In this document: positions 1-64,000 of the stretch, in pieces | How the letters are laid out: every line of letters starts with the position of its first letter | Numbering within the stretch: position 1 is the stretch's first letter | DNA from: Nitrosophilus labii | GTDB taxonomy: Bacteria; Campylobacterota; Campylobacteria; Campylobacterales; Nitratiruptoraceae | Reading direction: 5' to 3' | Length of the DNA stretch: 64,000 nt | Assembly (NCBI RefSeq): GCF_014466985.1 | Contig: NZ_AP022826.1 | Coordinates: forward strand, 496,001-560,000 | Notes under the pieces: generated by a model | Databases searched by the model: none | The model's input: the letters and a program-made list of their open reading frames with translations, nothing else | Told to the model about the DNA's origin: nothing | Translations under genes and position numbers: made by a program

Positions 1-479
1 GTTTTTTTCAGTATGAGAGTGTCAATGAAAGAGTCTTTTTAATGGCTTCTGAACTTGTGAAATTGGGTGTTGAACCTGATTTCGTTGCAAAGATGTTAAA
101 CGAGAGAGAACCTTTAAGCAAGATAAGATTAATAGCCAAAATTTTAGATACTTTAACTCTCTATCTTGATGCTAAAGTTGCTGTTGTAAAACTGACTCAA
201 AAAATGTTAAAAGAGACTGGAGCCAATATCAGTCATGCGGAAAATGCTTCAAATATGGCTAGAAGTTTGGCTACTGTTGAAGTAGGGGTTCTTTTGAGAG
301 AGGAAGAGGATGGTCGCATTAAAGTTTCTTTGAGATCAAAAAACTATGTGGATGTGAGTAAAATTGCTAAAATGTTTGATGGAGGAGGCCATAAAAGGGC
401 GGCAGGATTTACCAGCCGATACAGTGAGTTTGAATCTGTTTTGAAAGAACTTTTAGAAGTGTTGAAAAAGGAGTTGTAG
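1..479 (+). CDS. DHH/DHHA1-family phosphoesterase, C-terminal part (5' end outside window)
   Basis: The frame is open from the first bases of the window, so the gene starts upstream; an ATG at 42 is internal (residues such as YESVNERVFL precede it in frame). About 158 residues are visible. The hallmark is GGGHKRAAG near the end, the DHHA1 substrate-binding motif of NrnA-type oligoribonucleases/pAp phosphatases and related DHH proteins, which act in the cytoplasm on short RNAs or cyclic-dinucleotide products. The catalytic DHH half is not visible, so the exact substrate class cannot be decided. The stop TAG is directly followed by the TTG start of the M23 peptidase, which indicates an operon. 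Confidence 0.8.
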   Translation, partial: FFQYESVNERVFLMASELVKLGVEPDFVAKMLNEREPLSKIRLIAKILDTLTLYLDAKVAVVKLTQKMLKETGANISHAENASNMARSLATVEVGVLLREEEDGRIKVSLRSKNYVDVSKIAKMFDGGGHKRAAGFTSRYSEFESVLKELLEVLKKEL

Positions 480-1853
480 TTGAGAAGAAGAGAAAAAGGA
501 AAATTCAAGATACTTTTTGTCCTGATTATTTTGATTGTAGCAGCATTAGGCGTATATATATACACTTCTAAAGATTTTGAGAGAGAAAAACCTGAAATTT
601 TGATAGAGAATAAGATATATTGGAATATGAAAAAACCTATTGAAGTAACTATAAAAGACAATCTGGGAATAAAATCTTACAAGATAACCATAAATGACGG
701 TAAAAATGAACAAGTTTTATTTGATGAAAAATTAGATGTTCCTGTAAAAATTTTAACTATACCTATTGAGGCTCCTAAAGTAGGAATGCTATTTGAATCT
801 AATAAAGCGATTATCGATATAGAAGTAAAAGATGCGAGCAAATGGAACTATCTAATGGGGAATGAAGCTGGGAAAAAAGTTTATGTAGTTATAGATAGAA
901 AAAAACCGAATCAGTTTATAGTAGCAAACTCTTATAAGATTAGAAGAGGAGGTAGCGCTGCAGTTATCTTTAAATCAACCGATGAAAACCTAAAAGATGT
1001 ATATATAAAGACAAATTTTGGTAAAAAATTTATTCCGCAACCTTTTTATAAAGATGGATATTATATCTCTTTGGTTGCTTGGCCCGTTAATCAGAAAAAT
1101 TTTAGAGCTTATGTCATAGCAGAAGACAAAGCCGGCAATGTTACCAAAACATATATCAGATATTTTTTGCAGGATAAGAAATATAAAAAGAGCAAGATTA
1201 GACTGAAAAAGAGTTTTTTAGAGGGAAAAGTTGCAGATCTTGCCAATGAATATATAGAAACGGCAAAAATGAGCGATATTGAAAAATTTAAATTTGTCAA
1301 TGAAATGCTTAGAAAGAAAAACGAAGATTTGATACACGAAATTACTTCAAAAGTGCCGCAGGAGATGATCGAGAATTTTTCTCTAAAGTCTTTTTATCCG
1401 TTAAAAAACGCAGCGGCAGTTGCAAGTTTTGGAGATCATAGATACTATTATTATAAAGGAAAGCTTATCAGCGAATCGTATCATTTAGGTCTTGATCTTG
1501 CAAGTGTGAAAAGAGCCCCCATAATTGCTAGTAACGACGGGAAAGTTATATATGCGGATTATAATGGGATATACGGAAATATGCCTATTATCTATCACGG
1601 GTTAGGACTATATACATTGTATGCACACTGTTCTGCACTCAAAGTTAGAAAAGGTGATGATGTAGTAAAAAAAGATGTAATTGCCAAAACGGGTGCTACG
1701 GGATTGGTTTTAGGAGATCATCTCCATTTTGGCGTGCTTGTTCAAGGAGTAGAGGTTCTTCCTAGCGAATGGATGGATAAAAGATGGATTAAACTCAATG
1801 TTACAGATATCATTAAAGATGCTAAGAAGATGATAGATATGGAAGAGCGATAA
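480..1853 (+). CDS. M23-family (LytM-type) zinc endopeptidase, membrane-anchored
   Basis: 457 residues starting at TTG immediately after the preceding stop. A single hydrophobic segment at about residues 9-28 anchors the protein so that the rest lies in the periplasm. The C-terminal third is a LytM domain: H and D of HLGLDLA (about 335-339), YAHCSAL (about 380) and HLHFG (about 414-418) supply the zinc ligands and catalytic histidine of family M23, which cuts peptidoglycan cross-links or stem peptides. The middle region (about 30-300) is probably a beta-rich regulatory part and I do not recognise it. Campylobacterota use M23 enzymes for cell-shape control and division. The gene lies just upstream of lpxC, an envelope neighbourhood. 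Confidence 0.88.
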   Translation: MRRREKGKFKILFVLIILIVAALGVYIYTSKDFEREKPEILIENKIYWNMKKPIEVTIKDNLGIKSYKITINDGKNEQVLFDEKLDVPVKILTIPIEAPKVGMLFESNKAIIDIEVKDASKWNYLMGNEAGKKVYVVIDRKKPNQFIVANSYKIRRGGSAAVIFKSTDENLKDVYIKTNFGKKFIPQPFYKDGYYISLVAWPVNQKNFRAYVIAEDKAGNVTKTYIRYFLQDKKYKKSKIRLKKSFLEGKVADLANEYIETAKMSDIEKFKFVNEMLRKKNEDLIHEITSKVPQEMIENFSLKSFYPLKNAAAVASFGDHRYYYYKGKLISESYHLGLDLASVKRAPIIASNDGKVIYADYNGIYGNMPIIYHGLGLYTLYAHCSALKVRKGDDVVKKDVIAKTGATGLVLGDHLHFGVLVQGVEVLPSEWMDKRWIKLNVTDIIKDAKKMIDMEER

Positions 1854-1890
1854 ATGAACTTTTGTTAACATTTATAAAGAAATTTTATGG

Positions 1891-1896
1891 TAAAAT
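1891..1896 (+). promoter_or_regulatory. probable -10 box of lpxC promoter
   Basis: TAAAAT preceded by a T-rich stretch in the 65-bp gap between the M23 gene and lpxC. This fits the Campylobacterota pattern of a good -10 box with a weak or absent -35. A purine stretch AAGG at 1912-1915 lies before the two adjacent ATG codons. Confidence 0.4.
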
Positions 1897-1918
1897 GAGC
1901 AAAATATAGTTAAGGTAA

Positions 1919-2812
1919 ATGATGAAACAGACAACTATAGCTAAAAAAGTGGAGCTTACCGGTATAGGTTTACATAAAGGGAAACCTGTTAAAATGATTT
2001 TAGAGCCTTTAGAGGCCGATGTAGGTATTGTTTTTTATAGAAGAGATGCAGGTATTAGTATCCCTCTCTCTCCTGATAATGTAGTCAATACAAAACTCGC
2101 AACCGTAATAGGTAAAAATGGTTTTACCATATCTACAATAGAGCATTTGATGTCTGCTATATATTCGTACGGAATAGATAATTTAAAAATTAGTATAGAT
2201 ACAGATGAGATACCTGTTATGGATGGGAGCAGCATAAGTTTTTGTATGCTTTTGGAAGAAGCTGGAGTGAAAAAACTCTCTAAAAATAAAAAATATATCA
2301 AAATAAAAAAAGATATTGAGGTAAGAGATGGGAAAAAGTTTGCAAGACTTGCTCCCTCTAATGATATAAAATTCAGTTTTGAGATTAATTTTGACCATCC
2401 TATTATAGGAAGACAAAAATATGAGTTCGATTTTTCCAAAAAAAATTTCATCTCCCAAATAGCAAGAGCAAGGACTTTTGGTTTTTTGCATGAAGTTCAG
2501 TATTTAAGAAGTATAGGACTTGCGCTTGGAGGAAGTTTGGATAATGCTATAGTTTTGGATGATAAAAAGATTTTAAATAGTGAAGGTTTAAGATTTAAAG
2601 ATGAGTTTGTAAGGCACAAGATTTTGGATGCTATTGGCGATATGTCATTGCTTGGAGCATGGTTTATGGGAAATTATGAATCATTTGCGGGAAGTCATGA
2701 ACTAAATCATAAATTAACAAAAAAGCTTTTTGAGAGTGAAGAGAATTTTGAAATTTTAGAGATACCGAGTTTCGGTGAAGAGGTAGTGGCTTTTGAGAGA
2801 GCCTTTGCGTAA
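1919..2812 (+). CDS. lpxC: UDP-3-O-acyl-N-acetylglucosamine deacetylase LpxC
   Basis: 297 residues, the usual length for LpxC, the zinc deacetylase that commits UDP-acyl-GlcNAc to lipid A synthesis in the cytoplasm. Visible signatures: TGIGLHKG near the N-terminus, STIEHLMSAI with a zinc-ligand histidine (about 75), DGSS, HKILDAIGD carrying the second histidine and the aspartate (about 230-238), and SHELNHKL with the catalytic histidine (about 260). Two ATG codons are adjacent (1919 and 1922); either may be used. The 3' end overlaps the next gene, so expression is coupled. Confidence 0.97.
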   Translation: MMKQTTIAKKVELTGIGLHKGKPVKMILEPLEADVGIVFYRRDAGISIPLSPDNVVNTKLATVIGKNGFTISTIEHLMSAIYSYGIDNLKISIDTDEIPVMDGSSISFCMLLEEAGVKKLSKNKKYIKIKKDIEVRDGKKFARLAPSNDIKFSFEINFDHPIIGRQKYEFDFSKKNFISQIARARTFGFLHEVQYLRSIGLALGGSLDNAIVLDDKKILNSEGLRFKDEFVRHKILDAIGDMSLLGAWFMGNYESFAGSHELNHKLTKKLFESEENFEILEIPSFGEEVVAFERAFA

Positions 2813-3266
2813 AAAAAAGGTTGAAGTAGTTTTAGTTACTATCTCAACTCCCATAAAAATCGGCATATACGAAAAAAGTAGACTTGTCGATACTATTGAG
2901 AGTAACGAAAAAACTAGCGAATATCTTCCTAAAATCTATAAAGAACTATCGCAAAAATATGATATAAAGTGTATTATTTTTGCAAGAGGACCGGGCAGTT
3001 TTATGTCTATAAAATTGGTCTATATATTTTTAAAAACCCTTCAGATAACCAAAGATTTGGAGTTAAAAGCGTGCGACGCTTTTATTTTTAGTAGAGGTTT
3101 GCCTATAAAAGCGGTTGGAGAGCTATATTTTGTTAAAGAAAATGGTAAAATAACGGTTAAAAAATTGGATAAGAAGGTAAAAACCGAATTTTATCTTCCA
3201 AAAAACTTAAAAGATATCGAATTTTCAGAGGAATTAGAGCCTCTATATATATTGCCAGCTGTTTAA
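2805..3266 (+). CDS. tsaB: TsaB-like protein (tRNA t6A modification partner)
   Basis: About 153 residues, shorter than typical TsaB (about 200-230), and strongly diverged. ARGPGSFMSIKL matches the GPGSFTGLR signature of the ASKHA-fold protein TsaB, which pairs with TsaD for threonylcarbamoyl-adenosine synthesis on ANN-decoding tRNAs. Position between lpxC and thrB is the known place of the tsaB homologue in Campylobacterota. Start is uncertain: TTG at 2793 (20-bp overlap with lpxC, AAGAGG upstream) or TTG at 2805 (8-bp overlap, GAGAG upstream). A noncatalytic TsaB would not need ATP-binding residues, so its shortness does not argue against the role. Confidence 0.7.
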   Translation: MRKKKVEVVLVTISTPIKIGIYEKSRLVDTIESNEKTSEYLPKIYKELSQKYDIKCIIFARGPGSFMSIKLVYIFLKTLQITKDLELKACDAFIFSRGLPIKAVGELYFVKENGKITVKKLDKKVKTEFYLPKNLKDIEFSEELEPLYILPAV

Positions 3267-3275
3267 AGGAGTCTT

Positions 3276-4160
3276 TTGTTAATAAGTGTACCAGCAACAA
3301 GTGCAAATTTAGGACCCGGTTTTGATACATTAGGGGTAGCGCTAAATTTAAGAAACGAAGTACATATAAAAAAATCTAGATTTTTTAGCATATCTATTAA
3401 GGGTGAAGGTTCAAAAAACTTTAAATTAAAGGGAAATAATCTTTTTATTAGAATTTTTAACGAATTTTATAGAAACTTAACTGAATCAAGTGAAAAAGTT
3501 AAATTTAGATTTACTTTTTATAACAACATACCTTTATCAAGGGGACTTGGAAGCAGTTCGGCCGTCATTGTGAGTGCTATTGCTGCTGCTTATGAAGCTG
3601 CAGGTGTCGCAATATCTAAACAAAAGATTTTAGACATGGCTTTAGCTTATGAACCCCACCCAGACAATATAACTCCGGCAGTAATGGGTGGTTTTAACAG
3701 TGCCGTGGTTGAAAACAACAGAGTATATAGTTTAAAAAAAGAGATACCAGATTGTGTTAAAGCTGTAGTTGTTATACCAAATAGAGTAATATCTACGGCT
3801 CATTCTAGAACAAAACTTCCAAAATATTACTCTAAAGATGATGCGATTTACAATCTTTCTCATGCTTCACTTTTAGTATCTGCTTTTTTTAGTGAGAGAT
3901 GGGATATGCTTAAAATTGCCGCAAAGGATAGATTTCATCAAGATATCAGGCTAAAAGCAATGCCAATACTTTTTGAAGTACAAAAAATTGCTATGGAAAG
4001 CGGCGCTTTGATGAGTACTCTGTCTGGTAGCGGTTCTACATTTTTCAATATGGTTTTAAAAGAGGATGCAAAAAGAGTTGAAGAGAGTTTGAAAAAGAGT
4101 TTTCCAGAATTTATTGTTAGAACTTTAGATTTTGATAATTTGGGGTTAGTTGTTAAATGA
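3276..4160 (+). CDS. thrB: homoserine kinase
   Basis: 294-residue GHMP kinase that phosphorylates L-homoserine on the way to threonine. N-terminal [15 protein letters not shown] and the ATP-binding loop [12 protein letters not shown] (about residues 88-99) are diagnostic for ThrB, and the C-terminal LSGSGSTFF is the third GHMP motif. Start is TTG at 3276, supported by AAAGGAG at 3265-3271. The gene follows the tsaB-like gene by 9 bp. Confidence 0.95.
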
Positions 4161-4208
4161 TTCATTTTAAATTAAAAAACAATATTTTGGTAAATCTTAA
4201 CTTTTTGG

Positions 4209-4214
4209 TATAAT
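4209..4214 (+). promoter_or_regulatory. -10 box of ylxR-infB operon, implying a leaderless or near-leaderless mRNA
   Basis: Perfect TATAAT preceded by TTTTTGG, ending only 8 bp before the ylxR ATG at 4223. Transcription would normally start about 6-8 bp downstream of the box, that is at or one or two bases before the start codon. No Shine-Dalgarno sequence is present between the box and the ATG. Confidence 0.6.
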
Positions 4215-4222
4215 TAGCCCCA

Positions 4223-4459
4223 ATGAGCAAACCGATAAGAATGTGCATTTGTTGCAGAGGACGTTTTTTACAAAAAGATCTTTTAAGACTTCAATGTGAA
4301 AATAGAAAAATCACTAAACATACCGGTATCGGAAGAAGTTTTTATATATGCCAAGGGTGTTTAAGTGAAAAAAAATTAGCTAAAAGTTTATCGAGAGTAT
4401 GTAAAATTGATCCGAAGACGGCTTTGAATATGTTAAAGGAGATTATAGATAATGGATAA
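4223..4459 (+). CDS. ylxR: YlxR/RnpM-family RNA-binding protein
   Basis: 78 residues. MCICCRGRF and, further on, YICQGC supply the two cysteine pairs, and the basic segment around KDLLRL is typical of the YlxR (DUF448) family, which lies upstream of infB in most bacteria and has been described as a modulator of RNase P (RnpM) in Bacillus. The gene overlaps infB by 8 bp. Its ATG sits just behind a strong -10 box (see separate entry). Confidence 0.88.
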
Positions 4460-6974
4460 AGTCAGAGTCCATGAGATTGCCAGTGAATTAGGTTTAAAAA
4501 GCAAAGAAGTTGTAGAAAAAGCCCAAGAGCTAGGACTTAAAGTAAAAGCAGCATCTAGTAGTGTCTCTTTGGAAGATGCCGAAAAACTTATGGAATATAT
4601 AATGAGTGGTGTTCTTCCTAAAAAAGAGGAGAAAACAAAAGAGAAAGAGAAACCTAAAAAGATTGAACAAGAGATAAAAAAAGAGGAAAAAAGAGAGATT
4701 GAAAAACCTAAAATCTCTGAAAAAGAGACTAAGAAGCCAAAAGAGGAAAAAAGAGAGACTCTCGCTACAGCTTCGGTTAAAAAGAGAAGAGGTCTTGTAA
4801 TAGTTAAGAAAAAAAGAGCTGCCGAGCCTGTTTCTGAAGCAACAGAGAAACCAAAAGAGATTGAAGAGCCTCAATTAGAGAAAAAAGAGGAAGTAAAAGA
4901 GAGCGAACTTCCAAAAAGAAAGACTAAAAAGGTTAAAAAAACTGTTCTTCCTTCAAAAAAAGAGAGTGGCAAAAAGATTGAAATACTATTAGATAGAGAT
5001 TTAGATAACATTAGTTTGAACTTAGAGGAGGAAGAGGTAGTTTTACCGGATTTTTCCGAAGAGCTTCAAAAAGTAGAAGCTGAAGAGAAAAAGAAAAAAG
5101 AGTTAGATGAGAAAAAATTGAAAGTTTCTCGAAAAAGCTTTACTTTAGAGACAAGAAGTTTAAGTAGAGGCAAAAAGAAAAAAAAGAAGAAAAAAATCGA
5201 AAAAGAGGTAGGTGAAATAAAAGAAGTGGTTATCCCTGAGAATATAAGAGTTTATGAATTTGCCGATAAGATTGGTAAAAGTGTGGGTGAAGTTATCAAA
5301 GTTTTGTTTAATCTAGGTATGATGGTGACAAAGAACGACTTTTTGGATAAAGATACTTTAGAGATCTTAGGTGAAGAGTTTGGGGTTGATATAAAAACTA
5401 AAAATGTAGAAAAAGAGATAGACTATGTAAAAGCATACGATGCGATAGAGAATGATTATCTTGAAGAGAGACCTCCGGTTATTACCGTTATGGGACACGT
5501 AGATCATGGTAAGACCTCTTTGCTAGATAAAATCAGAAAAACAAAGGTTACAGAAAAAGAAGCAGGAGGGATCACTCAGCATATCGGTGCATATATGGTT
5601 CAAAAAAACGGCAAGAAAATAACTTTTATAGATACTCCTGGACACGAAGCTTTTACTGAGATGAGAGCTAGAGGTGCAAGTGTAACAGATATTGCAATTA
5701 TAGTAGTTGCCGCTGACGATGGAGTAAAACCTCAGACTGTAGAAGCTATTAATCACGCGAAAAGTGCTCAAGTTCCTATGATTGTGGCTATCAACAAGAT
5801 AGATAAACCAGATGCCAATCCGGATCTTGTTAAATCACAACTTTCTGAGTTAGGGATCACACCGGTAGAATGGGGTGGAGATTATGAGTTTGTAGAAGTT
5901 AGCGCAATGACCGGAGAAGGGATTGACGACCTGTTAGAAACAATTCTTCTTCAAGCTGAAGTATTGGAGCTTAAAGCTAATCCAAAAAGAGAAGCTAAAG
6001 CAGTAGTTATCGAAAGCTCACTTGAAAAAGGTAAAGGGCCTGTAGCAACAGTTATAGTTAAAAACGGAACATTACATCAAAGCGATCATGTTGTTTGTGG
6101 TATAGCTTATGGGAGAGTAAGAACTTTAATAAATGACGAAGGAAAAACTATAAAAGAGATTGGACCTGGTGAACCAGGAGTTGTTGTGGGGCTTGACAAA
6201 GTTCCTAACGCCGGTGATGTGATGATAGCAGTCAAAGATGATAAAACTGCTAGAGAATTTGCGGAAAAAAGAGCTGAACTTGAAAGACAAAAAGAACTTT
6301 CTAAATCTACTAAGGTTACTTTAGAAGAGCTTAGCCAACTAGTTAAAGAGGGACAGATCAAAAAACTTCCTGTAATCATAAAAGCTGATACTCAAGGGAG
6401 CTTGGAGGCGATTAAAGGTAGTCTAGAAAAACTGAAAAATGAAGAAGCTAAAATAGATATCATACATGCAGGCGTAGGTGCAATAGCTGAAAGTGATGTT
6501 ACATTGGCCGATGCTAGTGACAATGCAATAATACTAGGTTTTAATGTACGACCTACAGGTTCAGTTAAAAACAAGGCAAAACAGCTTGGAGTTCAGATAA
6601 AGACCTATTCTATAATCTATGATTTGATAGATGATGTAAAAGCTCTTCTTAGTGGTCTTCTCTCTCCTATAATAAAAGAGGAAGCTCTAGGACAAGCAGA
6701 AGTTAGAGAGACGTTTAACGTTCCAAAAGTGGGAACAGTTGCAGGATGTATGGTAACTGACGGAAAAATAGAGAGAAATGCTAAAGCAAGAGTGATAAGA
6801 GATGGTGTAGTTATATATGATACGAAAATTGCTTCATTAAAGAGATTTAAAGATGATGTTAAAGAGGTATCAAAAGGTTATGAGTGCGGTATAATGCTAG
6901 AAAATTTCAACGATATTAAAGTAGGCGATTATATAGAGGCTTATAAAGAGATTGAAGAGGCGGCGACATTATAA
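4452..6974 (+). CDS. infB: translation initiation factor IF-2
   Basis: 840 residues. An IF2_N helical domain (about 1-52) is followed by a long Lys/Glu-rich linker (about 55-255), a second IF2_N-like domain (about 260-330) and the GTPase: GHVDHGKTS (G1, about 349), GITQHIG (G2), DTPGHEAFT (G3), NKID (G4) and SAMTGEG. C-terminal domains C1/C2 bind initiator fMet-tRNA. The poly-Lys/Glu linker is low complexity but encoded by mixed codons, so it is a genuine protein feature. Followed by a terminator-like hairpin. Confidence 0.98.
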
Positions 6975-7007
6975 GTGATAATGTAAAGAAATCTTGAAAA
7001 GTATGGA

Positions 7008-7039
7008 TAAGAAGTCAACTTTTCACTTCTTACTTTTTT
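7008..7039 (+). terminator. intrinsic terminator-like hairpin between infB and rbfA
   Basis: Perfect 8-bp stem TAAGAAGT (7008-7015) and ACTTCTTA (7025-7032) with a 9-nt loop, followed by a run of six T. It lies in a 100-bp gap inside an otherwise closely packed ribosome-biogenesis block, so it may attenuate rather than end transcription. Confidence 0.55.
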
Positions 7040-7074
7040 AATAGTCACTTAATCACTAACTTTAAAGGAAGCCA

Positions 7075-7428
7075 ATGACTCCGAGTGAGATAAAAAGAGC
7101 AAGAGCCGCATCTTTATTGAGAGAGCTTATCTTTGAAGCTCTAGGTAATTTAAATGATGAGATATTAAGAGGGATAACGATAACTGAAGTTATAGTTAAA
7201 AAAGGGATGTATGACGCTGATATATATATAGACCCTTCAATATATACTGAAGAGGAGAGAAAAGAGATATTAAAAAAACTAAAAAAAGCGGCTTCTTTGC
7301 TTCAGAGTTTTTGTTTAGAATCTAGTGGATGGTTTAAATGTCCTAAATTTCATTTTAAGTTTGACGAAAATATCGAAAAATCAAAAAGAATCGAAGAACT
7401 TTTTGACAAGATAAAGGAAGATAAGTGA
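7075..7428 (+). CDS. rbfA: 30S ribosome-binding factor A
   Basis: 117 residues beginning with SEIKRARAASLLRELI, the typical N-terminal helix of RbfA, a KH-fold protein that matures 16S rRNA ends and the 30S subunit. The KH-like core with ITEVIVKKGMYDADIYI follows. AAAGGAAG lies before the ATG. The stop overlaps the rimP GTG start, so the two are translationally coupled. Confidence 0.92.
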   Translation: MTPSEIKRARAASLLRELIFEALGNLNDEILRGITITEVIVKKGMYDADIYIDPSIYTEEERKEILKKLKKAASLLQSFCLESSGWFKCPKFHFKFDENIEKSKRIEELFDKIKEDK

Positions 7429-7853
7429 GTCTTGAGAGTGAGATCAAAAAAATAGTCGAGAGTTGTGGAGCCAAATTATACGATATAGAGACTGTTACGG
7501 AAAGAGGTAGAACCATATTTCGTGTGACTATAAAGTCTGATGAAGGTGTAGATCTTGATCTTTGTGCCGATATTAGCAATATGATCTCTCCTCTTTTGGA
7601 TGTTAATCCTCCAGTTAAAGGAGATTATAATCTTGAAGTAAGCTCACCGGGAATAGAGAGAAAACTCAAAAAGCCTTCTCACTTTGAAAATTCTGTGGGC
7701 GAGCTTGTTCATATAGTTTTTGATGATGGAACACAGTTAAAAGGTAAACTTAAAGAGGTTAAATGGCCCGAACTGGTTATAGAAACGGATCGTGGCGAAG
7801 AGAAAGCTGATATGAACGAGATCGCTTCTGCAAAGACATACTTTGAATGGTAG
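7425..7853 (+). CDS. rimP: ribosome maturation factor RimP
   Basis: 142 residues, starting at a GTG that overlaps the rbfA stop (GTGA). The two RimP domains are visible: the N-terminal alpha/beta part with the signature NLEVSSPGIERKLKKPSHF (about 65-85), and the C-terminal SH3-like part. It assists 30S assembly with RbfA. The end overlaps ribD by 7 bp. Confidence 0.93.
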   Translation: MSLESEIKKIVESCGAKLYDIETVTERGRTIFRVTIKSDEGVDLDLCADISNMISPLLDVNPPVKGDYNLEVSSPGIERKLKKPSHFENSVGELVHIVFDDGTQLKGKLKEVKWPELVIETDRGEEKADMNEIASAKTYFEW

Positions 7854-8848
7854 ATTTCGATAGATTTTGTATGAGCCTAGCTATAGATGAGGCTTGGAAA
7901 TATCAAGGTTTGACGTATCCAAATCCGGCGGTTGGTGCCGTTGTAACTAAAAATGGAAAAATATTGTCTATTGAGGCTCATAAAGAAGCCGGAGAGCCTC
8001 ATGCTGAAGTTTTAGCCATCAAAGAAGCCTATCATAGATTAAGTGGTGATAACGAAATTTTAAAACTAAGCGATTCTGCGGAAATCCATACTTATCTTCA
8101 ACAAAATGCTAAAAAATTTTTTTATGACGCTACTATATACATAACTTTAGAGCCATGCAACCATTATGGAAAAACTCCTCCCTGTTCAACTCTCATAAAA
8201 AATCTAAAATTTAAAAGAGTAGTTATAAGCGTAAAAGACCCAAACATAGAGGCGTCAGGTGGAGTTGATAATCTGAAAAAATCTGGAATGTTAGTTGAAG
8301 AGGGTTTAATGGCAAAAGAGGGTGAAAAGTTGATAGAACCCTTTAAAAAATGGAGAGGCGATGGATTTGTTTTTTTTAAACTGGCTCAAACATTAAACGG
8401 TATAATAGCTCCAGGTATTATTAGTTCTAAAAAATCAAGAGAGTACGTTCATAAAATAAGAGATAAAATAGAGCTATTGGTTATAGGAGGAAATACGATC
8501 AGAACTGACAGACCGACGCTAGATAGCAGATTGGTACAAGGTAGAGCACCAGATGTTTTGATTTATAGCAAAAAAAAGGACTTTGATAAAGATATTCCCA
8601 TTTTTAGCGTAAAAAATAGAAAAGTATATATAGAGAGTAGTTTTGAGAGGCTTAAAGAGTATCGATATATAATGATAGAAGGTGGAGAGGGTATGTTAAA
8701 AGCTACCTCTAAAATAGTAAACTGGTATCTTTTTTTTATAGCACCAAAATTCAAAGAGGGTCTAGGATACTCTTTAAATAGAGAATTAAAAATATTGAAT
8801 AAAAGAAATATAGGTAAAGATTTAGTGATATGGAGCGAAAATGAATAA
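7847..8848 (+). CDS. ribD: riboflavin biosynthesis deaminase/reductase RibD
   Basis: 333 residues. The N-terminal pyrimidine deaminase has the zinc site HAEVLAI (His and catalytic Glu, about residues 52-54) and EPCNHYGKTPPC (two Cys, about 104-113). The C-terminal half resembles the RibD reductase, with FFKLAQTLNGII and VIGGNTIRTDRP. Together they convert the GTP-cyclohydrolase product to 5-amino-6-ribitylaminouracil phosphate for FMN/FAD. The ATG overlaps the rimP stop and the end overlaps ubiE by 8 bp. Confidence 0.93.
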   Translation: MVDFDRFCMSLAIDEAWKYQGLTYPNPAVGAVVTKNGKILSIEAHKEAGEPHAEVLAIKEAYHRLSGDNEILKLSDSAEIHTYLQQNAKKFFYDATIYITLEPCNHYGKTPPCSTLIKNLKFKRVVISVKDPNIEASGGVDNLKKSGMLVEEGLMAKEGEKLIEPFKKWRGDGFVFFKLAQTLNGIIAPGIISSKKSREYVHKIRDKIELLVIGGNTIRTDRPTLDSRLVQGRAPDVLIYSKKKDFDKDIPIFSVKNRKVYIESSFERLKEYRYIMIEGGEGMLKATSKIVNWYLFFIAPKFKEGLGYSLNRELKILNKRNIGKDLVIWSENE

Positions 8849-9554
8849 TAAACAAAAGAAGATTGTATCTATGTTTGATGATATTGCCAAGACATATGAT
8901 TTGGCAAATAGAGTTTTGAGTTTTGGAAGTGATGTTGTATGGAGAAAAAAAGCATGCGATAAAGCTTATGAGTTTTATGGAAAAAAAAATATTGACAGAA
9001 TTGCAGATGTAGCTTGTGGTACGGGAGATATGTTGGGCTTTTGGCAAAAACGGGCTGAAAAGAAAGATATTTTTGTAAAAGAGTATCTAGGTATAGATCC
9101 TTCTTCAGGTATGCTAAAAGTTGCAAAAGAGAAGTTTCCAACATTTAGTTATATAGAGGCATTTGCTCAGGATTTACCCTTAGAAGATAATTCGAGCGAT
9201 TTTATAAGTATTAGTTACGGCATAAGAAATGTTGTAGATAGAGTAGAGGCGATAAAAGAGTTTCACAGAGTACTTAAGCCGGGAGGGATGCTGATAATAT
9301 TAGAGTTTACCAAAAGAGAAAAGATCTCTTTTGTAGATAATGTTGTTGAATTTTATATGAAAAAAATATTGCCGACTGTTGGCGGCATAGTTTCTGGAAA
9401 TAAAGAGGCGTATGAGTATCTTCCAAACTCTATCGATAACTTTCTAACTACCGAAAAACTTATACAAGAACTTGAAGAGAATGATTTTGAGATAATGTAC
9501 AACAGATCTTTTTCGATGGGAATTTCTACACTATTCATAGCTAAAAAAATATGA
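8841..9554 (+). CDS. ubiE: demethylmenaquinone methyltransferase UbiE/MenG
   Basis: 237-residue class I SAM methyltransferase. The N-terminus VSMFDDIAKTYDLANRVLS is the UbiE/MenG signature, VACGTGDML is the SAM-binding motif I (about 55-63), and ISYGIRNV is the family's second signature. It methylates demethylmenaquinone; Campylobacterota respire with menaquinone, so MenG is the likely role here. It is the last gene of the housekeeping run. Confidence 0.92.
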   Translation: MNNKQKKIVSMFDDIAKTYDLANRVLSFGSDVVWRKKACDKAYEFYGKKNIDRIADVACGTGDMLGFWQKRAEKKDIFVKEYLGIDPSSGMLKVAKEKFPTFSYIEAFAQDLPLEDNSSDFISISYGIRNVVDRVEAIKEFHRVLKPGGMLIILEFTKREKISFVDNVVEFYMKKILPTVGGIVSGNKEAYEYLPNSIDNFLTTEKLIQELEENDFEIMYNRSFSMGISTLFIAKKI

Positions 9555-10017
9555 TACATTCTTAAAAAAACAAATTAATATCTTTTTTTGATAAAATATC
9601 GCTTTTTTAGCTATTTATAGGGGTGGTATCTAAAAAAAATACTTTTTAAAAAAATCAGATATATAAACTTATATTAAATTACCGATAATAAAAAATAATT
9701 ATTCTATAGTCAAATTTGATATATTTCTTTTATTAAAAATGAAAATCTTACGGATGTATTTGTGATATTGCTGTGATGAAAGGCTCATAAATAGGCTACT
9801 TTTAATCTACTTTTTTGCAATATTTTAAAATTTTTTGTTTAAAATCCAAAATATGATGAAAATTTCTTTATAAAATCATAAGAAATACTTATCTATCTTA
9901 TAAAATAAAAATATAAATTAAATCATGGCGTTAAATTTAAATTTATTTTAATAAAACTTATTCTACAATTTCTATCAATTTTGATTTATTAATATAATTA
10001 TTAAAAATTATAAATAT
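9555..10017. other. 463-bp AT-rich gap with no gene
   Basis: No credible coding frame on either strand, no tRNA and no strong terminator. Very AT-rich with many A/T runs, as expected for the upstream regulatory region of the cytochrome operon that follows. Promoter-like AT hexamers are so numerous that I cannot single out one. Confidence 0.5.
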
Positions 10018-10095
10018 GTGACAAAGGATAGGATAATGATTGGAGAAAATAGGGAAATTAAACCTCAATCAATAAATTATGAAGGGGAAAAAAAG

Positions 10096-10827
10096 ATGGA
10101 AAAAAACGATTTTGGACAAAATGGAAAACCTAGCTTCAAAATAGTCGTCGTTTTAGGAGCTATATTTACAGTAGTAGGTTTAGTAATCGCTTATATAACT
10201 ACAATTGCCGTAAAAGAGACATCGGGAGTGAATTTTTGTAGTTCATGTCACTCAATGCAACCTATGGCAAATGCGTATTTAAATAGTGTGCACGGAGGTT
10301 TTGGTAAAAGCGGTTTTGTAGCTAAATGTGCCGATTGTCATTTGCCTCACGATTCGCTTCATGGATATTTGATCCAAAAAGTTAGAACGGGAATTCACGA
10401 CGTGGTGACGGAAGTAACTAAAGATACCTATAATATTGATTGGAAAGAAAAAAGGGAAGAGAGAAGACATTTTACATATGATAGTAGCTGTTTGCATTGC
10501 CATGAAAATTTACTTAGGGCCACAAAACCAAATAAAAAAGCATTCTTAGCTCATAAAGCATATTTTAGCGGTAAACTAAAAGTTGAGGTTGACCATAAAA
10601 AGGTACCAGCGATGTGTGTAGATTGTCATAAATACGTAGGACATTATGAACTTGGCAAAGAGCTGGATAAAATAGGAACGGTTTACGATAAAGATTTTTA
10701 TGATTATAAAAGAGATGAGCCAAATTACGCAGCAGAAAAAGAGATAGATACAGAATCGGAAAATAGTTCCGTTGCAAAAGAGACGGAGATGGAGAACGAC
10801 GATGATACTGATGAAGAAAAACATTAA
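10096..10827 (+). CDS. NapC/NirT/NrfH-family tetrahaem cytochrome c (membrane-anchored quinol dehydrogenase)
   Basis: About 243 residues from the ATG at 10096 (GGGGAA upstream); GTG 10018 and ATG 10036 (AAAGGA upstream) would extend the N-terminus by 26 or 20 residues. One N-terminal membrane anchor (about residues 17-38) is followed by four haem motifs: CSSCH (about 48), CADCH (78), CLHCH (132) and CVDCH (174). The spacing and CSSCHSM / CADCHLPH wording match NapC/NirT/NrfH proteins, which take electrons from menaquinol to periplasmic partners. The tail is acidic and disordered. First gene of a cytochrome operon without nrfA, napA or another obvious terminal reductase beside it. Confidence 0.88.
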   Translation: MEKNDFGQNGKPSFKIVVVLGAIFTVVGLVIAYITTIAVKETSGVNFCSSCHSMQPMANAYLNSVHGGFGKSGFVAKCADCHLPHDSLHGYLIQKVRTGIHDVVTEVTKDTYNIDWKEKREERRHFTYDSSCLHCHENLLRATKPNKKAFLAHKAYFSGKLKVEVDHKKVPAMCVDCHKYVGHYELGKELDKIGTVYDKDFYDYKRDEPNYAAEKEIDTESENSSVAKETEMENDDDTDEEKH

Positions 10828-10844
10828 TTTTAGAGAGGCTGAAA

Positions 10845-11348
10845 ATGAAAGATAATAAAATAAAAATAAGTTTGATTATTGCCGGTGTTTTAATATTGGC
10901 ATTAGTAGGTATAGCCGTAAGTGGGGTTAATTTGACAAAATTTGTAAAGATTAATGAGAGTATATTAGAAAATATACTAAGAGGCTCTCATCACATTTTT
11001 ATGGATCCAAATATAAACGTAGAATATATTAAAAACCATACCGGAAGTACAAAAAAAATTGATGAAACAGAGCTTCCCCAAGCATTTAAACCTGTACAAA
11101 AATATCAACATCCACCTTTTATCATGGGGGCATGTCAGGTCTGTCACGCTCCTAAAAGATCAAAACCGGCAGCAATTTTAACTCCAACAGTTCAGGAGTT
11201 ATGTTTTGAATGTCATATTCCGGTTTCGCAACCAAAAAAGAATATAAACTGTAATAAATGTCACAATCCTCATCATGCATCAAAAGAGCATTTAATAAGA
11301 AAAAAGGTTAATGCAAAAGAGTGTCCCGTGGGCAAATTTGAATATTAA
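10845..11348 (+). CDS. short triheme cytochrome c, membrane-anchored
   Basis: 167 residues with an N-terminal hydrophobic anchor (about 6-30) and three haem motifs: CQVCH (about 97), CFECH (121) and CNKCH (136, in a CNKCHNPH doubled-CXXCH context). It resembles the N-terminal half of the next gene: both carry FKP then a short gap, HxPF, MGAC and a CxxCH. The protein stops at KECPVGKFEY, where the longer paralogue would have its next haem motif, so this looks like a truncated duplicate or a specialised short form. Gap to the preceding gene is 17 bp. Confidence 0.75.
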   Translation: MKDNKIKISLIIAGVLILALVGIAVSGVNLTKFVKINESILENILRGSHHIFMDPNINVEYIKNHTGSTKKIDETELPQAFKPVQKYQHPPFIMGACQVCHAPKRSKPAAILTPTVQELCFECHIPVSQPKKNINCNKCHNPHHASKEHLIRKKVNAKECPVGKFEY

Positions 11349-11378
11349 TTAAAAGTATTATAATCATAAGGTGTGGGA

Positions 11379-12923
11379 ATGAAACTTAAAAATTTGGTTT
11401 TTATAACATTTTTTGCGTTACTGTTTGTAATAGGTGGATACTATATTTCTCAAATAGATTTTGGCGAAAAGATTGCTAGAGTTGAAAAAATTACAAAGAG
11501 TATATTAGAAGGTGTTATAGAAGGACCAGAGAGATTTTTTCCCACCGAAGCCAATATTACCGAAGAAGAGTTAAGTGAGATAAATATTTCAAAGATTTCC
11601 GAAGAGATTGGAGAGAGCGTAAAAGCCAAAGAGAAAGAAAAGATTTTGCTAATTGAGAAAAAGACGGAAGAAGCCTTAAAAATAGAACTGAAAAAATTAA
11701 AGGAAGAGAAGAAGCTAAAACATACTAAAGCAAAGGCAAAAGAGGCGAAACTGGTTAAATTAGAAGATTTACCTCAAAAGTTCAAACCTTTAAAAAGAAA
11801 TCTTCATGAACCTTTTAAGATGGGTGCATGCGAACTTTGTCACGTATCTTCGGGAGTAAAACCAGGCAAGATAATCACAAAAAATATTGAAGAGTTGTGT
11901 TATAAGTGCCATAAAGTAAGATATAATAAAAAGATAGATCACAAACCTGTTAAAGAGGGAAGATGTACGGATTGTCACGATCCGCATCAATCAAACTCTA
12001 AAAACCTCTTAAAAGGGAAAAATGTTAACGATCTCTGTTTAAAATGCCATAGTGTTGGCAATAAGAAAAAGATTAAAAAAGTCGTAAATATGAAAGCCTC
12101 CTATAAGCACAAACCGGCTGAGAAAAATTGTGTAGAGTGTCATGAAGCACATACTTCTGATTTCAAAAAACTTTTAAAAGATGATGGTAAGATCAATCTA
12201 TGTCTAGATTGCCACTCAAAACTAGAAAATCATGTTGATATGAAAAAGTGGATTAATGAAGTAAAATATAAACACGGAGCTATTTCAGATAGTAAAAACA
12301 GATGTTTAGAATGTCACGATCCGCATGCGACAAACCATAAAGGAATACTTAAAAAACAACAAGTTAAAATGTGTTTAAGTTGTCATAACAAAAGCTTAAA
12401 GTCTGATGAAGATGGCGGAATGTTGATGAATATGGAGAAACATTTAAAAGACAATCCTATATGGCATAAACCTATAAAAGATGTAGTTAAAGAGGGTGGA
12501 TGTGCGGCTTGTCACAATCCGCACGGTTCAAACCATTTTAGCATTCTTAGAAGAACTTATACTACTGAGTTTTATGACGATTTTAAAACAAAAAAAGATT
12601 TTATATGTTTTAAATGTCATAAAATTGAAAAGTTTAGTGAGAAATATTCCGATAAAACCGGTTTTAGAGACGGTAAAGTAAATTTACACTATCTACATGT
12701 TAACAATAAAAAAGGTAGGTCTTGTAGAGTATGTCATGATGAACATGCTTCAAAATATCCTCGCCTAATAAGAAGATATACCGAGTTTGGTGGTATAAAA
12801 TTTCCAATGAGGTATATTAAAACGGATAACGGCGGTTCATGTCAGCCTGCCTGTCATAAAAAATATGAGTACGATAGGGTAAATCAAAAAAACAAATTTA
12901 GCCCGGAAGTATTTAAAAAATAG
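11379..12923 (+). CDS. dodecahaem cytochrome c with coiled-coil stalk
   Basis: 514 residues from the ATG at 11379 (AAGGTGTGGG upstream; GTG 11373 is the alternative). N-terminal anchor (about 5-25), a Lys/Glu-rich predicted coiled coil (about 60-125), then a haem domain with eleven CXXCH motifs (CELCH, CYKCH, CTDCH, CLKCH, CVECH, CLDCH, CLECH, CLSCH, CAACH, CFKCH, CRVCH) and one CX3CH (CQPACH near residue 487). Several occur as CHDPH/CHNPH, the doubled-CXXCH family pattern. Periplasmic electron carrier or wire; no catalytic site can be recognised. Likely partner of the NapC-type protein two genes upstream. Confidence 0.82.
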   Translation: MKLKNLVFITFFALLFVIGGYYISQIDFGEKIARVEKITKSILEGVIEGPERFFPTEANITEEELSEINISKISEEIGESVKAKEKEKILLIEKKTEEALKIELKKLKEEKKLKHTKAKAKEAKLVKLEDLPQKFKPLKRNLHEPFKMGACELCHVSSGVKPGKIITKNIEELCYKCHKVRYNKKIDHKPVKEGRCTDCHDPHQSNSKNLLKGKNVNDLCLKCHSVGNKKKIKKVVNMKASYKHKPAEKNCVECHEAHTSDFKKLLKDDGKINLCLDCHSKLENHVDMKKWINEVKYKHGAISDSKNRCLECHDPHATNHKGILKKQQVKMCLSCHNKSLKSDEDGGMLMNMEKHLKDNPIWHKPIKDVVKEGGCAACHNPHGSNHFSILRRTYTTEFYDDFKTKKDFICFKCHKIEKFSEKYSDKTGFRDGKVNLHYLHVNNKKGRSCRVCHDEHASKYPRLIRRYTEFGGIKFPMRYIKTDNGGSCQPACHKKYEYDRVNQKNKFSPEVFKK

Positions 12924-12932
12924 GATAAATGA

Positions 12933-14021
12933 ATGAATAAAAAGGGGAGTTACAAAGTTTTTTTACTAATCTTTTCTATATTATTTTTAATCTCTTCTCT
13001 TTTTAGTGAAGAGATAAAAAAAGATGATTCTTCCTTTGTGGCTTCCCTTGTTAAAAAAGTTTCAAATAAATATTTTTCAGTTATTGTGCCATTTAAAAAT
13101 AACGTATTTGAGGAACAATTTGTTACGGTTACGGTAAAAGTTTTTGATAAAAGTATCGATAAAATTGTTTTGAGAACTAGTTACAATATAAAATACGAAA
13201 TAGAGGTGAAAGAAGATAAAGATACCTATTGTAAGACTCTTATGTTTTTTATTGGGGAAAATTTTGTAAAGGTTTACGCTTATAAAAACGGTAAAAAAGT
13301 AGAAAAAGAAACGATTAAGTTTTTTAATAAAGCTTTTTTGTCAAAATACTATAAAATTGTACCTAATGGTTATAAAAAAGAGTTTTTTCACAACAATTTA
13401 TACGAACAGGCTTGTAGTGAATGTCACGATATGAGTGTGAACGAAGAGTCCGGTATAGCGTTTGAAAATGTGGAGAAATCGAACTGTTACAATTGTCATA
13501 AAAATCTTTTATCTAGAAAATATGCGCATGCTCCTACCGTAAATTTTGTTTGTCTTCCTTGTCACAACGGAGAAACAGGCACAAAAAATAGAGCTTTGAA
13601 AGATAAATCAAAATTTATTTATCCTGATCCTATAGGTCCCTTATGTCTTAAATGCCATACAAAAAAGAGAAAATTATGGAGTATGAAGATGGTTAAACAC
13701 GATCCGGTAGGAGCGGGAAAATGTAACAAATGTCACAATCCTCACTCTTCGGGTATAAGCAAATATTTTTTGAGAAAAAGTGTCTGGAGGTTGTGTACAA
13801 CTTGTCATACGGATAAAACTTCAAAGAGAGCCTATTTGTCGCTTTTTAAAAAGAAAAAAGACATGGGTGAAATAATAGATAAAAAGTTTTTAAAAGGCTC
13901 GTTTGATTGTGTCGATTGTCATAATCCTCATGCTTCAAATAGAAGATTTTTACTACTGGAAAAAATTGATAACATAAAAGATGTTTGTATATCACTTACA
14001 GAAAGTGGAGGAAGATGGTAA
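12933..14021 (+). CDS. periplasmic heptahaem cytochrome c with N-terminal beta domain
   Basis: 362 residues with a signal peptide ending near FSEE (about 25). Residues about 50-135 carry no haem and look like an Ig-type beta sandwich. Seven CXXCH motifs follow: CSECH (about 160), CYNCH, CLPCH, CLKCH, CNKCH, CTTCH and CVDCH (about 326). The next gene is a paralogue that ends in an additional CAKCH; here the tail reads DVCISLTESGGRW, so the eighth haem motif is missing. The last 7 bp overlap the next gene's start. Confidence 0.8.
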   Translation: MNKKGSYKVFLLIFSILFLISSLFSEEIKKDDSSFVASLVKKVSNKYFSVIVPFKNNVFEEQFVTVTVKVFDKSIDKIVLRTSYNIKYEIEVKEDKDTYCKTLMFFIGENFVKVYAYKNGKKVEKETIKFFNKAFLSKYYKIVPNGYKKEFFHNNLYEQACSECHDMSVNEESGIAFENVEKSNCYNCHKNLLSRKYAHAPTVNFVCLPCHNGETGTKNRALKDKSKFIYPDPIGPLCLKCHTKKRKLWSMKMVKHDPVGAGKCNKCHNPHSSGISKYFLRKSVWRLCTTCHTDKTSKRAYLSLFKKKKDMGEIIDKKFLKGSFDCVDCHNPHASNRRFLLLEKIDNIKDVCISLTESGGRW

Positions 14022-15061
14022 AAAAAATATTTTATTGTTTTATCTGTTTATTTACTTTTCTTTTTGCCAATGAATTAGATAGCAAATCTACAACTTCGTC
14101 TAATAGCTCATATATTATATGGCCGAAAAGCAATAGTATATATGAATCAAATTATTTGTCTTTGATAGTTAAAAAGGTAGACAAAGTCGATAAGATTATA
14201 GTTTTATTAAATGACGAAGTGGTGGTTGATAAAAAAATAACACCTCAATCAGTTAAACATGAAGATATTCTATATTTTAATATTAAACTTTATGATTTAG
14301 GAATCAATAAAATATCTATAAAAGGTTTTTATAAAGATAAAAAAGTTTTAGAAGATAGTTTAGAGGTATTTTTTAGGAGTATTTTGGGAAAAAAATATAG
14401 ATATCCATCTTCAAAATATAAAAGGGTCTTTTTTCACAATCAAGAAAATGAAAAATTATGCTCCGAATGTCACGATATGAGTGTAAATGAAATTAAGGGT
14501 GTTGTTTTTCACAATAGTGAAGACTCAAACTGTTATGAGTGCCATAAATATATGATGTCAGAAAAATATATGCATGCGCCTGCGGCTAATTGGCTATGTG
14601 CGACAAGTTGTCATAGTGGAAAAGCGGGAGAATTTAATAAAAAATATAAAGATAAATCAAAATTTTTATATGAAGATCCTATAGCACCTATTTGTTTGAA
14701 TTGTCATGAAAAATTTAAGAAAAGATTTTACAAAGAAAAATATAGACACGAACCCGTAGATGATGGACGTTGTAATAAATGTCATAATCCGCACGGAAAT
14801 AATGATAAAAAATTTTTAAGATATGATGTTTGGTCTCTTTGCACTACCTGTCATACTGATAAAAAAACACAACCTCACGTTGTAATGACTTTTTCTAAAA
14901 AAGCTCATCCTACTAGAGGAAAAAAAGATCCTACCGATCCTACTAAAGAACTTTCCTGTATAAGTTGTCATAATCCACATGTATCTAACAACGGCTTTAT
15001 GCTAAAAGGTTATAGGGGAAAAGGAATGATGTTATGGTGCGCCAAATGTCACAAAAAGTAA
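14015..15061 (+). CDS. periplasmic octahaem cytochrome c, paralogue of the preceding gene
   Basis: About 348 residues from the ATG at 14015, chosen because GGAGGAAG ends just before it and a signal peptide (KKIFYCFICLFTFLFA) follows; an in-frame ATG at 13985 would put residues before the signal and lacks a ribosome-binding site. Same architecture as the upstream gene: beta domain (about 40-130), then CSECH, CYECH, CATSCH (a CX3CH motif), CLNCH, CNKCH, CTTCH, CISCH and CAKCH. The pair arose by tandem duplication. Probably part of a periplasmic electron conduit. Confidence 0.82.
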   Translation: MVKKIFYCFICLFTFLFANELDSKSTTSSNSSYIIWPKSNSIYESNYLSLIVKKVDKVDKIIVLLNDEVVVDKKITPQSVKHEDILYFNIKLYDLGINKISIKGFYKDKKVLEDSLEVFFRSILGKKYRYPSSKYKRVFFHNQENEKLCSECHDMSVNEIKGVVFHNSEDSNCYECHKYMMSEKYMHAPAANWLCATSCHSGKAGEFNKKYKDKSKFLYEDPIAPICLNCHEKFKKRFYKEKYRHEPVDDGRCNKCHNPHGNNDKKFLRYDVWSLCTTCHTDKKTQPHVVMTFSKKAHPTRGKKDPTDPTKELSCISCHNPHVSNNGFMLKGYRGKGMMLWCAKCHKK

Positions 15062-15071
15062 GGAGTATAAA

Positions 15072-15833
15072 ATGGAGAAAATATCGTTTTTAAAAGTATT
15101 TGTGTTTTCAATATTAACATTAACTATTCTTTTTGCTTCAGATAATAAAAGTGAATTTATTCAAAGAGCATATAATTCTGTTATTAAGCTAGCCGAAAAA
15201 GGGGATCCTAATGCCCTTTTTTCTTTAGGTGAAATGTATTTTTTAGGAATGGGAGTAACAAAAGATTATAATAAAGCTGTAGATTATTTTGAAAAAGCCT
15301 CAAAAAACGGACATATAAAAGCAATGTTTAATCTCGGATATATGTATCATAATGGAATAGGGGTAAAAAAGGATTACAAAAAAGCACTAAAATGGTTCAA
15401 AGAAGCGGCGAAAAATGGAGATCCTAAATCTATGTTATATTTAGGAACGATGTATTATAAAGGTGAAGGCGTTTCTACTGATTATGGAAAGGCTCTTTAT
15501 TGGTTTACTAAAGCTTCCGATTCAGGCTATCCTCAAGCTCATTTTATATTAGGTAAGATGTTTTATAGTGGAAAAGGGGTAAAACAGGATTTCTCTATCG
15601 CTGCTGAACTTTTTGAAAAAGCCGCTTTACACGGGCACGCTGAAGCACAGTACTATTTAGGAAAGATGTATTTAACCGGAGAGGGAGTAAAAAAGGAACT
15701 AGAACTAGCAAAATATTGGATGCAGTACTCTTATATGAATGGCTATAGACCAGCAAAAAAAGTTTTAGATACTTACGGTTGGAAAGTTATCATAAGAAAA
15801 GAGACTTTGCCCGGTCTAGATGAAAATGAATAA
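15072..15833 (+). CDS. secreted Sel1-repeat protein
   Basis: 253 residues with a signal peptide (about 1-23, ending ILFAS) and about five to six Sel1-like repeats of roughly 36 residues (A...LG.MY..G.GV..D...A..W...A). Sel1 repeats are TPR-like helical pairs used as protein-protein scaffolds, often periplasmic in Campylobacterota. Only 10 bp separate it from the octahaem cytochrome (AAGGAG before the ATG), so it is probably co-expressed and may organise the cytochromes; that role is inference. Confidence 0.85.
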   Translation: MEKISFLKVFVFSILTLTILFASDNKSEFIQRAYNSVIKLAEKGDPNALFSLGEMYFLGMGVTKDYNKAVDYFEKASKNGHIKAMFNLGYMYHNGIGVKKDYKKALKWFKEAAKNGDPKSMLYLGTMYYKGEGVSTDYGKALYWFTKASDSGYPQAHFILGKMFYSGKGVKQDFSIAAELFEKAALHGHAEAQYYLGKMYLTGEGVKKELELAKYWMQYSYMNGYRPAKKVLDTYGWKVIIRKETLPGLDENE

Positions 15834-15855
15834 TTGTTTAGAGAAAGTCATTATT

Positions 15856-15900
15856 AAAGAAAGATTGGAAAGCATAATTTGTTTTTTCCAACTCTCTTTA
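15856..15900. terminator. possible bidirectional terminator between convergent Sel1 genes
   Basis: Inverted repeat TTGGAAA (15865-15871) and TTTCCAA (15885-15891), extended imperfectly on both sides by A/G- and T/C-rich flanks, in the 76-bp gap between converging genes. Confidence 0.4.
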
Positions 15901-15909
15901 TTTAATATT

Positions 15910-16608
15910 TCATTCTTCTATCTTTTCTAAATACTTTTTAGCCTCTTTTTTTCCGTCTTTTAGAGCCTTTTTTAGATAATATAGAGCCTTTTCTTCACTC
16001 TTTTCTACTCCTTCACCGTTTAAATACATTTTCCCAAGCTCCAATTCTGCTTCCGAACAACTTTGGGATGCTGATCGAATAAGATAATATTTTGCTTTTT
16101 CTAGATCTTTTTCTACTCCCAAACCCCTTTTATACATTTGTCCGACGATATATTGCGCTTTTGGATAACCAAGGTCGGCCGTTTTTTTATACCAGTAAAA
16201 CGCTTTTTTGTAATCTTTTGCTACTCCAAGTCCTTTATAAAAAATTTCTCCTAGATATCTTTGAGCTTTAGGATCTCCATTTTCGGCAGCTTGTTCAAAC
16301 CAGTATCGCGCTTTTGAATAGTCGTTTTCGGCGCCTTTACCTGTAAAGTAGATGTATCCAAGATTGAACATTGCTTTTATATGTCCGTTTTTTGCTGCTT
16401 TTTCGTACCAGTCTATAGCTTTTTTATAATCTTTTTTTCCCAAAAAACCTAAATAATACATCTCTCCTAAGGTAAATTGTGCGTTTGGATCTCCGTTTTG
16501 AGCTTTTTCAGTAGCACTTTGTATAAGTCGCTGTTTAAACTCTAATTTACCGGCACTTAAATAATTTAAAGTTAGAAAGAGTATAATAAATACTAATGTT
16601 TTTTTCAT
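15910..16608 (-). CDS. secreted Sel1-repeat protein (second copy)
   Basis: 232 residues with a signal peptide (about 1-19) and about five to six Sel1-like repeats (for example NAQFTLGEMYYLG and KAQRYLGEIFYKGLGV). It is paralogous to the plus-strand Sel1 gene and lies tail to tail with it, suggesting an inverted duplication. AAGGAA precedes the start. No enzymatic motif is visible. Confidence 0.83.
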   Translation of the reverse strand: MKKTLVFIILFLTLNYLSAGKLEFKQRLIQSATEKAQNGDPNAQFTLGEMYYLGFLGKKDYKKAIDWYEKAAKNGHIKAMFNLGYIYFTGKGAENDYSKARYWFEQAAENGDPKAQRYLGEIFYKGLGVAKDYKKAFYWYKKTADLGYPKAQYIVGQMYKRGLGVEKDLEKAKYYLIRSASQSCSEAELELGKMYLNGEGVEKSEEKALYYLKKALKDGKKEAKKYLEKIEE

Positions 16609-16837
16609 ATTCCTTCCTTTTTATATATAATTTTTATTAATGCTTGTTTATATTATATCTTACAATTCTTAAATAAAATTTTATTATATTTTTTATAAAA
16701 CTTTTGTTGAAGATAGTTTGCTGTTTGAGAAAATTTTTTTGATAACTGTTTTTTTAAGATTACTTCCAGTTTGTAGTTTAGATGTGAAACATATAAGGGG
16801 TCATTACAAATGCTCTGTATATCAAAATTTTTTCTTA

Positions 16838-17329
16838 CATAGTTTTTCACTTTCTCATGCAAAGCGTCAACCCTTGCGTTTGGATACTCTTTTTGCAATG
16901 TGATCTGTTTCGATCGGTAATGGTAAAGGGAATGAAGTCACCTTTTCTTATCTTTAAAATTTAAGATAAACTGTCCCTAACCTTGTATCAAACCTTCTTG
17001 ATCTATAACCACTGAAATAGCTTTTTCTCTCACTATTATGCTCACCTTTTTTAGCTCCAACTTTCATCTCAGACTCTATCTTCATCAACTGTTCCATCAC
17101 CCATTTCATCATTGATAAAAGTGGATCTTCCTCAAACACAAACTGTGTCATTATCTTTTTGAATGTTTTTATTTCATCTATTTTTTGTTATTATTTCTCT
17201 TAGATAGGCTTCCTCCTACTTGTTTTATTCCTCACTGGGAAGTCTATCCAACTCCTTTGAAAATCTCAAATCTTAGAAAAAAATCAAAAGAGTCTTCAAG
17301 TAAAATTGCGAACTTAAGTATACACTATC
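16838..17329 (-). pseudogene. decayed IS256-like transposase/element remnant
   Basis: Read on the minus strand, this closely matches the left end and first third of the intact element at 61310-62704: the terminal inverted repeat (17299-17329), the leader and the N-terminal coding region (MTQFVFEEDPLLSMM at 17151). The start codon position has changed to AAG, the frame is broken after about 65 codons, roughly 150 bp are missing internally, and homology resumes at LQKEYP and ends near 16838. A short open frame continues to 16653 with a tail I do not recognise. No right end is found. Confidence 0.85.
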
Positions 17330-17440
17330 TTTTTTGAGCTATTAAAATATCAATAGTAATGATTTCTTTAAGATATTTTATCGCTTTTTTACTTGGGCGA
17401 TAATTTCGAGGATGATTTTTATGAGGGTTATGAAGTAAAA

Positions 17441-17515
17441 TGGCTCCGGATGCAGGATTCGAACCTGCGACCAACCGGTTAACAGCCGGTTGCTCTACCA
17501 CTGAGCTAATCCGGA
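17441..17515 (-). tRNA. tRNA-Asn (anticodon GTT)
   Basis: On the minus strand the 75-nt sequence folds as a standard cloverleaf: acceptor TCCGGAT pairs with ATCCGGA, anticodon loop CTGTTAA with GTT, T loop GGTTCGAATCC, and an encoded GCCA 3' end. AAC/AAT decoding. Confidence 0.97.
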
Positions 17516-17566
17516 ATCTTTTAAGGCTCTCTTTGAAAGACGAGTAGAATTATAAAGGATTTTTTT

Positions 17567-18484
17567 CTATTTGTCAATATTTGTGGTATAAAAAGTAGTG
17601 TTTGATATCACTTTTTTTACTATTTTTTTTTCATTTAGTAATTTTTCAAAAGTTTTTAGTGATTTTTTAGAAAAAATGGCTTCAATATCTTCTAAAGTAA
17701 AAGGTCTTCGTTTTAATGTACGTAAAATCTCCTCTTTGCTCATATCTTTGTTGGTTCTATATGTTTTGTTTCTATGGGCTATAGTAACAGGTAAATTTTC
17801 TATTTTTTTTGATAGTTCAAATAGTCTCTCGTAAGAGACAGGCGAGACTTTGTATGCCGGTGGTCTGTCTATTGTTCCTATATCGACTCTTTCAGGTTTT
17901 ATTTCTTTTAAAACTTCGTTTAATTTCTCAAACTCCTCTTCTTTATCGTTTATTCCTTTAACAACTAAAATTTCTATGATTAAAGAGCCTTTGAAGCTTT
18001 TGGAAAACTCTTTTAAACCTTCTACTATCTTTTCTAAAGATATCTCTTTTAAAGGTCTATCAAGCTTTTTAAAACACTCTTTTGTGGCGCAATCGAGAGA
18101 TAGTTTTACTATATCTATCTCTTTTAGTATGTTTTGAATCTCTTTTTTATATATCAAAGCACCGTTTGATAAGATAAGCAATTTTTTATCTTTTTTTATC
18201 TTTTTTATCTCATCGACTAACTCTTTTAAATAGGGGTATAGAGTAGGTTCTCCGTTTGAAGTGATAGTTATAACTTCTATATCGTCAAACCTATTTAAAG
18301 ACTCTTTTAACTCTTTTAAAATATCTTCAACTTTAGGAGGATTGTCTATGGTGTTTTTTGGTTTTGCGGATTCTAATTCGCAGTAAAGACAATCAAAGTT
18401 GCAACTCTTTTTCTCGGGACTCAGATCTATCCCTAAAGATAGACCGAATCTCCTAGAATTTACGGGACCAAAAATATATCTCAT
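17567..18484 (-). CDS. radical SAM protein of the COG0731 (TYW1-like) type
   Basis: 305 residues. The N-terminus has [15 protein letters not shown] and then CNFDCLYC, the CX3CX2C motif that binds the SAM-coordinated [4Fe-4S] cluster (about residues 28-35). [11 protein letters not shown] is the glycine-rich SAM contact. The last about 60 residues ([14 protein letters not shown] onwards) look like a small winged-helix domain. The substrate is unknown; family relatives include wybutosine-synthesis enzymes, but bacterial members are not assigned. Overlaps the hemE stop by 4 bp. Confidence 0.82.
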
Positions 18485-19503
18485 CTCTTAGTAAGATCGT
18501 GGACAAGCTCTACAAGAAATTTTGCGTTTTCTACGGGAAGATCCGGTAGCATTCCGTGTCCCAAATTGAATATATGTCCCTCTTTTGCTCCCATTATTTC
18601 GACAATTTTTTCAACTCCATCTTTTGTGGCCTCTTTAGAGTAGAGTCTTGTAGGCTCCATGTTTCCTTGTAGTACGTATCTATCTCCAAGATGTTTTTTT
18701 GCCAAATCTATAGGGGTTCCCCAATCTACACCAAAGACGTCAAACTTTCCATAAATAGCGTCTAGATACCCTGCCACTCCTTTTGGAAACAAAATAACCG
18801 GAATATGCGGGTATTTGTCTTTTAAAAATTCAGCAATATCCACCATATAATCCCAACTGAACTCAAAAAATTTATCTTTTTCCAAAGCGCTAGCCCAGCT
18901 ATCAAATATCTGAACAGCATTTACGCCAGATTCTATCTGTTTTACGAGATAGGCTTTTACAGCTTCGGTTATTTTTATCATAAGCGCGTGCATAAACTCT
19001 GGTTCTGTATATATAAGTTTTTTTATAGTTGCGTAGGTTTTAGAGCCGCTTCCTTCTACCATATATGTAGCAAGTGTCCAGGGGGCACCGCTAAAACCTA
19101 TCAATGCTTTATCTTTTGGAAGTTTTTCTCTAACTAACTTTATAGTTTCATAAACGTAAGTTAATCTCTCTTCCGGATAGTCGTAGAGTCTCTCTAAATC
19201 TTCCATATTTCTTATAGGATCGCTAAAAACGGGACCTTCTCCCTTTTCAAATCTAAGATCCATTCCCATTTCAAGAGGAATTACTAGTATATCACTAAAC
19301 AAAATAGCCGCATCTACGTCCAAAATCTCTACAGGCTGAAGTGTTACTTCGGCTGCCATCTTAGGATTTTTACAAAGGGTCAAAAAATCTCCTGCTTTAT
19401 TTCTAACTTCCATGTATTCTGGAAGATATCTACCGGCTTGTCTCATCATCCATATAGGAGTGTAGGGGGTCTTTTTTCTAAAACATGCGTCTACGAAAAT
19501 CAT
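18481..19503 (-). CDS. hemE: uroporphyrinogen decarboxylase
   Basis: 340 residues, the usual length. [15 protein letters not shown] (about 16-30) is the HemE signature containing the substrate-binding Arg residues; [12 protein letters not shown] and [10 protein letters not shown] are further family motifs. It decarboxylates uroporphyrinogen III to coproporphyrinogen III in haem synthesis, a pathway in demand given the many cytochromes in the window. Confidence 0.97.
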
Positions 19504-19521
19504 TTTAATCCTTTATATTTT

Positions 19522-19542
19522 AAATTCGGCGAAGCCGATTTT
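19522..19542. terminator. compact hairpin between yqhA-type gene and hemE
   Basis: AAATTCGGC (19522-19530) pairs with GCCGATTTT (19534-19542) with one mismatch and a tight GAA/TTC loop; T-runs on the plus strand and A-runs on the minus. It may act as a weak terminator or mRNA-processing hairpin for the minus-strand operon. Confidence 0.4.
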
Positions 19543-19545
19543 TGA

Positions 19546-20064
19546 TCAGTGTGAATTTGAACTTTTATGTAAAAAGTAGAGCCCTATTGCTAAAGCAAAG
19601 ATAGAGCCTGAAAAATATAACATCTCTAACGCTCCGTTATATTCGGTATGTAAAACCCTTTTAAAAAAACTAACAATTAATACCATAACAATAACTTTAG
19701 CAAGTTTATCTTTTAACTGATCAAGACTATGGATTTGCAAAATTTTCGAGCTTTCACTTCTTTCAGCTACATCTATTTTTGAAATAAATAGTTCATAAAG
19801 ACCAAAGCTAAATAACAGCATTACTACAGCAATAAGATATAAATCGACTGCACCTATGATATCTCCTACAAGTTTTTCATGAAAATCTTTCGGATGAGAG
19901 CCGGAAGTTAAAACCTCAAAGGTATAAGTACCGACGTGATAAATATCTATACTTGCTACGATAAAGAGTACTACCGCTCCAAACATTCCAAAAATTACGG
20001 CTAAAATTATAAAAAGTCTTCCTTTCCATAGCAGATTTTCAAAAATATTTTCTAATAAATTCAT
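19546..20064 (-). CDS. YqhA/UPF0114-family membrane protein
   Basis: 172 residues from the ATG at 20064, whose A is shared with the asd stop (TAATG); GGAGAG lies just upstream, so the ATG 21 bp earlier is not preferred. Four membrane segments are visible (about 10-35, 58-85, 118-140 and 146-165) with ENLLWKGRLFIILAVIF at the N-terminus, matching the YqhA family of unknown function. Translationally coupled to asd. Confidence 0.82.
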   Translation of the reverse strand: MNLLENIFENLLWKGRLFIILAVIFGMFGAVVLFIVASIDIYHVGTYTFEVLTSGSHPKDFHEKLVGDIIGAVDLYLIAVVMLLFSFGLYELFISKIDVAERSESSKILQIHSLDQLKDKLAKVIVMVLIVSFFKRVLHTEYNGALEMLYFSGSIFALAIGLYFLHKSSNSH

Positions 20065-21089
20065 TAGCTCTCCATTTCCAACCATTTTAAAGCTATTCTA
20101 ACCGCGTTTGTAGCGGCACCTACTCTTAAGTTGTCCGCAACGACCCACATATGAAGTACGTTGTCTCTATAGATATCTTTTCGGATTCTTCCTACATATG
20201 TTTCGTCTTTGTCCACAACCGTTATAGGCATAGGATATTCACTATTTTGAGGATTATCTATAACTACAATATTTTTTCCGTTATATAGAGCTTCCCTTGC
20301 AGCATCTGCAGTTATATCTCTTTCGAACCAGATAGTAACTGCTTCACTGTGTCCTCTAAGAACTGGGACTCTAACACAGGTTGCACTTACTTCGATATTT
20401 TTATGCATTATTTTTTTGGTCTCATTCACCATCTTCATCTCTTCTTTGGTATAACCGTTATCCATAAATTTGTCAATTTGGGGAATAACGTTTAAAGCGA
20501 TTTGATGTGGGAACTTGTTATGTTCGCTCTCATCCAGTTTAAAAGCGAAAAAATCTCTCATTTGCGTAACCATCTCTTCCATTGCACTTTTTCCCGCACC
20601 GCTTGTAGCTTGATATGTGGCAACATCCACTCTTTTGATTCCGAAAATATCGTCTAAAGGTTTTAGAGCCTGTACCATCTGGATTGTAGAACAGTTTGGG
20701 TTTGCTATGATACCTCTGTTTTGCCAAGCCGCTATATCATCAGGGTTTACTTCCGGAACTACCAATGGAATATCTGGTTCCATTCTAAAATGACTTGTGT
20801 TGTCGATAACTACGGCTCCTGCTTCTACAGCGTATGGAGCATAGTGAGCCGATACGCTTCCACCCGCGCTAAAAAGGGCTATCTCAACCTCTTTTTCTTC
20901 AAATACCTTCTCAGTCAATTCTAAAACCGTATATTCTTCGCCTTTAAACTCTACCTTTGCTCCAGCGCTTCTTGCGCTAGCCAAAGGGATAAGATTGTTT
21001 ACCGGAAAATCGTACTCTTCCATTACTCTTAACATCTCTTCGCCAACAGCTCCAGTTGCGCCGACTACAGCTACGTTAACTTTTCTCAA
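20064..21089 (-). CDS. asd: aspartate-semialdehyde dehydrogenase
   Basis: 341 residues. NADP-binding [11 protein letters not shown] at the N-terminus and the active-site cysteine in [12 protein letters not shown] (about 126-137) identify ASADH, which makes the branch-point aldehyde for lysine/diaminopimelate, threonine and methionine. It overlaps gyrA by 14 bp and the YqhA-type gene by one base. Confidence 0.97.
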
Positions 21090-23547
21090 CTTCTTCTCCT
21101 TCTTCTTCCTCTTTTGGACATTTTGCGATACTTACGACTTTGTCGCCTTTATCGAGTTTTACTATAACTACTCCGCTTGTATTTCTTCCGGCTTTTCTAA
21201 TACTTGTCATATCTACTCTTATCATTTTCCCTACGCTGGTTAAAACCATCAAATCTTTATCTTCATCTACGGTTACTACACCTACCACGTCACCAGTTTT
21301 TGGAGTAAGCTTCATAGCGATAACGCCTTTGCCGCCTCTGCTTTGCTCTCTATACTCAATAGCTTCCGTTCTTTTACCGATACCTTTTTCGCTAACGGTT
21401 AGGAGCTCTTGATGCTCCTCTTTTATAGTTTCAGCTCCTACAACTTTGTCTCCGCTATATTTAAATCTTATACCCGTTACGCCTCTAGCGCTTCTTCCCA
21501 TCTCTCTCACGTCTTCTACTCTAAATCTTATACACATTCCCTTTTGTGTTATTATAAATAGCCACTGTGTTTGAGGAGTGATGATTTTGGCGCTTACAAG
21601 CTCATCATTTTCATCTAGTGTTATGGCTTTAATCCCTCTGCTTCTAATATTGCTAAATTCACTTAGATTTGTTCTTTTGACGACTCCGTTTTTTGTAAAG
21701 AAAGCCAAAGATTTGTCGGCCGCAAAATCTGTTGTAGGGATAATGGCTTTTATTTTTTCGTCCGGTTCGAGTTGCAAAAGATTTACTACAGCTTTACCTT
21801 TGGCGGATCGTCCAGCTTCAGGGATTTTGTATACTTTGAGCCAGTATAGCTGTCCTTTATCCGTTACGAACATTAAAGTATCGTGAGTGTTGGAGATAAA
21901 GAAATCTTCTATAAAATCGTCCTCGTAAGTGGTAACGGCCGTTTTGCCTTTACCGCCTCGTTTTTGTTTTTCGTAAGATTTTAGAGGAACTCTTTTTACA
22001 TAACCTCTATGAGTTATAGTAACTACCATAGGCTCGTTCGGTATTAGATCTTCTATATCTATCTCTTCGTAACTTTCAACAATCTGGGTTAATCTAGGAG
22101 TAGAGAACTTCTCTTTTATCTCTAAAAGTTCCTCTTTTATGATCTCGTTTAGTTTCTCTTCGCTTTTTAGTATAGCCGATAGTCTCTCTATCTCCGCCAT
22201 AAGCTCTTTATATTCGTTTTCTAGTTTTTCTCTCTCAAGGCCGGTTAAGCGCTGGAGTTTCATATCTAAGATAGCGTTTGCTTGAATTTCGCTAAGATCA
22301 AATCTTTCTATCAAAGCGACTCTAGCGCTTGGAGTATCTTCGCTAGCTTTTATGGTTTTGATAACTTCGTCTATGTTATCTAGCGCCTTTAAAAGCCCTT
22401 CTAAGATATGCGCTCTCTTTTTGGCTTTTTCGAGTTCAAATATAGTTCTTCTTATGACTATCGTTTTTCTATGATTTAAAAAGAGATTTAAAAGCTCTAT
22501 AAGAGTAAAAACTTTTGGCTCTTTGTTTTCTATAGCAAGAAGTATAATCCCAAAAGTTATCTCCATATTGGTAGATTTATAAAGATTATTTAAAACGATA
22601 TCGCTATATATATCTTTTTTTAGCTCTATTACTACTCTTATACCTTCTCTATCGCTTTCGTCTCTAATTTCGCCAATACCTTCTATCTGTTTCTCTTTAA
22701 CTAGATTTGCTATCTGTTCAATTAGTCTTGCTTTGTTAACTTGGTATGGGAGTTCATCGATGACAATAATCTCTTTGTTACCTTTTTTTTCAATGTGAGT
22801 TTTAGCTCTTACTTTGATTCTTCCTCTACCTGTTTTATAAGCGTTTAAAATCCCTTGTTTACCGAAGATTATACCTCCGGTTGGAAAGTCTGGACCCTCG
22901 ATATGTTCCATGATTTCGGAAAGCTCTGCATTAGGATTTTCAATGAGAACCAAAAGTGCGTCTATCAGTTCGTCGATTCTGTGGGGAGGGATGTTTGTAG
23001 CCATTCCTACGGCGATACCGTTTGATCCGTTTAAAAGAAGGTTTGGAACTCTGCTTGGCAATACATCAGGTTCTGTTAGAGTATCGTCGTAGTTTGGAAC
23101 GAAATCTACCGTATCTTTATCTATATCTCTTAAAAGCTCTTCAGCCAAAGAGGTCATTCTAGCTTCGGTATATCTCATTGCCGCAGGGTTGTCTCCGTCA
23201 ATGGAGCCAAAATTCCCCTGTCCGTCAACCAAAGGTATTCTCATTGAAAATGGTTGAGCCATTCTAACAAGTGCATCATAGACTGCTGTATCCCCGTGAG
23301 GGTGATACTTACCTATTACGTCCCCTACGATTCTGGCACTCTTTTTATAAGCAGCTCTGCTTGTTAGGCCAAGTTCGTTCATCGCATATAAAATGCGTCT
23401 ATGGACAGGCTTTAGACCATCTCTTGCGTCTGGCAAAGCACGGCCTATAATAACGCTCATAGAGTAGTCAAGATAGCTAGCCTTAACACTCTCTTCTATG
23501 TCTATTTCTTGTATATCTTGACTCTTTTCAAAAAGATCAGCCATCAA
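21076..23547 (-). CDS. gyrA: DNA gyrase subunit A
   Basis: 823 residues. The quinolone-resistance region reads [20 protein letters not shown] (about 87-106), with Thr and Asp at the usual contact positions, and the catalytic tyrosine is in AMRYTEARM (about residue 132). A GyrA box QKRGGKG opens the C-terminal beta-propeller, which wraps DNA. Together with GyrB it introduces negative supercoils. The upstream 73 bp separate it from a divergent small gene. Confidence 0.98.
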
Positions 23548-23620
23548 TTTACCTCTATTTAGAAAAATTTTAGATATTATATCTTTTCAACTCTTATTGA
23601 TGGTTTAATTAGGGAAAGTT

Positions 23621-23845
23621 ATGGATATAAATAAAAAAGTTTTACTTTTGGCTATCTATAAAAAAGAGGAAAACGAGAGCTTTAAAGATATAGTTTTAAT
23701 GTTGGAAAATAGTAGAGTGTTTTCACTAAAAGAGGGAAAAAGGCTGTTAAAAGAGCTTAAGAAGGAGAAGTTTTTAAACGATAGCGGGCTAACGATTAAA
23801 GGATTGACGAAAGCAAAAGAGATAGAAAACGAGTTTAAGCTCTGA
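23621..23845 (+). CDS. small conserved-type hypothetical protein
   Basis: 74 residues, charged and probably all helical, with a possible winged-helix layout (LKEGKRLLKELKKEKFL then GLTIKGLTKAKEI). I do not recognise the family. It is divergent from gyrA and ends 14 bp before the convergent nitrite reductase. GGGAAAG precedes the ATG. Confidence 0.6.
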   Translation: MDINKKVLLLAIYKKEENESFKDIVLMLENSRVFSLKEGKRLLKELKKEKFLNDSGLTIKGLTKAKEIENEFKL

Positions 23846-23859
23846 TTTGCAGTAAAAAT

Positions 23860-25761
23860 TTACCACAAATCGATATCTTTTAAAATTTCGCTAAACACTT
23901 GATATCTCTCTTTTATGTTTGGATGCACCATTTTATATACTATATCGGCTACCTCTTTTGGTAAATTTTTGTTAAGTTTTAAAGGATGAACAGGTTTGGA
24001 TGAGCCAATAGGCCAAAAGTTGTAAACCTCGAGATATGCTTTATTAGCCGTTAACTCTTTGTATATCTCGTTTCCAAAATCAAATATCTCCAAAGGCTCA
24101 AATCTGCCGATAGGTTTATGTTTTAATAGGTTAAATCGATAATTTACTCCTTTTGTTTTAAGGTAGTAGTTAAACTTCATTAAAAAGGCTATCGCGCCGC
24201 TTGAAAATCCATTTAAGACTCTTTCGAAAAAGGTTTCGAAGTTTTCGTTTTTGCTTCTGTTTGTTTTAAACTCTTCCATAAGTTCCAAGATAAGGTATTT
24301 AGCAAATCTCAAAGGAACGGATTTTAAGATAGTACGAGCCTCTTTAGATTTTGTCAGGCTTCCTCCCATCAAAATGTCTACGCCAAACTCTACTACTCCT
24401 TTAACTTTCGCTTTTGCTCCTACAAAACCTATATCTCCAAATTCATGTATTCCGCATCCCTTTACGCAGCCGCTCCAGTACATTCTAACTTTTGCTTTGT
24501 TTGCGTCGATATTTTCGCTTAAAAATTGTGCCATTTCTATAGCATCGGGTTTATTTGGTATTACTCCAAAGTTGCATTCGTTTTTTCCGGTGCAAGCGAT
24601 AAGATTGTTGAAAAAGGGAGAGTCAATATTTTTATATTTTTTAAAATAGTTGTGGTTTAAAACTTCTTCACAATTTTTTACTCCAGTGATATATAAATTT
24701 TGTTCTACCGATATTCTAAGGTCTTTTCCGAACTCCTCAGCTAAATTTGCCGCTTCTATCATATCGGTACCGCTAAATATACCCCCTGGGACTATTGAGT
24801 GAAGAGCGAAAGAGCCGTCTTTTAACTGAACTCTTCCTTGATTGTTATCAAAATGCTCCATTTTACAAAGTGTCTCTCCAGCGCTTTGGAAATCTGTTGC
24901 GCTGAACTCTTTTAGAGCTTTGATAAAATTTTCCATTCCTACGGCTTCTATCAAAAAGTAGAGCCTGTTTTTGTTTCTGTTGTCTCTAAAACCGTACTCT
25001 TTATAAAGGTTTATAAGATTTTCAAAAAACTCTACAACCTCTTCTTGAGTCAGAAAAATATCTGCACTTTTTGCGATTTTACCTACTTTCCCTCCAAGAT
25101 AGACATTGTATCCGTAGATACCATCTTTCATTGCTAACACAAAACAGCAATCATGTCCATAAACATTACATCTGTTAACTACGCTTCCGCTTATAGAGGT
25201 ATTAAATTTTCTTGGAAGAGTTCCTATCCACTCATCCTTTTTCAAAAAAAGTTCTTGAAGTTTTAAAAGAGTAGGGTGGCTCTCCAAAAAGTTATCCATA
25301 GCTAATCCATCAAGAGGGTCGGTGACTATGTTTCTTAAATTGTCTATTCCTGTTTGATAGGTTGTTATACCAACACTTTCAAGTTTTTCAAAAATTTGCC
25401 CAATATCTTCTATATGTAGATTTCTAAGTTCTACTTGCATTCTTGTGGTAAGGTCGATATAGTCTTTTCCAAACTCTTTAGCACACTCTCCTAAAATTTT
25501 TGCCTGGTTAGGAGTAAGTATGCCTCCTGGGATTCTAACTCTTAACATAAACTGTTTAGGCGTAAACTCATTTTTGTCAAAAAGGCCGAAATATTTCAAA
25601 AATATGTTTTTATCTTCTTCGCTAATTGCTTCATATCCTTTTTTTGCAAGCTCTTGAAGTCTTTCATAAGCCTTTTTTGGGGACAATTTAGCTTTGATTT
25701 TTTCGATTTTGTTTATTTTAGCGCTTCTTTTTTCTTTTACTTCAATCAATCTTTTTAACAT
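23860..25761 (-). CDS. nirA: ferredoxin-dependent assimilatory nitrite reductase (sirohaem, 4Fe-4S)
   Basis: 633 residues from the second ATG (25761), which is better spaced from AAAAGG than the ATG at 25767. Sirohaem/[4Fe-4S] ligands are CTGKNEC (about 400-406) and SGCVKGCG (about 438-445), and the NirA/SiR repeat is present twice (FMLRVRIPGG and RISVEQNLYITG). It reduces nitrite to ammonia with six electrons in the cytoplasm. Adjacent nitrate reductase and ammonium transporters favour nitrite over sulfite as substrate. It is about 100 residues longer than typical NirA, the excess lying at the C-terminus (about 530-633). Starts 10 bp after the nitrate reductase stop. Confidence 0.85.
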   Translation of the reverse strand: MLKRLIEVKEKRSAKINKIEKIKAKLSPKKAYERLQELAKKGYEAISEEDKNIFLKYFGLFDKNEFTPKQFMLRVRIPGGILTPNQAKILGECAKEFGKDYIDLTTRMQVELRNLHIEDIGQIFEKLESVGITTYQTGIDNLRNIVTDPLDGLAMDNFLESHPTLLKLQELFLKKDEWIGTLPRKFNTSISGSVVNRCNVYGHDCCFVLAMKDGIYGYNVYLGGKVGKIAKSADIFLTQEEVVEFFENLINLYKEYGFRDNRNKNRLYFLIEAVGMENFIKALKEFSATDFQSAGETLCKMEHFDNNQGRVQLKDGSFALHSIVPGGIFSGTDMIEAANLAEEFGKDLRISVEQNLYITGVKNCEEVLNHNYFKKYKNIDSPFFNNLIACTGKNECNFGVIPNKPDAIEMAQFLSENIDANKAKVRMYWSGCVKGCGIHEFGDIGFVGAKAKVKGVVEFGVDILMGGSLTKSKEARTILKSVPLRFAKYLILELMEEFKTNRSKNENFETFFERVLNGFSSGAIAFLMKFNYYLKTKGVNYRFNLLKHKPIGRFEPLEIFDFGNEIYKELTANKAYLEVYNFWPIGSSKPVHPLKLNKNLPKEVADIVYKMVHPNIKERYQVFSEILKDIDLW

Positions 25762-25771
25762 ATACATCCTT

Positions 25772-28066
25772 TTAGCTTTGAATGTTGATTTTATCTTCTA
25801 TTTTGTTCTTTTCACTACTTTTTTCACAAACAGCTTCGTAAGAGATCTCTCCGGCGATATTTTCTTTTAAAACTATACCTTTTGGAACTTTTTCGGAGTG
25901 TAACTGAACGGCGGTCTGTTTGAAGTTTGGCTCGCCGCTTTTTGGATCAAATAGAGATTGAGTCAATATATTTATAAGCTGAGTATTGTAGTGAAAAGGT
26001 ACAAATACCGTTCCTGGTGCGACTCTTTGTGTGACTTTTACAACTAGATTTTCAACTTTGCCTCTAGAAGAGCTTATAGTTATACGATCATAATTTTTAA
26101 CTTTTAGTTTTTCGGCATCAAGAGGATTTATCTCGCACCAAGCTTCAGGAGCTAAATCGTCCAAAATCTTTATCTGTCCTGTTTTGGTTCTAGTGTGAAA
26201 ATGTTCAACCGTTCTACCCGTATTTAATATAAGAGGAAACTCTTTTGATATATCTTCTTGTAGAGGCTCCCAATGGGCATTTATAAATTTTGCTTTGCCA
26301 TCTTCATGTTCAAAAGGCATATCTTTGCTATAGAGCCGTTTGCATCCATTAGGATACTTTTCGTTGCACGGCCACTGAATCCCTCCCATATTTTCTATCT
26401 TTTCATAACTCATACCGCTGTAGTCGCAAAGTCTGCCGCGAGAAATTTTTCTAATCTCCTCAAATGCGTCTTTAGGCTCTTTCCAATCTTTAAAAAGAAG
26501 CTCTTTAACTCCGAAATATTGGCTAAACTCCAGAATTATTTCAAAATCGCTTTTGGAGTCGGCAGGAGGTTCTACCGCTTTGTTGGCTTTGTTACATCTT
26601 CTTTCGCTATTTGTATAACAACCCTCTTTCTCTCCCCAAGTAGCTGCAGCAAAAACTACGTCGGCAATCTTTGCCGTATCGCTCATAAACGCGTCTTGAA
26701 CTACTAAAATATCCAACTTTTTTAGTGCTCTTCTAAGCATTTTTTGGTTTGGAAAACTTATCAAAGGATTTGTGCATACCACCCATAACGCCTTTATCTC
26801 ACCTCTATCTATAGCTTCAATTATTTCGGTATATTTATATCCTCTGTGATCAGGTATCATCTCTATAGGCACGTTTATAAGAGCTGCGAACTCCTCTCTA
26901 TCTTTTTGACTTTCGAATTTTCTGTAGCCCGGGATTGATGAGGTAAATCCGAACTCTCTGGTTCCCATGGCATTGCATTGTCCTGTTATAGAAAAAGGAG
27001 CACACCCCTCTTTGCCGATTTTTCCAGTCATAATGGCTAGATTATTTATGGCACTTACGGTATCGGTACCTTGATAAGACTGATTGACTCCCATCGTCCA
27101 ACAAATAAGGCTCTTTTCGCTTTTTGCGTACAGTTTTGCAAGATTGTATAGCTCTTTAGTCTCAATTCCTGTTATATGAGCCACGTGTCCGGGTTGATAA
27201 TCTTGTATATGTTTAACAAACTCTCTCCAGCCTAGGGCTCTATCTTTGATAAATCTCTCATCGTACCATCCTTGTTCCCAGATTATATAAGCTAATCCGT
27301 TTAATAGCGCCAAATCTGTTCTAGGTTTTATAGGTACGTATATATTGGCTAGTCTCGCCGTTTTTGAGCGTCTAGGATCTATCACCACTATCTTTTTGTT
27401 TTTTCTGTTTTTCATAAGATGGTGAACTATTATAGGATGGTTATCGGCAAGGTTTGCTCCTATGACAAATACCGCATCGGCTTTTGCTATATCTTCGTAG
27501 CTTCCTACCGGTCCATCGCTATCGAAACTCTGTTTATATCCCATAACCGCACTTGCCATACATAAGGTTGTATTTCCGTCGTAATTTCTAGTATCGAGTC
27601 CTAATTGGACAAATTTTCCAAGAGCGTAAAACTCTTCAGTCAAAAGCTGTCCTGTAGAGATTACCGCAACGGCGTTTTTCCCGTAAATTTCTTGAACTTT
27701 TTTAAAACCTTCAAACGCTTTTTCGTAAGCCTCACTCCAACTAACGTTTGTTAGTTTTCCGTTTTTTTTGACTTTGGGATATAGTGCTCTGTTTGAAGCG
27801 TAGAGAATATAATGTTCGCTTAAGCCTTTTGGACATAGGGTGCCTAGATTTACGTTATGAGCCGGATCTCCTTTGGTATATGTGGCTTTGCCGTTTTTAA
27901 CGCCTATATAAAGTCCGCATCCCACACCGCAATAGCCGCAGGTAGATTTTACCCAGAAATCGGGTTTTTTCTCTTTAGATATTTTTCCAAAGAGTGGATC
28001 GTCGGCAAGTGCGTATTTATCCTCTTTGATATCTAAACCTAAAAAATCTTTAATCTTTCCTATCAT
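25772..28066 (-). CDS. nasA: assimilatory nitrate reductase catalytic subunit (NasA/NarB type, molybdopterin)
   Basis: 764 residues. CGYCGVGCGLYIGV and the fourth cysteine in LGTLCPKG bind the [4Fe-4S] cluster (about residues 40-80); TTLCMASAVMGY carries the likely Mo-ligand cysteine, and GQCNAMGTREFG is characteristic of the NarB/NasA branch. No Tat or Sec signal is present, so the enzyme is cytosolic and not periplasmic NapA. GGGAG precedes the start. With NirA directly downstream it forms the nitrate-to-ammonium module; electrons may come from the FeS-DmsC-type protein upstream or from ferredoxin. Confidence 0.88.
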   Translation of the reverse strand: MIGKIKDFLGLDIKEDKYALADDPLFGKISKEKKPDFWVKSTCGYCGVGCGLYIGVKNGKATYTKGDPAHNVNLGTLCPKGLSEHYILYASNRALYPKVKKNGKLTNVSWSEAYEKAFEGFKKVQEIYGKNAVAVISTGQLLTEEFYALGKFVQLGLDTRNYDGNTTLCMASAVMGYKQSFDSDGPVGSYEDIAKADAVFVIGANLADNHPIIVHHLMKNRKNKKIVVIDPRRSKTARLANIYVPIKPRTDLALLNGLAYIIWEQGWYDERFIKDRALGWREFVKHIQDYQPGHVAHITGIETKELYNLAKLYAKSEKSLICWTMGVNQSYQGTDTVSAINNLAIMTGKIGKEGCAPFSITGQCNAMGTREFGFTSSIPGYRKFESQKDREEFAALINVPIEMIPDHRGYKYTEIIEAIDRGEIKALWVVCTNPLISFPNQKMLRRALKKLDILVVQDAFMSDTAKIADVVFAAATWGEKEGCYTNSERRCNKANKAVEPPADSKSDFEIILEFSQYFGVKELLFKDWKEPKDAFEEIRKISRGRLCDYSGMSYEKIENMGGIQWPCNEKYPNGCKRLYSKDMPFEHEDGKAKFINAHWEPLQEDISKEFPLILNTGRTVEHFHTRTKTGQIKILDDLAPEAWCEINPLDAEKLKVKNYDRITISSSRGKVENLVVKVTQRVAPGTVFVPFHYNTQLINILTQSLFDPKSGEPNFKQTAVQLHSEKVPKGIVLKENIAGEISYEAVCEKSSEKNKIEDKINIQS

Positions 28067-28107
28067 TTTAACTCCCTCTTATTTACCATTAAACATCAGC
28101 TATTTAT

Positions 28108-28320
28108 TAAATTGAATGCTTTAAAAATTACCAAATTTCACTCAGGCGAGTTGAAATTTTTAGTAAAACTAACGCTTAAATATCTTATTAAAAAGTACAA
28201 ATGCAAGCGCCCTTACGGGGTTGAGTGCACTTTTTTCGCCTAAGGGCGAACATAAAATTTTCAAGCTAAAATTTCAAAGCCTTCGTTCAATTTGTAATTT
28301 TTCATAGGTTTCCATTACTA
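28108..28320. repeat. dispersed palindromic repeat, copy A
   Basis: About 210 bp between two minus-strand genes. Left part (from ATTGAATGCT) and right part (up to AATTTTTCATAGG) are imperfect inverted copies; shared blocks with copies B and C include ATAAAATTTTCAAGCTAAAAT and ATTAAAAAGT. The tip carries its own GC-rich hairpin (GCGCCC, GGGCG). No open reading frame is present. Confidence 0.8.
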
Positions 28321-28321
28321 A

Positions 28322-29896
28322 TCATCTTTGGTTTCCAGCAAAAAAGTTTCCTGGCATTCCGGTTTTAACGGCACTACTGTAAAATAGCAATCTTCCAGCC
28401 AATTCACTACCAAAAGATATGAGTACGGCTAAAGCGATCGACAAAAAGGCAAAACTACTTGAACCAGCATTTAACGCTATTACCGCTGTAAGAGGCAAAA
28501 ATATGGCGCCTATAGGCAAAGAGTTTTTTCGAAAACCGTAAAGTTTTTTAAAATCTTTTTCTAAAAGCTTTTTAGCTCTGCTTATCTGATAATAGAAAGG
28601 ATCCTCTTTTTTTATAGTGTCGTAAAATCTTTGCGACTCATAAAAGAGATACATCTGTATACTTCCTAAAAGTATCGATAATGAAAGCAAGATATTAACT
28701 ACCGAGAAATCCTTCGTTAGAGTGGCAATTGCCGCTAAGATCAAAGTGCCAATATAACCGGTGCTAAAAAATCGATATGTGGTACTTTTTCTGTTCCAGG
28801 TAGGCTTTGCCGGAATTTTATAGATCATAGATTGGGCGTAGATACCGTAAGTGCCGGTTATTGCCGTTACTATCTCTAAAACCACTCTTAAAAAACCCTC
28901 TTCTTCAAAATAGTAAAACAGAGTCACTACTCCCATTAGAGCCGTAAAGATACCTAAAAAGAGCGCCTCTTTACTAAGCCAGGAAGATTTTAGGTTTTTC
29001 ATAGCGCTAAGTGCTTTTACGGGACGTCCAAGATGAAGAGCAGACAATGGTAGCCCGATGGCGCTTAATGCAAAAACAGTAAAAGCCATTGCGAAATTGG
29101 GCTCAGGTAAAGAGGTGATTTTACTTGCTATATCTCCCAACAAAAGTGCCAAGAAACCGATAAAACTTACCTGAGTTAAAACTGTCATAAAAACAAGTGG
29201 CAACTCTTTGTGTGCCGGTTTTATGAGATCTCTATCGGCCGGTTCTAAAGTTTTTGGCATATTTTCGGGTAGAGTAAATCTTGTAGTGGAGTTGGTTACT
29301 CTTGCATCAATAAGTCCAGGTGCGTTTCCTTCTTCATCTATTTTGCCATTTAGCCACTCCTCTTTGTTTACTACCTCTATCTCTATAGCGCCTTCTGGAC
29401 ATGCTTGAACACAGGCTGTAGTTTGGTTGTTTTCTATCCTCTCAAAGCACATATGGCATTTTGTTACGATATGGCGCTCTTCATGAAAAACAGGTACGTC
29501 GTAAGGACAGTTCCAAGTACAGTATTGACACCCTATGCAAGCTTCGTCGTCGTGGATTACGATGCCGTTGTCTAGCTTTATATAGCTTTGGGTAGGACAA
29601 CCTTTGAGACACCACGGATCGATACAGTGATTACAACTCATAGAAAAAAATATCTGGCTTACGTTTGGAAAAACTCCTCCTTCAACTTCTCCAACTCTTC
29701 TCCATTTTACGTCAAAAGGATTGTTGTTTTGTTCGTTGCAGGCAACTTCACAACAATGACAACCTATACATTTAGTCGCGTCAAAATGAAACCTATACTG
29801 TTCGCCCGGTTTTAACTTTGGAAGATCTATAGAGTAGTTTCCGCACTGCATACCGGTTTTGGCTTTATAGTTTATAAAACTCTCAACCGCGCTCAT
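28322..29896 (-). CDS. DmsB-DmsC-like fusion: four-cluster ferredoxin domain plus quinol-oxidising membrane anchor
   Basis: 524 residues. The N-terminal about 200 residues form a DmsB-type ferredoxin with four cysteine groups: CIGCHCCEVACN, CNHCIDPWCLKGCP, CIGCQYCTWNCP and CHMC...CVQACP. Residues about 235-510 contain about eight membrane segments resembling DmsC/NrfD-class quinol-binding anchors (LHLGRPVKALSAM). No export signal is visible, so the ferredoxin part should face the cytoplasm. Beside a cytosolic nitrate reductase this suggests electron supply from menaquinol to NasA. AAGGAAAA precedes the ATG. The assignment of its partner is inference. Confidence 0.8.
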   Translation of the reverse strand: MSAVESFINYKAKTGMQCGNYSIDLPKLKPGEQYRFHFDATKCIGCHCCEVACNEQNNNPFDVKWRRVGEVEGGVFPNVSQIFFSMSCNHCIDPWCLKGCPTQSYIKLDNGIVIHDDEACIGCQYCTWNCPYDVPVFHEERHIVTKCHMCFERIENNQTTACVQACPEGAIEIEVVNKEEWLNGKIDEEGNAPGLIDARVTNSTTRFTLPENMPKTLEPADRDLIKPAHKELPLVFMTVLTQVSFIGFLALLLGDIASKITSLPEPNFAMAFTVFALSAIGLPLSALHLGRPVKALSAMKNLKSSWLSKEALFLGIFTALMGVVTLFYYFEEEGFLRVVLEIVTAITGTYGIYAQSMIYKIPAKPTWNRKSTTYRFFSTGYIGTLILAAIATLTKDFSVVNILLSLSILLGSIQMYLFYESQRFYDTIKKEDPFYYQISRAKKLLEKDFKKLYGFRKNSLPIGAIFLPLTAVIALNAGSSSFAFLSIALAVLISFGSELAGRLLFYSSAVKTGMPGNFFAGNQR

Positions 29897-29961
29897 ATTT
29901 TTCCTTGATATTTGTTTTATTTATATTATAGTAATAATTGTTCTAAAAATATTACATAAAC

Positions 29962-29978
29962 TGATTAAAAAATAGTCA
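29962..29978. promoter_or_regulatory. 17-bp palindrome TGATTA-N5-TAGTCA (candidate nitrogen operator)
   Basis: A perfect-arm member (TGATTA / TAGTCA, one position off symmetry) of the palindrome family found before both amt genes. It lies about 65 bp upstream of the DmsB-DmsC-like gene and overlaps the stop of the kinase/phosphatase gene. Confidence 0.45.
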
Positions 29979-31601
29979 CTTTAAAAGAAGCATTATTAAA
30001 ATGAAATTTACAATCAAAGAGACTATAAAGGCGCTTTTATAAACTTTTACCGGTTCCTTTTCTAGCAGCGTAGCGTTTGGATCAAAATAGGGTTTTACCT
30101 TTTCCGGATTGTTAAGCTCAAAGTCCATTTCGCTGTAGTGTTGATATCTATTGGAGGGATCGATCTCTATAGCTCTTAATATTATTGTTTCGAACCATTG
30201 CGGTACGGCTCTATTAAACTCTTTTACTCTTTTTGCTCTTTTAAAGGTAGGATTTTGAAAAGGCTCAATCTCTCCATAAGGCAACTTTTGAGTGAGCACT
30301 TCGTATAGAGTTACGCCAATTGCGAATATTTCGGTAGATTCGTTTATAGAGGAGCCTTTAAATCTTTCGGGCGCTAGGTAAGATGGAGTTCCTGCTCTAT
30401 TGGTTAGAGAAAATATCTCTACGATAGAGCCGAAATCAACCAATTTAAAAATCTCTTTATCTCCTCTTTTAGTTATGATGATATTTTCCAGTTTGATATC
30501 TCCGTGGACTAGATTATATTTTAAAAGATAATTTGAAGCTCCAATGAGAAATTTGGCAAGATTGATCGCCTCTTCAATATGTAGGTTTCTTTTTGAGACT
30601 CTCTGCTTTAATGTTTCGCCTTCGATATACTCCATTACATAGTATCGAACGCTTCTATTTTTAGGTATAACCGCTTTTGGAAAAAATCCTGCTTTTAATC
30701 TTTTAGCATTCCAGGCTTCTTGAACGAAAAGATCAAGAAGTTTTTTATCTTGTGCAGCCTCGGCGGGAGGAAATTTCATAACATATCTAACACCCTTTTT
30801 TTCTACCAACCAAGTTCTTTTGTTTTGTATAAGAGGTTTTATAAGTCTATATCCGTCTATGATTTCATCTTTTTTTATATTCTGCGGGATAGGTAGGTTT
30901 TGCTGTTTGAGTTGGGCTCTTATATCTAGCTCTTTAATCTCTATTACCACTGCACTTGTATCATCTGGAAGATTGTCTTTTACTTTTTTACTAGCAAACT
31001 TTATTAAAGAGTTAGCATCAAGTTTAAGTCTTTCTTTAATCTCCTCTTTGGATAAAACTGATGTAACCCCATCACTGCAAAGGAGTATCTTATCTTTAGG
31101 TTGAATGAAGTTTTCAAAAAAATATGGTTCAATACTATTATTCATACCGATAGCCTGAGTTAAAATGTTACTACCTTTTTCTAAAATATGATCAAATGAG
31201 AGTTTTTGAAGTTTCCCTTTTCTTAAAAGATAGATTGGACTGTCTCCTACGTTTGCACCGTACAATCTATTGCCTTCTATCACAACAATACTTATAGTAG
31301 TTAAAAACTCTGGTTTTTCAAACTCTAAGATAGATTCTTTGTATAAAATTTCATTTATATTTTTTATGAAAGTTAGCAAAGATTTTTCTATACTCCAGCT
31401 AGAAGGCCTGGATTTAAAATTGTTTAGCATATAGCTAACGACTCTGTTTGCGGCTTCCCTCCCGGCTTGAGCGCTTCCTACGCCGTCGCAGATGATACCT
31501 ACTACTATATCGTCAAAAATCCTAACCGCATAAGAATCATCGCTTAAAAGCTCTTTTCCTTTTGCCAGTCCGAAGGCACTAACTTTAAAGTTCTCTTTCA
31601 T
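29976..31601 (-). CDS. bifunctional PP2C-type phosphatase / Ser-Thr protein kinase, C-terminally membrane-anchored
   Basis: 541 residues. The N-terminal PP2C domain (about 1-235) has the metal-site motifs ICDGVGSAQAGREA, GDSPIYLL, CSDGVTSVL and DDTSAVV. A Hanks-type kinase domain (about 250-510) follows: YVMKF with the ATP-site lysine, HGDIKLENII (catalytic loop, HGD in place of HRD), DFGSIV and APERF. The last about 20 residues are a membrane anchor. Genes of this double architecture are known beside narK/nasA in some gammaproteobacterial nitrate-assimilation clusters, so a regulatory role over nitrate uptake or reduction is plausible but unproven. Confidence 0.88.
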   Translation of the reverse strand: MKENFKVSAFGLAKGKELLSDDSYAVRIFDDIVVGIICDGVGSAQAGREAANRVVSYMLNNFKSRPSSWSIEKSLLTFIKNINEILYKESILEFEKPEFLTTISIVVIEGNRLYGANVGDSPIYLLRKGKLQKLSFDHILEKGSNILTQAIGMNNSIEPYFFENFIQPKDKILLCSDGVTSVLSKEEIKERLKLDANSLIKFASKKVKDNLPDDTSAVVIEIKELDIRAQLKQQNLPIPQNIKKDEIIDGYRLIKPLIQNKRTWLVEKKGVRYVMKFPPAEAAQDKKLLDLFVQEAWNAKRLKAGFFPKAVIPKNRSVRYYVMEYIEGETLKQRVSKRNLHIEEAINLAKFLIGASNYLLKYNLVHGDIKLENIIITKRGDKEIFKLVDFGSIVEIFSLTNRAGTPSYLAPERFKGSSINESTEIFAIGVTLYEVLTQKLPYGEIEPFQNPTFKRAKRVKEFNRAVPQWFETIILRAIEIDPSNRYQHYSEMDFELNNPEKVKPYFDPNATLLEKEPVKVYKSAFIVSLIVNFILIMLLLK

Positions 31602-31629
31602 TGTCCAATTCCAAAAAGGTCTAAAATCA

Positions 31630-31845
31630 TAAATTGAGTGTTCTGAATAAATAGCAAATTTCGCTCAAGCGAGTTATCATTTTTGCTTTTGGCAACGCTT
31701 AAAAATTTTATTAAAAAGTGCGAACGCAAGCGCCCCTTCGGGGTTAAGCGTACTTTTTTGCTCTTATGACCAACATAAAATTTTCAAGCTAAAATGATAA
31801 AGCTTTCGCTCAATTTCTATTTATTCAGAGGTTTCAATTAGTTGT
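31630..31845. repeat. dispersed palindromic repeat, copy B
   Basis: About 215 bp between narK-type and kinase genes, both on the minus strand. It shares TTCGCTCAAGCGAGTT, ATTAAAAAGT and AACATAAAATTTTCAAGC with copies A and C. Near its centre CCCCTTCGGGG forms a very stable UUCG-type hairpin. Outer arms (CTGAATAAATAG and CTATTTATTCAG) pair perfectly. Confidence 0.82.
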
Positions 31846-31858
31846 TTATATCAAATCT

Positions 31859-33136
31859 CTAAATCCTTCCCCCAGCTTGTAATCCCCAAGTTGTTCTCCA
31901 TCTAGTCTTAACCAAACTTATGCCGATTATTGCTAATATCACTATTGTTGCAAATATAAAAAAGCCTGTATTGTAGCTATTAAAGGCCGCTTTGCTCCAT
32001 CCTAACGTCTTAACTAGAGCTGTCCCTCCAAGTCCTCCGGCACATCCGACTATGCCCGTCATTATACCCATATCTTTACCAAATCTTTGCGGAACAAGTT
32101 GGAAAACGGCTCCGTTTGCCATCCCTAAAAATGCCATAATAGTAAAAAGTACTATAATGGCTATATAGAAATTGCTAACGATAGTTGCGTTTAATATCGC
32201 CATAGCCGCTACTATTCCGTAAAATATATATAGCGATTTTACCCCGCCCATTTTATCGGCGATTGCGCCTCCAACAGGTCTTAGTATCGCTCCTGCAAAT
32301 ATACAAAGAGCTCCAAAATATCCGGCTACTACTTTTACGTTCGACTCGCTTAAGATTTTTAGCCCTATTTCGGCCATTTCCGGTTTGTAAACATCCATCA
32401 AATATACTTTCATATAGTTTGCAAATCCTACGAAACCGCCAAAACTTACTGCATAAAAGAGACTAAACCACCAAGTATCTTTATCTTTTAAAAGTTTTAG
32501 ATAATCACTCGGTTTTTTCTTTCTGGGAGTATAGATCTCCGGCGGCGCGTCCTTTGCCATCAATATATAGGTTATTAAGATAATCGTCGATAAAACGCCT
32601 CCAACCAAAAATACTGAAGGCCATCCCCAAATTTCCGCAATTTTTGGTGCAAATATATAGTCTATCACCACACCGATATTTCCCGCACCGGCAAGTCCCA
32701 AAACTAAGCCTTGTAAACGAGGTGGATACCACTGTCCGGCTTGAGGAAGAGCTACCGCAAAACTAGCTCCGGCAAATCCTAAACCGAAAGCGACGGCTAG
32801 TAATTCTTGATAGGTAATGTTTTCGCCTCTAAAAAAGGTATAAAAGAGTGAAACTATCACTATTGATTGGGCTATTATTGCGGTTTTTTTTGCTCCAATA
32901 TTGTCAACAAAAAAACCTAACAAAATTCTAAGGATGGCTCCTCCCAATATAGGAATCGCAAGTAGTGTTGCCTTTTGGTTTGGATCTAGTATAAAACCTT
33001 GTTTTGCTAAAGATTCGGCTATTTCGTTAGCAAGAGGTCCAAGCATAGTCCAAACCATAAAACTAAAATCAAAATATAAAAAAGCAGCGATTAGCGTGGG
33101 TAGATGACCCGCACTCTTTAATTCACCCAGCTTCAT
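31859..33136 (-). CDS. narK: NarK/NasA-type nitrate/nitrite MFS transporter
   Basis: 425 residues (ATG 33136; ATG 33139 is also possible, GGAG upstream) with twelve predicted membrane segments. The first MFS loop motif reads FFVDNIGAKKTA, and GGFVGFANYMKVYL plus the glycine-rich GIVGCAGGLGG match nitrate-porter signatures. It imports nitrate to the cytosolic reductase. Divergent from amt; both share a 300-bp regulatory gap. Confidence 0.88.
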   Translation of the reverse strand: MKLGELKSAGHLPTLIAAFLYFDFSFMVWTMLGPLANEIAESLAKQGFILDPNQKATLLAIPILGGAILRILLGFFVDNIGAKKTAIIAQSIVIVSLFYTFFRGENITYQELLAVAFGLGFAGASFAVALPQAGQWYPPRLQGLVLGLAGAGNIGVVIDYIFAPKIAEIWGWPSVFLVGGVLSTIILITYILMAKDAPPEIYTPRKKKPSDYLKLLKDKDTWWFSLFYAVSFGGFVGFANYMKVYLMDVYKPEMAEIGLKILSESNVKVVAGYFGALCIFAGAILRPVGGAIADKMGGVKSLYIFYGIVAAMAILNATIVSNFYIAIIVLFTIMAFLGMANGAVFQLVPQRFGKDMGIMTGIVGCAGGLGGTALVKTLGWSKAAFNSYNTGFFIFATIVILAIIGISLVKTRWRTTWGLQAGGRI

Positions 33137-33202
33137 CATTTCTCCTTGTTTTTTTGATTGTAAAATTATAACAGCTATTTATTTATAAAATATACAGAAA
33201 AA

Positions 33203-33219
33203 TGGTTAAAAAATATACA
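33203..33219. promoter_or_regulatory. half-conserved palindrome TGGTTA-N5-TATACA
   Basis: The left half-site matches the operator family exactly, the right half is degenerate. It lies about 65 bp upstream of the narK-type start. Confidence 0.35.
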
Positions 33220-33363
33220 ATAGATATATTTTATTGTTTTTGCTTTTATAAATTCGCCTGTTTCTATCTATATAATAGACAGTAAAGAGATTACAGATTT
33301 ATATATTTAATATATTGATTAATATTATTAGGTGGATTTATAATATACTCGTTGCTTATTAAC

Positions 33364-33380
33364 TGGTTAAAAATTAATCA
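33364..33380. promoter_or_regulatory. 17-bp palindrome TGGTTA-N5-TAATCA upstream of amt (first copy)
   Basis: Arms TGGTTA and TAATCA, spacer AAAAT. Identical arms and spacing recur before the second amt gene at 35225. It sits about 40 bp upstream of the candidate -10 box at 33413. Confidence 0.55.
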
Positions 33381-33448
33381 ATAACAATATGAAAAAATAT
33401 CTTATTTGTTGATACAATTTTCTTGAGCAAATCATAAAAGGAGAAGTG

Positions 33449-34729
33449 ATGAAGAGAGTTTGGCTTATGCTTTTGGCTTTAATGCCATCTTTGCTTTTAG
33501 CGGAAGATAAACTAAACAGCGGTGATACCGCTTGGATGATTGTTGCTACGGCGTTTGTTATGCTTATGACGCCAGCTGGTTTAGCACTTTTTTATGGAGG
33601 TATGACAAGAGCTAAAAACGTACTAAATACCTATATGATGGTATTTATGGCGTACGTAATAGGCTCAATTGTATGGGTTTTATGGGGTTATTCACTTGCT
33701 TTTAACGGTGATGGAGCTATCATAGGTGATCTTAGCAAGATTTTTCTAAATGGAGTTACCGTAGACTCTTTGAGCGGTTCGTATCCTGAATTTGTATTTA
33801 TAGCTTTTCAAGGAACTTTTGCAGCTATTACGGTAGCTATAGCTAGCGGTTCGGTAATAGAGAGATTAAAATTTTCTACGTGGCTAATATTTACAGTTTT
33901 TTGGGTAACTTTCGTATATGTTCCGATTGCCCATATGGTTTGGGGTGGTGGATTTTTGTACAATGACGGCGCTTTAGACTTTGCCGGCGGCACGGTTGTA
34001 CATATGAACGGAGGTTTGGCTGGTCTTATAATGGCTTTGATGTTAGGTCGTAGAAAAGGTTATCCAAAAGAGCCTATGAAACCTTCAAGTATTATTTTAA
34101 CCGCTGTTGGTGCCGCGCTACTTTGGTTTGGATGGTTTGGTTTTAACGCTGGAAGCGAATTTGCCGCAGACGGTGTAGCAGGAAGCGCTCTTTTGGTAAC
34201 TAACTTTGCAGCTGCTGTTGGTGCTTTGACTTGGGTAATAATTGAGTGGATAAGATATAAAAAACCAACACTTCTTGGTGCCGCTACAGGTGCGATAGCC
34301 GGTCTAGTTGCTATAACTCCGGCAGCAGGGTTTGTGGATGTTTTCGGAGCTTTGGTTATCGGAGCTGGAGGTTCAGTTTTTGGATTTTTCGGAATTACTT
34401 GGATGAAAAAAGTTTTCAAATATGACGATAGTCTTGACGCTTTTGGTGTACACTTTTTAGCAGGACTTTGGGGAGCGATAGCAACTGGAATCTTTGCGTT
34501 GCAAAATCTTGCTTGGGACGGAAGCCCTCTAAAAGATAATGGAGATAGAGCGGCTCAGATGTTAATACAGCTTGAATCTGTCGTAGTTACTATGATCTAT
34601 ACAGCTGTAGCAACTGCTGTAGTTTACTTTATCTCTAGCCTTATAACTGGCGGTGGAAGAGTTGACGAAGAGACTGAGACTAGAGGTCTTGACGAAGCTG
34701 TACACGGTGAAAGAGGTTTTAATCTATAA
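33449..34729 (+). CDS. amt: ammonium transporter Amt (first copy)
   Basis: 426 residues from ATG 33449 (AAAGGAGAAG upstream; GTG 33446 is in frame). It has a cleavable N-terminal signal (LMLLALMPSLLLA), as many Amt proteins do, then eleven membrane segments. DFAGGTVVHMNGG and GVHFLAGLWG carry the twin histidines of the ammonia channel. Followed by glnK and a second amt, the usual nitrogen-scavenging arrangement in which GlnK plugs the channel. Confidence 0.95.
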   Translation: MKRVWLMLLALMPSLLLAEDKLNSGDTAWMIVATAFVMLMTPAGLALFYGGMTRAKNVLNTYMMVFMAYVIGSIVWVLWGYSLAFNGDGAIIGDLSKIFLNGVTVDSLSGSYPEFVFIAFQGTFAAITVAIASGSVIERLKFSTWLIFTVFWVTFVYVPIAHMVWGGGFLYNDGALDFAGGTVVHMNGGLAGLIMALMLGRRKGYPKEPMKPSSIILTAVGAALLWFGWFGFNAGSEFAADGVAGSALLVTNFAAAVGALTWVIIEWIRYKKPTLLGAATGAIAGLVAITPAAGFVDVFGALVIGAGGSVFGFFGITWMKKVFKYDDSLDAFGVHFLAGLWGAIATGIFALQNLAWDGSPLKDNGDRAAQMLIQLESVVVTMIYTAVATAVVYFISSLITGGGRVDEETETRGLDEAVHGERGFNL

Positions 34730-34756
34730 TTTGGTATCATTTTAAAAAATAGGGTG

Positions 34757-35180
<424 letters not shown>

Positions 35181-35183
35181 AGC

Positions 35184-35200
35184 TGGTTAAAAATTGTGCA
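35184..35200. promoter_or_regulatory. half-conserved palindrome TGGTTA-N5-TGTGCA
   Basis: Exact left half-site and AAAAT spacer, degenerate right half, just after the glnK stop. It lies 41 bp upstream of the fully symmetrical site at 35225. Confidence 0.35.
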
Positions 35201-35224
35201 TTTAGTTTAAGTTATAGTTAAAAG

Positions 35225-35241
35225 TGGTTAAAAAATAATCA
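35225..35241. promoter_or_regulatory. 17-bp palindrome TGGTTA-N5-TAATCA upstream of second amt
   Basis: Arms TGGTTA and TAATCA with spacer AAAAA; same arms as the site before the first amt. A possible -10 (TAGAAT, 35263-35268) lies about 22 bp downstream. Confidence 0.55.
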
Positions 35242-35246
35242 TCTAT

Positions 35247-35297
35247 TATCCCATCCTTTTGATAGAATAATAAAAAATTTTCACAAAGGATGGGATA
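35247..35297 (+). promoter_or_regulatory. hairpin sequestering the ribosome-binding site of the second amt
   Basis: TATCCCATCCTTT (35247-35259) and AAAGGATGGGATA (35285-35297) form a perfect 13-bp inverted repeat with a 25-nt loop. The right arm contains the Shine-Dalgarno AAAGGA and reaches the A of the ATG start codon. Confidence 0.6.
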
Positions 35298-36475
35298 TGG
35301 ATGTAAGTCAATTTTCTTACGTTATAGATACTCTCTTTGCGCTTTTTGCGATGACTCTCATAATCTTAATGGTTCCTGGCTTTGCTATGCTAGAAGCGGG
35401 ACTTGTTAGAACCAAAAACGTTACTGCCGTTTTAACCGTCAATACAATGATATATGCGGTTGCTTCTATAATGTTTTTATTAGTCGGCTATCAGTTGGCT
35501 TTTGGTGGCTGGGAAAACGACTCGATGAGTAAATGGGCTGCGTTTTTGTTTCAGATGGCTTTTGTTGGTAAAACCGTCAATATTATGAGCGGAGGTGTAA
35601 GTGAGAGGACAAAGGTTATTCCTTTGACGATTTTTACTATAGTTATGGCGGCTCTTATCTATCCGGTGGTAGTTAACTGGACTTGGGGAGCCAACTTTTT
35701 AGAGGGAACTATCTTAGATATTAGTTCGATGCACGATCTAGCAGGCTCTACTGTTATTCACTCTACGGGAGCTTGGGCGTTACTGGCGGCTATTTTGATA
35801 ATCGGTCCAAGACACGGTAGATACGTAAATGGAAAAATAAAAGTTATTCCGGCTTCTAATATCCCTTTGGTAGTATTGGGAGCTTTTTTACTTTGGATTG
35901 GATGGTTCGGTTTTAACGGAGGAAGCGTTGGCACTATAAGCTCAAAAGAGAACGCCGATGCTGTAGCTTTAACGATAATGAATACCAATACCGCAGGTCT
36001 TGCGGGAGCTATTGTGGTTGGGATTATAATGTATTTAAGATATAAAAAGTTTGATATAACTATGATTTTAAACGGTGCGCTAGGAGGGCTTGTGGCAATC
36101 ACTGCTGGAGCGGATCTTTTCGATATCTATACGCCTATTTTGATTGGTGCGATAGGCGGCGCTCTAGTAGCCTTTTTCGTTCCATTTTTCGATCGCCTTA
36201 AAATCGACGATCCAGTTGGTGCGCTTTCCGTTCACTTGGTAAACGGTATTTGGGGAACTATAGCTGTTGGGATATTTGTAAAAGATGTGTCTTTATGGGC
36301 TCAAATAAAAGGAATATTGGTAGTAGCGGTATTTGCTTTTATAAGTTCTTATCTAGTTCTTTGGGCAATAAACAAAGTAATTCCTTTTAGGGCAAACGAT
36401 GATGAACAGTTAGAAGGTTTAGACATTTTAGAGTGCGGTATCGAGTCATATCCGGAGTTTAAAAGGGCGATATAG
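35297..36475 (+). CDS. amt: ammonium transporter Amt (second copy)
   Basis: 392 residues, no cleavable signal peptide, about eleven membrane segments. LAGSTVIHSTGAW and VHLVNGIWGT carry the two channel histidines. It differs from the first Amt in lacking the signal peptide and in a shorter C-terminus, so it is a separate subfamily and not a recent duplicate. A palindromic operator candidate and a ribosome-site hairpin precede it; a hairpin overlaps its stop and the convergent RND gene. Confidence 0.93.
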   Translation: MDVSQFSYVIDTLFALFAMTLIILMVPGFAMLEAGLVRTKNVTAVLTVNTMIYAVASIMFLLVGYQLAFGGWENDSMSKWAAFLFQMAFVGKTVNIMSGGVSERTKVIPLTIFTIVMAALIYPVVVNWTWGANFLEGTILDISSMHDLAGSTVIHSTGAWALLAAILIIGPRHGRYVNGKIKVIPASNIPLVVLGAFLLWIGWFGFNGGSVGTISSKENADAVALTIMNTNTAGLAGAIVVGIIMYLRYKKFDITMILNGALGGLVAITAGADLFDIYTPILIGAIGGALVAFFVPFFDRLKIDDPVGALSVHLVNGIWGTIAVGIFVKDVSLWAQIKGILVVAVFAFISSYLVLWAINKVIPFRANDDEQLEGLDILECGIESYPEFKRAI

Positions 36476-36486
36476 TTTTCGCCCTT
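36463..36486. terminator. bidirectional hairpin at converging ends of amt and RND pump genes
   Basis: AAGGGCGA (36463-36470) pairs perfectly with TCGCCCTT (36479-36486) across an 8-nt loop. It spans the amt stop codon and the end of the RND gene, a common arrangement for a two-way terminator. Confidence 0.55.
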
Positions 36487-39400
36487 ATCTTCTTATATCT
36501 TCAATTATTATATACAATGATGGTACTAAAATAAGAGTTATAAATGTAGCAAACAAGATTCCAAATCCTAGTGAAATAGCCATAGGGATCAAAAATTTTG
36601 CCTGTCTAGATGTTTCAAAAATCATAGGCATTAATCCGGCAAAAGTTGTAAGTGTAGTTAAAAAGACTGGCCTAAATCTTTGAATAGCCGCTTCTTTAGC
36701 GGTTTTTAAGGCGCTAAAACCAAATTTTTCTCTATATTCGTTAGCAAATTTGATCATTATCAAAGAGTCGTTTACTACTATCCCAGAAAGCGCGATTATT
36801 CCAAATAGGCTTATTACGCTAAGGCTATAGCCCATCAAAAGATGTCCTAAAATGGCTCCGATGATCCCAAAAGGGATACTTATCATCACTATAAATGGTT
36901 GAATGTAACTTTTAAAAGGTATTGCTAAAAGTAGATAGATAACGGCTAATGAGATTATAAAACTAAATTTGAGACTAGATAGATTTTCTCTCATCTCAGT
37001 CTGCCTTCCTTCAAAGCTGTAATTGATACTTGGGAACTCTTTTTTTATCTCTTTTAAGACGCTATCTTGCAAATCGTTTAAAACTTCCAAAGCTTTACTT
37101 CTTGGCCTAATATCCGCTTCAACTGTAACTACTCTTTTGCCGTCTTTTCGTATTATTTCCATTGGAGAGTAGTTCCATCTTATATCTATGAGATTTAAAA
37201 GAGGAACTTCGTTTCCATCTTTGGTAGTTAGATACATATTGTCAAAATAGTAAAGAAGTTTTCTCTCTTTTAGAGGAGTTTTAGCCATAATTTTTACTTC
37301 GTCGGCTCCTACGATAATCCTTTGAGCCTCATAACCGTAAAATCTTCCTCTTATCTCTCTCGCTATAGTTTGAGCGTCAAAGCCCAAAATATAGGCCAAC
37401 GGTTTTAAAACAAATCTTATCTCCTCTTTTGAGCTGGATATCCCTGCGTCTATATTGAAAACACCGGGATAGTTTTTTAAGCTTTGAGCCACCATTTGAG
37501 CCGTTTTTTTGAGCACGTTCTCATCAAAGTGGCTAAGTTCTACGGCAATCGGAGAGCCGTGAGCGCCTACCGAAGCGCTGGAGAAAAATTGCAAAGTTTC
37601 TACTCCTTCGATTTTTCCTGTCCTTTTTCTCCACTTTTTACCAAATTCTAAAGTGGACATTATCTCTTTTCTAATATCCGGATCGGCAAGATATACTCTA
37701 ACTTCCGCACTATTAGCTCCTCCTCTTCCGACTCTAGCGTAGATTCCTTTGACTAGTTCATCTCCTCTATCTATACTCTTTTTAAGTTCTTGAGCGCTCT
37801 TTATGAGCTTTAAAACCGCCTCTTTGGTTTTTTCTACGTCGCTACCAGCTGGAAGTCTTATATATGCTCTAACATAGTCCGCTTCGGTGTCCGGAAATAA
37901 CTGCATTCCCATTCTACCGCTTAGAGCGTAAGAGAGGGCAAGAACAAATAGAGACAAAAACAGCACTATCGTTGCGTATCTGTGACGTAAAACCAGATTT
38001 AAAAATTTCCCAAAACTAAATCTAACCCATCTTCTAAAAGCTTTTGAAAATCTTTTTTGAAAGCTTAATTTCTCTTTTTTGACTGAGTATGTTAAGTGCG
38101 ACGGTAAAATAAATATAGATTCAAGCCAAGATATAACGAAAACGGCCGTTACCACAAGAGGAATAGCTTCAAAAATCTTTCCTGTTACTCCCGGCACGAA
38201 AAGTATCGGCATAAATGCTACTATATTGGTCAAGATACTAAAGGATACCGGTACCGCCATCTCTTTAGCGCCAAGCACCGAAGCGTTTAGAGGTTTGCAG
38301 CCTCTTTCTCTATATTTATAGATATTTTCGCCTACCACTATCGCATCGTCAACTACGATACCTAACGCAATAATAAATGCAAACAAAGAGATCATACTAA
38401 TGGATATGTCTAAGATAGGAAAGAGTAAAAAAGAGCCCAAAAAGGAGATTGGTATCCCCATCATAACCCAAAAAGCAAGCCTAGGTTCTAAAAATAAAGA
38501 CAAGGTTATGAGTACCAACACTAGTCCAAGAGCGGCGTTTTTTAAAAGTAGCTTTACCCTATCTTCAAAAACGTCCGCACCGCTTGATAATACCTCTAAG
38601 TTAAGATTTGGAGGCAAAAACTCTTTTGCCGTTTGTAGTTTTTCATCTACTATTTTTGAGATCTCTATAGGTGAGAAACTTTGCGGATTTCTTACCTCCA
38701 TCCTGATTGCAGGCTTTCCGTTATAAAACGCAAAATAGTCTTCGTCTTCAAAGACCTCTTCGATTTTAGCAATATCTTTTAGTTTGACTATTTTGCCCTC
38801 TTTTGTGGTGATGATAGGGATATTTTCAAAATCTATAGGCTTTTCTCCCCTTTGGGAGAGTTTTAGTATCACCTCTCCCCTAGGCGTTTTAACTACTCCC
38901 GAAGATAACTCAAGAGAGTTGGCTCTAACTATATCGCTTATATCTTTCGTACTTAGTCCATATTTTCTTAAAATATCGTTTTTTATCTCTATGCTTATTT
39001 GAAGAGGAGATAGACCGTAAATATCGATTTTGGATATTTTTGGATTAGATAGAAGATGGTATTTTACTTTTAGGGCGTATTTGTATAAAGAGACCCGATC
39101 GCTTTTGCCGTATAGTATCAAAGAGATTGTTCTTCTTTCGTAGCTTCTTTTAGTGATTATCGGTTTTTCCGCCTCTTTTGGAAAAGTTCTTATCCTAAAG
39201 ATAGCGTTTTCTATATCGTTTTGCAAAGTCTGTAAATCATATCCTCTAAAAGCTTCAACGTCTACCGTTGCGCTTCCCTCTCTTGCTACCGCTCTAAATC
39301 TTTTGATCCCTTCTACCGAGCTTATAGCTTCTTCGATAGGCAAAATTATCGCTTTTTCTATTTCGGTGGGTGATGCTTGAGGATAGGAGACTCTTATGCG

Positions 39401-39556
39401 AACTTCGTCTCTTTCGTAATCAGGAAAAACCTCCTGTTTTACGTAATTTAACATAAAAATCCCGCCCGCTAACAAAAAGATCATTAAAAGATTTGCTACT
39501 ACTGGATTTTTTACCATCCAACTGATTGGAGTGTTAAAATCGGCCCTACATCTCAT
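36485..39556 (-). CDS. RND-family efflux pump inner-membrane subunit
   Basis: 1023 residues of the AcrB/MexB-like HAE class: one membrane segment, a large periplasmic loop, a cluster of six segments, and the same again. The proton-relay aspartates lie in GIVVDDAIVVGENIY (about 390-405), and a second repeat GIVVNDSLIMIKFAN is near the C-terminus. It has no CusA-type methionine series that I can see, so organic or mixed substrates are as likely as metal. Last gene of a nine-gene minus-strand operon; its start overlaps the adaptor gene by 11 bp. Confidence 0.93.
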   Translation of the reverse strand: MRCRADFNTPISWMVKNPVVANLLMIFLLAGGIFMLNYVKQEVFPDYERDEVRIRVSYPQASPTEIEKAIILPIEEAISSVEGIKRFRAVAREGSATVDVEAFRGYDLQTLQNDIENAIFRIRTFPKEAEKPIITKRSYERRTISLILYGKSDRVSLYKYALKVKYHLLSNPKISKIDIYGLSPLQISIEIKNDILRKYGLSTKDISDIVRANSLELSSGVVKTPRGEVILKLSQRGEKPIDFENIPIITTKEGKIVKLKDIAKIEEVFEDEDYFAFYNGKPAIRMEVRNPQSFSPIEISKIVDEKLQTAKEFLPPNLNLEVLSSGADVFEDRVKLLLKNAALGLVLVLITLSLFLEPRLAFWVMMGIPISFLGSFLLFPILDISISMISLFAFIIALGIVVDDAIVVGENIYKYRERGCKPLNASVLGAKEMAVPVSFSILTNIVAFMPILFVPGVTGKIFEAIPLVVTAVFVISWLESIFILPSHLTYSVKKEKLSFQKRFSKAFRRWVRFSFGKFLNLVLRHRYATIVLFLSLFVLALSYALSGRMGMQLFPDTEADYVRAYIRLPAGSDVEKTKEAVLKLIKSAQELKKSIDRGDELVKGIYARVGRGGANSAEVRVYLADPDIRKEIMSTLEFGKKWRKRTGKIEGVETLQFFSSASVGAHGSPIAVELSHFDENVLKKTAQMVAQSLKNYPGVFNIDAGISSSKEEIRFVLKPLAYILGFDAQTIAREIRGRFYGYEAQRIIVGADEVKIMAKTPLKERKLLYYFDNMYLTTKDGNEVPLLNLIDIRWNYSPMEIIRKDGKRVVTVEADIRPRSKALEVLNDLQDSVLKEIKKEFPSINYSFEGRQTEMRENLSSLKFSFIISLAVIYLLLAIPFKSYIQPFIVMISIPFGIIGAILGHLLMGYSLSVISLFGIIALSGIVVNDSLIMIKFANEYREKFGFSALKTAKEAAIQRFRPVFLTTLTTFAGLMPMIFETSRQAKFLIPMAISLGFGILFATFITLILVPSLYIIIEDIRR

Positions 39557-40661
39557 CTTTAGCCTTTGAGACTCGAACTTTCATATTTTCAAAAATGGTA
39601 CTAAGATTGCTGATAACTACGTCATATCCTTTGAGATTATCGGCGCTTATGTAGGCGAACTCTTTATCCTCCCAAAGAGGCTCTTTTTGGATGATGTGTA
39701 GTCGGTTATCTTTGACGATCCAGATTTTATTGTTGGCTCTAATGGCGTATCTTGGGATTTTTGCTACGTTTTTGACTTTTTTGCCTACAATGTGGGTTTT
39801 TAGAAAATCGTTTAAAAATATCTCTCTTTTTAGCGGATCTTTTAAAAGGAAGATAAGTTTAGCTAGTTTACTAGTATCGTCTAGATCTTTTTTTATAGTA
39901 AACAAAGAGGCTTTTGTTTTGTTTTTAATTAAAACGTATGAGTTTTGATCTAAATATTTTAGTTTTTTTGGCTCTATTAGTGTTTTTATTAAAAATCTAT
40001 CAGCCCTAGCGGTTTTTAAAAGAGTTTTGGAAGGAGAAACCACGTCTTTTAAAGCTACGAAACTATCTAGTACGATTAGATCGAACGGAGCTTTTATATC
40101 GCATCTTTTTATTTGAAGAAGGGTTAGCTCAAGATCGGCTTTAGCGGCTTTAAGCTGCGCTTTAGCATCTTCTATGTAAGGGATTCTTAAGACAAACTCT
40201 TTATCCTCTTTGGTTATGTTTCCCTCAAAATATCTAAACTCCTCTTTTGCTCTTTTTTGTTTTTGAATCTCTTCAACTAAATTTAGTTTTGCCCTTTTTA
40301 ACGCGGCCTCCTTTTTCTCAATTTCTAGTAAAAAGTCGCTTTTATCCAGTTTTATGAGAAGCTCGCCTTTTTTTATTAGAGCTCCTTGAACTATTTTTGG
40401 ATTTATCCAGATCACTTCTGAAGAGACTCTGGGCTTTATCTCTAAAACTCTAAAAGGGGTGACTTTTGATAGCTGAAATTGACTAAAATGAAAATCTCCT
40501 ATAAGAGGTTTTTGAACTTTTACCATAGGAGCCCATCTTTTATGATGAGCTTTTTTGTGCATTTTAGGTTTATGCGTTAGCCACTGATAGGATTGATACA
40601 AAGATATTGCAAATAGTGTTGCCACAGCCAAGTAAAAGAGTAGTTTAATAATCTTTTTCAA
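39546..40661 (-). CDS. RND periplasmic adaptor (HlyD/MFP family)
   Basis: 371 residues with an N-terminal membrane anchor (about 6-24) followed by a basic, histidine-rich patch (HKPKMHKKAHHKRW, about 31-44). Lipoyl-type and hairpin domains surround a coiled coil (about 100-170). This is the MFP partner of the pump next to it. The His/Met-rich patch just outside the membrane is unusual for the family and might bind metal, which is inference. Confidence 0.88.
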   Translation of the reverse strand: MKKIIKLLFYLAVATLFAISLYQSYQWLTHKPKMHKKAHHKRWAPMVKVQKPLIGDFHFSQFQLSKVTPFRVLEIKPRVSSEVIWINPKIVQGALIKKGELLIKLDKSDFLLEIEKKEAALKRAKLNLVEEIQKQKRAKEEFRYFEGNITKEDKEFVLRIPYIEDAKAQLKAAKADLELTLLQIKRCDIKAPFDLIVLDSFVALKDVVSPSKTLLKTARADRFLIKTLIEPKKLKYLDQNSYVLIKNKTKASLFTIKKDLDDTSKLAKLIFLLKDPLKREIFLNDFLKTHIVGKKVKNVAKIPRYAIRANNKIWIVKDNRLHIIQKEPLWEDKEFAYISADNLKGYDVVISNLSTIFENMKVRVSKAKDEM

Positions 40662-41980
40662 CTTTCATCCTTTTGCCAACCTGATGTAGTAGCTTTGTAA
40701 AAATCGACTATCAAAAGTAGAAGATCTCTTTTTGCTTTTAATATACTATTTAGATCATCTATCACTCTTATCTCATAATCGACAAGATTATACAAGCTGC
40801 TCTCTCCCGCTAAATATGCCTTCTTTTCAACTTTTAGTTCTCTTTTATCGTTTTGGATCTTTTGATTTAGATAATATAGGTATCTTTTTTGATCTTCAAT
40901 CTTTTTTCTAATCTCCGCCGCCTCTTTCGTAGCCTCTAGAAGCGCTTGTTTATATTGATATAGCAGCTGTTTAGTTTTGTGCTCCGCGGCTTTTGCCGCG
41001 CTTTTTTTAGCCTCTTTATCAAAAATGATAGCGTTTATCGCCGCAGAAGCGCTTAAAAACCAGTTATCAAAAAGTTTGGATATGTTTTTTATATCAGAAC
41101 TTATGGATGAGGTGATAGAAAAAGATGGATACTGCTCTTTTATAGCCGCGCCGTAGGCGTAATCTTGCGAAATCAGCCTTAGGTATAGTGACTTAATATC
41201 CGGTCTTTGGGCTATTTGTGATACGCTAATATCCGGGATTTTTATATCCGTTTTTAAGAAATCGGCTTTGACGAAGAGGCTATCTTCTATATCTTTAGAT
41301 AGCAACGTTTTTAAAGAGTTTAGATAGATATTTTGATAAATCTTTGTAATTTTTAGTCTATATTCAATATCTTCAAGAGCTGTTTTTTGATTGAAAATTT
41401 GCGAAATCTTAGCCTCTTTACTAATATAGTTTCTTTTTAAGAAATCGAGTTTTTTTAAAGCTAGCTCTCTTTTTTTTACCAAAAGTTTTTCATTCTCTTT
41501 TTCGTAGCCTAAATAGATATAGTTTTTTGCTATTTCGCTGCTTATTAAGATCTTTGCGCTTTTAAGATCCTCTTTTGTAGATTTGAAACTAAACAGGTTC
41601 TTTTTTGTCTTATCTGAGAGTTTTTTGAAAAGATCTAATTCATATTTGAAAGTTATAGAACCTTCTAAATTTTCATCAATAAAGCTTTCGTTATCTTTAT
41701 AATAGTTACTCTTTATTGAGGCGCTTACGGATGGATAGAGCGAAGATAGAGAATTTTTATACAGATATCTATACTCTTTTATTTTTTCCGTATAATATTT
41801 TATATCGTAACTATTTTTAAGAGAGGCCAAGATAATAGCGTTTAACTCCTCATTTTTAAAAACTCTCCACCACTTTTGGGGACGCTCTTTTTGTTGTGTA
41901 TATTTTGGGATATCGATTTTTTGTTTTTCTACGTAACATCCGTTTAATATTAGAGCAATAATAGGCCAAAGATACCTCAT
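40658..41980 (-). CDS. outer-membrane efflux lipoprotein (TolC/NodT-like)
   Basis: 440 residues. The signal peptide ends in a lipobox LNGC (cysteine about residue 15). The mature part contains two repeats of long helices and strands typical of outer-membrane factors (IKYYTEKIKEYRYLYKNS; a C-terminal copy with YLAGESSLYNLVDYE). Together with the adaptor and pump it completes a tripartite exporter. Overlaps its neighbours by 4 bp on both sides. Confidence 0.87.
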   Translation of the reverse strand: MRYLWPIIALILNGCYVEKQKIDIPKYTQQKERPQKWWRVFKNEELNAIILASLKNSYDIKYYTEKIKEYRYLYKNSLSSLYPSVSASIKSNYYKDNESFIDENLEGSITFKYELDLFKKLSDKTKKNLFSFKSTKEDLKSAKILISSEIAKNYIYLGYEKENEKLLVKKRELALKKLDFLKRNYISKEAKISQIFNQKTALEDIEYRLKITKIYQNIYLNSLKTLLSKDIEDSLFVKADFLKTDIKIPDISVSQIAQRPDIKSLYLRLISQDYAYGAAIKEQYPSFSITSSISSDIKNISKLFDNWFLSASAAINAIIFDKEAKKSAAKAAEHKTKQLLYQYKQALLEATKEAAEIRKKIEDQKRYLYYLNQKIQNDKRELKVEKKAYLAGESSLYNLVDYEIRVIDDLNSILKAKRDLLLLIVDFYKATTSGWQKDES

Positions 41981-42774
41981 AGCTCTTCATACGCCTCTTT
42001 TGCCAAAATAGCCGCGCCTAATGCAGTAGTGATTTGCGGATTTTTTGGAATGGCGAGCCTTCTTCCAAGCTCAAACTCTATAGCCTCTACCAAGCCTTTA
42101 TTGAGAGCAGGCCCTCCGTCAAAATATATAACGTCGTTAAGTCCAACTTTTTTTGCGAGTCTAATAATTCTTTTTGCGATGGAGTAGTGGATACCGGTTA
42201 CGATATCTTCCACCTTATGTTCGTTTCCTAGTAAAGAGATGATTTCAGACTCTGCAAAAACGGCGCAAGTACTGTTAATAGGAAGGGGAGTGCCTCTTGA
42301 TTTGAAGTGATACTCCCCAAGCTCTTCCACGCCGATTTCAAGTTTTGCGGCGGCTACATCTAAAAATTTACCTGTACCTGCCGCACATCTGTCGTTCATA
42401 GCAAAATTTACCACGTTTCCTTCCTCATCCAGCGAAATCGCCTTTGAGTCTTGTCCGCCTAGATTTATAATGGTCCTAATCGTTCCAAACTCTTTGCCGG
42501 CATATCTCGCTCCTATGGCGTTTGCCGTGATTTCGCTAATGGTTTCGTCCGCTTCTTTAAAAAGCTTTCTTCCATATCCGGTAGAAACTATATATTTTAG
42601 ATTCTCTTTTTTTAAATCGACCTCTTTTAGTAAAAGTTCTAGATTCTCTTTTGCGTATTTATAAAACATACTACCGCTACCGGCTATTTTTGAGCCTAAA
42701 ATCTCAAGTTCTTCGTTTATTATAACAATTTTTATAGCGGTTGAGCCAATGTCGATCCCGGCAAAACAGTTCAT
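41977..42774 (-). CDS. BadF/HgdC-type ATPase, activator (reductase) of a double-cubane or 2-hydroxyacyl-CoA dehydratase-type protein
   Basis: 265 residues of the ASKHA fold. GIDIGSTAIKIVI is phosphate loop 1; CAAGTGKFLDVAA (about 130) and the second cysteine in NSTCAVFAESE (about 168) are the pair that bind one [4Fe-4S] between two subunits. Family members hydrolyse ATP to fire a low-potential electron into their partner, here the adjacent gene with which it overlaps by 4 bp. The pair HgdC-type plus a single HgdB/DCCP-type protein, without a second dehydratase subunit, resembles the double-cubane-cluster protein systems. Confidence 0.9.
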   Translation of the reverse strand: MNCFAGIDIGSTAIKIVIINEELEILGSKIAGSGSMFYKYAKENLELLLKEVDLKKENLKYIVSTGYGRKLFKEADETISEITANAIGARYAGKEFGTIRTIINLGGQDSKAISLDEEGNVVNFAMNDRCAAGTGKFLDVAAAKLEIGVEELGEYHFKSRGTPLPINSTCAVFAESEIISLLGNEHKVEDIVTGIHYSIAKRIIRLAKKVGLNDVIYFDGGPALNKGLVEAIEFELGRRLAIPKNPQITTALGAAILAKEAYEEL

Positions 42775-44051
42775 CGTTTTTTTCTCCTCCTAACTTTTAA
42801 AGATTCTATAAAGGCTTCTATTCTAGTTGAGAGCTGTCCGCCTTGAGCAGGACTATAATCGGACTCAACGTATAGCATTGGGATCCCTAGACTCTCCATC
42901 TCTTTGGCTATACTTCTTTGCTCCATCTCGTAAACTTGACAACCTGCAAAAGATTGATAAACCACTCCTTCTACCTCGTAATCTATGATCAACTCTTTGA
43001 GTCTTCTTTTTCTATCTTCGTTTTGCGTAAAGATGGGGCAAGTACACCCTTTGAGATATCGATCCGCGATTGAATCGACCATATCGTACATAAACCACTC
43101 ATCAACCGAAACCATATCGTTTAATAGCCTATTTGCCGAACAGCTCTCATCGGCTACTATAATGCCGTCGGCTAGCTCTATCATCATAGGAAGCTTTAGA
43201 TTTGGAAATATGGGAGGAGAGCCGGTATAAAGAATTCTTGGAGATCTTTTTCCGGCCGGGTTATATTTGGCTTTTGCCTTCTCTTTTACCTCTTTATAAA
43301 CTCTTTTAACCGCCTCCGTCCATTTTTCGATATCGTCAAAAAAGAAGGCGTTGGTTATGAGAAACATATCTTTGCCAAGAATCGGAGAGGGTTTTAGTTT
43401 TCTAAGTTCGTTTAAGTCGTGGTATATTTTTTGAGCTTTACCCACTTTTTTGATCGACTCTTTCACCTTTTTTCTGTTGATCTTGACTCCTAGCTCTTTT
43501 TGGAGATCTTTAGTAAATTTTCTAATAGTTCTTCGCCAATACTCTCTGCTCTCTTCGCTCTCTTTTACTCTTGGAAACTCTAGATGATACATCTCATAAC
43601 CCATATCTTCTATCATCGATATGGCTTTGGTTTTTTGATCACAAGTTGTAGGATGTATGACAAGATCTAGTTTTTGTGCGGCCGGGATATCTTTATTGGA
43701 AAGCATTCCAAGAGTCGCTTTTACCAAAGAGCAGGATTTTGTAGGCATAAACTCTCCGCCAAGCTGTTCGTCGGTATAAAAACCGTTACACAATCTAACG
43801 GGTACCGCATCGGCGGCATAGATGATTTCGTAGGGAACCTGTATGCACATAGTTCCTACTGTAGGCTTATCAAAATGTAGTTTTTCTCCCTTACAGTAGA
43901 TTTTTTCGTATAAATCGTAAAAATAGCTCATAGATTCTAGATTATCTTTAAAATCGTTTTTAAGAGAGTCTAAAATCTTTACCGCCTCCATAGCCTCGTG
44001 GCGTCTATGTCTTGTTTTTGGATCTTCCATTTTTCTTAATCTATTTGTCAT
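42771..44051 (-). CDS. 2-hydroxyacyl-CoA dehydratase D-type / double-cubane-cluster protein (DCCP)-like
   Basis: About 426 residues from the ATG at 44051, chosen because it leaves an 11-bp overlap like its neighbours; the ATG at 44075 is the alternative. Cysteines stand at 53, 69, 88, 107 and 137 and later in DESCSANR, LKGCTCPIF and SFAGCQVYE, the pattern of the HgdB/FldB/DCCP fold. Only one such subunit is encoded, whereas true dehydratases need two, and DCCPs are single-type proteins that carry an [8Fe-9S] cluster and reduce small molecules with ATP. The substrate is unknown. It lies between two membrane polyferredoxins and an RND pump. Confidence 0.85.
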   Translation of the reverse strand: MTNRLRKMEDPKTRHRRHEAMEAVKILDSLKNDFKDNLESMSYFYDLYEKIYCKGEKLHFDKPTVGTMCIQVPYEIIYAADAVPVRLCNGFYTDEQLGGEFMPTKSCSLVKATLGMLSNKDIPAAQKLDLVIHPTTCDQKTKAISMIEDMGYEMYHLEFPRVKESEESREYWRRTIRKFTKDLQKELGVKINRKKVKESIKKVGKAQKIYHDLNELRKLKPSPILGKDMFLITNAFFFDDIEKWTEAVKRVYKEVKEKAKAKYNPAGKRSPRILYTGSPPIFPNLKLPMMIELADGIIVADESCSANRLLNDMVSVDEWFMYDMVDSIADRYLKGCTCPIFTQNEDRKRRLKELIIDYEVEGVVYQSFAGCQVYEMEQRSIAKEMESLGIPMLYVESDYSPAQGGQLSTRIEAFIESLKVRRRKKR

Positions 44052-45006
44052 CTTCAAACCCCATTCTTTTTGCAAATCCGCCTTTTGTAGATTTAAATAT
44101 AGTCCATTTTACTATATCTACTTTTAAGGCGTCCTCTTCGGGACACGCTCCAACGCACTTTAAACAGAAAATACAGTCGTCTCTTAAAATATTTTTACTT
44201 GTGACGTCATCTGCTATATCTTTGATCTGCATATCGCATACCCTATAACAATCACCGCATTTAGTACATTTTAAACCATCTTTTTTTAGCCTCAAAAGCG
44301 CAAAGGGGCTAAAAATGTAGTGCATAGCGCTCATAGGACAAAAAAAACAAAAAAACCTCTTTTTGATAAAAGAGCCGACAAAAAACAGAATAGTAAAAGT
44401 TATACCAAAAGCGGTTAAAAACATTGCAGTTTTTGATGAAAAATCTATATACCATTGGCTAAAATCTCCAACAAACATAGGAGTAATGACTCTTCCGGGA
44501 CACATTTTACAAAATGCGGCTCTCCACTCTCCGCTTAGCAGTCCAGCTCCTATCATAAGAGGAAATATTACTACAATTACCAAAAAGATATATTTTATCT
44601 TTTTTAGTTTCTCAAATTGACTTTGCGTATAAGTAGAGTAGGGGATCTTGAAAAATTTACGTAAAGATGTGATCCAATCTTGCATAGTCCCAAGGGGACA
44701 GATATATCCGCACCAGGCTTTATTGAAAATGATAAACCAGGCCAAAAAGGTTAAAAACCCGGTTAAAACTCCAATACTGGCCATACTAAAGAGTCTATCC
44801 CATCCTCTTGCAAGTTGATGTTGCAGAGGCATAAAGTAGCACATCCCTCCGTTTTCATCGTTATAACCGCAAGAAAACATCGGCATTTCTCTTCCAAGAT
44901 CGATAGCTAGATATCCGCCGTATATAAAAATGACAAAGAAAAAGAGCTGTATCCAAAACCTAAATTTTCTTATATCTATTTTGTTGATTTTATCTCTAAT
45001 CTTCAT
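44041..45006 (-). CDS. NapH/NosR/CcoG-like membrane polyferredoxin
   Basis: 321 residues with about five membrane segments and a C-terminal pair of [4Fe-4S] motifs facing the cytoplasm: CTKCGDCYRVCD and CIFCLKCVGACP. Two further CP motifs in the membrane part (CGYICPLGT and CFFCPMSAM) are typical of NapH/NosR/CcoG proteins that relay electrons through the membrane. Overlaps the next gene by 11 bp. No napG or nosZ is nearby, so it should not be called part of those systems. Confidence 0.85.
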   Translation of the reverse strand: MKIRDKINKIDIRKFRFWIQLFFFVIFIYGGYLAIDLGREMPMFSCGYNDENGGMCYFMPLQHQLARGWDRLFSMASIGVLTGFLTFLAWFIIFNKAWCGYICPLGTMQDWITSLRKFFKIPYSTYTQSQFEKLKKIKYIFLVIVVIFPLMIGAGLLSGEWRAAFCKMCPGRVITPMFVGDFSQWYIDFSSKTAMFLTAFGITFTILFFVGSFIKKRFFCFFCPMSAMHYIFSPFALLRLKKDGLKCTKCGDCYRVCDMQIKDIADDVTSKNILRDDCIFCLKCVGACPEEDALKVDIVKWTIFKSTKGGFAKRMGFEDDK

Positions 45007-47293
45007 CTATTCTTACCTCTTTAAATGGTTTTTGCGTTTTAAGTCTGTAAAAAAGGATCCCTGCGCTTATAGCTAAAAGGAGTATGATAGAGATCAACAG
45101 CGCGTATGCGTATGATTGAAACTCGTTTCTATTAGGAGAGTATGTGCCGTAATATGTGGCTTCATATACGTTCTCATCCTTTTCATACTTTGTCGTTACC
45201 AAAAACTTTTCTCTATATCTTTTGTTATACTTTTCGATAGGAGGGTAGTAATCTTTTATAAGTTTAATAGAGGCGATCCCTTTGTCGTTTGTAAACAGAC
45301 TTTTTTGCCATCCAAACTCAGTTTTTAAGGTGACTATTGCATTTTTTAGAGGTTTGCTGTCAAAAAGCACCAAAAATCTTAACTCTTCCCCGGTGGTAAG
45401 TCTTGAGTAGAATGTTTCGTTGTCGTTTCTGAGTCTTAAGATATCTATAGGTATAGATTTGTTAGTTTTGGGAGCCATTTTGTTTTTATCGTAAACCGCG
45501 TGTTCGGAGTGGTCAAATCTTTTAAACTCAAATTTAGCTACTTTTATGTAGTTTTTGTTATCTCCTTTAAACTCTCCTACGTAGTATAGAGTGTAATATC
45601 CGCTCTTTGGCATCTTGTAAGTTAGACTTAAACAGCCTCTTTTTTTTGGATGTAGGCGTTGTGTCTTAGCGTCAGCGTCTATTAGGAGAAATTTTCCTTC
45701 TATTTTAGTTACGCATTTTGGAGAGTCTAGTTCGCCGCTAACGATATAGACTCTCTTTTTAGGTACTTCTGTTGGCACTCTTCTAACATAGGCTCTTCTT
45801 TTCCCAAGTCTATCGGTTAACCAGATGGTATCTTTGTAGGTTGGGACAATCTTTTGGATATTTTGACTTTTTTGTTTCATATAAGTTGCTACGTTTTGAT
45901 GATTGTGTCCTCTTGGCTTTCTACCGTAAGTATCTATTACGTAATCTCTATATAGATTTACCGAGATAAAAAAGATTATCAGTAAAGAGGCAAAAGGAAA
46001 AGCCAACAATTTTCTCGTCTTAGTAGATTCAATCAGCTCAAATCTTCTATATAAGATATAAAATGCCCATATAACGCCTATCCATCTAAAAAGGTGAAAA
46101 ATCGCCAACCATTTATCTCCTCTTTTAGCCAAAGGCTCAACGTCTAGGGAAAAGCCAAAACCCCAAGCAAAACCCTCTACAATTCTTTCATAGTTTCCGG
46201 TAAAGAAAAACTCTAGCGCGTGTCCCATAGAGGCTAGTATAAAAAGAGGGGCAAAAGCGTAGCCTAGCGTATAAAAAGTGGTCGAAAAATCTTTTTTTAA
46301 GATTTTCGATGCTATCCACATCCCGATAACGGCGGCCAAAATCGTAAACAAAGTAGCGTATAAAAATGCGAACATTCCTACGGCGTCAGCACCTCCGAAA
46401 TCTATAAACTTTTTAAAAAATTGAGCCGTTTTGTACCAGATAAACTCTTGAGCTATGTTGCTTCTTCCAAGTCCATGATGAAAAGCCATAGATATAGGAA
46501 TAGCGGCTAAGATAAGTATATATACCCAAACTTCCGCTTTTAAGATTTTGAACTTTTTATATAGAGAAAAACCGGGTTTTGTGAAGCGAAAATTGATAGC
46601 CGCGCAAGATTTCGTACACTCCATACACAAAGTACAATCGCTCATAGAGTTTTTTTTGTTGAAGTTAAACGGGCTTAGTCCATACGGGCAGCTTTTGGCG
46701 CAATCAAAAGTTTTACACTCTTTGCAGGCTTCCTGGTATGAGCCAAACCAAGTAAAAGAGAGTTTAGAGTAGGCTCTAAGAGCGGTACCTATGGGACAGA
46801 TATATTTACAATAACTCATATCTTTATAGAGATAGTAAAACAAAAAGGCTACAACCGTCATCACCGCAAAGAGGATTGCACTTCCAAGAGGGGTTCTGTA
46901 GACTCCAGGAAATATATAGTAAACTCCCCACCATCCTAAAAATAGAAGCATTATACCTATGTATCTATTTTCAAGCCAAGAGGGCATTCTCTTTTTTAAT
47001 CCAAAATCGGTGATATATTTACCTAAAAAGCCGTGAGGGCATATACCGCAAAAGATTCTTCCAAAAGTTGGAAGTGTGGTTACTATAAAAAGCGGCCAAA
47101 ATATCCCCCAAAATACTGCTCGCGTAAAGCTGTTCTCTTTTGTAGGCTCCACAAATCCTAGATAGATTGCGTAAAAAAAGATAAAGAGTGCCAAAATCCT
47201 TACGGTAAAAATAAACTTTTCGTTTTTAAAGATAGTTTTTAAGATAGGTATTCGAAATATATCGTTTGTAGCTCTTTTTATGTATCTTACCAT
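44996..47293 (-). CDS. large membrane polyferredoxin with C-terminal periplasmic domain
   Basis: 765 residues. The N-terminal half (about 1-440) has about ten membrane segments, CP motifs CGICPHG and CKYICPIGT, a cluster motif CKECKTFDCAKSCPYG (about 185-200) and CTLCMECTKSCA (about 215-226). Residues about 450-725 form a periplasmic region with a beta-rich domain (GEELRFLVLFDSKPLKNA then TNDKGIASIKL) resembling DUF4198-type domains found near metal-uptake genes, followed by a last membrane segment (about 733-753). It probably moves electrons between the cytoplasm and a periplasmic substrate. Gap to the SafE-like gene is 10 bp. Confidence 0.8.
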   Translation of the reverse strand: MVRYIKRATNDIFRIPILKTIFKNEKFIFTVRILALFIFFYAIYLGFVEPTKENSFTRAVFWGIFWPLFIVTTLPTFGRIFCGICPHGFLGKYITDFGLKKRMPSWLENRYIGIMLLFLGWWGVYYIFPGVYRTPLGSAILFAVMTVVAFLFYYLYKDMSYCKYICPIGTALRAYSKLSFTWFGSYQEACKECKTFDCAKSCPYGLSPFNFNKKNSMSDCTLCMECTKSCAAINFRFTKPGFSLYKKFKILKAEVWVYILILAAIPISMAFHHGLGRSNIAQEFIWYKTAQFFKKFIDFGGADAVGMFAFLYATLFTILAAVIGMWIASKILKKDFSTTFYTLGYAFAPLFILASMGHALEFFFTGNYERIVEGFAWGFGFSLDVEPLAKRGDKWLAIFHLFRWIGVIWAFYILYRRFELIESTKTRKLLAFPFASLLIIFFISVNLYRDYVIDTYGRKPRGHNHQNVATYMKQKSQNIQKIVPTYKDTIWLTDRLGKRRAYVRRVPTEVPKKRVYIVSGELDSPKCVTKIEGKFLLIDADAKTQRLHPKKRGCLSLTYKMPKSGYYTLYYVGEFKGDNKNYIKVAKFEFKRFDHSEHAVYDKNKMAPKTNKSIPIDILRLRNDNETFYSRLTTGEELRFLVLFDSKPLKNAIVTLKTEFGWQKSLFTNDKGIASIKLIKDYYPPIEKYNKRYREKFLVTTKYEKDENVYEATYYGTYSPNRNEFQSYAYALLISIILLLAISAGILFYRLKTQKPFKEVRIDED

Positions 47294-47303
47294 TATCTAT
47301 CCT

Positions 47304-47951
47304 TTATAGTTTTATGTTGCCAGTCAATATAAAAAGACCGGTTGTAAAAAGTAAAAGAGCCGAGGCTATCTGGATACTTTTTTTATAGCGAGCAAACTGC
47401 AAAAGCAACTCTTTTATGATGGGTGATAGGAAAAGTCCGTAAAATAGTAGTGTAAACAGTACTGCACCAATACCAAAAAGTAGTCCGTATATCAAAGCCA
47501 ATATTGGTGAAGAACTGTTTGCACTAAAAGCGATTAGTGCTAAGTTGGGCGCGCATAGGTTAAATGAGAACAAAAAACCTAGTAAAAAGTAGTTACTATT
47601 TTTGACGGTTCTAACTTTGCATGAGCTAGCGCAATTTCGGCTAAAGAGAATATCGTAAAAGATCTTAAATGATAAAAAAACCACCGTTAACCCGGTTAAA
47701 ATCTGCCATATCTGGTTACTGTTTAATAAGTTTTTTAAACTTTGAGAAAAGAAAAAGGCTAAAAAAGAGATAGTAACATACGTTAAGACTCTTCCCAAAC
47801 TAAAAAAGGTTACAATCTTTAAAGAGGTGGTTATAGTTGAAGAGTTTATTACTAATATAGGAGTTAGAAGGGGAGCGCAAGAGAGAAAGCATAGAGACAA
47901 TCCGTAAGAAAGCCCCGTAATAAAGATGGTTATAAACGCTCCCGCTTCCAT
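47304..47951 (-). CDS. CcdA/SafE-like polytopic membrane protein
   Basis: 215 residues with six membrane segments. Cysteines in LSCAPLLTP (segment 1) and NLCAPNLAL (segment 4) sit where CcdA/DsbD transmembrane domains keep their redox pair, and CASSC lies in the intervening loop. The family (DsbD-like or sulfite-exporter TauE/SafE in databases) carries reducing power or small substrates across the membrane. Between a TonB receptor and a polyferredoxin, thiol or metal reduction is a plausible role. Confidence 0.75.
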   Translation of the reverse strand: MEAGAFITIFITGLSYGLSLCFLSCAPLLTPILVINSSTITTSLKIVTFFSLGRVLTYVTISFLAFFFSQSLKNLLNSNQIWQILTGLTVVFLSFKIFYDILFSRNCASSCKVRTVKNSNYFLLGFLFSFNLCAPNLALIAFSANSSSPILALIYGLLFGIGAVLFTLLFYGLFLSPIIKELLLQFARYKKSIQIASALLLFTTGLFILTGNIKL

Positions 47952-47960
47952 TTTTAACCT

Positions 47961-50142
47961 TTAAAAAGAGTATTTTATACCAGCATAATAAACCCTACCT
48001 GGATCTACAGTAATACTTGCGTCTTCTGCATCAAGTTTTCCGTCTCCACTTCTATCACTAAATAGATAGACGGTTCTATAGTATTGGTTATCGGTAACGT
48101 TATCAATGCGTACGAAAAACTCTAGATCCTTTCCTCTTAATTTGGTATTGTATCTAGCTTGAATGTTTAGAACTCCGTATGACGGCATCTTTACGAAATT
48201 TGTCTCATCTGAGTAATAGCTTGATTGCCAGTACCACTCGTTGATCAGTTTCCATTTAGGAGTTAATTTGATATAGGTGAAAAGATCAAATTTATGATGA
48301 GGAGTTCTAGGTAGTTGATTGCCGTTAATTTCATAAGTCTGATCTCCCGTAGATCTATAAGTGGGTGCTAAATCGACTGTGAACGGAATATGAGAAGTAT
48401 AATAGGCGTCAAGATAGGTATATGAAAAGTCAAAGGCTAGTTTTTTGCTCTTATCGCTTCCCAAAGAGAGCTCTACACCTTTACTTCTAGCATCTCCTAC
48501 ATTATCAAAATATACGTTAGAACCGTAAGAGTAGTATGTTCCCCCGTTTCTAGCTATAATATCTTTAGTATCTAGGATATAAGCCGATATGTCGTATCTA
48601 AAGCTGTTGTTAAGAGCATACTTTTTACCTCTAAAACCTATTTCGTAATTTATAGTAGTTTCGGTATCGATATCTGGGTTGTTCGCCGTATATCTGTTGG
48701 GATTGAAATCTGCTGCGTAAAGCTCGTAAACTCTTGGATTTCTAAATCCGGTAGAGATGTTTGTGTAAAATGTATCGTTTGAGGTTAGTTGATAGGTAGC
48801 TCCTACTCTATAAGAGAAGTTTTCAAAACTGTGATCTCTATTTACATTGTTTAGACTCCATACAGTTCCGTTATAGTCGTAACTTTGCTCTTCATACTCA
48901 TACTCTTCTTTATCGTATCTAGCGTTGAAAACAGCTGTTAGTTTAGAGGTTATCTTATGCTTTGTTTCGCCGTAAATCCCTAGTCTATCTTCGATTGCAT
49001 TAGAGTCGCTCCACTCTCCTTTATAGTAAGTACCCCTTCTACTAGTATAAGTTACTGTAGTGATATCGTACTCTTTTAACTCTCTTTCTCCTACGTCTAA
49101 ACCTAATCATATAGGCTAGATTGCCGATAGTGTCTCTATACTCTGTTTTTAGCCCTTTTTGGTAGATATCTTCTGTACTATCTCTTGTGTAAGTATCTTC
49201 ATAACCGTCGCTGTTTAGATCTTGTGGAGAGGCTTCATAGTCGTATAGATCTACGTAGTAGTAAACATTTGCCAAAAGATTTGCACCATTATCGAAATCT
49301 TTGCTATAAGTTATAAAATATTTATCTATATCTGAGTAATAGTCGTGATTCCAAGGAAGATCCGGATCGCTAGCACCGGTAGGATCAGTTTTTGCCGTAG
49401 TTACTCCGGTTACACTACCTCTTGAGCTCTCTTCATATTTTCTTGTTATATCGGCACCGAAGGTGATTTCGCTCATATCGTCTATAAAGTATGTAAATTT
49501 TCCGCTGACTGATTTTGACCAGTTTTCGCTCATATCCCAGTATCCGTCGGTGTAACGGTAAGCGGCGATTATGTTTGCTAGGTATTTTTCGGTAGCTTTA
49601 TACGCTGAGGCTCTATAGTTTTGATAGCTGTAGCTTCCAAATTCGGCTTCTACTTTAACCATATCTTTGTTTTTAGGTTTTTTGGTTGTTATGATAACGG
49701 CTCCGGCAAGAGCGTTTGGTCCATATAGATAAGAGGCTCCCCCTTTTATCACTTTAATGCTTTCTATCTCATCTAAGTTAAATTTTACTTTCCCTCCGTT
49801 TTGTAAAACAGGAACTCCATCTATAACTATGGCAACTCCCGTATCTTCCCACATAAACTCTTGTTGAGCCACCCCTCTCATATGTATCTCTACTATGTCT
49901 CCTGCTCGAACATCAGCTGTGATACCAGGTATAGTTCGAAGGATCTCGTTTATGTTTTTTGGGTCGATTATCTCAATCTTTTTTTCATCGATGACATCCG
50001 TTTTTGAAACTTCCGTTTTTGGGTCGGTAAAAATATCTTCGATAGTAGAAGACTCTACGACTATATTATCTAAAGATAGCTCCTCAGCGCATATCAAAGA
50101 GGAAAAGAGCGCTACACCTAACAATAAAAAATTTTTTTTCAT
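47961..50142 (-). pseudogene. TonB-dependent outer-membrane receptor, interrupted by a frameshift
   Basis: Signal peptide (about 1-18), plug domain (DIVVESS TonB box-like N-terminus, RTIPGITADVR, VIDGVP, IKVIKGGASYLYGPNA) and barrel. The first frame runs from 50142 to about 49110 (LAYMI) and then gives a nonsense basic tail to 49042. The other frame is open without a stop from about 49107 down to 47961 and reads as barrel (GLDVGERELKEYDI, later TGFRNPRVYEL) to the final aromatic residue. One extra base in ATGATTAGG (49102-49110) explains it. The repaired protein would have about 726 residues. Possibly a real mutation or a sequencing error. Confidence 0.88.
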
Positions 50143-50176
50143 TTAGGTACTCCTTTTGTGGTGTGTATCGAAAGGA

Positions 50177-50202
50177 AGTATAATGAATAAGTGTTAATTA
50201 AC
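50177..50202 (-). promoter_or_regulatory. candidate promoter and operator of the receptor operon
   Basis: Read on the minus strand, TATACT (50182-50177) is a plausible -10 box and the perfect palindrome GTTAATTAAC (50193-50202) overlaps the expected -35 region, as a repressor site would. Low certainty because the region is AT-rich. Confidence 0.3.
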
Positions 50203-50293
50203 TGTTAAATAAAACTTAAATAAAAATTTATATCTTAAAAATTATAAAAATATCCCTTTTTTGTTATTTTTTATCTATTTGACTTAAAGTGTG

Positions 50294-50302
50294 TGATATA
50301 AT
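50294..50302 (+). promoter_or_regulatory. extended -10 promoter of the phosphomannomutase gene
   Basis: TGATATAAT, an extended -10 box, about 39 bp before the TTG start at 50341; AAGGAG at 50330-50335 is the ribosome-binding site. Confidence 0.5.
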
Positions 50303-50340
50303 TTGAGCTGTTTTTTAGATAAAAATTTAAGGAGTTAACA

Positions 50341-51705
50341 TTGCATTCGATATTTAGAGAGTATGATATAAGAGGAATATTTGATATAGAGCTTAATGAA
50401 ACAATAGTTAAAAAAATAGGTTATTTTTTAGGCAAAAGAGTAAAAAAGTTTGGTAAGTATGTTGCTATAGGATATGATGCGAGGCTGCATTCTCCAACTC
50501 TTTTTAATTGGTTAACTAGCGGGTTTAACAAGGCTGGAGTGGAAGTTTTAAGTATGGGGATGGTTCCAACGCCGGTAAACTATTTTAGTAATTATCAAGA
50601 GTTTGATATTGAGGACAAAAAGATAACTCCCTCGGCTTCAGTTATGATAACAGGTTCGCACAATCCTCCGGAGTATAACGGTTTTAAGATAACGATAGAT
50701 AAAAAACCTTTTTTTGGTGAAGATATATATAAGCTTGGCGATGAGGTGGTAGGTAGCGATATTGTTATTGAAGACAATGAAAAATATCACTTTATAGATG
50801 CGAAAGATAAGTATATAGAGTATATGAACGAAAAATTTTCCCATATATCTTCTTTAGATAAAAAGATAGCCGTAGATTGCGGTAACGGCGTAGCTGGAAT
50901 AGTAATAGAGCCTATTTTTAACTCTTTAAAACTAGATTTTAACTCTTTGTACTGCGAGCCTGACGGAACTTTTCCCAACCACCATCCAGACCCAAGCGAA
51001 GAAGAGAACCTAAAAGATCTAAAAGAGGCTTTAAAAGAGGCTGATTTAGGTTTTGCCTATGACGGAGATGCGGATAGAATAGCTTTTTTAACCAAAGAGC
51101 ATAATTTCAAAGGAGATGAATTAGCTATAATTTTTGCTAAAGAGATAGAAAATCCGGTAGTCGTCGGCGAGGTAAAATGTTCCGGGATAATGTATGAAGA
51201 GATAAACAAAATAGGCAAAGCGATTATGTATAAAACGGGACATAGTAATCTTAAGGTAAAGATGAAAGAGGTAGGCGCCGATTTGGCGGCCGAAGTTAGC
51301 GGTCATATCTTTTTCGCCGATAGATATTTTGGTTATGATGACGCTATATACGCTACACTTAGGGTTTTAGAATTGATTAAAAATGGCGTTGATTTTGATG
51401 CTCAGATTGCAAAACTTCCAAAAGTTTATAATACACCTGAAATCAAGATAGAAACTAGTGAAGAGAAAAAGTTTGAGATTATTGAAAAATTAAAAGAGTC
51501 TTTAAAAAATCCCCCCGCGGATTTTCCAAAAATAGAAGAGATTATTGATGTTGATGGAGTAAGGGTTGTTTTTGAGGAGGGTTGGGCTCTTGTTAGAGCA
51601 AGCAATACAACACCGGTTTTAGTGACTAGATTTGAGGCTAAAGATAAAGAGAGGGCAGAGTATTATCAAAAAAAGATTTTAGAAATTTTAGATATGATTA
51701 TGTAA
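50341..51705 (+). CDS. phosphomannomutase/phosphoglucomutase
   Basis: 454 residues from TTG 50341. FREYDIRGIF opens the protein; the phosphoserine loop is TGSHNPPEYNGFK (about 101-113), the metal loop DGDADR (about 241-246), the sugar loop EVSGH (about 317-321) and the phosphate-binding loop RASNTTP near the C-terminus. AlgC-type enzyme supplying sugar phosphates for LPS/capsule. Divergent from the receptor operon. Confidence 0.93.
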   Translation: MHSIFREYDIRGIFDIELNETIVKKIGYFLGKRVKKFGKYVAIGYDARLHSPTLFNWLTSGFNKAGVEVLSMGMVPTPVNYFSNYQEFDIEDKKITPSASVMITGSHNPPEYNGFKITIDKKPFFGEDIYKLGDEVVGSDIVIEDNEKYHFIDAKDKYIEYMNEKFSHISSLDKKIAVDCGNGVAGIVIEPIFNSLKLDFNSLYCEPDGTFPNHHPDPSEEENLKDLKEALKEADLGFAYDGDADRIAFLTKEHNFKGDELAIIFAKEIENPVVVGEVKCSGIMYEEINKIGKAIMYKTGHSNLKVKMKEVGADLAAEVSGHIFFADRYFGYDDAIYATLRVLELIKNGVDFDAQIAKLPKVYNTPEIKIETSEEKKFEIIEKLKESLKNPPADFPKIEEIIDVDGVRVVFEEGWALVRASNTTPVLVTRFEAKDKERAEYYQKKILEILDMIM

Positions 51706-51713
51706 CTATTAGT

Positions 51714-51907
51714 ATATTGAACGCTCTGAAAAATTACCAAATTTCACTCAAGCAAGTTGTAATTTTTCCTTTTAGGAAAGCTTGAAAATTTTATTAAAAA
51801 GTACTAAGCAAGCGTACTTTTTTCGCTTTATGGCGAACATAAAATTTTCAAGCTAAAATTACAAAGCTTTCGCTCAATTTATAATTTTTCAGAGGTCTCT
51901 ATTAGTT
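51714..51907. repeat. dispersed palindromic repeat, copy C
   Basis: About 195 bp between the phosphomannomutase and pyrC. Left and right arms share CTCTGAAAAATTA, GTAATTTT, GCTTGAAAATTTTAT and AAAAAGTAC in inverted order, so the whole element folds into one long hairpin. It shares blocks with copies A and B. Confidence 0.82.
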
Positions 51908-51908
51908 A

Positions 51909-51942
51909 TTAGTGTATTGGTAATCTTTGTTTAATACACTAA
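51909..51942 (+). promoter_or_regulatory. 10-bp inverted repeat upstream of pyrC
   Basis: TTAGTGTATT (51909-51918) and AATACACTAA (51933-51942) are exact inverse copies with a 14-nt spacer, ending 40 bp before the pyrC ATG. No T-run follows, so an operator or leader hairpin is more likely than a terminator. Confidence 0.4.
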
Positions 51943-51982
51943 ATATATCATCAACAAATAAAAGATAACAAAAAGGATATAA

Positions 51983-52990
51983 ATGCAAATAAAGCTAAAT
52001 TCTCCTCTTGATATGCATCTACATTTAAGAGACGGCGATATGTTAAAAACTGTAGCGCCTCTAAGCGCCAAAACATTTAGCGGCGCTATAATTATGCCCA
52101 ATCTCGTCCCACCAATAACGACTAAAGAGGCGCTTTTAAGCTATAAAGAGAGGATCTTAAAAGCTATAGGCAGAGAGAATTTTATACCCTATATGACACT
52201 CTTTTTTAAAACCGACTACGATTATGAGTTTTTAAAAGATATAAAAGATGAGATTTTAGCGATAAAGCTCTATCCTGCTGGGATTACAACAAACAGTGAA
52301 GATGGTGTGGATAATTTCAGTATAGATTCTTTAGCTCCTATTTTAGAGGCTATGAGCGAGCTTGGTATAGTTTTATGTGTTCACGGAGAGACGAACGGTT
52401 TTGTAATGGATAGAGAGGCTGAGTTTATCCCTATATACGAAAAAATCGCAAAAAGATTTCCCAAACTAAAGATTATCATGGAACATATAACCACAAAAGA
52501 GGCGGTAGAGGCTTTGGATAGGTACGAAAATCTTTACGCTACCATAACTCTACATCATCTTTTTATAACTTTGGACGATGTAGCAGGAGGTCTTTTGAGA
52601 CCACATCTGTTTTGTAAACCGATCGCCAAAAGACCCGAAGATAGAATGGCATTGAGGAAGGTGGCTTTTAGCGCTCATGAAAAGGTGATGTTCGGAAGCG
52701 ATTCCGCGCCTCACCCAAGAGACAAAAAAGAGGCTCCCGGATGTGCTGCCGGGGTATTTACGGCTCCCGTTGCTCTACCGGCTCTAGCGCAAATCTTTTA
52801 TGAAGCGGGAGCCATAGAAAATCTTCAAAAGTTTGTTAGCCAAAACGCTCAAAATATTTACGGCGTTACACCTCCTTTAAAAGAGGTGATTTTAGAAATG
52901 GAGAGTTTTGAAGTTCCTAAAGAATATAACGGCGTCGTACCTATGTTTGCAGGTGAGAGTTTAAGTTGGAGAGTAAAAGATGTCATTTAA
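51983..52990 (+). CDS. pyrC: dihydroorotase
   Basis: 335 residues, class II (PyrC) size. DMHLHLRDG gives the two metal histidines (about residues 11-13), [12 protein letters not shown] surrounds the carboxylated lysine (about 90), and HGE (about 130), MEHITT (about 165) and GSDSAPHP (about 237) supply the remaining ligands and the catalytic aspartate. It cyclises carbamoyl-aspartate in pyrimidine synthesis. AAAAGGA precedes the ATG. The end overlaps the response regulator by 11 bp. Confidence 0.95.
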
Positions 52991-53636
52991 AATACTTCTT
53001 TTGGAAGATGATAAACTTTTTGCCGAAACGATAGAGGATTTTTTAGAAGAGGAGAACTTTATCGTAAGTGTTGTGGATGACGCTAAAAAAGCGCTTAATA
53101 GGTGTTATAAAGGAAAATATGATCTATATATATTTGACGTAAAAGTTCCTTATATGAGCGGATTTGATCTTTTAAAAGAGTTAAGAAACTCCGGAGATGA
53201 TACTCCTACTATCTTTATAACTTCGCTAAAAGAGAAAGAGGATCTATCAGAAGGTTTTATGGCCGGAGCCGACGATTATCTAAAAAAACCGGTAGATCTT
53301 GAGGAACTTCTTTTTAGAATTAAAGCAATTCTTAAAAGAAGTGTTGGAGAAGAGCTTATCTCTTTTGGAGAGTTTAGATTTGATATGAAAAGAAAGATCT
53401 TAACGAAAAACGATAAAGAGATAGAGTTAAACCCAAAAGAGCTTGAACTATTGGCGCTTCTTTTAAAAAATAGAGGAAAAACCGTTACGAAAGAGATGAT
53501 TTTTGAAACTCTTTGGAATCCAGACGAGATTATAAGCGAAGGGGCATTAAGGGTGTATATAAACAACATTAAAAAAACTATAGGTAAAGAGTATATAACA
53601 AATATAAGAGGGGTTGGTTACAGATTTGAAAAATAG
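52980..53636 (+). CDS. OmpR-family response regulator
   Basis: 218 residues. The receiver domain has acidic residues ED at about 8-10, the phosphorylated Asp in [11 protein letters not shown] (about 51), and the conserved lysine in LKKPVD (about 102). A winged-helix DNA-binding domain follows (about 125-218; [10 protein letters not shown] and INNIKKTIG, ending in IRGVGYRF). It overlaps pyrC and the kinase, and stands at the head of the exbBD-tonB-nosL cluster, which it probably controls. Confidence 0.93.
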
Positions 53637-54471
53637 TTCTGAAATAATAAAGTTTTTAATCTTATTTGTCATTATTAGCGCTATTTTACTTATAATCCAG
53701 TTTATAACTTTAAAATTTTTGGGATTTACCGAAGAAAATTTTATGTACGCCTCTTTAATCACTCTATTTTTTTCTATATTTTTCGGTTTTTTGCTCTCTA
53801 AATTTTCTCTAACTTCGGTGATACAAACAAATAGACTCTTAGATAGACTTTTAAAGGATACCCTGCATGAACTCAATATTCCCGTAGCTACTATTTTAGC
53901 AAACGTTAGTATGATCAAAAGAAGAGAAAAAGATGAAAAGAAGCTAAAAAGATTATCAAGGATCCAAAAAGCATCCGAGCAGCTTTTAAATCTTTACAAA
54001 GATTTAGACTATTTCATAAAAAGAGAGATACAAAAAGTTAATTATGAGGTGTTTAATCTTAAAGAGTTGGTAGAAGATAGGATAAACTTTTTTGAAGACG
54101 TAAAAAATAGTATTGAAATATATACAGATTTAAAAGAGGTTTATGTAAAAGCTGACAAAAGTGGTTTTTCAAAAACTATAGACAATCTTCTCTCAAACGC
54201 TATCAAATATAACAAAAAAGATGGTTTTATAAAAATAGTTCTTAACAAAAAAGAGCTTGTTTTCGAAGATAGTGGCATAGGGATGGATGAGAGCGAGATT
54301 GTTAAGATTTTTGAGAGATATTATCAATCTTCCGATTCAAAAAGTGGGTACGGTATAGGACTCAATATCGTTAAATCTTTTTGTGACGAAAATGGTATAT
54401 TGATTTCAATAGATTCAAAAAAGGGAATTGGTACGAAAATTTCATTAAACATTCAGAAAATTTTAACTTAA
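53626..54471 (+). CDS. two-component sensor histidine kinase with almost no periplasmic domain
   Basis: About 281 residues from TTG 53626 (TTG 53614 is the alternative). Two membrane segments (about 8-28 and 35-57) are joined by only a few residues, so there is no extracytoplasmic sensor domain. The H-box reads LHELNIPVATILAN (His about 79), the N-box NAIKYNKKDG, with G1 DSGIGMD and G2 GYGIGLNIV. It must sense within the membrane, in the cytoplasm or through a partner protein. Cognate to the overlapping response regulator. Confidence 0.9.
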   Translation: MKNSSEIIKFLILFVIISAILLIIQFITLKFLGFTEENFMYASLITLFFSIFFGFLLSKFSLTSVIQTNRLLDRLLKDTLHELNIPVATILANVSMIKRREKDEKKLKRLSRIQKASEQLLNLYKDLDYFIKREIQKVNYEVFNLKELVEDRINFFEDVKNSIEIYTDLKEVYVKADKSGFSKTIDNLLSNAIKYNKKDGFIKIVLNKKELVFEDSGIGMDESEIVKIFERYYQSSDSKSGYGIGLNIVKSFCDENGILISIDSKKGIGTKISLNIQKILT

Positions 54472-54522
54472 AATTAACATTTTTTTGTAAAAATTAGGTA
54501 ATTAAAAATTTAAAGGTTATGG

Positions 54523-54948
54523 ATGCATGGTTTAAAAGAGCTTGTGGATTACGGAGTAATAGGATTATTGGGGGTTATGAGTTTTGTAGCGGTGTGGCTA
54601 GCGATAGAGAGATATCTTTTTTATAGAAAAGTTGACTTAAACAAATATAAAGATAAAAACGAGTTAGAGATAGATCTTAGCAACAATCTTTCTATGATTG
54701 CTACCATAGCTTCAAACGCTCCTTATATAGGACTTTTAGGAACGGTTTTAGGGATAATGCTTACATTTTATACGATGGGACAACAGGGGATGGTTCAGAC
54801 TAAAGAGATTATGATAGGTTTGGCTCTAGCTCTTAAAGCAACTGCTATGGGTCTGATTGTAGCTATTCCCGCTTCTATTTTTTACAATCTTCTTATAAGA
54901 AAGATGGAAGTTTTGATTGCAAAATGGGAAAGTATGCATGAAAATTAA
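54523..54948 (+). CDS. exbB: ExbB/TolQ-type proton channel subunit
   Basis: 141 residues with three membrane segments (about 10-33, 63-85, 103-125). APYIGLLGTVLGIMLTF and GLALALKATAMGLIVAIP are the family signatures. It forms the proton-driven motor with ExbD and TonB for outer-membrane receptors. The end overlaps exbD by 11 bp. Confidence 0.92.
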   Translation: MHGLKELVDYGVIGLLGVMSFVAVWLAIERYLFYRKVDLNKYKDKNELEIDLSNNLSMIATIASNAPYIGLLGTVLGIMLTFYTMGQQGMVQTKEIMIGLALALKATAMGLIVAIPASIFYNLLIRKMEVLIAKWESMHEN

Positions 54949-55312
54949 AAAGTTTGACTCTATAAACGTAATACCTTTTATAGATATTATGTTGGTTTTA
55001 TTGGTTATCGTTTTGACAACCGCTTCTTTTATAGCTAAAGGGGCTATACCTTTAGATCTTCCTAAAGGTGAGAGCTCAAAAGAGCTTCCTTTGAAAAAGA
55101 TAGAGATATCTATAACGAAAGAGGGAAGGATATTTTATAACTCAAAAGAGACTAACATTGAAGAACTTAAAGGGTTACTTGCAAAAGTTAACAAAAAAGA
55201 TAATGTTGTGATTAGAAGCGATAAAAACTCAAAGTTTGAATATTTTGTTCAGGTTATCGATATCTTGAAAAATAGAGATATCGACAATATAACTATAGTT
55301 ACCGTAAAATAG
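54938..55312 (+). CDS. exbD: ExbD/TolR-type motor subunit
   Basis: 124 residues from ATG 54938 (an in-frame ATG at 54917 would add seven residues inside exbB). One membrane segment with the proton-path aspartate in NVIPFIDIMLVLLVIV (about residue 15), then a periplasmic domain. Partner of ExbB and TonB in the same operon. Confidence 0.92.
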   Translation: MKIKKFDSINVIPFIDIMLVLLVIVLTTASFIAKGAIPLDLPKGESSKELPLKKIEISITKEGRIFYNSKETNIEELKGLLAKVNKKDNVVIRSDKNSKFEYFVQVIDILKNRDIDNITIVTVK

Positions 55313-55321
55313 AAGGGCAAA

Positions 55322-56176
55322 ATGAAAAAAAGTTTTTTTCTCTCTTTACTTTTTCATACTATTTTGTTTTCTGCCTTTTTTTATCTTTTCGAGGAGCTTG
55401 AAATTGCAAAAAAAGGGGAAAAAGTAATATCGGTAACTATGTTAGAGCTAAAAAAGGTTGCTCTTTCAAACAACTCTTGTAATTGTGGATGTAATGTTCC
55501 TAAGCCAAAAGAGGTTAAAAAAAAGGAACCGGTAAAAAAGATTGAAAAGAAGATAGAACAAAAACCCAAGCCTGAACCCAAACCTGAACCCAAACCAAAG
55601 CCAAAGCCCAAACCGAAACCCAAGCCAAAACCCAAACCGAAACCCAAATCGAAACCCAAATCGAAACCCAAGCCGAAACCCAAGCCGAAACCTGAACCTA
55701 AGCCCGAACCTAAGCCTAAGCCTGAGCCAAAACCTAAACCGGAACCTAAAAAAGAGAATACTTTTAAAGAGAACGTAGAAAAGATTCAAGAGATTAAAGA
55801 TACAGATGAACTTCAAAAAGTTGCCGATACCTCTGAGCTTTGTGAAGACACTGCGGTAGTTAACAAAACTTCTGTGGCAAAACCCGCAATGAGTCAAAAA
55901 GAGTTTAATCTCTTTTTAAGTAAGATAAAAGAGGCGGTAGAAAGACACAAAAAATATCCAAGAATCGCAAGAAGACTTCGTAAAGAGGGGGTGGTAATAA
56001 TTGAGTTTAAATTATACCCCAATGGAGAGATAAAAGAGTTAAAAATCTTACAAAGTGCGGGAAAGATTTTAGATAGATGTACTAAAAAATGTATAGAAAA
56101 AGCCTCTTTAGAGTTTCCAAAACCTCTAGAAACCGTAGTTTTAAAGATTCCAATCGAGTATAAACTTAGAAATTAA
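55322..56176 (+). CDS. tonB: TonB energy-transducing protein with long Lys-Pro arm
   Basis: 284 residues. One N-terminal membrane anchor (about 5-20) carries a histidine (SLLFHTILF), as TonB should. A short cysteine motif CNCGC lies at about 55-59, then a rigid Lys-Pro/Glu-Pro arm (about 62-145) and the C-terminal TonB domain (YPRIARRLRKEGVV to the end, about 217-284). The arm spans the periplasm to the receptor; the cysteine motif is not typical of TonB. RNA for the arm is built of 6-bp repeats, see the separate entry. Confidence 0.92.
   Translation: MKKSFFLSLLFHTILFSAFFYLFEELEIAKKGEKVISVTMLELKKVALSNNSCNCGCNVPKPKEVKKKEPVKKIEKKIEQKPKPEPKPEPKPKPKPKPKPKPKPKPKPKSKPKSKPKPKPKPKPEPKPEPKPKPEPKPKPEPKKENTFKENVEKIQEIKDTDELQKVADTSELCEDTAVVNKTSVAKPAMSQKEFNLFLSKIKEAVERHKKYPRIARRLRKEGVVIIEFKLYPNGEIKELKILQSAGKILDRCTKKCIEKASLEFPKPLETVVLKIPIEYKLRN
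55561..55752 (+). repeat. 6-bp minisatellite encoding the TonB Lys-Pro arm
   Basis: Tandem hexamers of the type AAACCC / AAGCCA / GAACCT, interrupted by a few AAATCG (Ser) units. Such tracts can change length by slippage in steps of two codons without breaking the frame. Confidence 0.85.
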
Positions 56177-56231
56177 CGTTATATTAATGTTAAGATTATA
56201 TTATAAAGATATAATTTTTAAAGGAGTCGTT

Positions 56232-57344
56232 ATGAAGATTTTCCTAAGGATATTTGCTGTATTTACACTATTGTTTGTCTTTGGCGTTTCATTGCAAGCT
56301 GCGAAGTTTTCGAAAATGTCACAAAATCCTCAGTTGATCCAAGAGGGTGATACGAAGATGTGGTGCGGTATATGTGGGATGAATTTAAAAATGTTTTACA
56401 AAACTTCTCACGCCGTAATTTTAAAAGATGGAACAAAAAAGCAGTACTGCTCTATTAGATGTTTAGCCGTAGACTATCCAAACATAAAAGATAAGATAAA
56501 AGAGATTTTAGTTGCCGATGCAAAATCGGATAAACTTATACCGGCTAAAAAGGCTTTTTACGTTGTGGGAAGCAAAGTTCCGGGCACAATGAGTAGAGTG
56601 AGTAAAATCGCTTTTGCTTCCAAAAAAGATGCTCAAGATTTCGTCAAAAAGTATGGAGGAGAGATAGTCGATTTTGATATTGCTTTTAAAATGGCTAAAG
56701 GTAGTTTGAAAAAAGATATTGCGATGGTGCAAAATAAAAAACGTAAGATGATGTATCCAAAAGGAAAAATGATATATAAAAAGATGTGTAAAGAGGATAT
56801 TGATAAGTCAAAATTTAAAAATATCGCGCAGTTGAAAAGTTATATATTAAAAAGCGGTGTTTGCGGTAATGTAAAAGGTAAAAAACTTCAAGCTTTAGCT
56901 CTATATATCTGGGAGGTTAAAGGTAACGATAATAAAGAGCAAAAACTAAGAATCTCTGTTCCAAAAAAGGCAAAATGTCCCGTTTGCGGTATGTTTGTCT
57001 CAAAGTATCCTAGATGGGCTGCCGAAGTGGTTACAAAAGATAACAAAAAGCTCTATTTTGACGGCGTAAAAGATATGTTTAAATTTCTTTTAGATCCTAA
57101 TAAGTATGGTTATGAAAATCTAAAGGTAAAAAGAGTTTTGGTTACCGACTATTATCATCAAGTAGCTATACCTGCAAAAAGGGCATATTACGTTATAGGT
57201 AGTGACGTTTTAGGACCTATGGGAAACGAGCTTATACCTTTTAAATATAAAAAAGACGCTAAAACATTTTTAAAAGATCATAAAGGTAAAAAGATATTGA
57301 GATTTAAAGAGATTGACCAAAAGGTGATTGAAGAGCTTGAATAG
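56232..57344 (+). CDS. tandem NosL-domain protein, exported
   Basis: 370 residues from ATG 56232 (AAAGGAG upstream; an upstream in-frame ATG at 56187 is less likely). Signal peptide (about 1-23). Two NosL-like domains: residues about 35-145 with MWCGICGMNLKMF and YCSIRC, and about 255-360 with CPVCGMFVSKYP and a matching YFDGVKDMF. NosL is a Cu(I)-binding accessory of nitrous-oxide reductase, but no nosZ is present, so this is likely a general copper (or similar metal) chaperone. A spacer with a Cys pair (MCKEDI, GVCGN) separates the two. Confidence 0.82.
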   Translation: MKIFLRIFAVFTLLFVFGVSLQAAKFSKMSQNPQLIQEGDTKMWCGICGMNLKMFYKTSHAVILKDGTKKQYCSIRCLAVDYPNIKDKIKEILVADAKSDKLIPAKKAFYVVGSKVPGTMSRVSKIAFASKKDAQDFVKKYGGEIVDFDIAFKMAKGSLKKDIAMVQNKKRKMMYPKGKMIYKKMCKEDIDKSKFKNIAQLKSYILKSGVCGNVKGKKLQALALYIWEVKGNDNKEQKLRISVPKKAKCPVCGMFVSKYPRWAAEVVTKDNKKLYFDGVKDMFKFLLDPNKYGYENLKVKRVLVTDYYHQVAIPAKRAYYVIGSDVLGPMGNELIPFKYKKDAKTFLKDHKGKKILRFKEIDQKVIEELE

Positions 57345-57645
57345 ACACTTAATATATCTGTACATATTTATGACTATATCTTTTATGATAGCGATAGGGG
57401 AGTATAGCTATATTTATACAAAAAAGAGGGGTATTATGACTAAAAAAGAGGCGGTAGCGATTTTAAAGATGCCCGACCTTGCTACTTCTACTGAGGCGCA
57501 CTTTATTAGGCATAGAAGCGTTTCGGATCTGTTCGAGGTTTTTGGAATGGGTCCTTCGCTACTGCCCTATTTTCCTTCTGATTATACTTATGCTCCGCCT
57601 TCTTATCTCAATGCCGGAGGCAAAATTGAACCTAAAACTCCTTGA
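57337..57645 (+). CDS. small membrane-anchored protein of unknown function
   Basis: About 102 residues from TTG 57337 (TTG 57328 is possible). One N-terminal membrane segment, then a soluble part with RHRSVSDLFEVFGMGPSLLP and YTYAPPSYLN. I do not recognise the family. It is coupled to the NosL gene (8-bp overlap) and to the ABC permease (20-bp overlap), so it probably belongs to the same complex or pathway. Confidence 0.65.
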   Translation: MNRHLIYLYIFMTISFMIAIGEYSYIYTKKRGIMTKKEAVAILKMPDLATSTEAHFIRHRSVSDLFEVFGMGPSLLPYFPSDYTYAPPSYLNAGGKIEPKTP

Positions 57646-58795
57646 TTTTTCTATCGGTTCATTAAAAAGAAGATTTTGGAAGAACTTTTCTATCTTTTTG
57701 ATCTTCTCTTGTTTAATATCGCTGCTATTTTCAATATTTTTAATCTCCTTTTCAATTAAAAAGGAGCTCTATTTAACTCTTGATTCACTTCCCGAAATCT
57801 ATCTACAAAAAGTGGCTGCCGGGAAGATGGAAAATATGAGTTTAGAGAGAGTTTTTGAAGTTGAAGATATAGCCGGTGTCGAAAGCGCCTATCCAAGGAT
57901 ATGGGGATATTACTATTATCAAAGAGCCGGGGTCAATTTTAGCGTTGTCGGTTTGGATTTTGATCTGCCTAGTTTTAAAAAAAGTTTCAATGGGGCTATA
58001 GAGAGCTTTAGTAATGTTAGCGATAAAAAGTTTATGGTAGTAGGTGAGGGCGTAAAAAGGATCTTACAAGAAAATTTCTACACCGACTCTTTTAACTTTA
58101 TAAAGCCTGACGGAGATTTTTTAAATCTAAAAATTGCCGGTGTTTTTAAAGCCGACTCCTCCCTTGAGAGCAGCGATACAATTTTGGTTCCGATAGAAAT
58201 CGCAAGAGAGATTTTTGATCTTGCCGAAGAGGAGATAACAGATATCGTAGTAAAGGTTCCAAACCCTTTAGAAGTAAAAACCGTAGCCGAAAAACTAAGA
58301 AATCTCTATCCCGACTGCAGGGTTATAACAAAAGAGGATATAAAAGCTTCATATCAAAACGTTTTTGACTTTAAAAGCGGCATTTTTCTAACTCTTTTTA
58401 TCACTTCTTTTTTCGCTTTTTTTATACTAGTTTTTGAAAAAGCGAGTTCCGTTGGCAGGGAGCAGATAAAAGAGATAGGGATACTAAAAGCTTTGGGTTG
58501 GGAGATCTCGGATATCTTAAAACTAAAGTTTTTAGAGAGTTCACTACTCTCACTTAGCTCTTTTATAGTAGGTTTTTTGATAAGCTATTTTTGGGTCTAT
58601 ATACTTAATGCGCCTCTTTTAAAAAATATTTTTACCGGTTATTCCGTGTTAAAACCAAAGTTCGAGTTGATACCAGTTTTTGATCCTGGACTTTTTGTAA
58701 CGATATTTTTAGCTACGGTTCCTATATATATCGCAGCTACGATAATACCCTCTTGGAGAGCTTCGGTAATAGATCCGGAAGAGGCGATAAGATAG
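57626..58795 (+). CDS. FtsX/MacB-type ABC transporter permease
   Basis: 389 residues from TTG 57626, chosen because GGAGG (57616-57620) precedes it; ATG 57611 is the alternative, and starts further up only read through the neighbour. A membrane segment (about 18-42), a large periplasmic MacB-PCD-like domain (about 45-250), then three more segments with the FtsX signature (KEIGILKALGWEISDILKLK) and the terminal IDPEEAIR. Such permeases extract lipoproteins or expel substrates from the periplasm and work with the ATPase that follows. Confidence 0.85.
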   Translation: MNLKLLDFSIGSLKRRFWKNFSIFLIFSCLISLLFSIFLISFSIKKELYLTLDSLPEIYLQKVAAGKMENMSLERVFEVEDIAGVESAYPRIWGYYYYQRAGVNFSVVGLDFDLPSFKKSFNGAIESFSNVSDKKFMVVGEGVKRILQENFYTDSFNFIKPDGDFLNLKIAGVFKADSSLESSDTILVPIEIAREIFDLAEEEITDIVVKVPNPLEVKTVAEKLRNLYPDCRVITKEDIKASYQNVFDFKSGIFLTLFITSFFAFFILVFEKASSVGREQIKEIGILKALGWEISDILKLKFLESSLLSLSSFIVGFLISYFWVYILNAPLLKNIFTGYSVLKPKFELIPVFDPGLFVTIFLATVPIYIAATIIPSWRASVIDPEEAIR

Positions 58796-58845
58796 TGGAA
58801 AGACGGGGGTAAGGAGATAAGGTGATAAGGAGTGAGGAGGTAAGG

Positions 58846-59571
58846 TTGAAAAAGGATGAAGGAGTGAAGGATGAGATTATTGTTGTAAAGAATGTAACAA
58901 AAATTTACAATTTTGAAACTAATAAAGAGATCGTTGCTTTAAAAGATATAAATTTTAATGTAAAATCGGGTGAATTTGTTATTTTGATGGGGCCAAGCGG
59001 TAGCGGAAAGAGTACTCTTTTATCCGTAATAGCCGCATTAACAAAGCCGACAGAAGGAAGAGTTATAGTAAAAAATGAGCCTTTATCGAAACTTTCAGAT
59101 AGATTTGCCGCACTTTTTAGGAGAGAAAATATAGGGTTTATTTTCCAAAAGTTTAATCTTTTGGAAGATTTGAGCGTTTTTGATAACGTAATATTACCGC
59201 TAATTCCTTCCGATATATCCTCAAAACTTCTTGAAGAAAAAGCGTACGAGGCGATGAGAAAGTTTTCTATAGAACATAAAAAAGATGAAAAGGTTAGAAA
59301 GTTATCGGGCGGTGAACAGCAGCGCTGCGCTATAGCTAGAGCTTTGATAAACAATCCTAATATAATCTTAGCCGATGAACCTACAGCAAATCTAGACGCT
59401 AAATTGACCGCCGATTTTATAGAGATTTTAAGAGGATTAAAAAAAGAGGGCAAAACCATAATAGTCGCTACACACGATCCGAGATTTGAAAAGTTGGATT
59501 TTATCGACACTCTAGTATATATTCAAGATGGAACAATCGTAAAAAATAGTGCGATACAAAGAGTTGAGTGA
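58846..59571 (+). CDS. LolD/MacB-type ABC transporter ATPase
   Basis: About 241 residues from TTG 58846 (GAGGAGG upstream); GTG 58822 or 58864 are possible. Walker A GPSGSGKST (about 53-61), Q-loop FIFQKFNLLED, signature LSGGEQQRCAIARAL and Walker B ILADEPTANLD are all intact. The preceding 50 bp are an unusual run of purine repeats (AAGGAGTGAGGAGG type). Partner of the FtsX-type permease. Confidence 0.9.
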   Translation: MKKDEGVKDEIIVVKNVTKIYNFETNKEIVALKDINFNVKSGEFVILMGPSGSGKSTLLSVIAALTKPTEGRVIVKNEPLSKLSDRFAALFRRENIGFIFQKFNLLEDLSVFDNVILPLIPSDISSKLLEEKAYEAMRKFSIEHKKDEKVRKLSGGEQQRCAIARALINNPNIILADEPTANLDAKLTADFIEILRGLKKEGKTIIVATHDPRFEKLDFIDTLVYIQDGTIVKNSAIQRVE

Positions 59572-60533
59572 TGTTTTTGACGCCGGAAGTGTTTATAAAT
59601 ATTTTTGTCGATTTTTTAATATATATCTTTTTTATTATAGCTTTTTATATATCGGTGCAGATTGTTAGATATTTTGAGGTACAAAAAGATACTCTTTTTC
59701 AGTACACGCTTCAGCGAAGATCCTATCTAGTTTCCGTAGTAGTAGAGTTTGGTCTTTTTTTTAAAATCATTCTCTTTTTCTACTTCATATTTACTCTTGA
59801 CAAATTATCAAATATTATACCAGGCGCTATGTGTGCGGCGGGGGTGATTACCGCAAACGAGTATGGAGTTTGGCTTTTAACCGTAAAACTTTTAAATCTA
59901 TTTCTTTTTGGCCTTTGGCTTTTGGCCAATAAAGAGGATTTAAACAGTAAAGATTATAGATTTACAAAATTTAAATTTAAGTTTTTTATCTTTTTATTTA
60001 TGTTGCTTAGTATTGAGATTTTTTTGGAGTATCTCTACTTTAACTCTATAGATATCTCTAAAATAGTGAGTTGTTGCGGGGTTTTGTTTAATCCTGTAAA
60101 AACTTCTGCCGTCTCTTTTTTGTTGGAGATTCCAAAAGAGATTGTAGTTGCGCTCTTTTATTTTATCTTTTTACTCTCTTTGATGAGTTGGATTTTAAAA
60201 AAGAGTTTGCCATATTTTTTATCAAATCTTATCTTTTTACCTCTTTCTATATTGGTGATAATAGTTTTTTTTAGTCCGTATATTTATGAGCTTCCTACCC
60301 ATAAATGCCCTTTTTGTTTTTTGCAAAAAGAGTACTATCACATAGGATATTTTATATATAGCTCTCTTTTTTTGGGTACTTTTTTCGCTTATGCAAACTG
60401 GTTTGAGAAATTTTTTTTTAAAAAAGAGTCTCAATATTTTAAAATCTCAATATTTTTTAATACAATTTTTGTAATTATTGTAACTTTATATGTTCTTATT
60501 TACTATCTTAAAAACGGAGTATGGTTATTTTAG
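59571..60533 (+). CDS. polytopic membrane protein with conserved-looking cysteine pairs
   Basis: About 320 residues from the ATG at 59571 that overlaps the ATPase stop (TGATG). About eight membrane segments. Cysteines stand at GAMCAAGV (about 86), SCCGVLF (about 163-164) and KCPFCFLQKEYY (about 244-247, a CXXC motif at a loop). I do not recognise the family. Beside NosL and ABC genes, thiol chemistry or metal handling is plausible. Confidence 0.7.
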   Translation: MFLTPEVFINIFVDFLIYIFFIIAFYISVQIVRYFEVQKDTLFQYTLQRRSYLVSVVVEFGLFFKIILFFYFIFTLDKLSNIIPGAMCAAGVITANEYGVWLLTVKLLNLFLFGLWLLANKEDLNSKDYRFTKFKFKFFIFLFMLLSIEIFLEYLYFNSIDISKIVSCCGVLFNPVKTSAVSFLLEIPKEIVVALFYFIFLLSLMSWILKKSLPYFLSNLIFLPLSILVIIVFFSPYIYELPTHKCPFCFLQKEYYHIGYFIYSSLFLGTFFAYANWFEKFFFKKESQYFKISIFFNTIFVIIVTLYVLIYYLKNGVWLF

Positions 60534-60554
60534 TAGCTAAAGAAGGAGAGAAAG

Positions 60555-61043
60555 TTGAAAAAGTTGATATATATTTTAATTGTTTTAGCGATAATTTTTA
60601 CGGGATGTGAAAAAATAGGAGTATATAAAGAGGGCAATACTGAAAAAAAAGCTTTAGAGTTTAAGCCAAAAGAGGTACAGTGCGTAGAGTGTACTATGCA
60701 GTTAGAAACTAAAGAGCATTCCGCTCAAGCGGTACTGCCAAACGGAAGAACATATTTTTTTGACGATATAGGCTGTATGGCTTTTTGGCTTAAAAAACAG
60801 AAAAATAAAGAAGATATTAAGTTATGGGTATATACCGACGATACGAAAAGATATATTGATGCTAGAAAGGCTTGCTATAGGTTAGGAGATATAACGCCTA
60901 TGAATTACGGTTTTGGCGCTTATGAAAAAAAAGTTAAAAACTGTGTCGATTTTTCTACATTTTTACAGATGATGTATAGAGGCGAAAATATGACAAATCC
61001 AGCTATAAGAAAGAAGTATTTAAGAGAGGATAACCCCTCTTAG
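60555..61043 (+). CDS. NosL-like lipoprotein
   Basis: 162 residues from TTG 60555 (AGGAGAG upstream). Lipobox FTGC (about residue 18). The NosL fold is recognisable from CVECTMQL (in place of the usual C-x-x-C-G-M), YFFDDIGCMAFWL and a tail-side NYGFGAY. The metal-site methionine is retained but the Gly is replaced by Thr. Third NosL-type domain in this cluster. Confidence 0.78.
   Translation: MKKLIYILIVLAIIFTGCEKIGVYKEGNTEKKALEFKPKEVQCVECTMQLETKEHSAQAVLPNGRTYFFDDIGCMAFWLKKQKNKEDIKLWVYTDDTKRYIDARKACYRLGDITPMNYGFGAYEKKVKNCVDFSTFLQMMYRGENMTNPAIRKKYLREDNPS
61021..61042. terminator. hairpin at converging ends of the NosL lipoprotein and the small minus-strand gene
   Basis: TAAGAGAGG (61021-61029) pairs with CCCCTCTTA (61034-61042) with one mismatch and a 4-nt loop, overlapping both stop codons. 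Confidence 0.5.
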
Positions 61044-61309
61044 GCATACGTAGAAAAAGTTGAACCTTCAGTAATTGTTGAGGTAGTAGTTGTTTGAGTA
61101 GTTACTCCTAGTATGTCCATTATAGACGTAGTTAACTCGGCGCTATCCATAGAAGTGTAATCAAGTTGCGTAATTTGTGAGATATAGTTTTGTCTATCCT
61201 CTTTTGGAAGAGATTGCAGTTGGCTTTTTACAGTTTCTCTATCTTCCGGAGATAAAGACTGCATTATATCTTTCATTTGTGAATTACCGTTTGTGTTTGA
61301 AGCACCGTA
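61040..61309 (-). pseudogene. small hypothetical gene cut at its 5' end by the IS element
   Basis: The native part (YGASNTNGNSQMKD to the terminus, about 90 residues) is Ser/Thr-rich with SLSPEDRETVKSQLQSLP in it; I do not recognise the family. The frame now begins at an ATG inside the insertion sequence's left inverted repeat (61339), giving MKLRTLVYTI before the native part. The missing N-terminus was not found on the far side of the element, so flanking DNA was probably lost or changed. Confidence 0.65.
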
Positions 61310-61340
61310 GATAGTGTACACTAAAGTTCGCAATTTCACT
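61310..61340. repeat. left terminal inverted repeat of the IS256-like element
   Basis: Matches the reverse complement of 62674-62704 at about 21 of 31 positions, including an unbroken GTTCGCAATTT block. Confidence 0.8.
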
Positions 61341-61428
61341 TGAAGACTCTTTTTTAGATTTTGAAATCTTCAAAAGAGTTGGATAGACTTCCCAGTGAGG
61401 AATAAAGCAAACAGGAGGAAGCCTATCC

Positions 61429-62646
61429 ATGAGGAATAATAGCAAAAAAATAGATGAAACAAAAATATTCAAAGAGATAATGACACAGTTTGTAGTTGAT
61501 GAAGATCCACTTTTATCAATGATGAAATGGATGATGGAACAGTTGATGAAGATAGAGTCCGAGATGAAAGTTGGAGCTAAAAAAGGTGAGCATAATAGTG
61601 AGAGAAAAAGCTATTTCAGCGGTTATCGTCCAAGAAGATTCGATACAAGACTAGGCACTGTATATCTGATGGTTCCAAAGATCAGAAAAGGAGGCTATAT
61701 TCCATTTTTCATAACAGAGAGAAAAAGGAGCGAACAGGCTTTAATTGCAATGGTACAAGAGGCATACGTTAATGGAGTATCCACAAGAAAGATAGAGCGT
61801 TTAGCCAAAGAGTTGGGGATAGAAAATATTAGTGCTTCGCAAGTATCTCAAATCAATAAAGGGCTAGATGAACAAGTAAAAGAGTTTCGAAACAGACCGC
61901 TGCAAAAAGAGTATCCATTCGTTTGGGTTGATGCTTTGTATGAGAAAGTGAGAAACTATGAAGGAAGAGTGGTATCTACCGCTATTATGATAGCTTATGG
62001 TGTGACATTGGAAGGAAAAAGAGAAGTATTGGCGATCGAGCCTTTTGTCAATGAAAGCGTAGAGAGCTGGAAGAGTTTTTTTGATAAACTCAAACAAAGA
62101 GGCATAGAAAAGATTGCCCTTCTTGTCAGTGATGCACATTTAGGGATTCAAAAGGCTTTCAAAGAGAGTTTTATTGGCGCATCATGGCAACGGTGTAAAG
62201 TCCATTTTATGCGTAATATCCTGGCTCATGTTCCACCTAAAGCAAAAGAGAAATTTGCAGCCAAACTCAAACAAATCTGGCTGCAAAACAGCAAAAAGGA
62301 AGCTTATCTTATAGCCCAAGCTATTATCGATGAATATGGCAAAAAATTCCCTGAAGCTACCCAAGTGCTTCAAAATGGATTGGAAGACTCTTTGCAGTTT
62401 TATCACTTCCCGCAAATTGATAAAAGGAGGATAAGTTCGACAAATGTGTTAGAAAGAATCAACAAGGAGATTAGAAGACGCTCTAAAGTAGTATCTGTTT
62501 TTCCATCAAGAGAGTCCTATATTAGACTCATTACCACATACTTGATGGAGTACACTGAAGACTGGGAGATTGAGAGAAGCTATATTCATCCACAAAAGCT
62601 TCAAGAGGTGATGGAAATCTATGAGGTGCAGCTTAAAGCTGCTTGA
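61429..62646 (+). CDS. IS256-family transposase
   Basis: 405 residues of the mutator/IS256 DDE class. Catalytic motifs: WVDALYEKVRN (first Asp, about 165), VSDAHLGIQKAF (second Asp, about 232) and STNVLERINKEIRRR (Glu, about 345), with the typical C-terminal VFPSRESYIRLI. GGAGG lies before the ATG. All motifs are intact, so the element may be active. Confidence 0.95.
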   Translation: MRNNSKKIDETKIFKEIMTQFVVDEDPLLSMMKWMMEQLMKIESEMKVGAKKGEHNSERKSYFSGYRPRRFDTRLGTVYLMVPKIRKGGYIPFFITERKRSEQALIAMVQEAYVNGVSTRKIERLAKELGIENISASQVSQINKGLDEQVKEFRNRPLQKEYPFVWVDALYEKVRNYEGRVVSTAIMIAYGVTLEGKREVLAIEPFVNESVESWKSFFDKLKQRGIEKIALLVSDAHLGIQKAFKESFIGASWQRCKVHFMRNILAHVPPKAKEKFAAKLKQIWLQNSKKEAYLIAQAIIDEYGKKFPEATQVLQNGLEDSLQFYHFPQIDKRRISSTNVLERINKEIRRRSKVVSVFPSRESYIRLITTYLMEYTEDWEIERSYIHPQKLQEVMEIYEVQLKAA

Positions 62647-62673
62647 TATCCAATGAAATACAACTTGCTGGAA

Positions 62674-62704
62674 AGTAAAATTGCGAACAAAACTTGACAG
62701 TATC
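62674..62704. repeat. right terminal inverted repeat of the IS256-like element
   Basis: Reverse complement partner of 61310-61340. The outer edge is uncertain by a few bases because no target duplication is visible. Confidence 0.75.
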
Positions 62705-62873
62705 GATTTAATAGTTTTAAAAAAATATAAAATTAACTATATTTTTGTTACAAAAATGGTATTTTTTAATATAAATTGATTCAATTAAAAGATTTTTTTT
62801 ATACTTAATAAAAGTTTAAATATACATATATAATAATCTATATCTGTATCTAAATCAAATTTGAGGAGTTTGT

Positions 62874-64000
62874 ATGGAAAAAAAGGCAATTTCATATATT
62901 GCTGCCGCAATGTTAGCAAGTTCGGCTTTTGGTATGGAGTTTCAGCCTCTAGGTTTTGAGAGTATTTCAATGGGTGGAGCAGGTGTTGCTTCTGCGAAAG
63001 GTTCAATGGCAGGCTACTATAATCCCGCACTTTTGGCAAAAAGCCCCAATGTAGTAGAGATAAGTTTAGGAGGTGGTGTTGGTATTAGAGAAAATAATCT
63101 AGCAGATAATCTCGATACTTTAAATAAGGCCGAATTTATTGATACGCTAGATAGAATAGCTAACAATGCTCCTGTAAGTGGCAGTAACAGTGATACTGAT
63201 AAAAAAAATATTCAGCTTTCTCTTGATACGTTAAAAAAGATTGGTGATGAAAACGGTCTTGCATTGATGCCTACCGCGTTTTTCAGTGCTCAGATCAAAA
63301 ATTACGCTTTAGGTGTTTTTGGCTTTGGCGAAGGAACTGCTACGGCAGTTATAGATAGAAATAGACTAGATTTGATTGTAGAAGATAACGGAAACTATTA
63401 TAAATATGATCCCATAACCGATACTTATTCTACTACCAATTATAATGATTATGTAAATAACTCTATCGAATATGCGGTAAATAACGGGACTACTTATTTA
63501 AAATTAACCGGTCTTTCAGTAGTAGAGGTACCTATAAGTTATGCTCAAAGTTATAATATAAATAAAATCGGAGAGCTTAGCATCGGACTTAGTTTAAAAT
63601 ATATGCAAGGTATTACTTATAATGGAAGTGTAAGTATAGATACAAAATCTGGAGATGTTAACGATAACTTAGATAATGCGGATAAAACATCAAGCTCATT
63701 TGGCGTAGATTTAGGAATGCTCTATATCCCTGAAAAATTGTCTGATTTAACAATAGGAGTCGTCGGAAAAAATTTAAACTCACCGGAATTTGATACGATC
63801 GATCCAAACGTTTCTTATACCGTTGATCCTCAGGTTAGAATGGGTATAGCATATACCGGCATCAGTAGCCTTGATATTGCATTGGATGTGGATTTAACCG
63901 AAAATGAAACTTTTATAAAAGGGTTTGATTCGAGATATATAGGTGGAGGATTCAATTGGCATCCTACAAGCTGGTTTTCTTTAAGAGCTGGGCTTATGGA
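62874..64000 (+). CDS. outer-membrane TraF/OmpP1-FadL-like barrel protein, N-terminal part (runs off window)
   Basis: About 375 residues are visible from the ATG at 62874 (GAGGAG upstream), no stop before the end. Signal peptide (about 1-19, ending SAFG), then FQPLGFESISMGGAGVASA and YYNPALLA, wording shared by TraF_2-type and FadL-like barrels. The rest alternates short beta strands (GLSLKYMQGITYNG, RMGIAYTG) as in a porin. The substrate is unknown. It lies 170 bp downstream of the IS element. Confidence 0.75.
   Translation, partial: MEKKAISYIAAAMLASSAFGMEFQPLGFESISMGGAGVASAKGSMAGYYNPALLAKSPNVVEISLGGGVGIRENNLADNLDTLNKAEFIDTLDRIANNAPVSGSNSDTDKKNIQLSLDTLKKIGDENGLALMPTAFFSAQIKNYALGVFGFGEGTATAVIDRNRLDLIVEDNGNYYKYDPITDTYSTTNYNDYVNNSIEYAVNNGTTYLKLTGLSVVEVPISYAQSYNINKIGELSIGLSLKYMQGITYNGSVSIDTKSGDVNDNLDNADKTSSSFGVDLGMLYIPEKLSDLTIGVVGKNLNSPEFDTIDPNVSYTVDPQVRMGIAYTGISSLDIALDVDLTENETFIKGFDSRYIGGGFNWHPTSWFSLRAGLM

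Follow-up and report, generated by a model that had tools for sequence, protein, structure and literature searches.

What task could join a TonB-dependent receptor, membrane polyferredoxins, an ATP-driven reductase and an efflux pump in one operon? We addressed this question for a locus of Nitrosophilus labii within a stretch of 64,000 nucleotides, hereafter the window. The combination of an uptake receptor, an ATP-driven reductase and a metal-binding domain suggests that imported metal complexes are unlocked through a reduction that the cell pays for with ATP.

Organization of the operon

All nine genes lie on the minus strand between 50142 and 36485; read in this direction, they are separated by gaps of 9 and 10 bp and then overlap by 11, 35, 4, 4, 4 and 11 bp. 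The first-pass annotation had claimed a same-strand operon of nine genes spaced by about 10 bp or overlapping, and both the coordinates and the families named by Pfam and NCBIfam profiles across the operon bear this out. The nine-gene operon is mobile. Its gene order is identical in a second locus (L093), and an empty site is found in the genomes G257 and G056, also within the same genus.

The double-cubane-type reductase (DCCP, HGD-D; 42771-44075, the start of which may instead be the ATG at 44051) exceeds the curated NF040772 cut-off (359.4 vs 350 bits), aligns with 7yyl and 6eno (E 1e-64, seven cysteines in common) and has C77, C96, C115, C145, C312, C344, C346 and C379 invariant in 81 sequences. 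It is followed by an ATP-dependent activase (DCCA/HgdC-like; 41977-42774), which lies well over the TIGR00241 cut-off (E 1.6e-70, 237 vs 125 bits), matches 4eht, 1hux and 7yyl_E, and carries invariant Cys130 and Cys170. The expectation of a single HgdB-type subunit with its own activase was confirmed, as DCCA adjoins in 57 of the 57 loci scored and the window genome holds one DCCP match. A 2-hydroxyacyl-CoA dehydratase or benzoyl-CoA reductase was rejected on the HadC (85 vs 700 bits) and BzdN (72 vs 454 bits) scores and on the single subunit. The physiological role of DCCPs has been described as unclear (PMC11971306).

The last three genes encode the outer-membrane factor (40658-41980; PF02321, TIGR01845), the periplasmic adaptor (39546-40661; TIGR01730, 2.2e-22) and the RND permease (36485-39556; PF00873, 1.8e-165) of an efflux pump. 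The TM4 motif of the permease, GIVVDDAIVVGEN, contains an Asp-Asp pair and is not the heavy-metal motif; we take it to be of the HAE-1 type.

Membrane electron carriers and the periplasmic domain

The DsbD_2/SafE-like membrane protein (47304-47951; PF13386, 1.5e-15), in which Cys 21, 25, 107 and 133 are invariant among 48 homologues, is a probable transmembrane thiol/electron carrier. The neighbouring 765-aa protein (44996-47293) had been labelled as a membrane polyferredoxin, and its N-terminal part indeed has Fer4_5 (1.1e-10), two [4Fe-4S] motifs and 14 invariant cysteines; the label, however, left undescribed that the protein is a fusion, in which a periplasmic domain of metal-binding type (residues 448-729 or thereabouts; 45107-45952) is followed by a membrane anchor and a cytoplasmic tail, KPFKE..DE, conserved also in stand-alone versions. 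The domain misses the Pfam gathering score of DUF4198 (PF10670, 1.6e-4; 22.3 vs 34 bits), and its sequence found nothing credible among PDB sequences, so that matches came from fold comparison alone: with Foldseek, the AlphaFold2 model (mean pLDDT 83.7) hit the Zcp structures 9mhl, 9mhm and 9mhn (Zn/Cu/Co; E 2e-10 to 4e-10) and the Ni-bound DUF4198 protein 9gcb (E 1.6e-6). By its predicted fold, the C-terminal half of this polyferredoxin matches a metal-binding-type domain. C527, C554 and H595 are invariant. The N-terminal histidine that DUF4198 proteins have after signal cleavage is not found here, the domain being fused behind a membrane part, and an HxH close to the domain start may replace it. 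Many relatives (the variants of 864-919 aa) carry an inserted NosL domain with CxxCGM and CSxHC, which is missing from the window protein. DUF4198 proteins are known for Ni binding and for a location near TonB receptors (PMC12537917), and secreted ones accompany PepSY-like membrane reductases linked to iron assimilation (PMC8238504).

The second, NapH-like polyferredoxin (44041-45006, 321 aa) was recognized by profiles and misses the NapH cut-offs (75.1 vs 234 and 72.7 vs 213 bits). It has three cytoplasmic [4Fe-4S] sites, C46, C56, C166 and C169 are predicted on the periplasmic side, and the cysteines of both sides are invariant across 79 sequences. Since its structural model is of modest confidence (pLDDT 72), the topology rests on hydropathy and charge; the model has no match in the PDB.

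Receptor and energizing proteins

The TonB-dependent receptor (47961-50142; plug PF07715, 1.9e-16; barrel PF00593, 1.5e-11) is not a single open frame in the window. It is split into pieces at 49042-50142 and 47961-48464, with the break placed near 49104 against the close relative L031, where the receptor is intact as one frame of 726 aa; the broken frame in the window genome counts against a working uptake model. The receptor stays under every curated receptor cut-off, and the siderophore receptor threshold of TIGR01783 (223.5 bits) is not reached by the L031 (141 bits) and L038 (216 bits) proteins either. By eye, the L031 receptor has no His between FRNP and NPDI, where the heme receptor motif would place one. 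ExbB (54523-54948), ExbD (54917-55312) and TonB (55322-56176), identified by Pfam on the plus strand outside the operon, are the probable energizers of the receptor; they are present also in the operon-less relative G257. The window genome encodes FeoB and lacks a FecCD-type permease, the sole match being a ZnuB-like ABC-3 permease. No Fur-like box was found upstream with the E. coli consensus; this search is uninformative, because the consensus finds nothing convincing at feoB of the same genome.

Conservation across genomes

Among 397 Campylobacterota genomes, a close DCCP homologue and the NapH-like polyferredoxin occur in the identical 27 genomes of 13 genera, and zero genomes have just one of them (shuffled-label chance about 1e-42, with kinship ignored). 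Another 42 genomes of this sample have only distant DCCPs (about 30% identity), all without the polyferredoxin. We further collected 58 loci from Campylobacterota, Methylococcales, Betaproteobacteria, Alphaproteobacteria and Bacteroidota; an annotated relative from a plasmid collection belongs to Sulfurovum mangrovi. The near-invariant core of these loci comprises DsbD_2 (43/45), the metal-binding anchor (anchor/Fer2, 50/50), the polyferredoxin (Fer321, 54/54), DCCP and the activase. Most of the operon is a conserved unit, and conservation of gene order across genera, the check set beforehand, came out strongly for this core. The receptor and the RND genes had been counted as members of the same set, which holds in part: a TonB-dependent receptor is usual (39/45), but its type differs by clade, and the RND genes are non-core, being found near 23 of 49 loci and belonging to two different types. 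ExbB/D and TonB accompany 20 of 41 and 17 of 40 loci, respectively.

Two variations of the core concern the role of DCCP. Some gammaproteobacteria have the DUF4198 anchor, the polyferredoxin and DsbD_2 without DCCP, with the invariant cysteines kept, and three Campylobacterota genomes (G138, G249 and G250) have two polyferredoxin sets beside a single DCCP.

Nitrogen fixation was considered as the purpose of the module and rejected. It is a correlate only: of the 27 genomes with the module, 14 have nifD, against 62 of the 370 others, and the gene is present in 11 of the 11 genomes whose best DCCP falls in a 55-60% identity group, while the window genome has no nifD and the genes are non-adjacent in the genomes inspected.

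Proposed mechanism and its alternatives

The operon could well be an ATP-boosted, TonB-linked reductase of metal chelates in the periplasm. The receptor, powered by TonB/ExbB/ExbD, would import a metal-ligand complex into the periplasm, where the membrane-anchored DUF4198/Zcp-like domain would hold the complex or the freed metal. The activase would spend ATP to push electrons onto the cytoplasmic double-cubane protein, which would pass them at low potential to the [4Fe-4S] clusters that the four-helix polyferredoxin has on its cytoplasmic side and, through this protein, over the membrane to the four-Cys periplasmic site; DsbD_2 would keep periplasmic thiols reduced or add electrons. Once reduced, the metal would lose its ligand and could enter via a general importer such as FeoB, and the RND pump, where present, would probably export the free ligand. 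The analysis shows the gene set, its conservation as a unit, the cysteine patterns, the metal-binding fold and the lack of a FecCD-type permease; we infer the direction of the electrons, the periplasmic site of reduction and the export of ligand, and the most likely route runs from DCCP through the polyferredoxin to the periplasm. Because there are loci without DCCP and loci with two polyferredoxin sets per DCCP, the role of terminal reductase seems to fall to the polyferredoxin, into which DCCP and activase would be plugged as an ATP-driven donor. We favour iron, as Fe(III) chelates, with copper as its main rival. Nickel, the best-tested metal of DUF4198, is not readily redox-active, which counts against the model, as do the receptor scores under all curated cut-offs and the finding that some half of the relatives have no RND genes nearby.

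The first-pass annotation had proposed that a single substrate, possibly a metal(loid) complex, is imported and then reduced through the polyferredoxins. The metal-binding fold gives this real support; reduction by DCCP in the cytoplasm, however, is less likely, because versions without DCCP exist and the operon has no inner-membrane importer. Such a scheme, in which DCCP would act on an organic or inorganic compound, the polyferredoxins would feed the activase and the pump would export the reduced product, agrees with the HAE-1-type motif, as in organic-compound exporters; it is rather unlikely, as the DCCP-less and the doubled polyferredoxin loci fit DCCP as donor and the membrane carrier is fused to a metal-binding domain. 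It is likewise unlikely that the locus serves copper acquisition, in which the CcoG/NosR-like polyferredoxins would reduce an imported copper complex and the NosL/Zcp-like domain would receive the resulting Cu(I), destined for cytochrome oxidase or N2O reductase. The NosL-bearing variants, the copper-bound structure of Zcp and two invariant residues at the apex of the receptor plug, Met97 and Glu99, speak for it, but the window protein has no NosL, Cu(II) can be reduced without an ATP-driven donor of low potential, and the copper-type receptor match of the genome (TIGR01778, 227 bits, under cut-off) falls on another gene.

One could argue that tetrapyrroles such as heme or corrinoids are reductively demetallated here in the manner of HmuS or CobN, as heme loses iron through HmuS (PMC12583661), CobN adjoins the module in six methanotroph and alphaproteobacterial loci, and ExbB-like and DUF2149 genes were confirmed in L039 and L042. 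With CobN in 6 of 45 loci overall and in zero Campylobacterota loci, we consider this very improbable. Finally, an efflux operon could merely lie beside a reductase operon, given the loci without RND genes and a distance of about 106 kb in G056. A loose neighbourhood of this kind is hardly to be expected where genes overlap, the nine-gene order is repeated in L093 and empty sites exist in G257 and G056; moreover, among 8 family genomes the RND orthologue (at least 64% identity) is limited to DCCP-bearing members, unlinked cases included.

Returning to the periplasmic chelate reductase, the fixed partner set of this DCCP subfamily points to a supply of low-potential electrons for the periplasmic reduction of TonB-imported metal complexes. 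We tentatively suggest that cytoplasmic ATP might, via the double-cubane protein, drive periplasmic reductions below the normal biological potential range and so strip metals from very tight chelates. If true, one DCCP family would gain a physiological role as part of a new kind of ATP-driven transmembrane reductase, metal acquisition would gain an ATP-driven step, and it would be explained how microaerobic chemolithotrophs and methanotrophs may access metals in very stable complexes.

Comparison with known systems

Our literature search found no paper joining DCCP, or its annotation names, with TonB or Sulfurimonas. The DCCP/DCCA pair (6ENO, 7YYL; YjiM/YjiL of E. coli) likewise has one HgdB-type subunit, an adjoining activase and the seven shared cysteines, but the window DCCP belongs to a separate subfamily (at least 50% identity) with a receptor, a polyferredoxin and a metal-binding anchor. 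With NapH, NosR and CcoG the window polyferredoxin shares the Fer4_5 architecture and cytoplasmic [4Fe-4S] pairs; it differs in scoring far under the NapH and NosR cut-offs, in its four invariant, predicted periplasmic cysteines and in being tied to DCCP by gene order. The same logic as proposed here is known from pyoverdine (FpvGHJK, PvdRT-OpmQ), which is imported by a receptor, reduced in the periplasm and its ligand recycled through a tripartite pump. However, the window has no homologous reductase and an RND instead of an ABC-type pump, and the pyoverdine system has no ATP-driven electron donor. The HmuS heme de-chelatase operon resembles some relatives of the window module in its TonB receptor, its ExbB-like/DUF2149 pair and the adjacent CobN, but hmu lacks DCCP and no CobN was found in the Campylobacterota loci (PMC12583661). 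The PepSY-DUF4198 clusters for extracytosolic iron reduction also pair a DUF4198-type secreted protein with an electron carrier in the membrane, to reduce metals for assimilation (PMC8238504); in the window operon, by contrast, PepSY is replaced by a NapH-like polyferredoxin, and a cytoplasmic donor driven by ATP is added.

Results

The nine-gene operon described in the first-pass annotation holds, with one defect in the receptor, and its gene naming is agreed by Pfam and NCBIfam. Every gene lies on the minus strand, from 50142 to 36485 (window G000:C1:496001-560000, of a 2.09 Mb, two-contig Campylobacterota genome), in the order TonB-dependent receptor (TBDR), DsbD_2, polyferredoxins 1 and 2, double-cubane-type reductase (DCCP), its activase (DCCA), outer-membrane factor, adaptor and RND pump. 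The first two junctions leave 9 and 10 bp between genes, and the six that follow are overlaps of 11, 35, 4, 4, 4 and 11 bp, the 35-bp overlap shrinking to 11 bp when the DCCP start is taken at ATG 44051. The receptor is split into two frames at about 49104 (49090-49110); its frame is whole in most relatives, including the close relative's locus L031 (726 aa), where the DCCP is 98% identical to the window's. The Sulfurovum mangrovi receptor (L089, ~10800-10870) is also broken, some 20-40 codons from the equivalent site. Such breaks may stem from an error in sequencing, from phage-driven loss or from phase variation.

Genes for a response regulator, a histidine kinase, ExbB, ExbD and TonB lie close to the operon start (52980-56176) and are present as well in G257, a genome of the same genus without the operon. 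The window also carries an assimilatory nitrate cluster (23860-33139) encoding NirA-like and NasC-like proteins, a DmsB-like Fe-S protein, a PP2C phosphatase/Ser-Thr kinase fusion (29976-31601) and a NarK-like transporter.

The same nine genes, in unchanged order, are found in G386 of the same genus (L093), flanked by an ammonium-transporter cluster and phosphomannomutase. These flanking genes adjoin each other directly in G257 (L094) and in G056 (L092); therefore, the operon was gained or lost as a block. G056 carries the first six genes at another site (L090) and an orthologous RND-adaptor-outer membrane factor set (L091; RND 64% identity) ~106 kb from them. When eight family genomes were searched with the window's RND, orthologues of at least 64% were found only in the three with the DCCP module, the remainder having paralogues of 24-29% only, or none at threshold.

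Of 397 Campylobacterota genomes, 27 carry a close DCCP homologue (at least 55%), and polyferredoxin 2 occurs in exactly those 27, one copy adjoining the DCCP. The next-best Campylobacterota DCCPs are only ~30% identical, and polyferredoxin 2 is absent from all 42 genomes having these alone. nifD was scored in all 11 genomes whose best DCCP falls in the 55-60% group (G115, G133, G138, G249, G250, G288, G291, G326, G361, G367 and G389; background 76/397), in G367 only through a weaker, nifD-related match; in the genomes inspected the genes are not neighbours.

A wider comparison, with a tree, covered 58 loci from named genomes of Campylobacterota, Methylococcales, Betaproteobacteria, Alphaproteobacteria and Bacteroidota. 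Besides the DCCP, the core comprises polyferredoxin 2 (Fer321, 54/54), DCCA (57/57), polyferredoxin 1 or its anchor (Fer2/anchor, 50/50) and DsbD_2 (43/45); the other counts are TBDR 39/45, RND 23/49, ExbB/D 20/41, TonB 17/40 and CobN 6/45. Receptor type varies from clade to clade, and the RND type varies too: some loci have a window-like pump together with its adaptor and outer-membrane factor, and many Sulfurimonas and Sulfurovum loci have a pump on its own. The electron core is therefore fixed, and the receptor and pump at its ends are interchangeable. The earlier interpretation, in which one substrate is imported, reduced through the polyferredoxins and its product exported, has partial support and can be sharpened.

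The DCCP shares seven Cys with 7yyl and 6eno in the alignment and has Cys that are invariant among 81 homologues; both cluster Cys of the activase are invariant. Hydropathy gives polyferredoxin 2 four helices and, combined with charge, places Cys 99/103/220/223 and two ferredoxin motifs on the predicted cytoplasmic side. The other set, Cys 46/56/166/169, does not vary among 79 sequences and is predicted to face outward; the structure model is of modest confidence. With Cys sets on both sides, the protein looks built for electron transfer across the membrane. DsbD_2 has four invariant Cys, two of them within repeated CAP motifs like those of thiol carriers.

Polyferredoxin 1 consists of a Fer4_5 part and a fused periplasmic domain, in which HxH is present and C527, C554 and H595 are invariant. 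The AlphaFold2 model of this domain is good (pLDDT 83.7); among solved structures it best matches the metal-binding protein Zcp in its zinc, copper or cobalt forms (E 2e-10 to 4e-10) and a DUF4198 protein with bound Ni (E 1.6e-6). Many relatives add a NosL copper-chaperone domain with CxxCGM and CSxHC; in variants of 864-919 aa (L038 6297-9050 and similar) this insert separates the DUF4198-like domain from the membrane part. Methanotrophs, Betaproteobacteria and Sulfuricurvum lack the Fer4_5 part; there the metal-binding domain is a protein of its own, which has a signal-like segment at the N-terminus, an anchor at the C-terminus and a similar tail (KPFKE..DE) in the cytoplasm. Therefore, the element common to all is the metal-binding anchor rather than a second polyferredoxin.

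Discussion

Three genomes (G138, G249, G250) have one DCCP and two copies of polyferredoxin 2, each copy at L098 lying behind its own receptor. In the gammaproteobacteria G457 and G437 (L114, L115) a polyferredoxin stands beside a DUF4198 anchor and DsbD_2, with a receptor too in L114, and neither locus has a DCCP or an activase. This polyferredoxin shares ~40% identity with its methanotroph counterpart (30% for L114 versus the window's protein) and retains the same Cys sets. Because of the two polyferredoxins per DCCP and these DCCP-less loci, the simplest reading of the gene content is that the polyferredoxin would be the periplasmic reductase, onto which DCCP and activase would have been added as an ATP-driven donor. 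By calculation, ATP-coupled enzymes related in kind to benzoyl-CoA reductase can go down to about -1 V (PMC11971306). The L114/L115 type, with its DUF4198 anchor, dual-sided polyferredoxin and DsbD_2, is perhaps an undescribed parent family of periplasmic reductases.

As to the substrate, the genome encodes FeoB but no FecCD-type permease, the sole match being a zinc ABC-3 permease, and therefore any ferric complex that this receptor imports would need opening while still in the periplasm. In other organisms, DUF4198 proteins are found with PepSY-like reductases linked to iron assimilation (PMC8238504) and close to TonB receptors (PMC12537917). This company and the permease gap favour a tightly complexed, redox-active metal. 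Iron would match the requirement for very low potentials. Copper is suggested by the NosL domain of the relatives, and tetrapyrroles by the HmuS precedent (PMC12583661) and by the six loci with CobN as a neighbour, which may point to tetrapyrrole demetallation. Receptor scores and promoter scans do not decide among the three. The CobN-type chelatase (L039, L042, L045, L046, L067, L071) has an ExbB-like gene alongside, with DUF2149 in L042, and its place beside the module is confined to methanotrophs and alphaproteobacteria.

In the literature searched we found no description of a double-cubane protein acting as ATP-driven donor to a periplasmic metal system linked to TonB, which is the function we infer for this operon; its parts are of known kinds.
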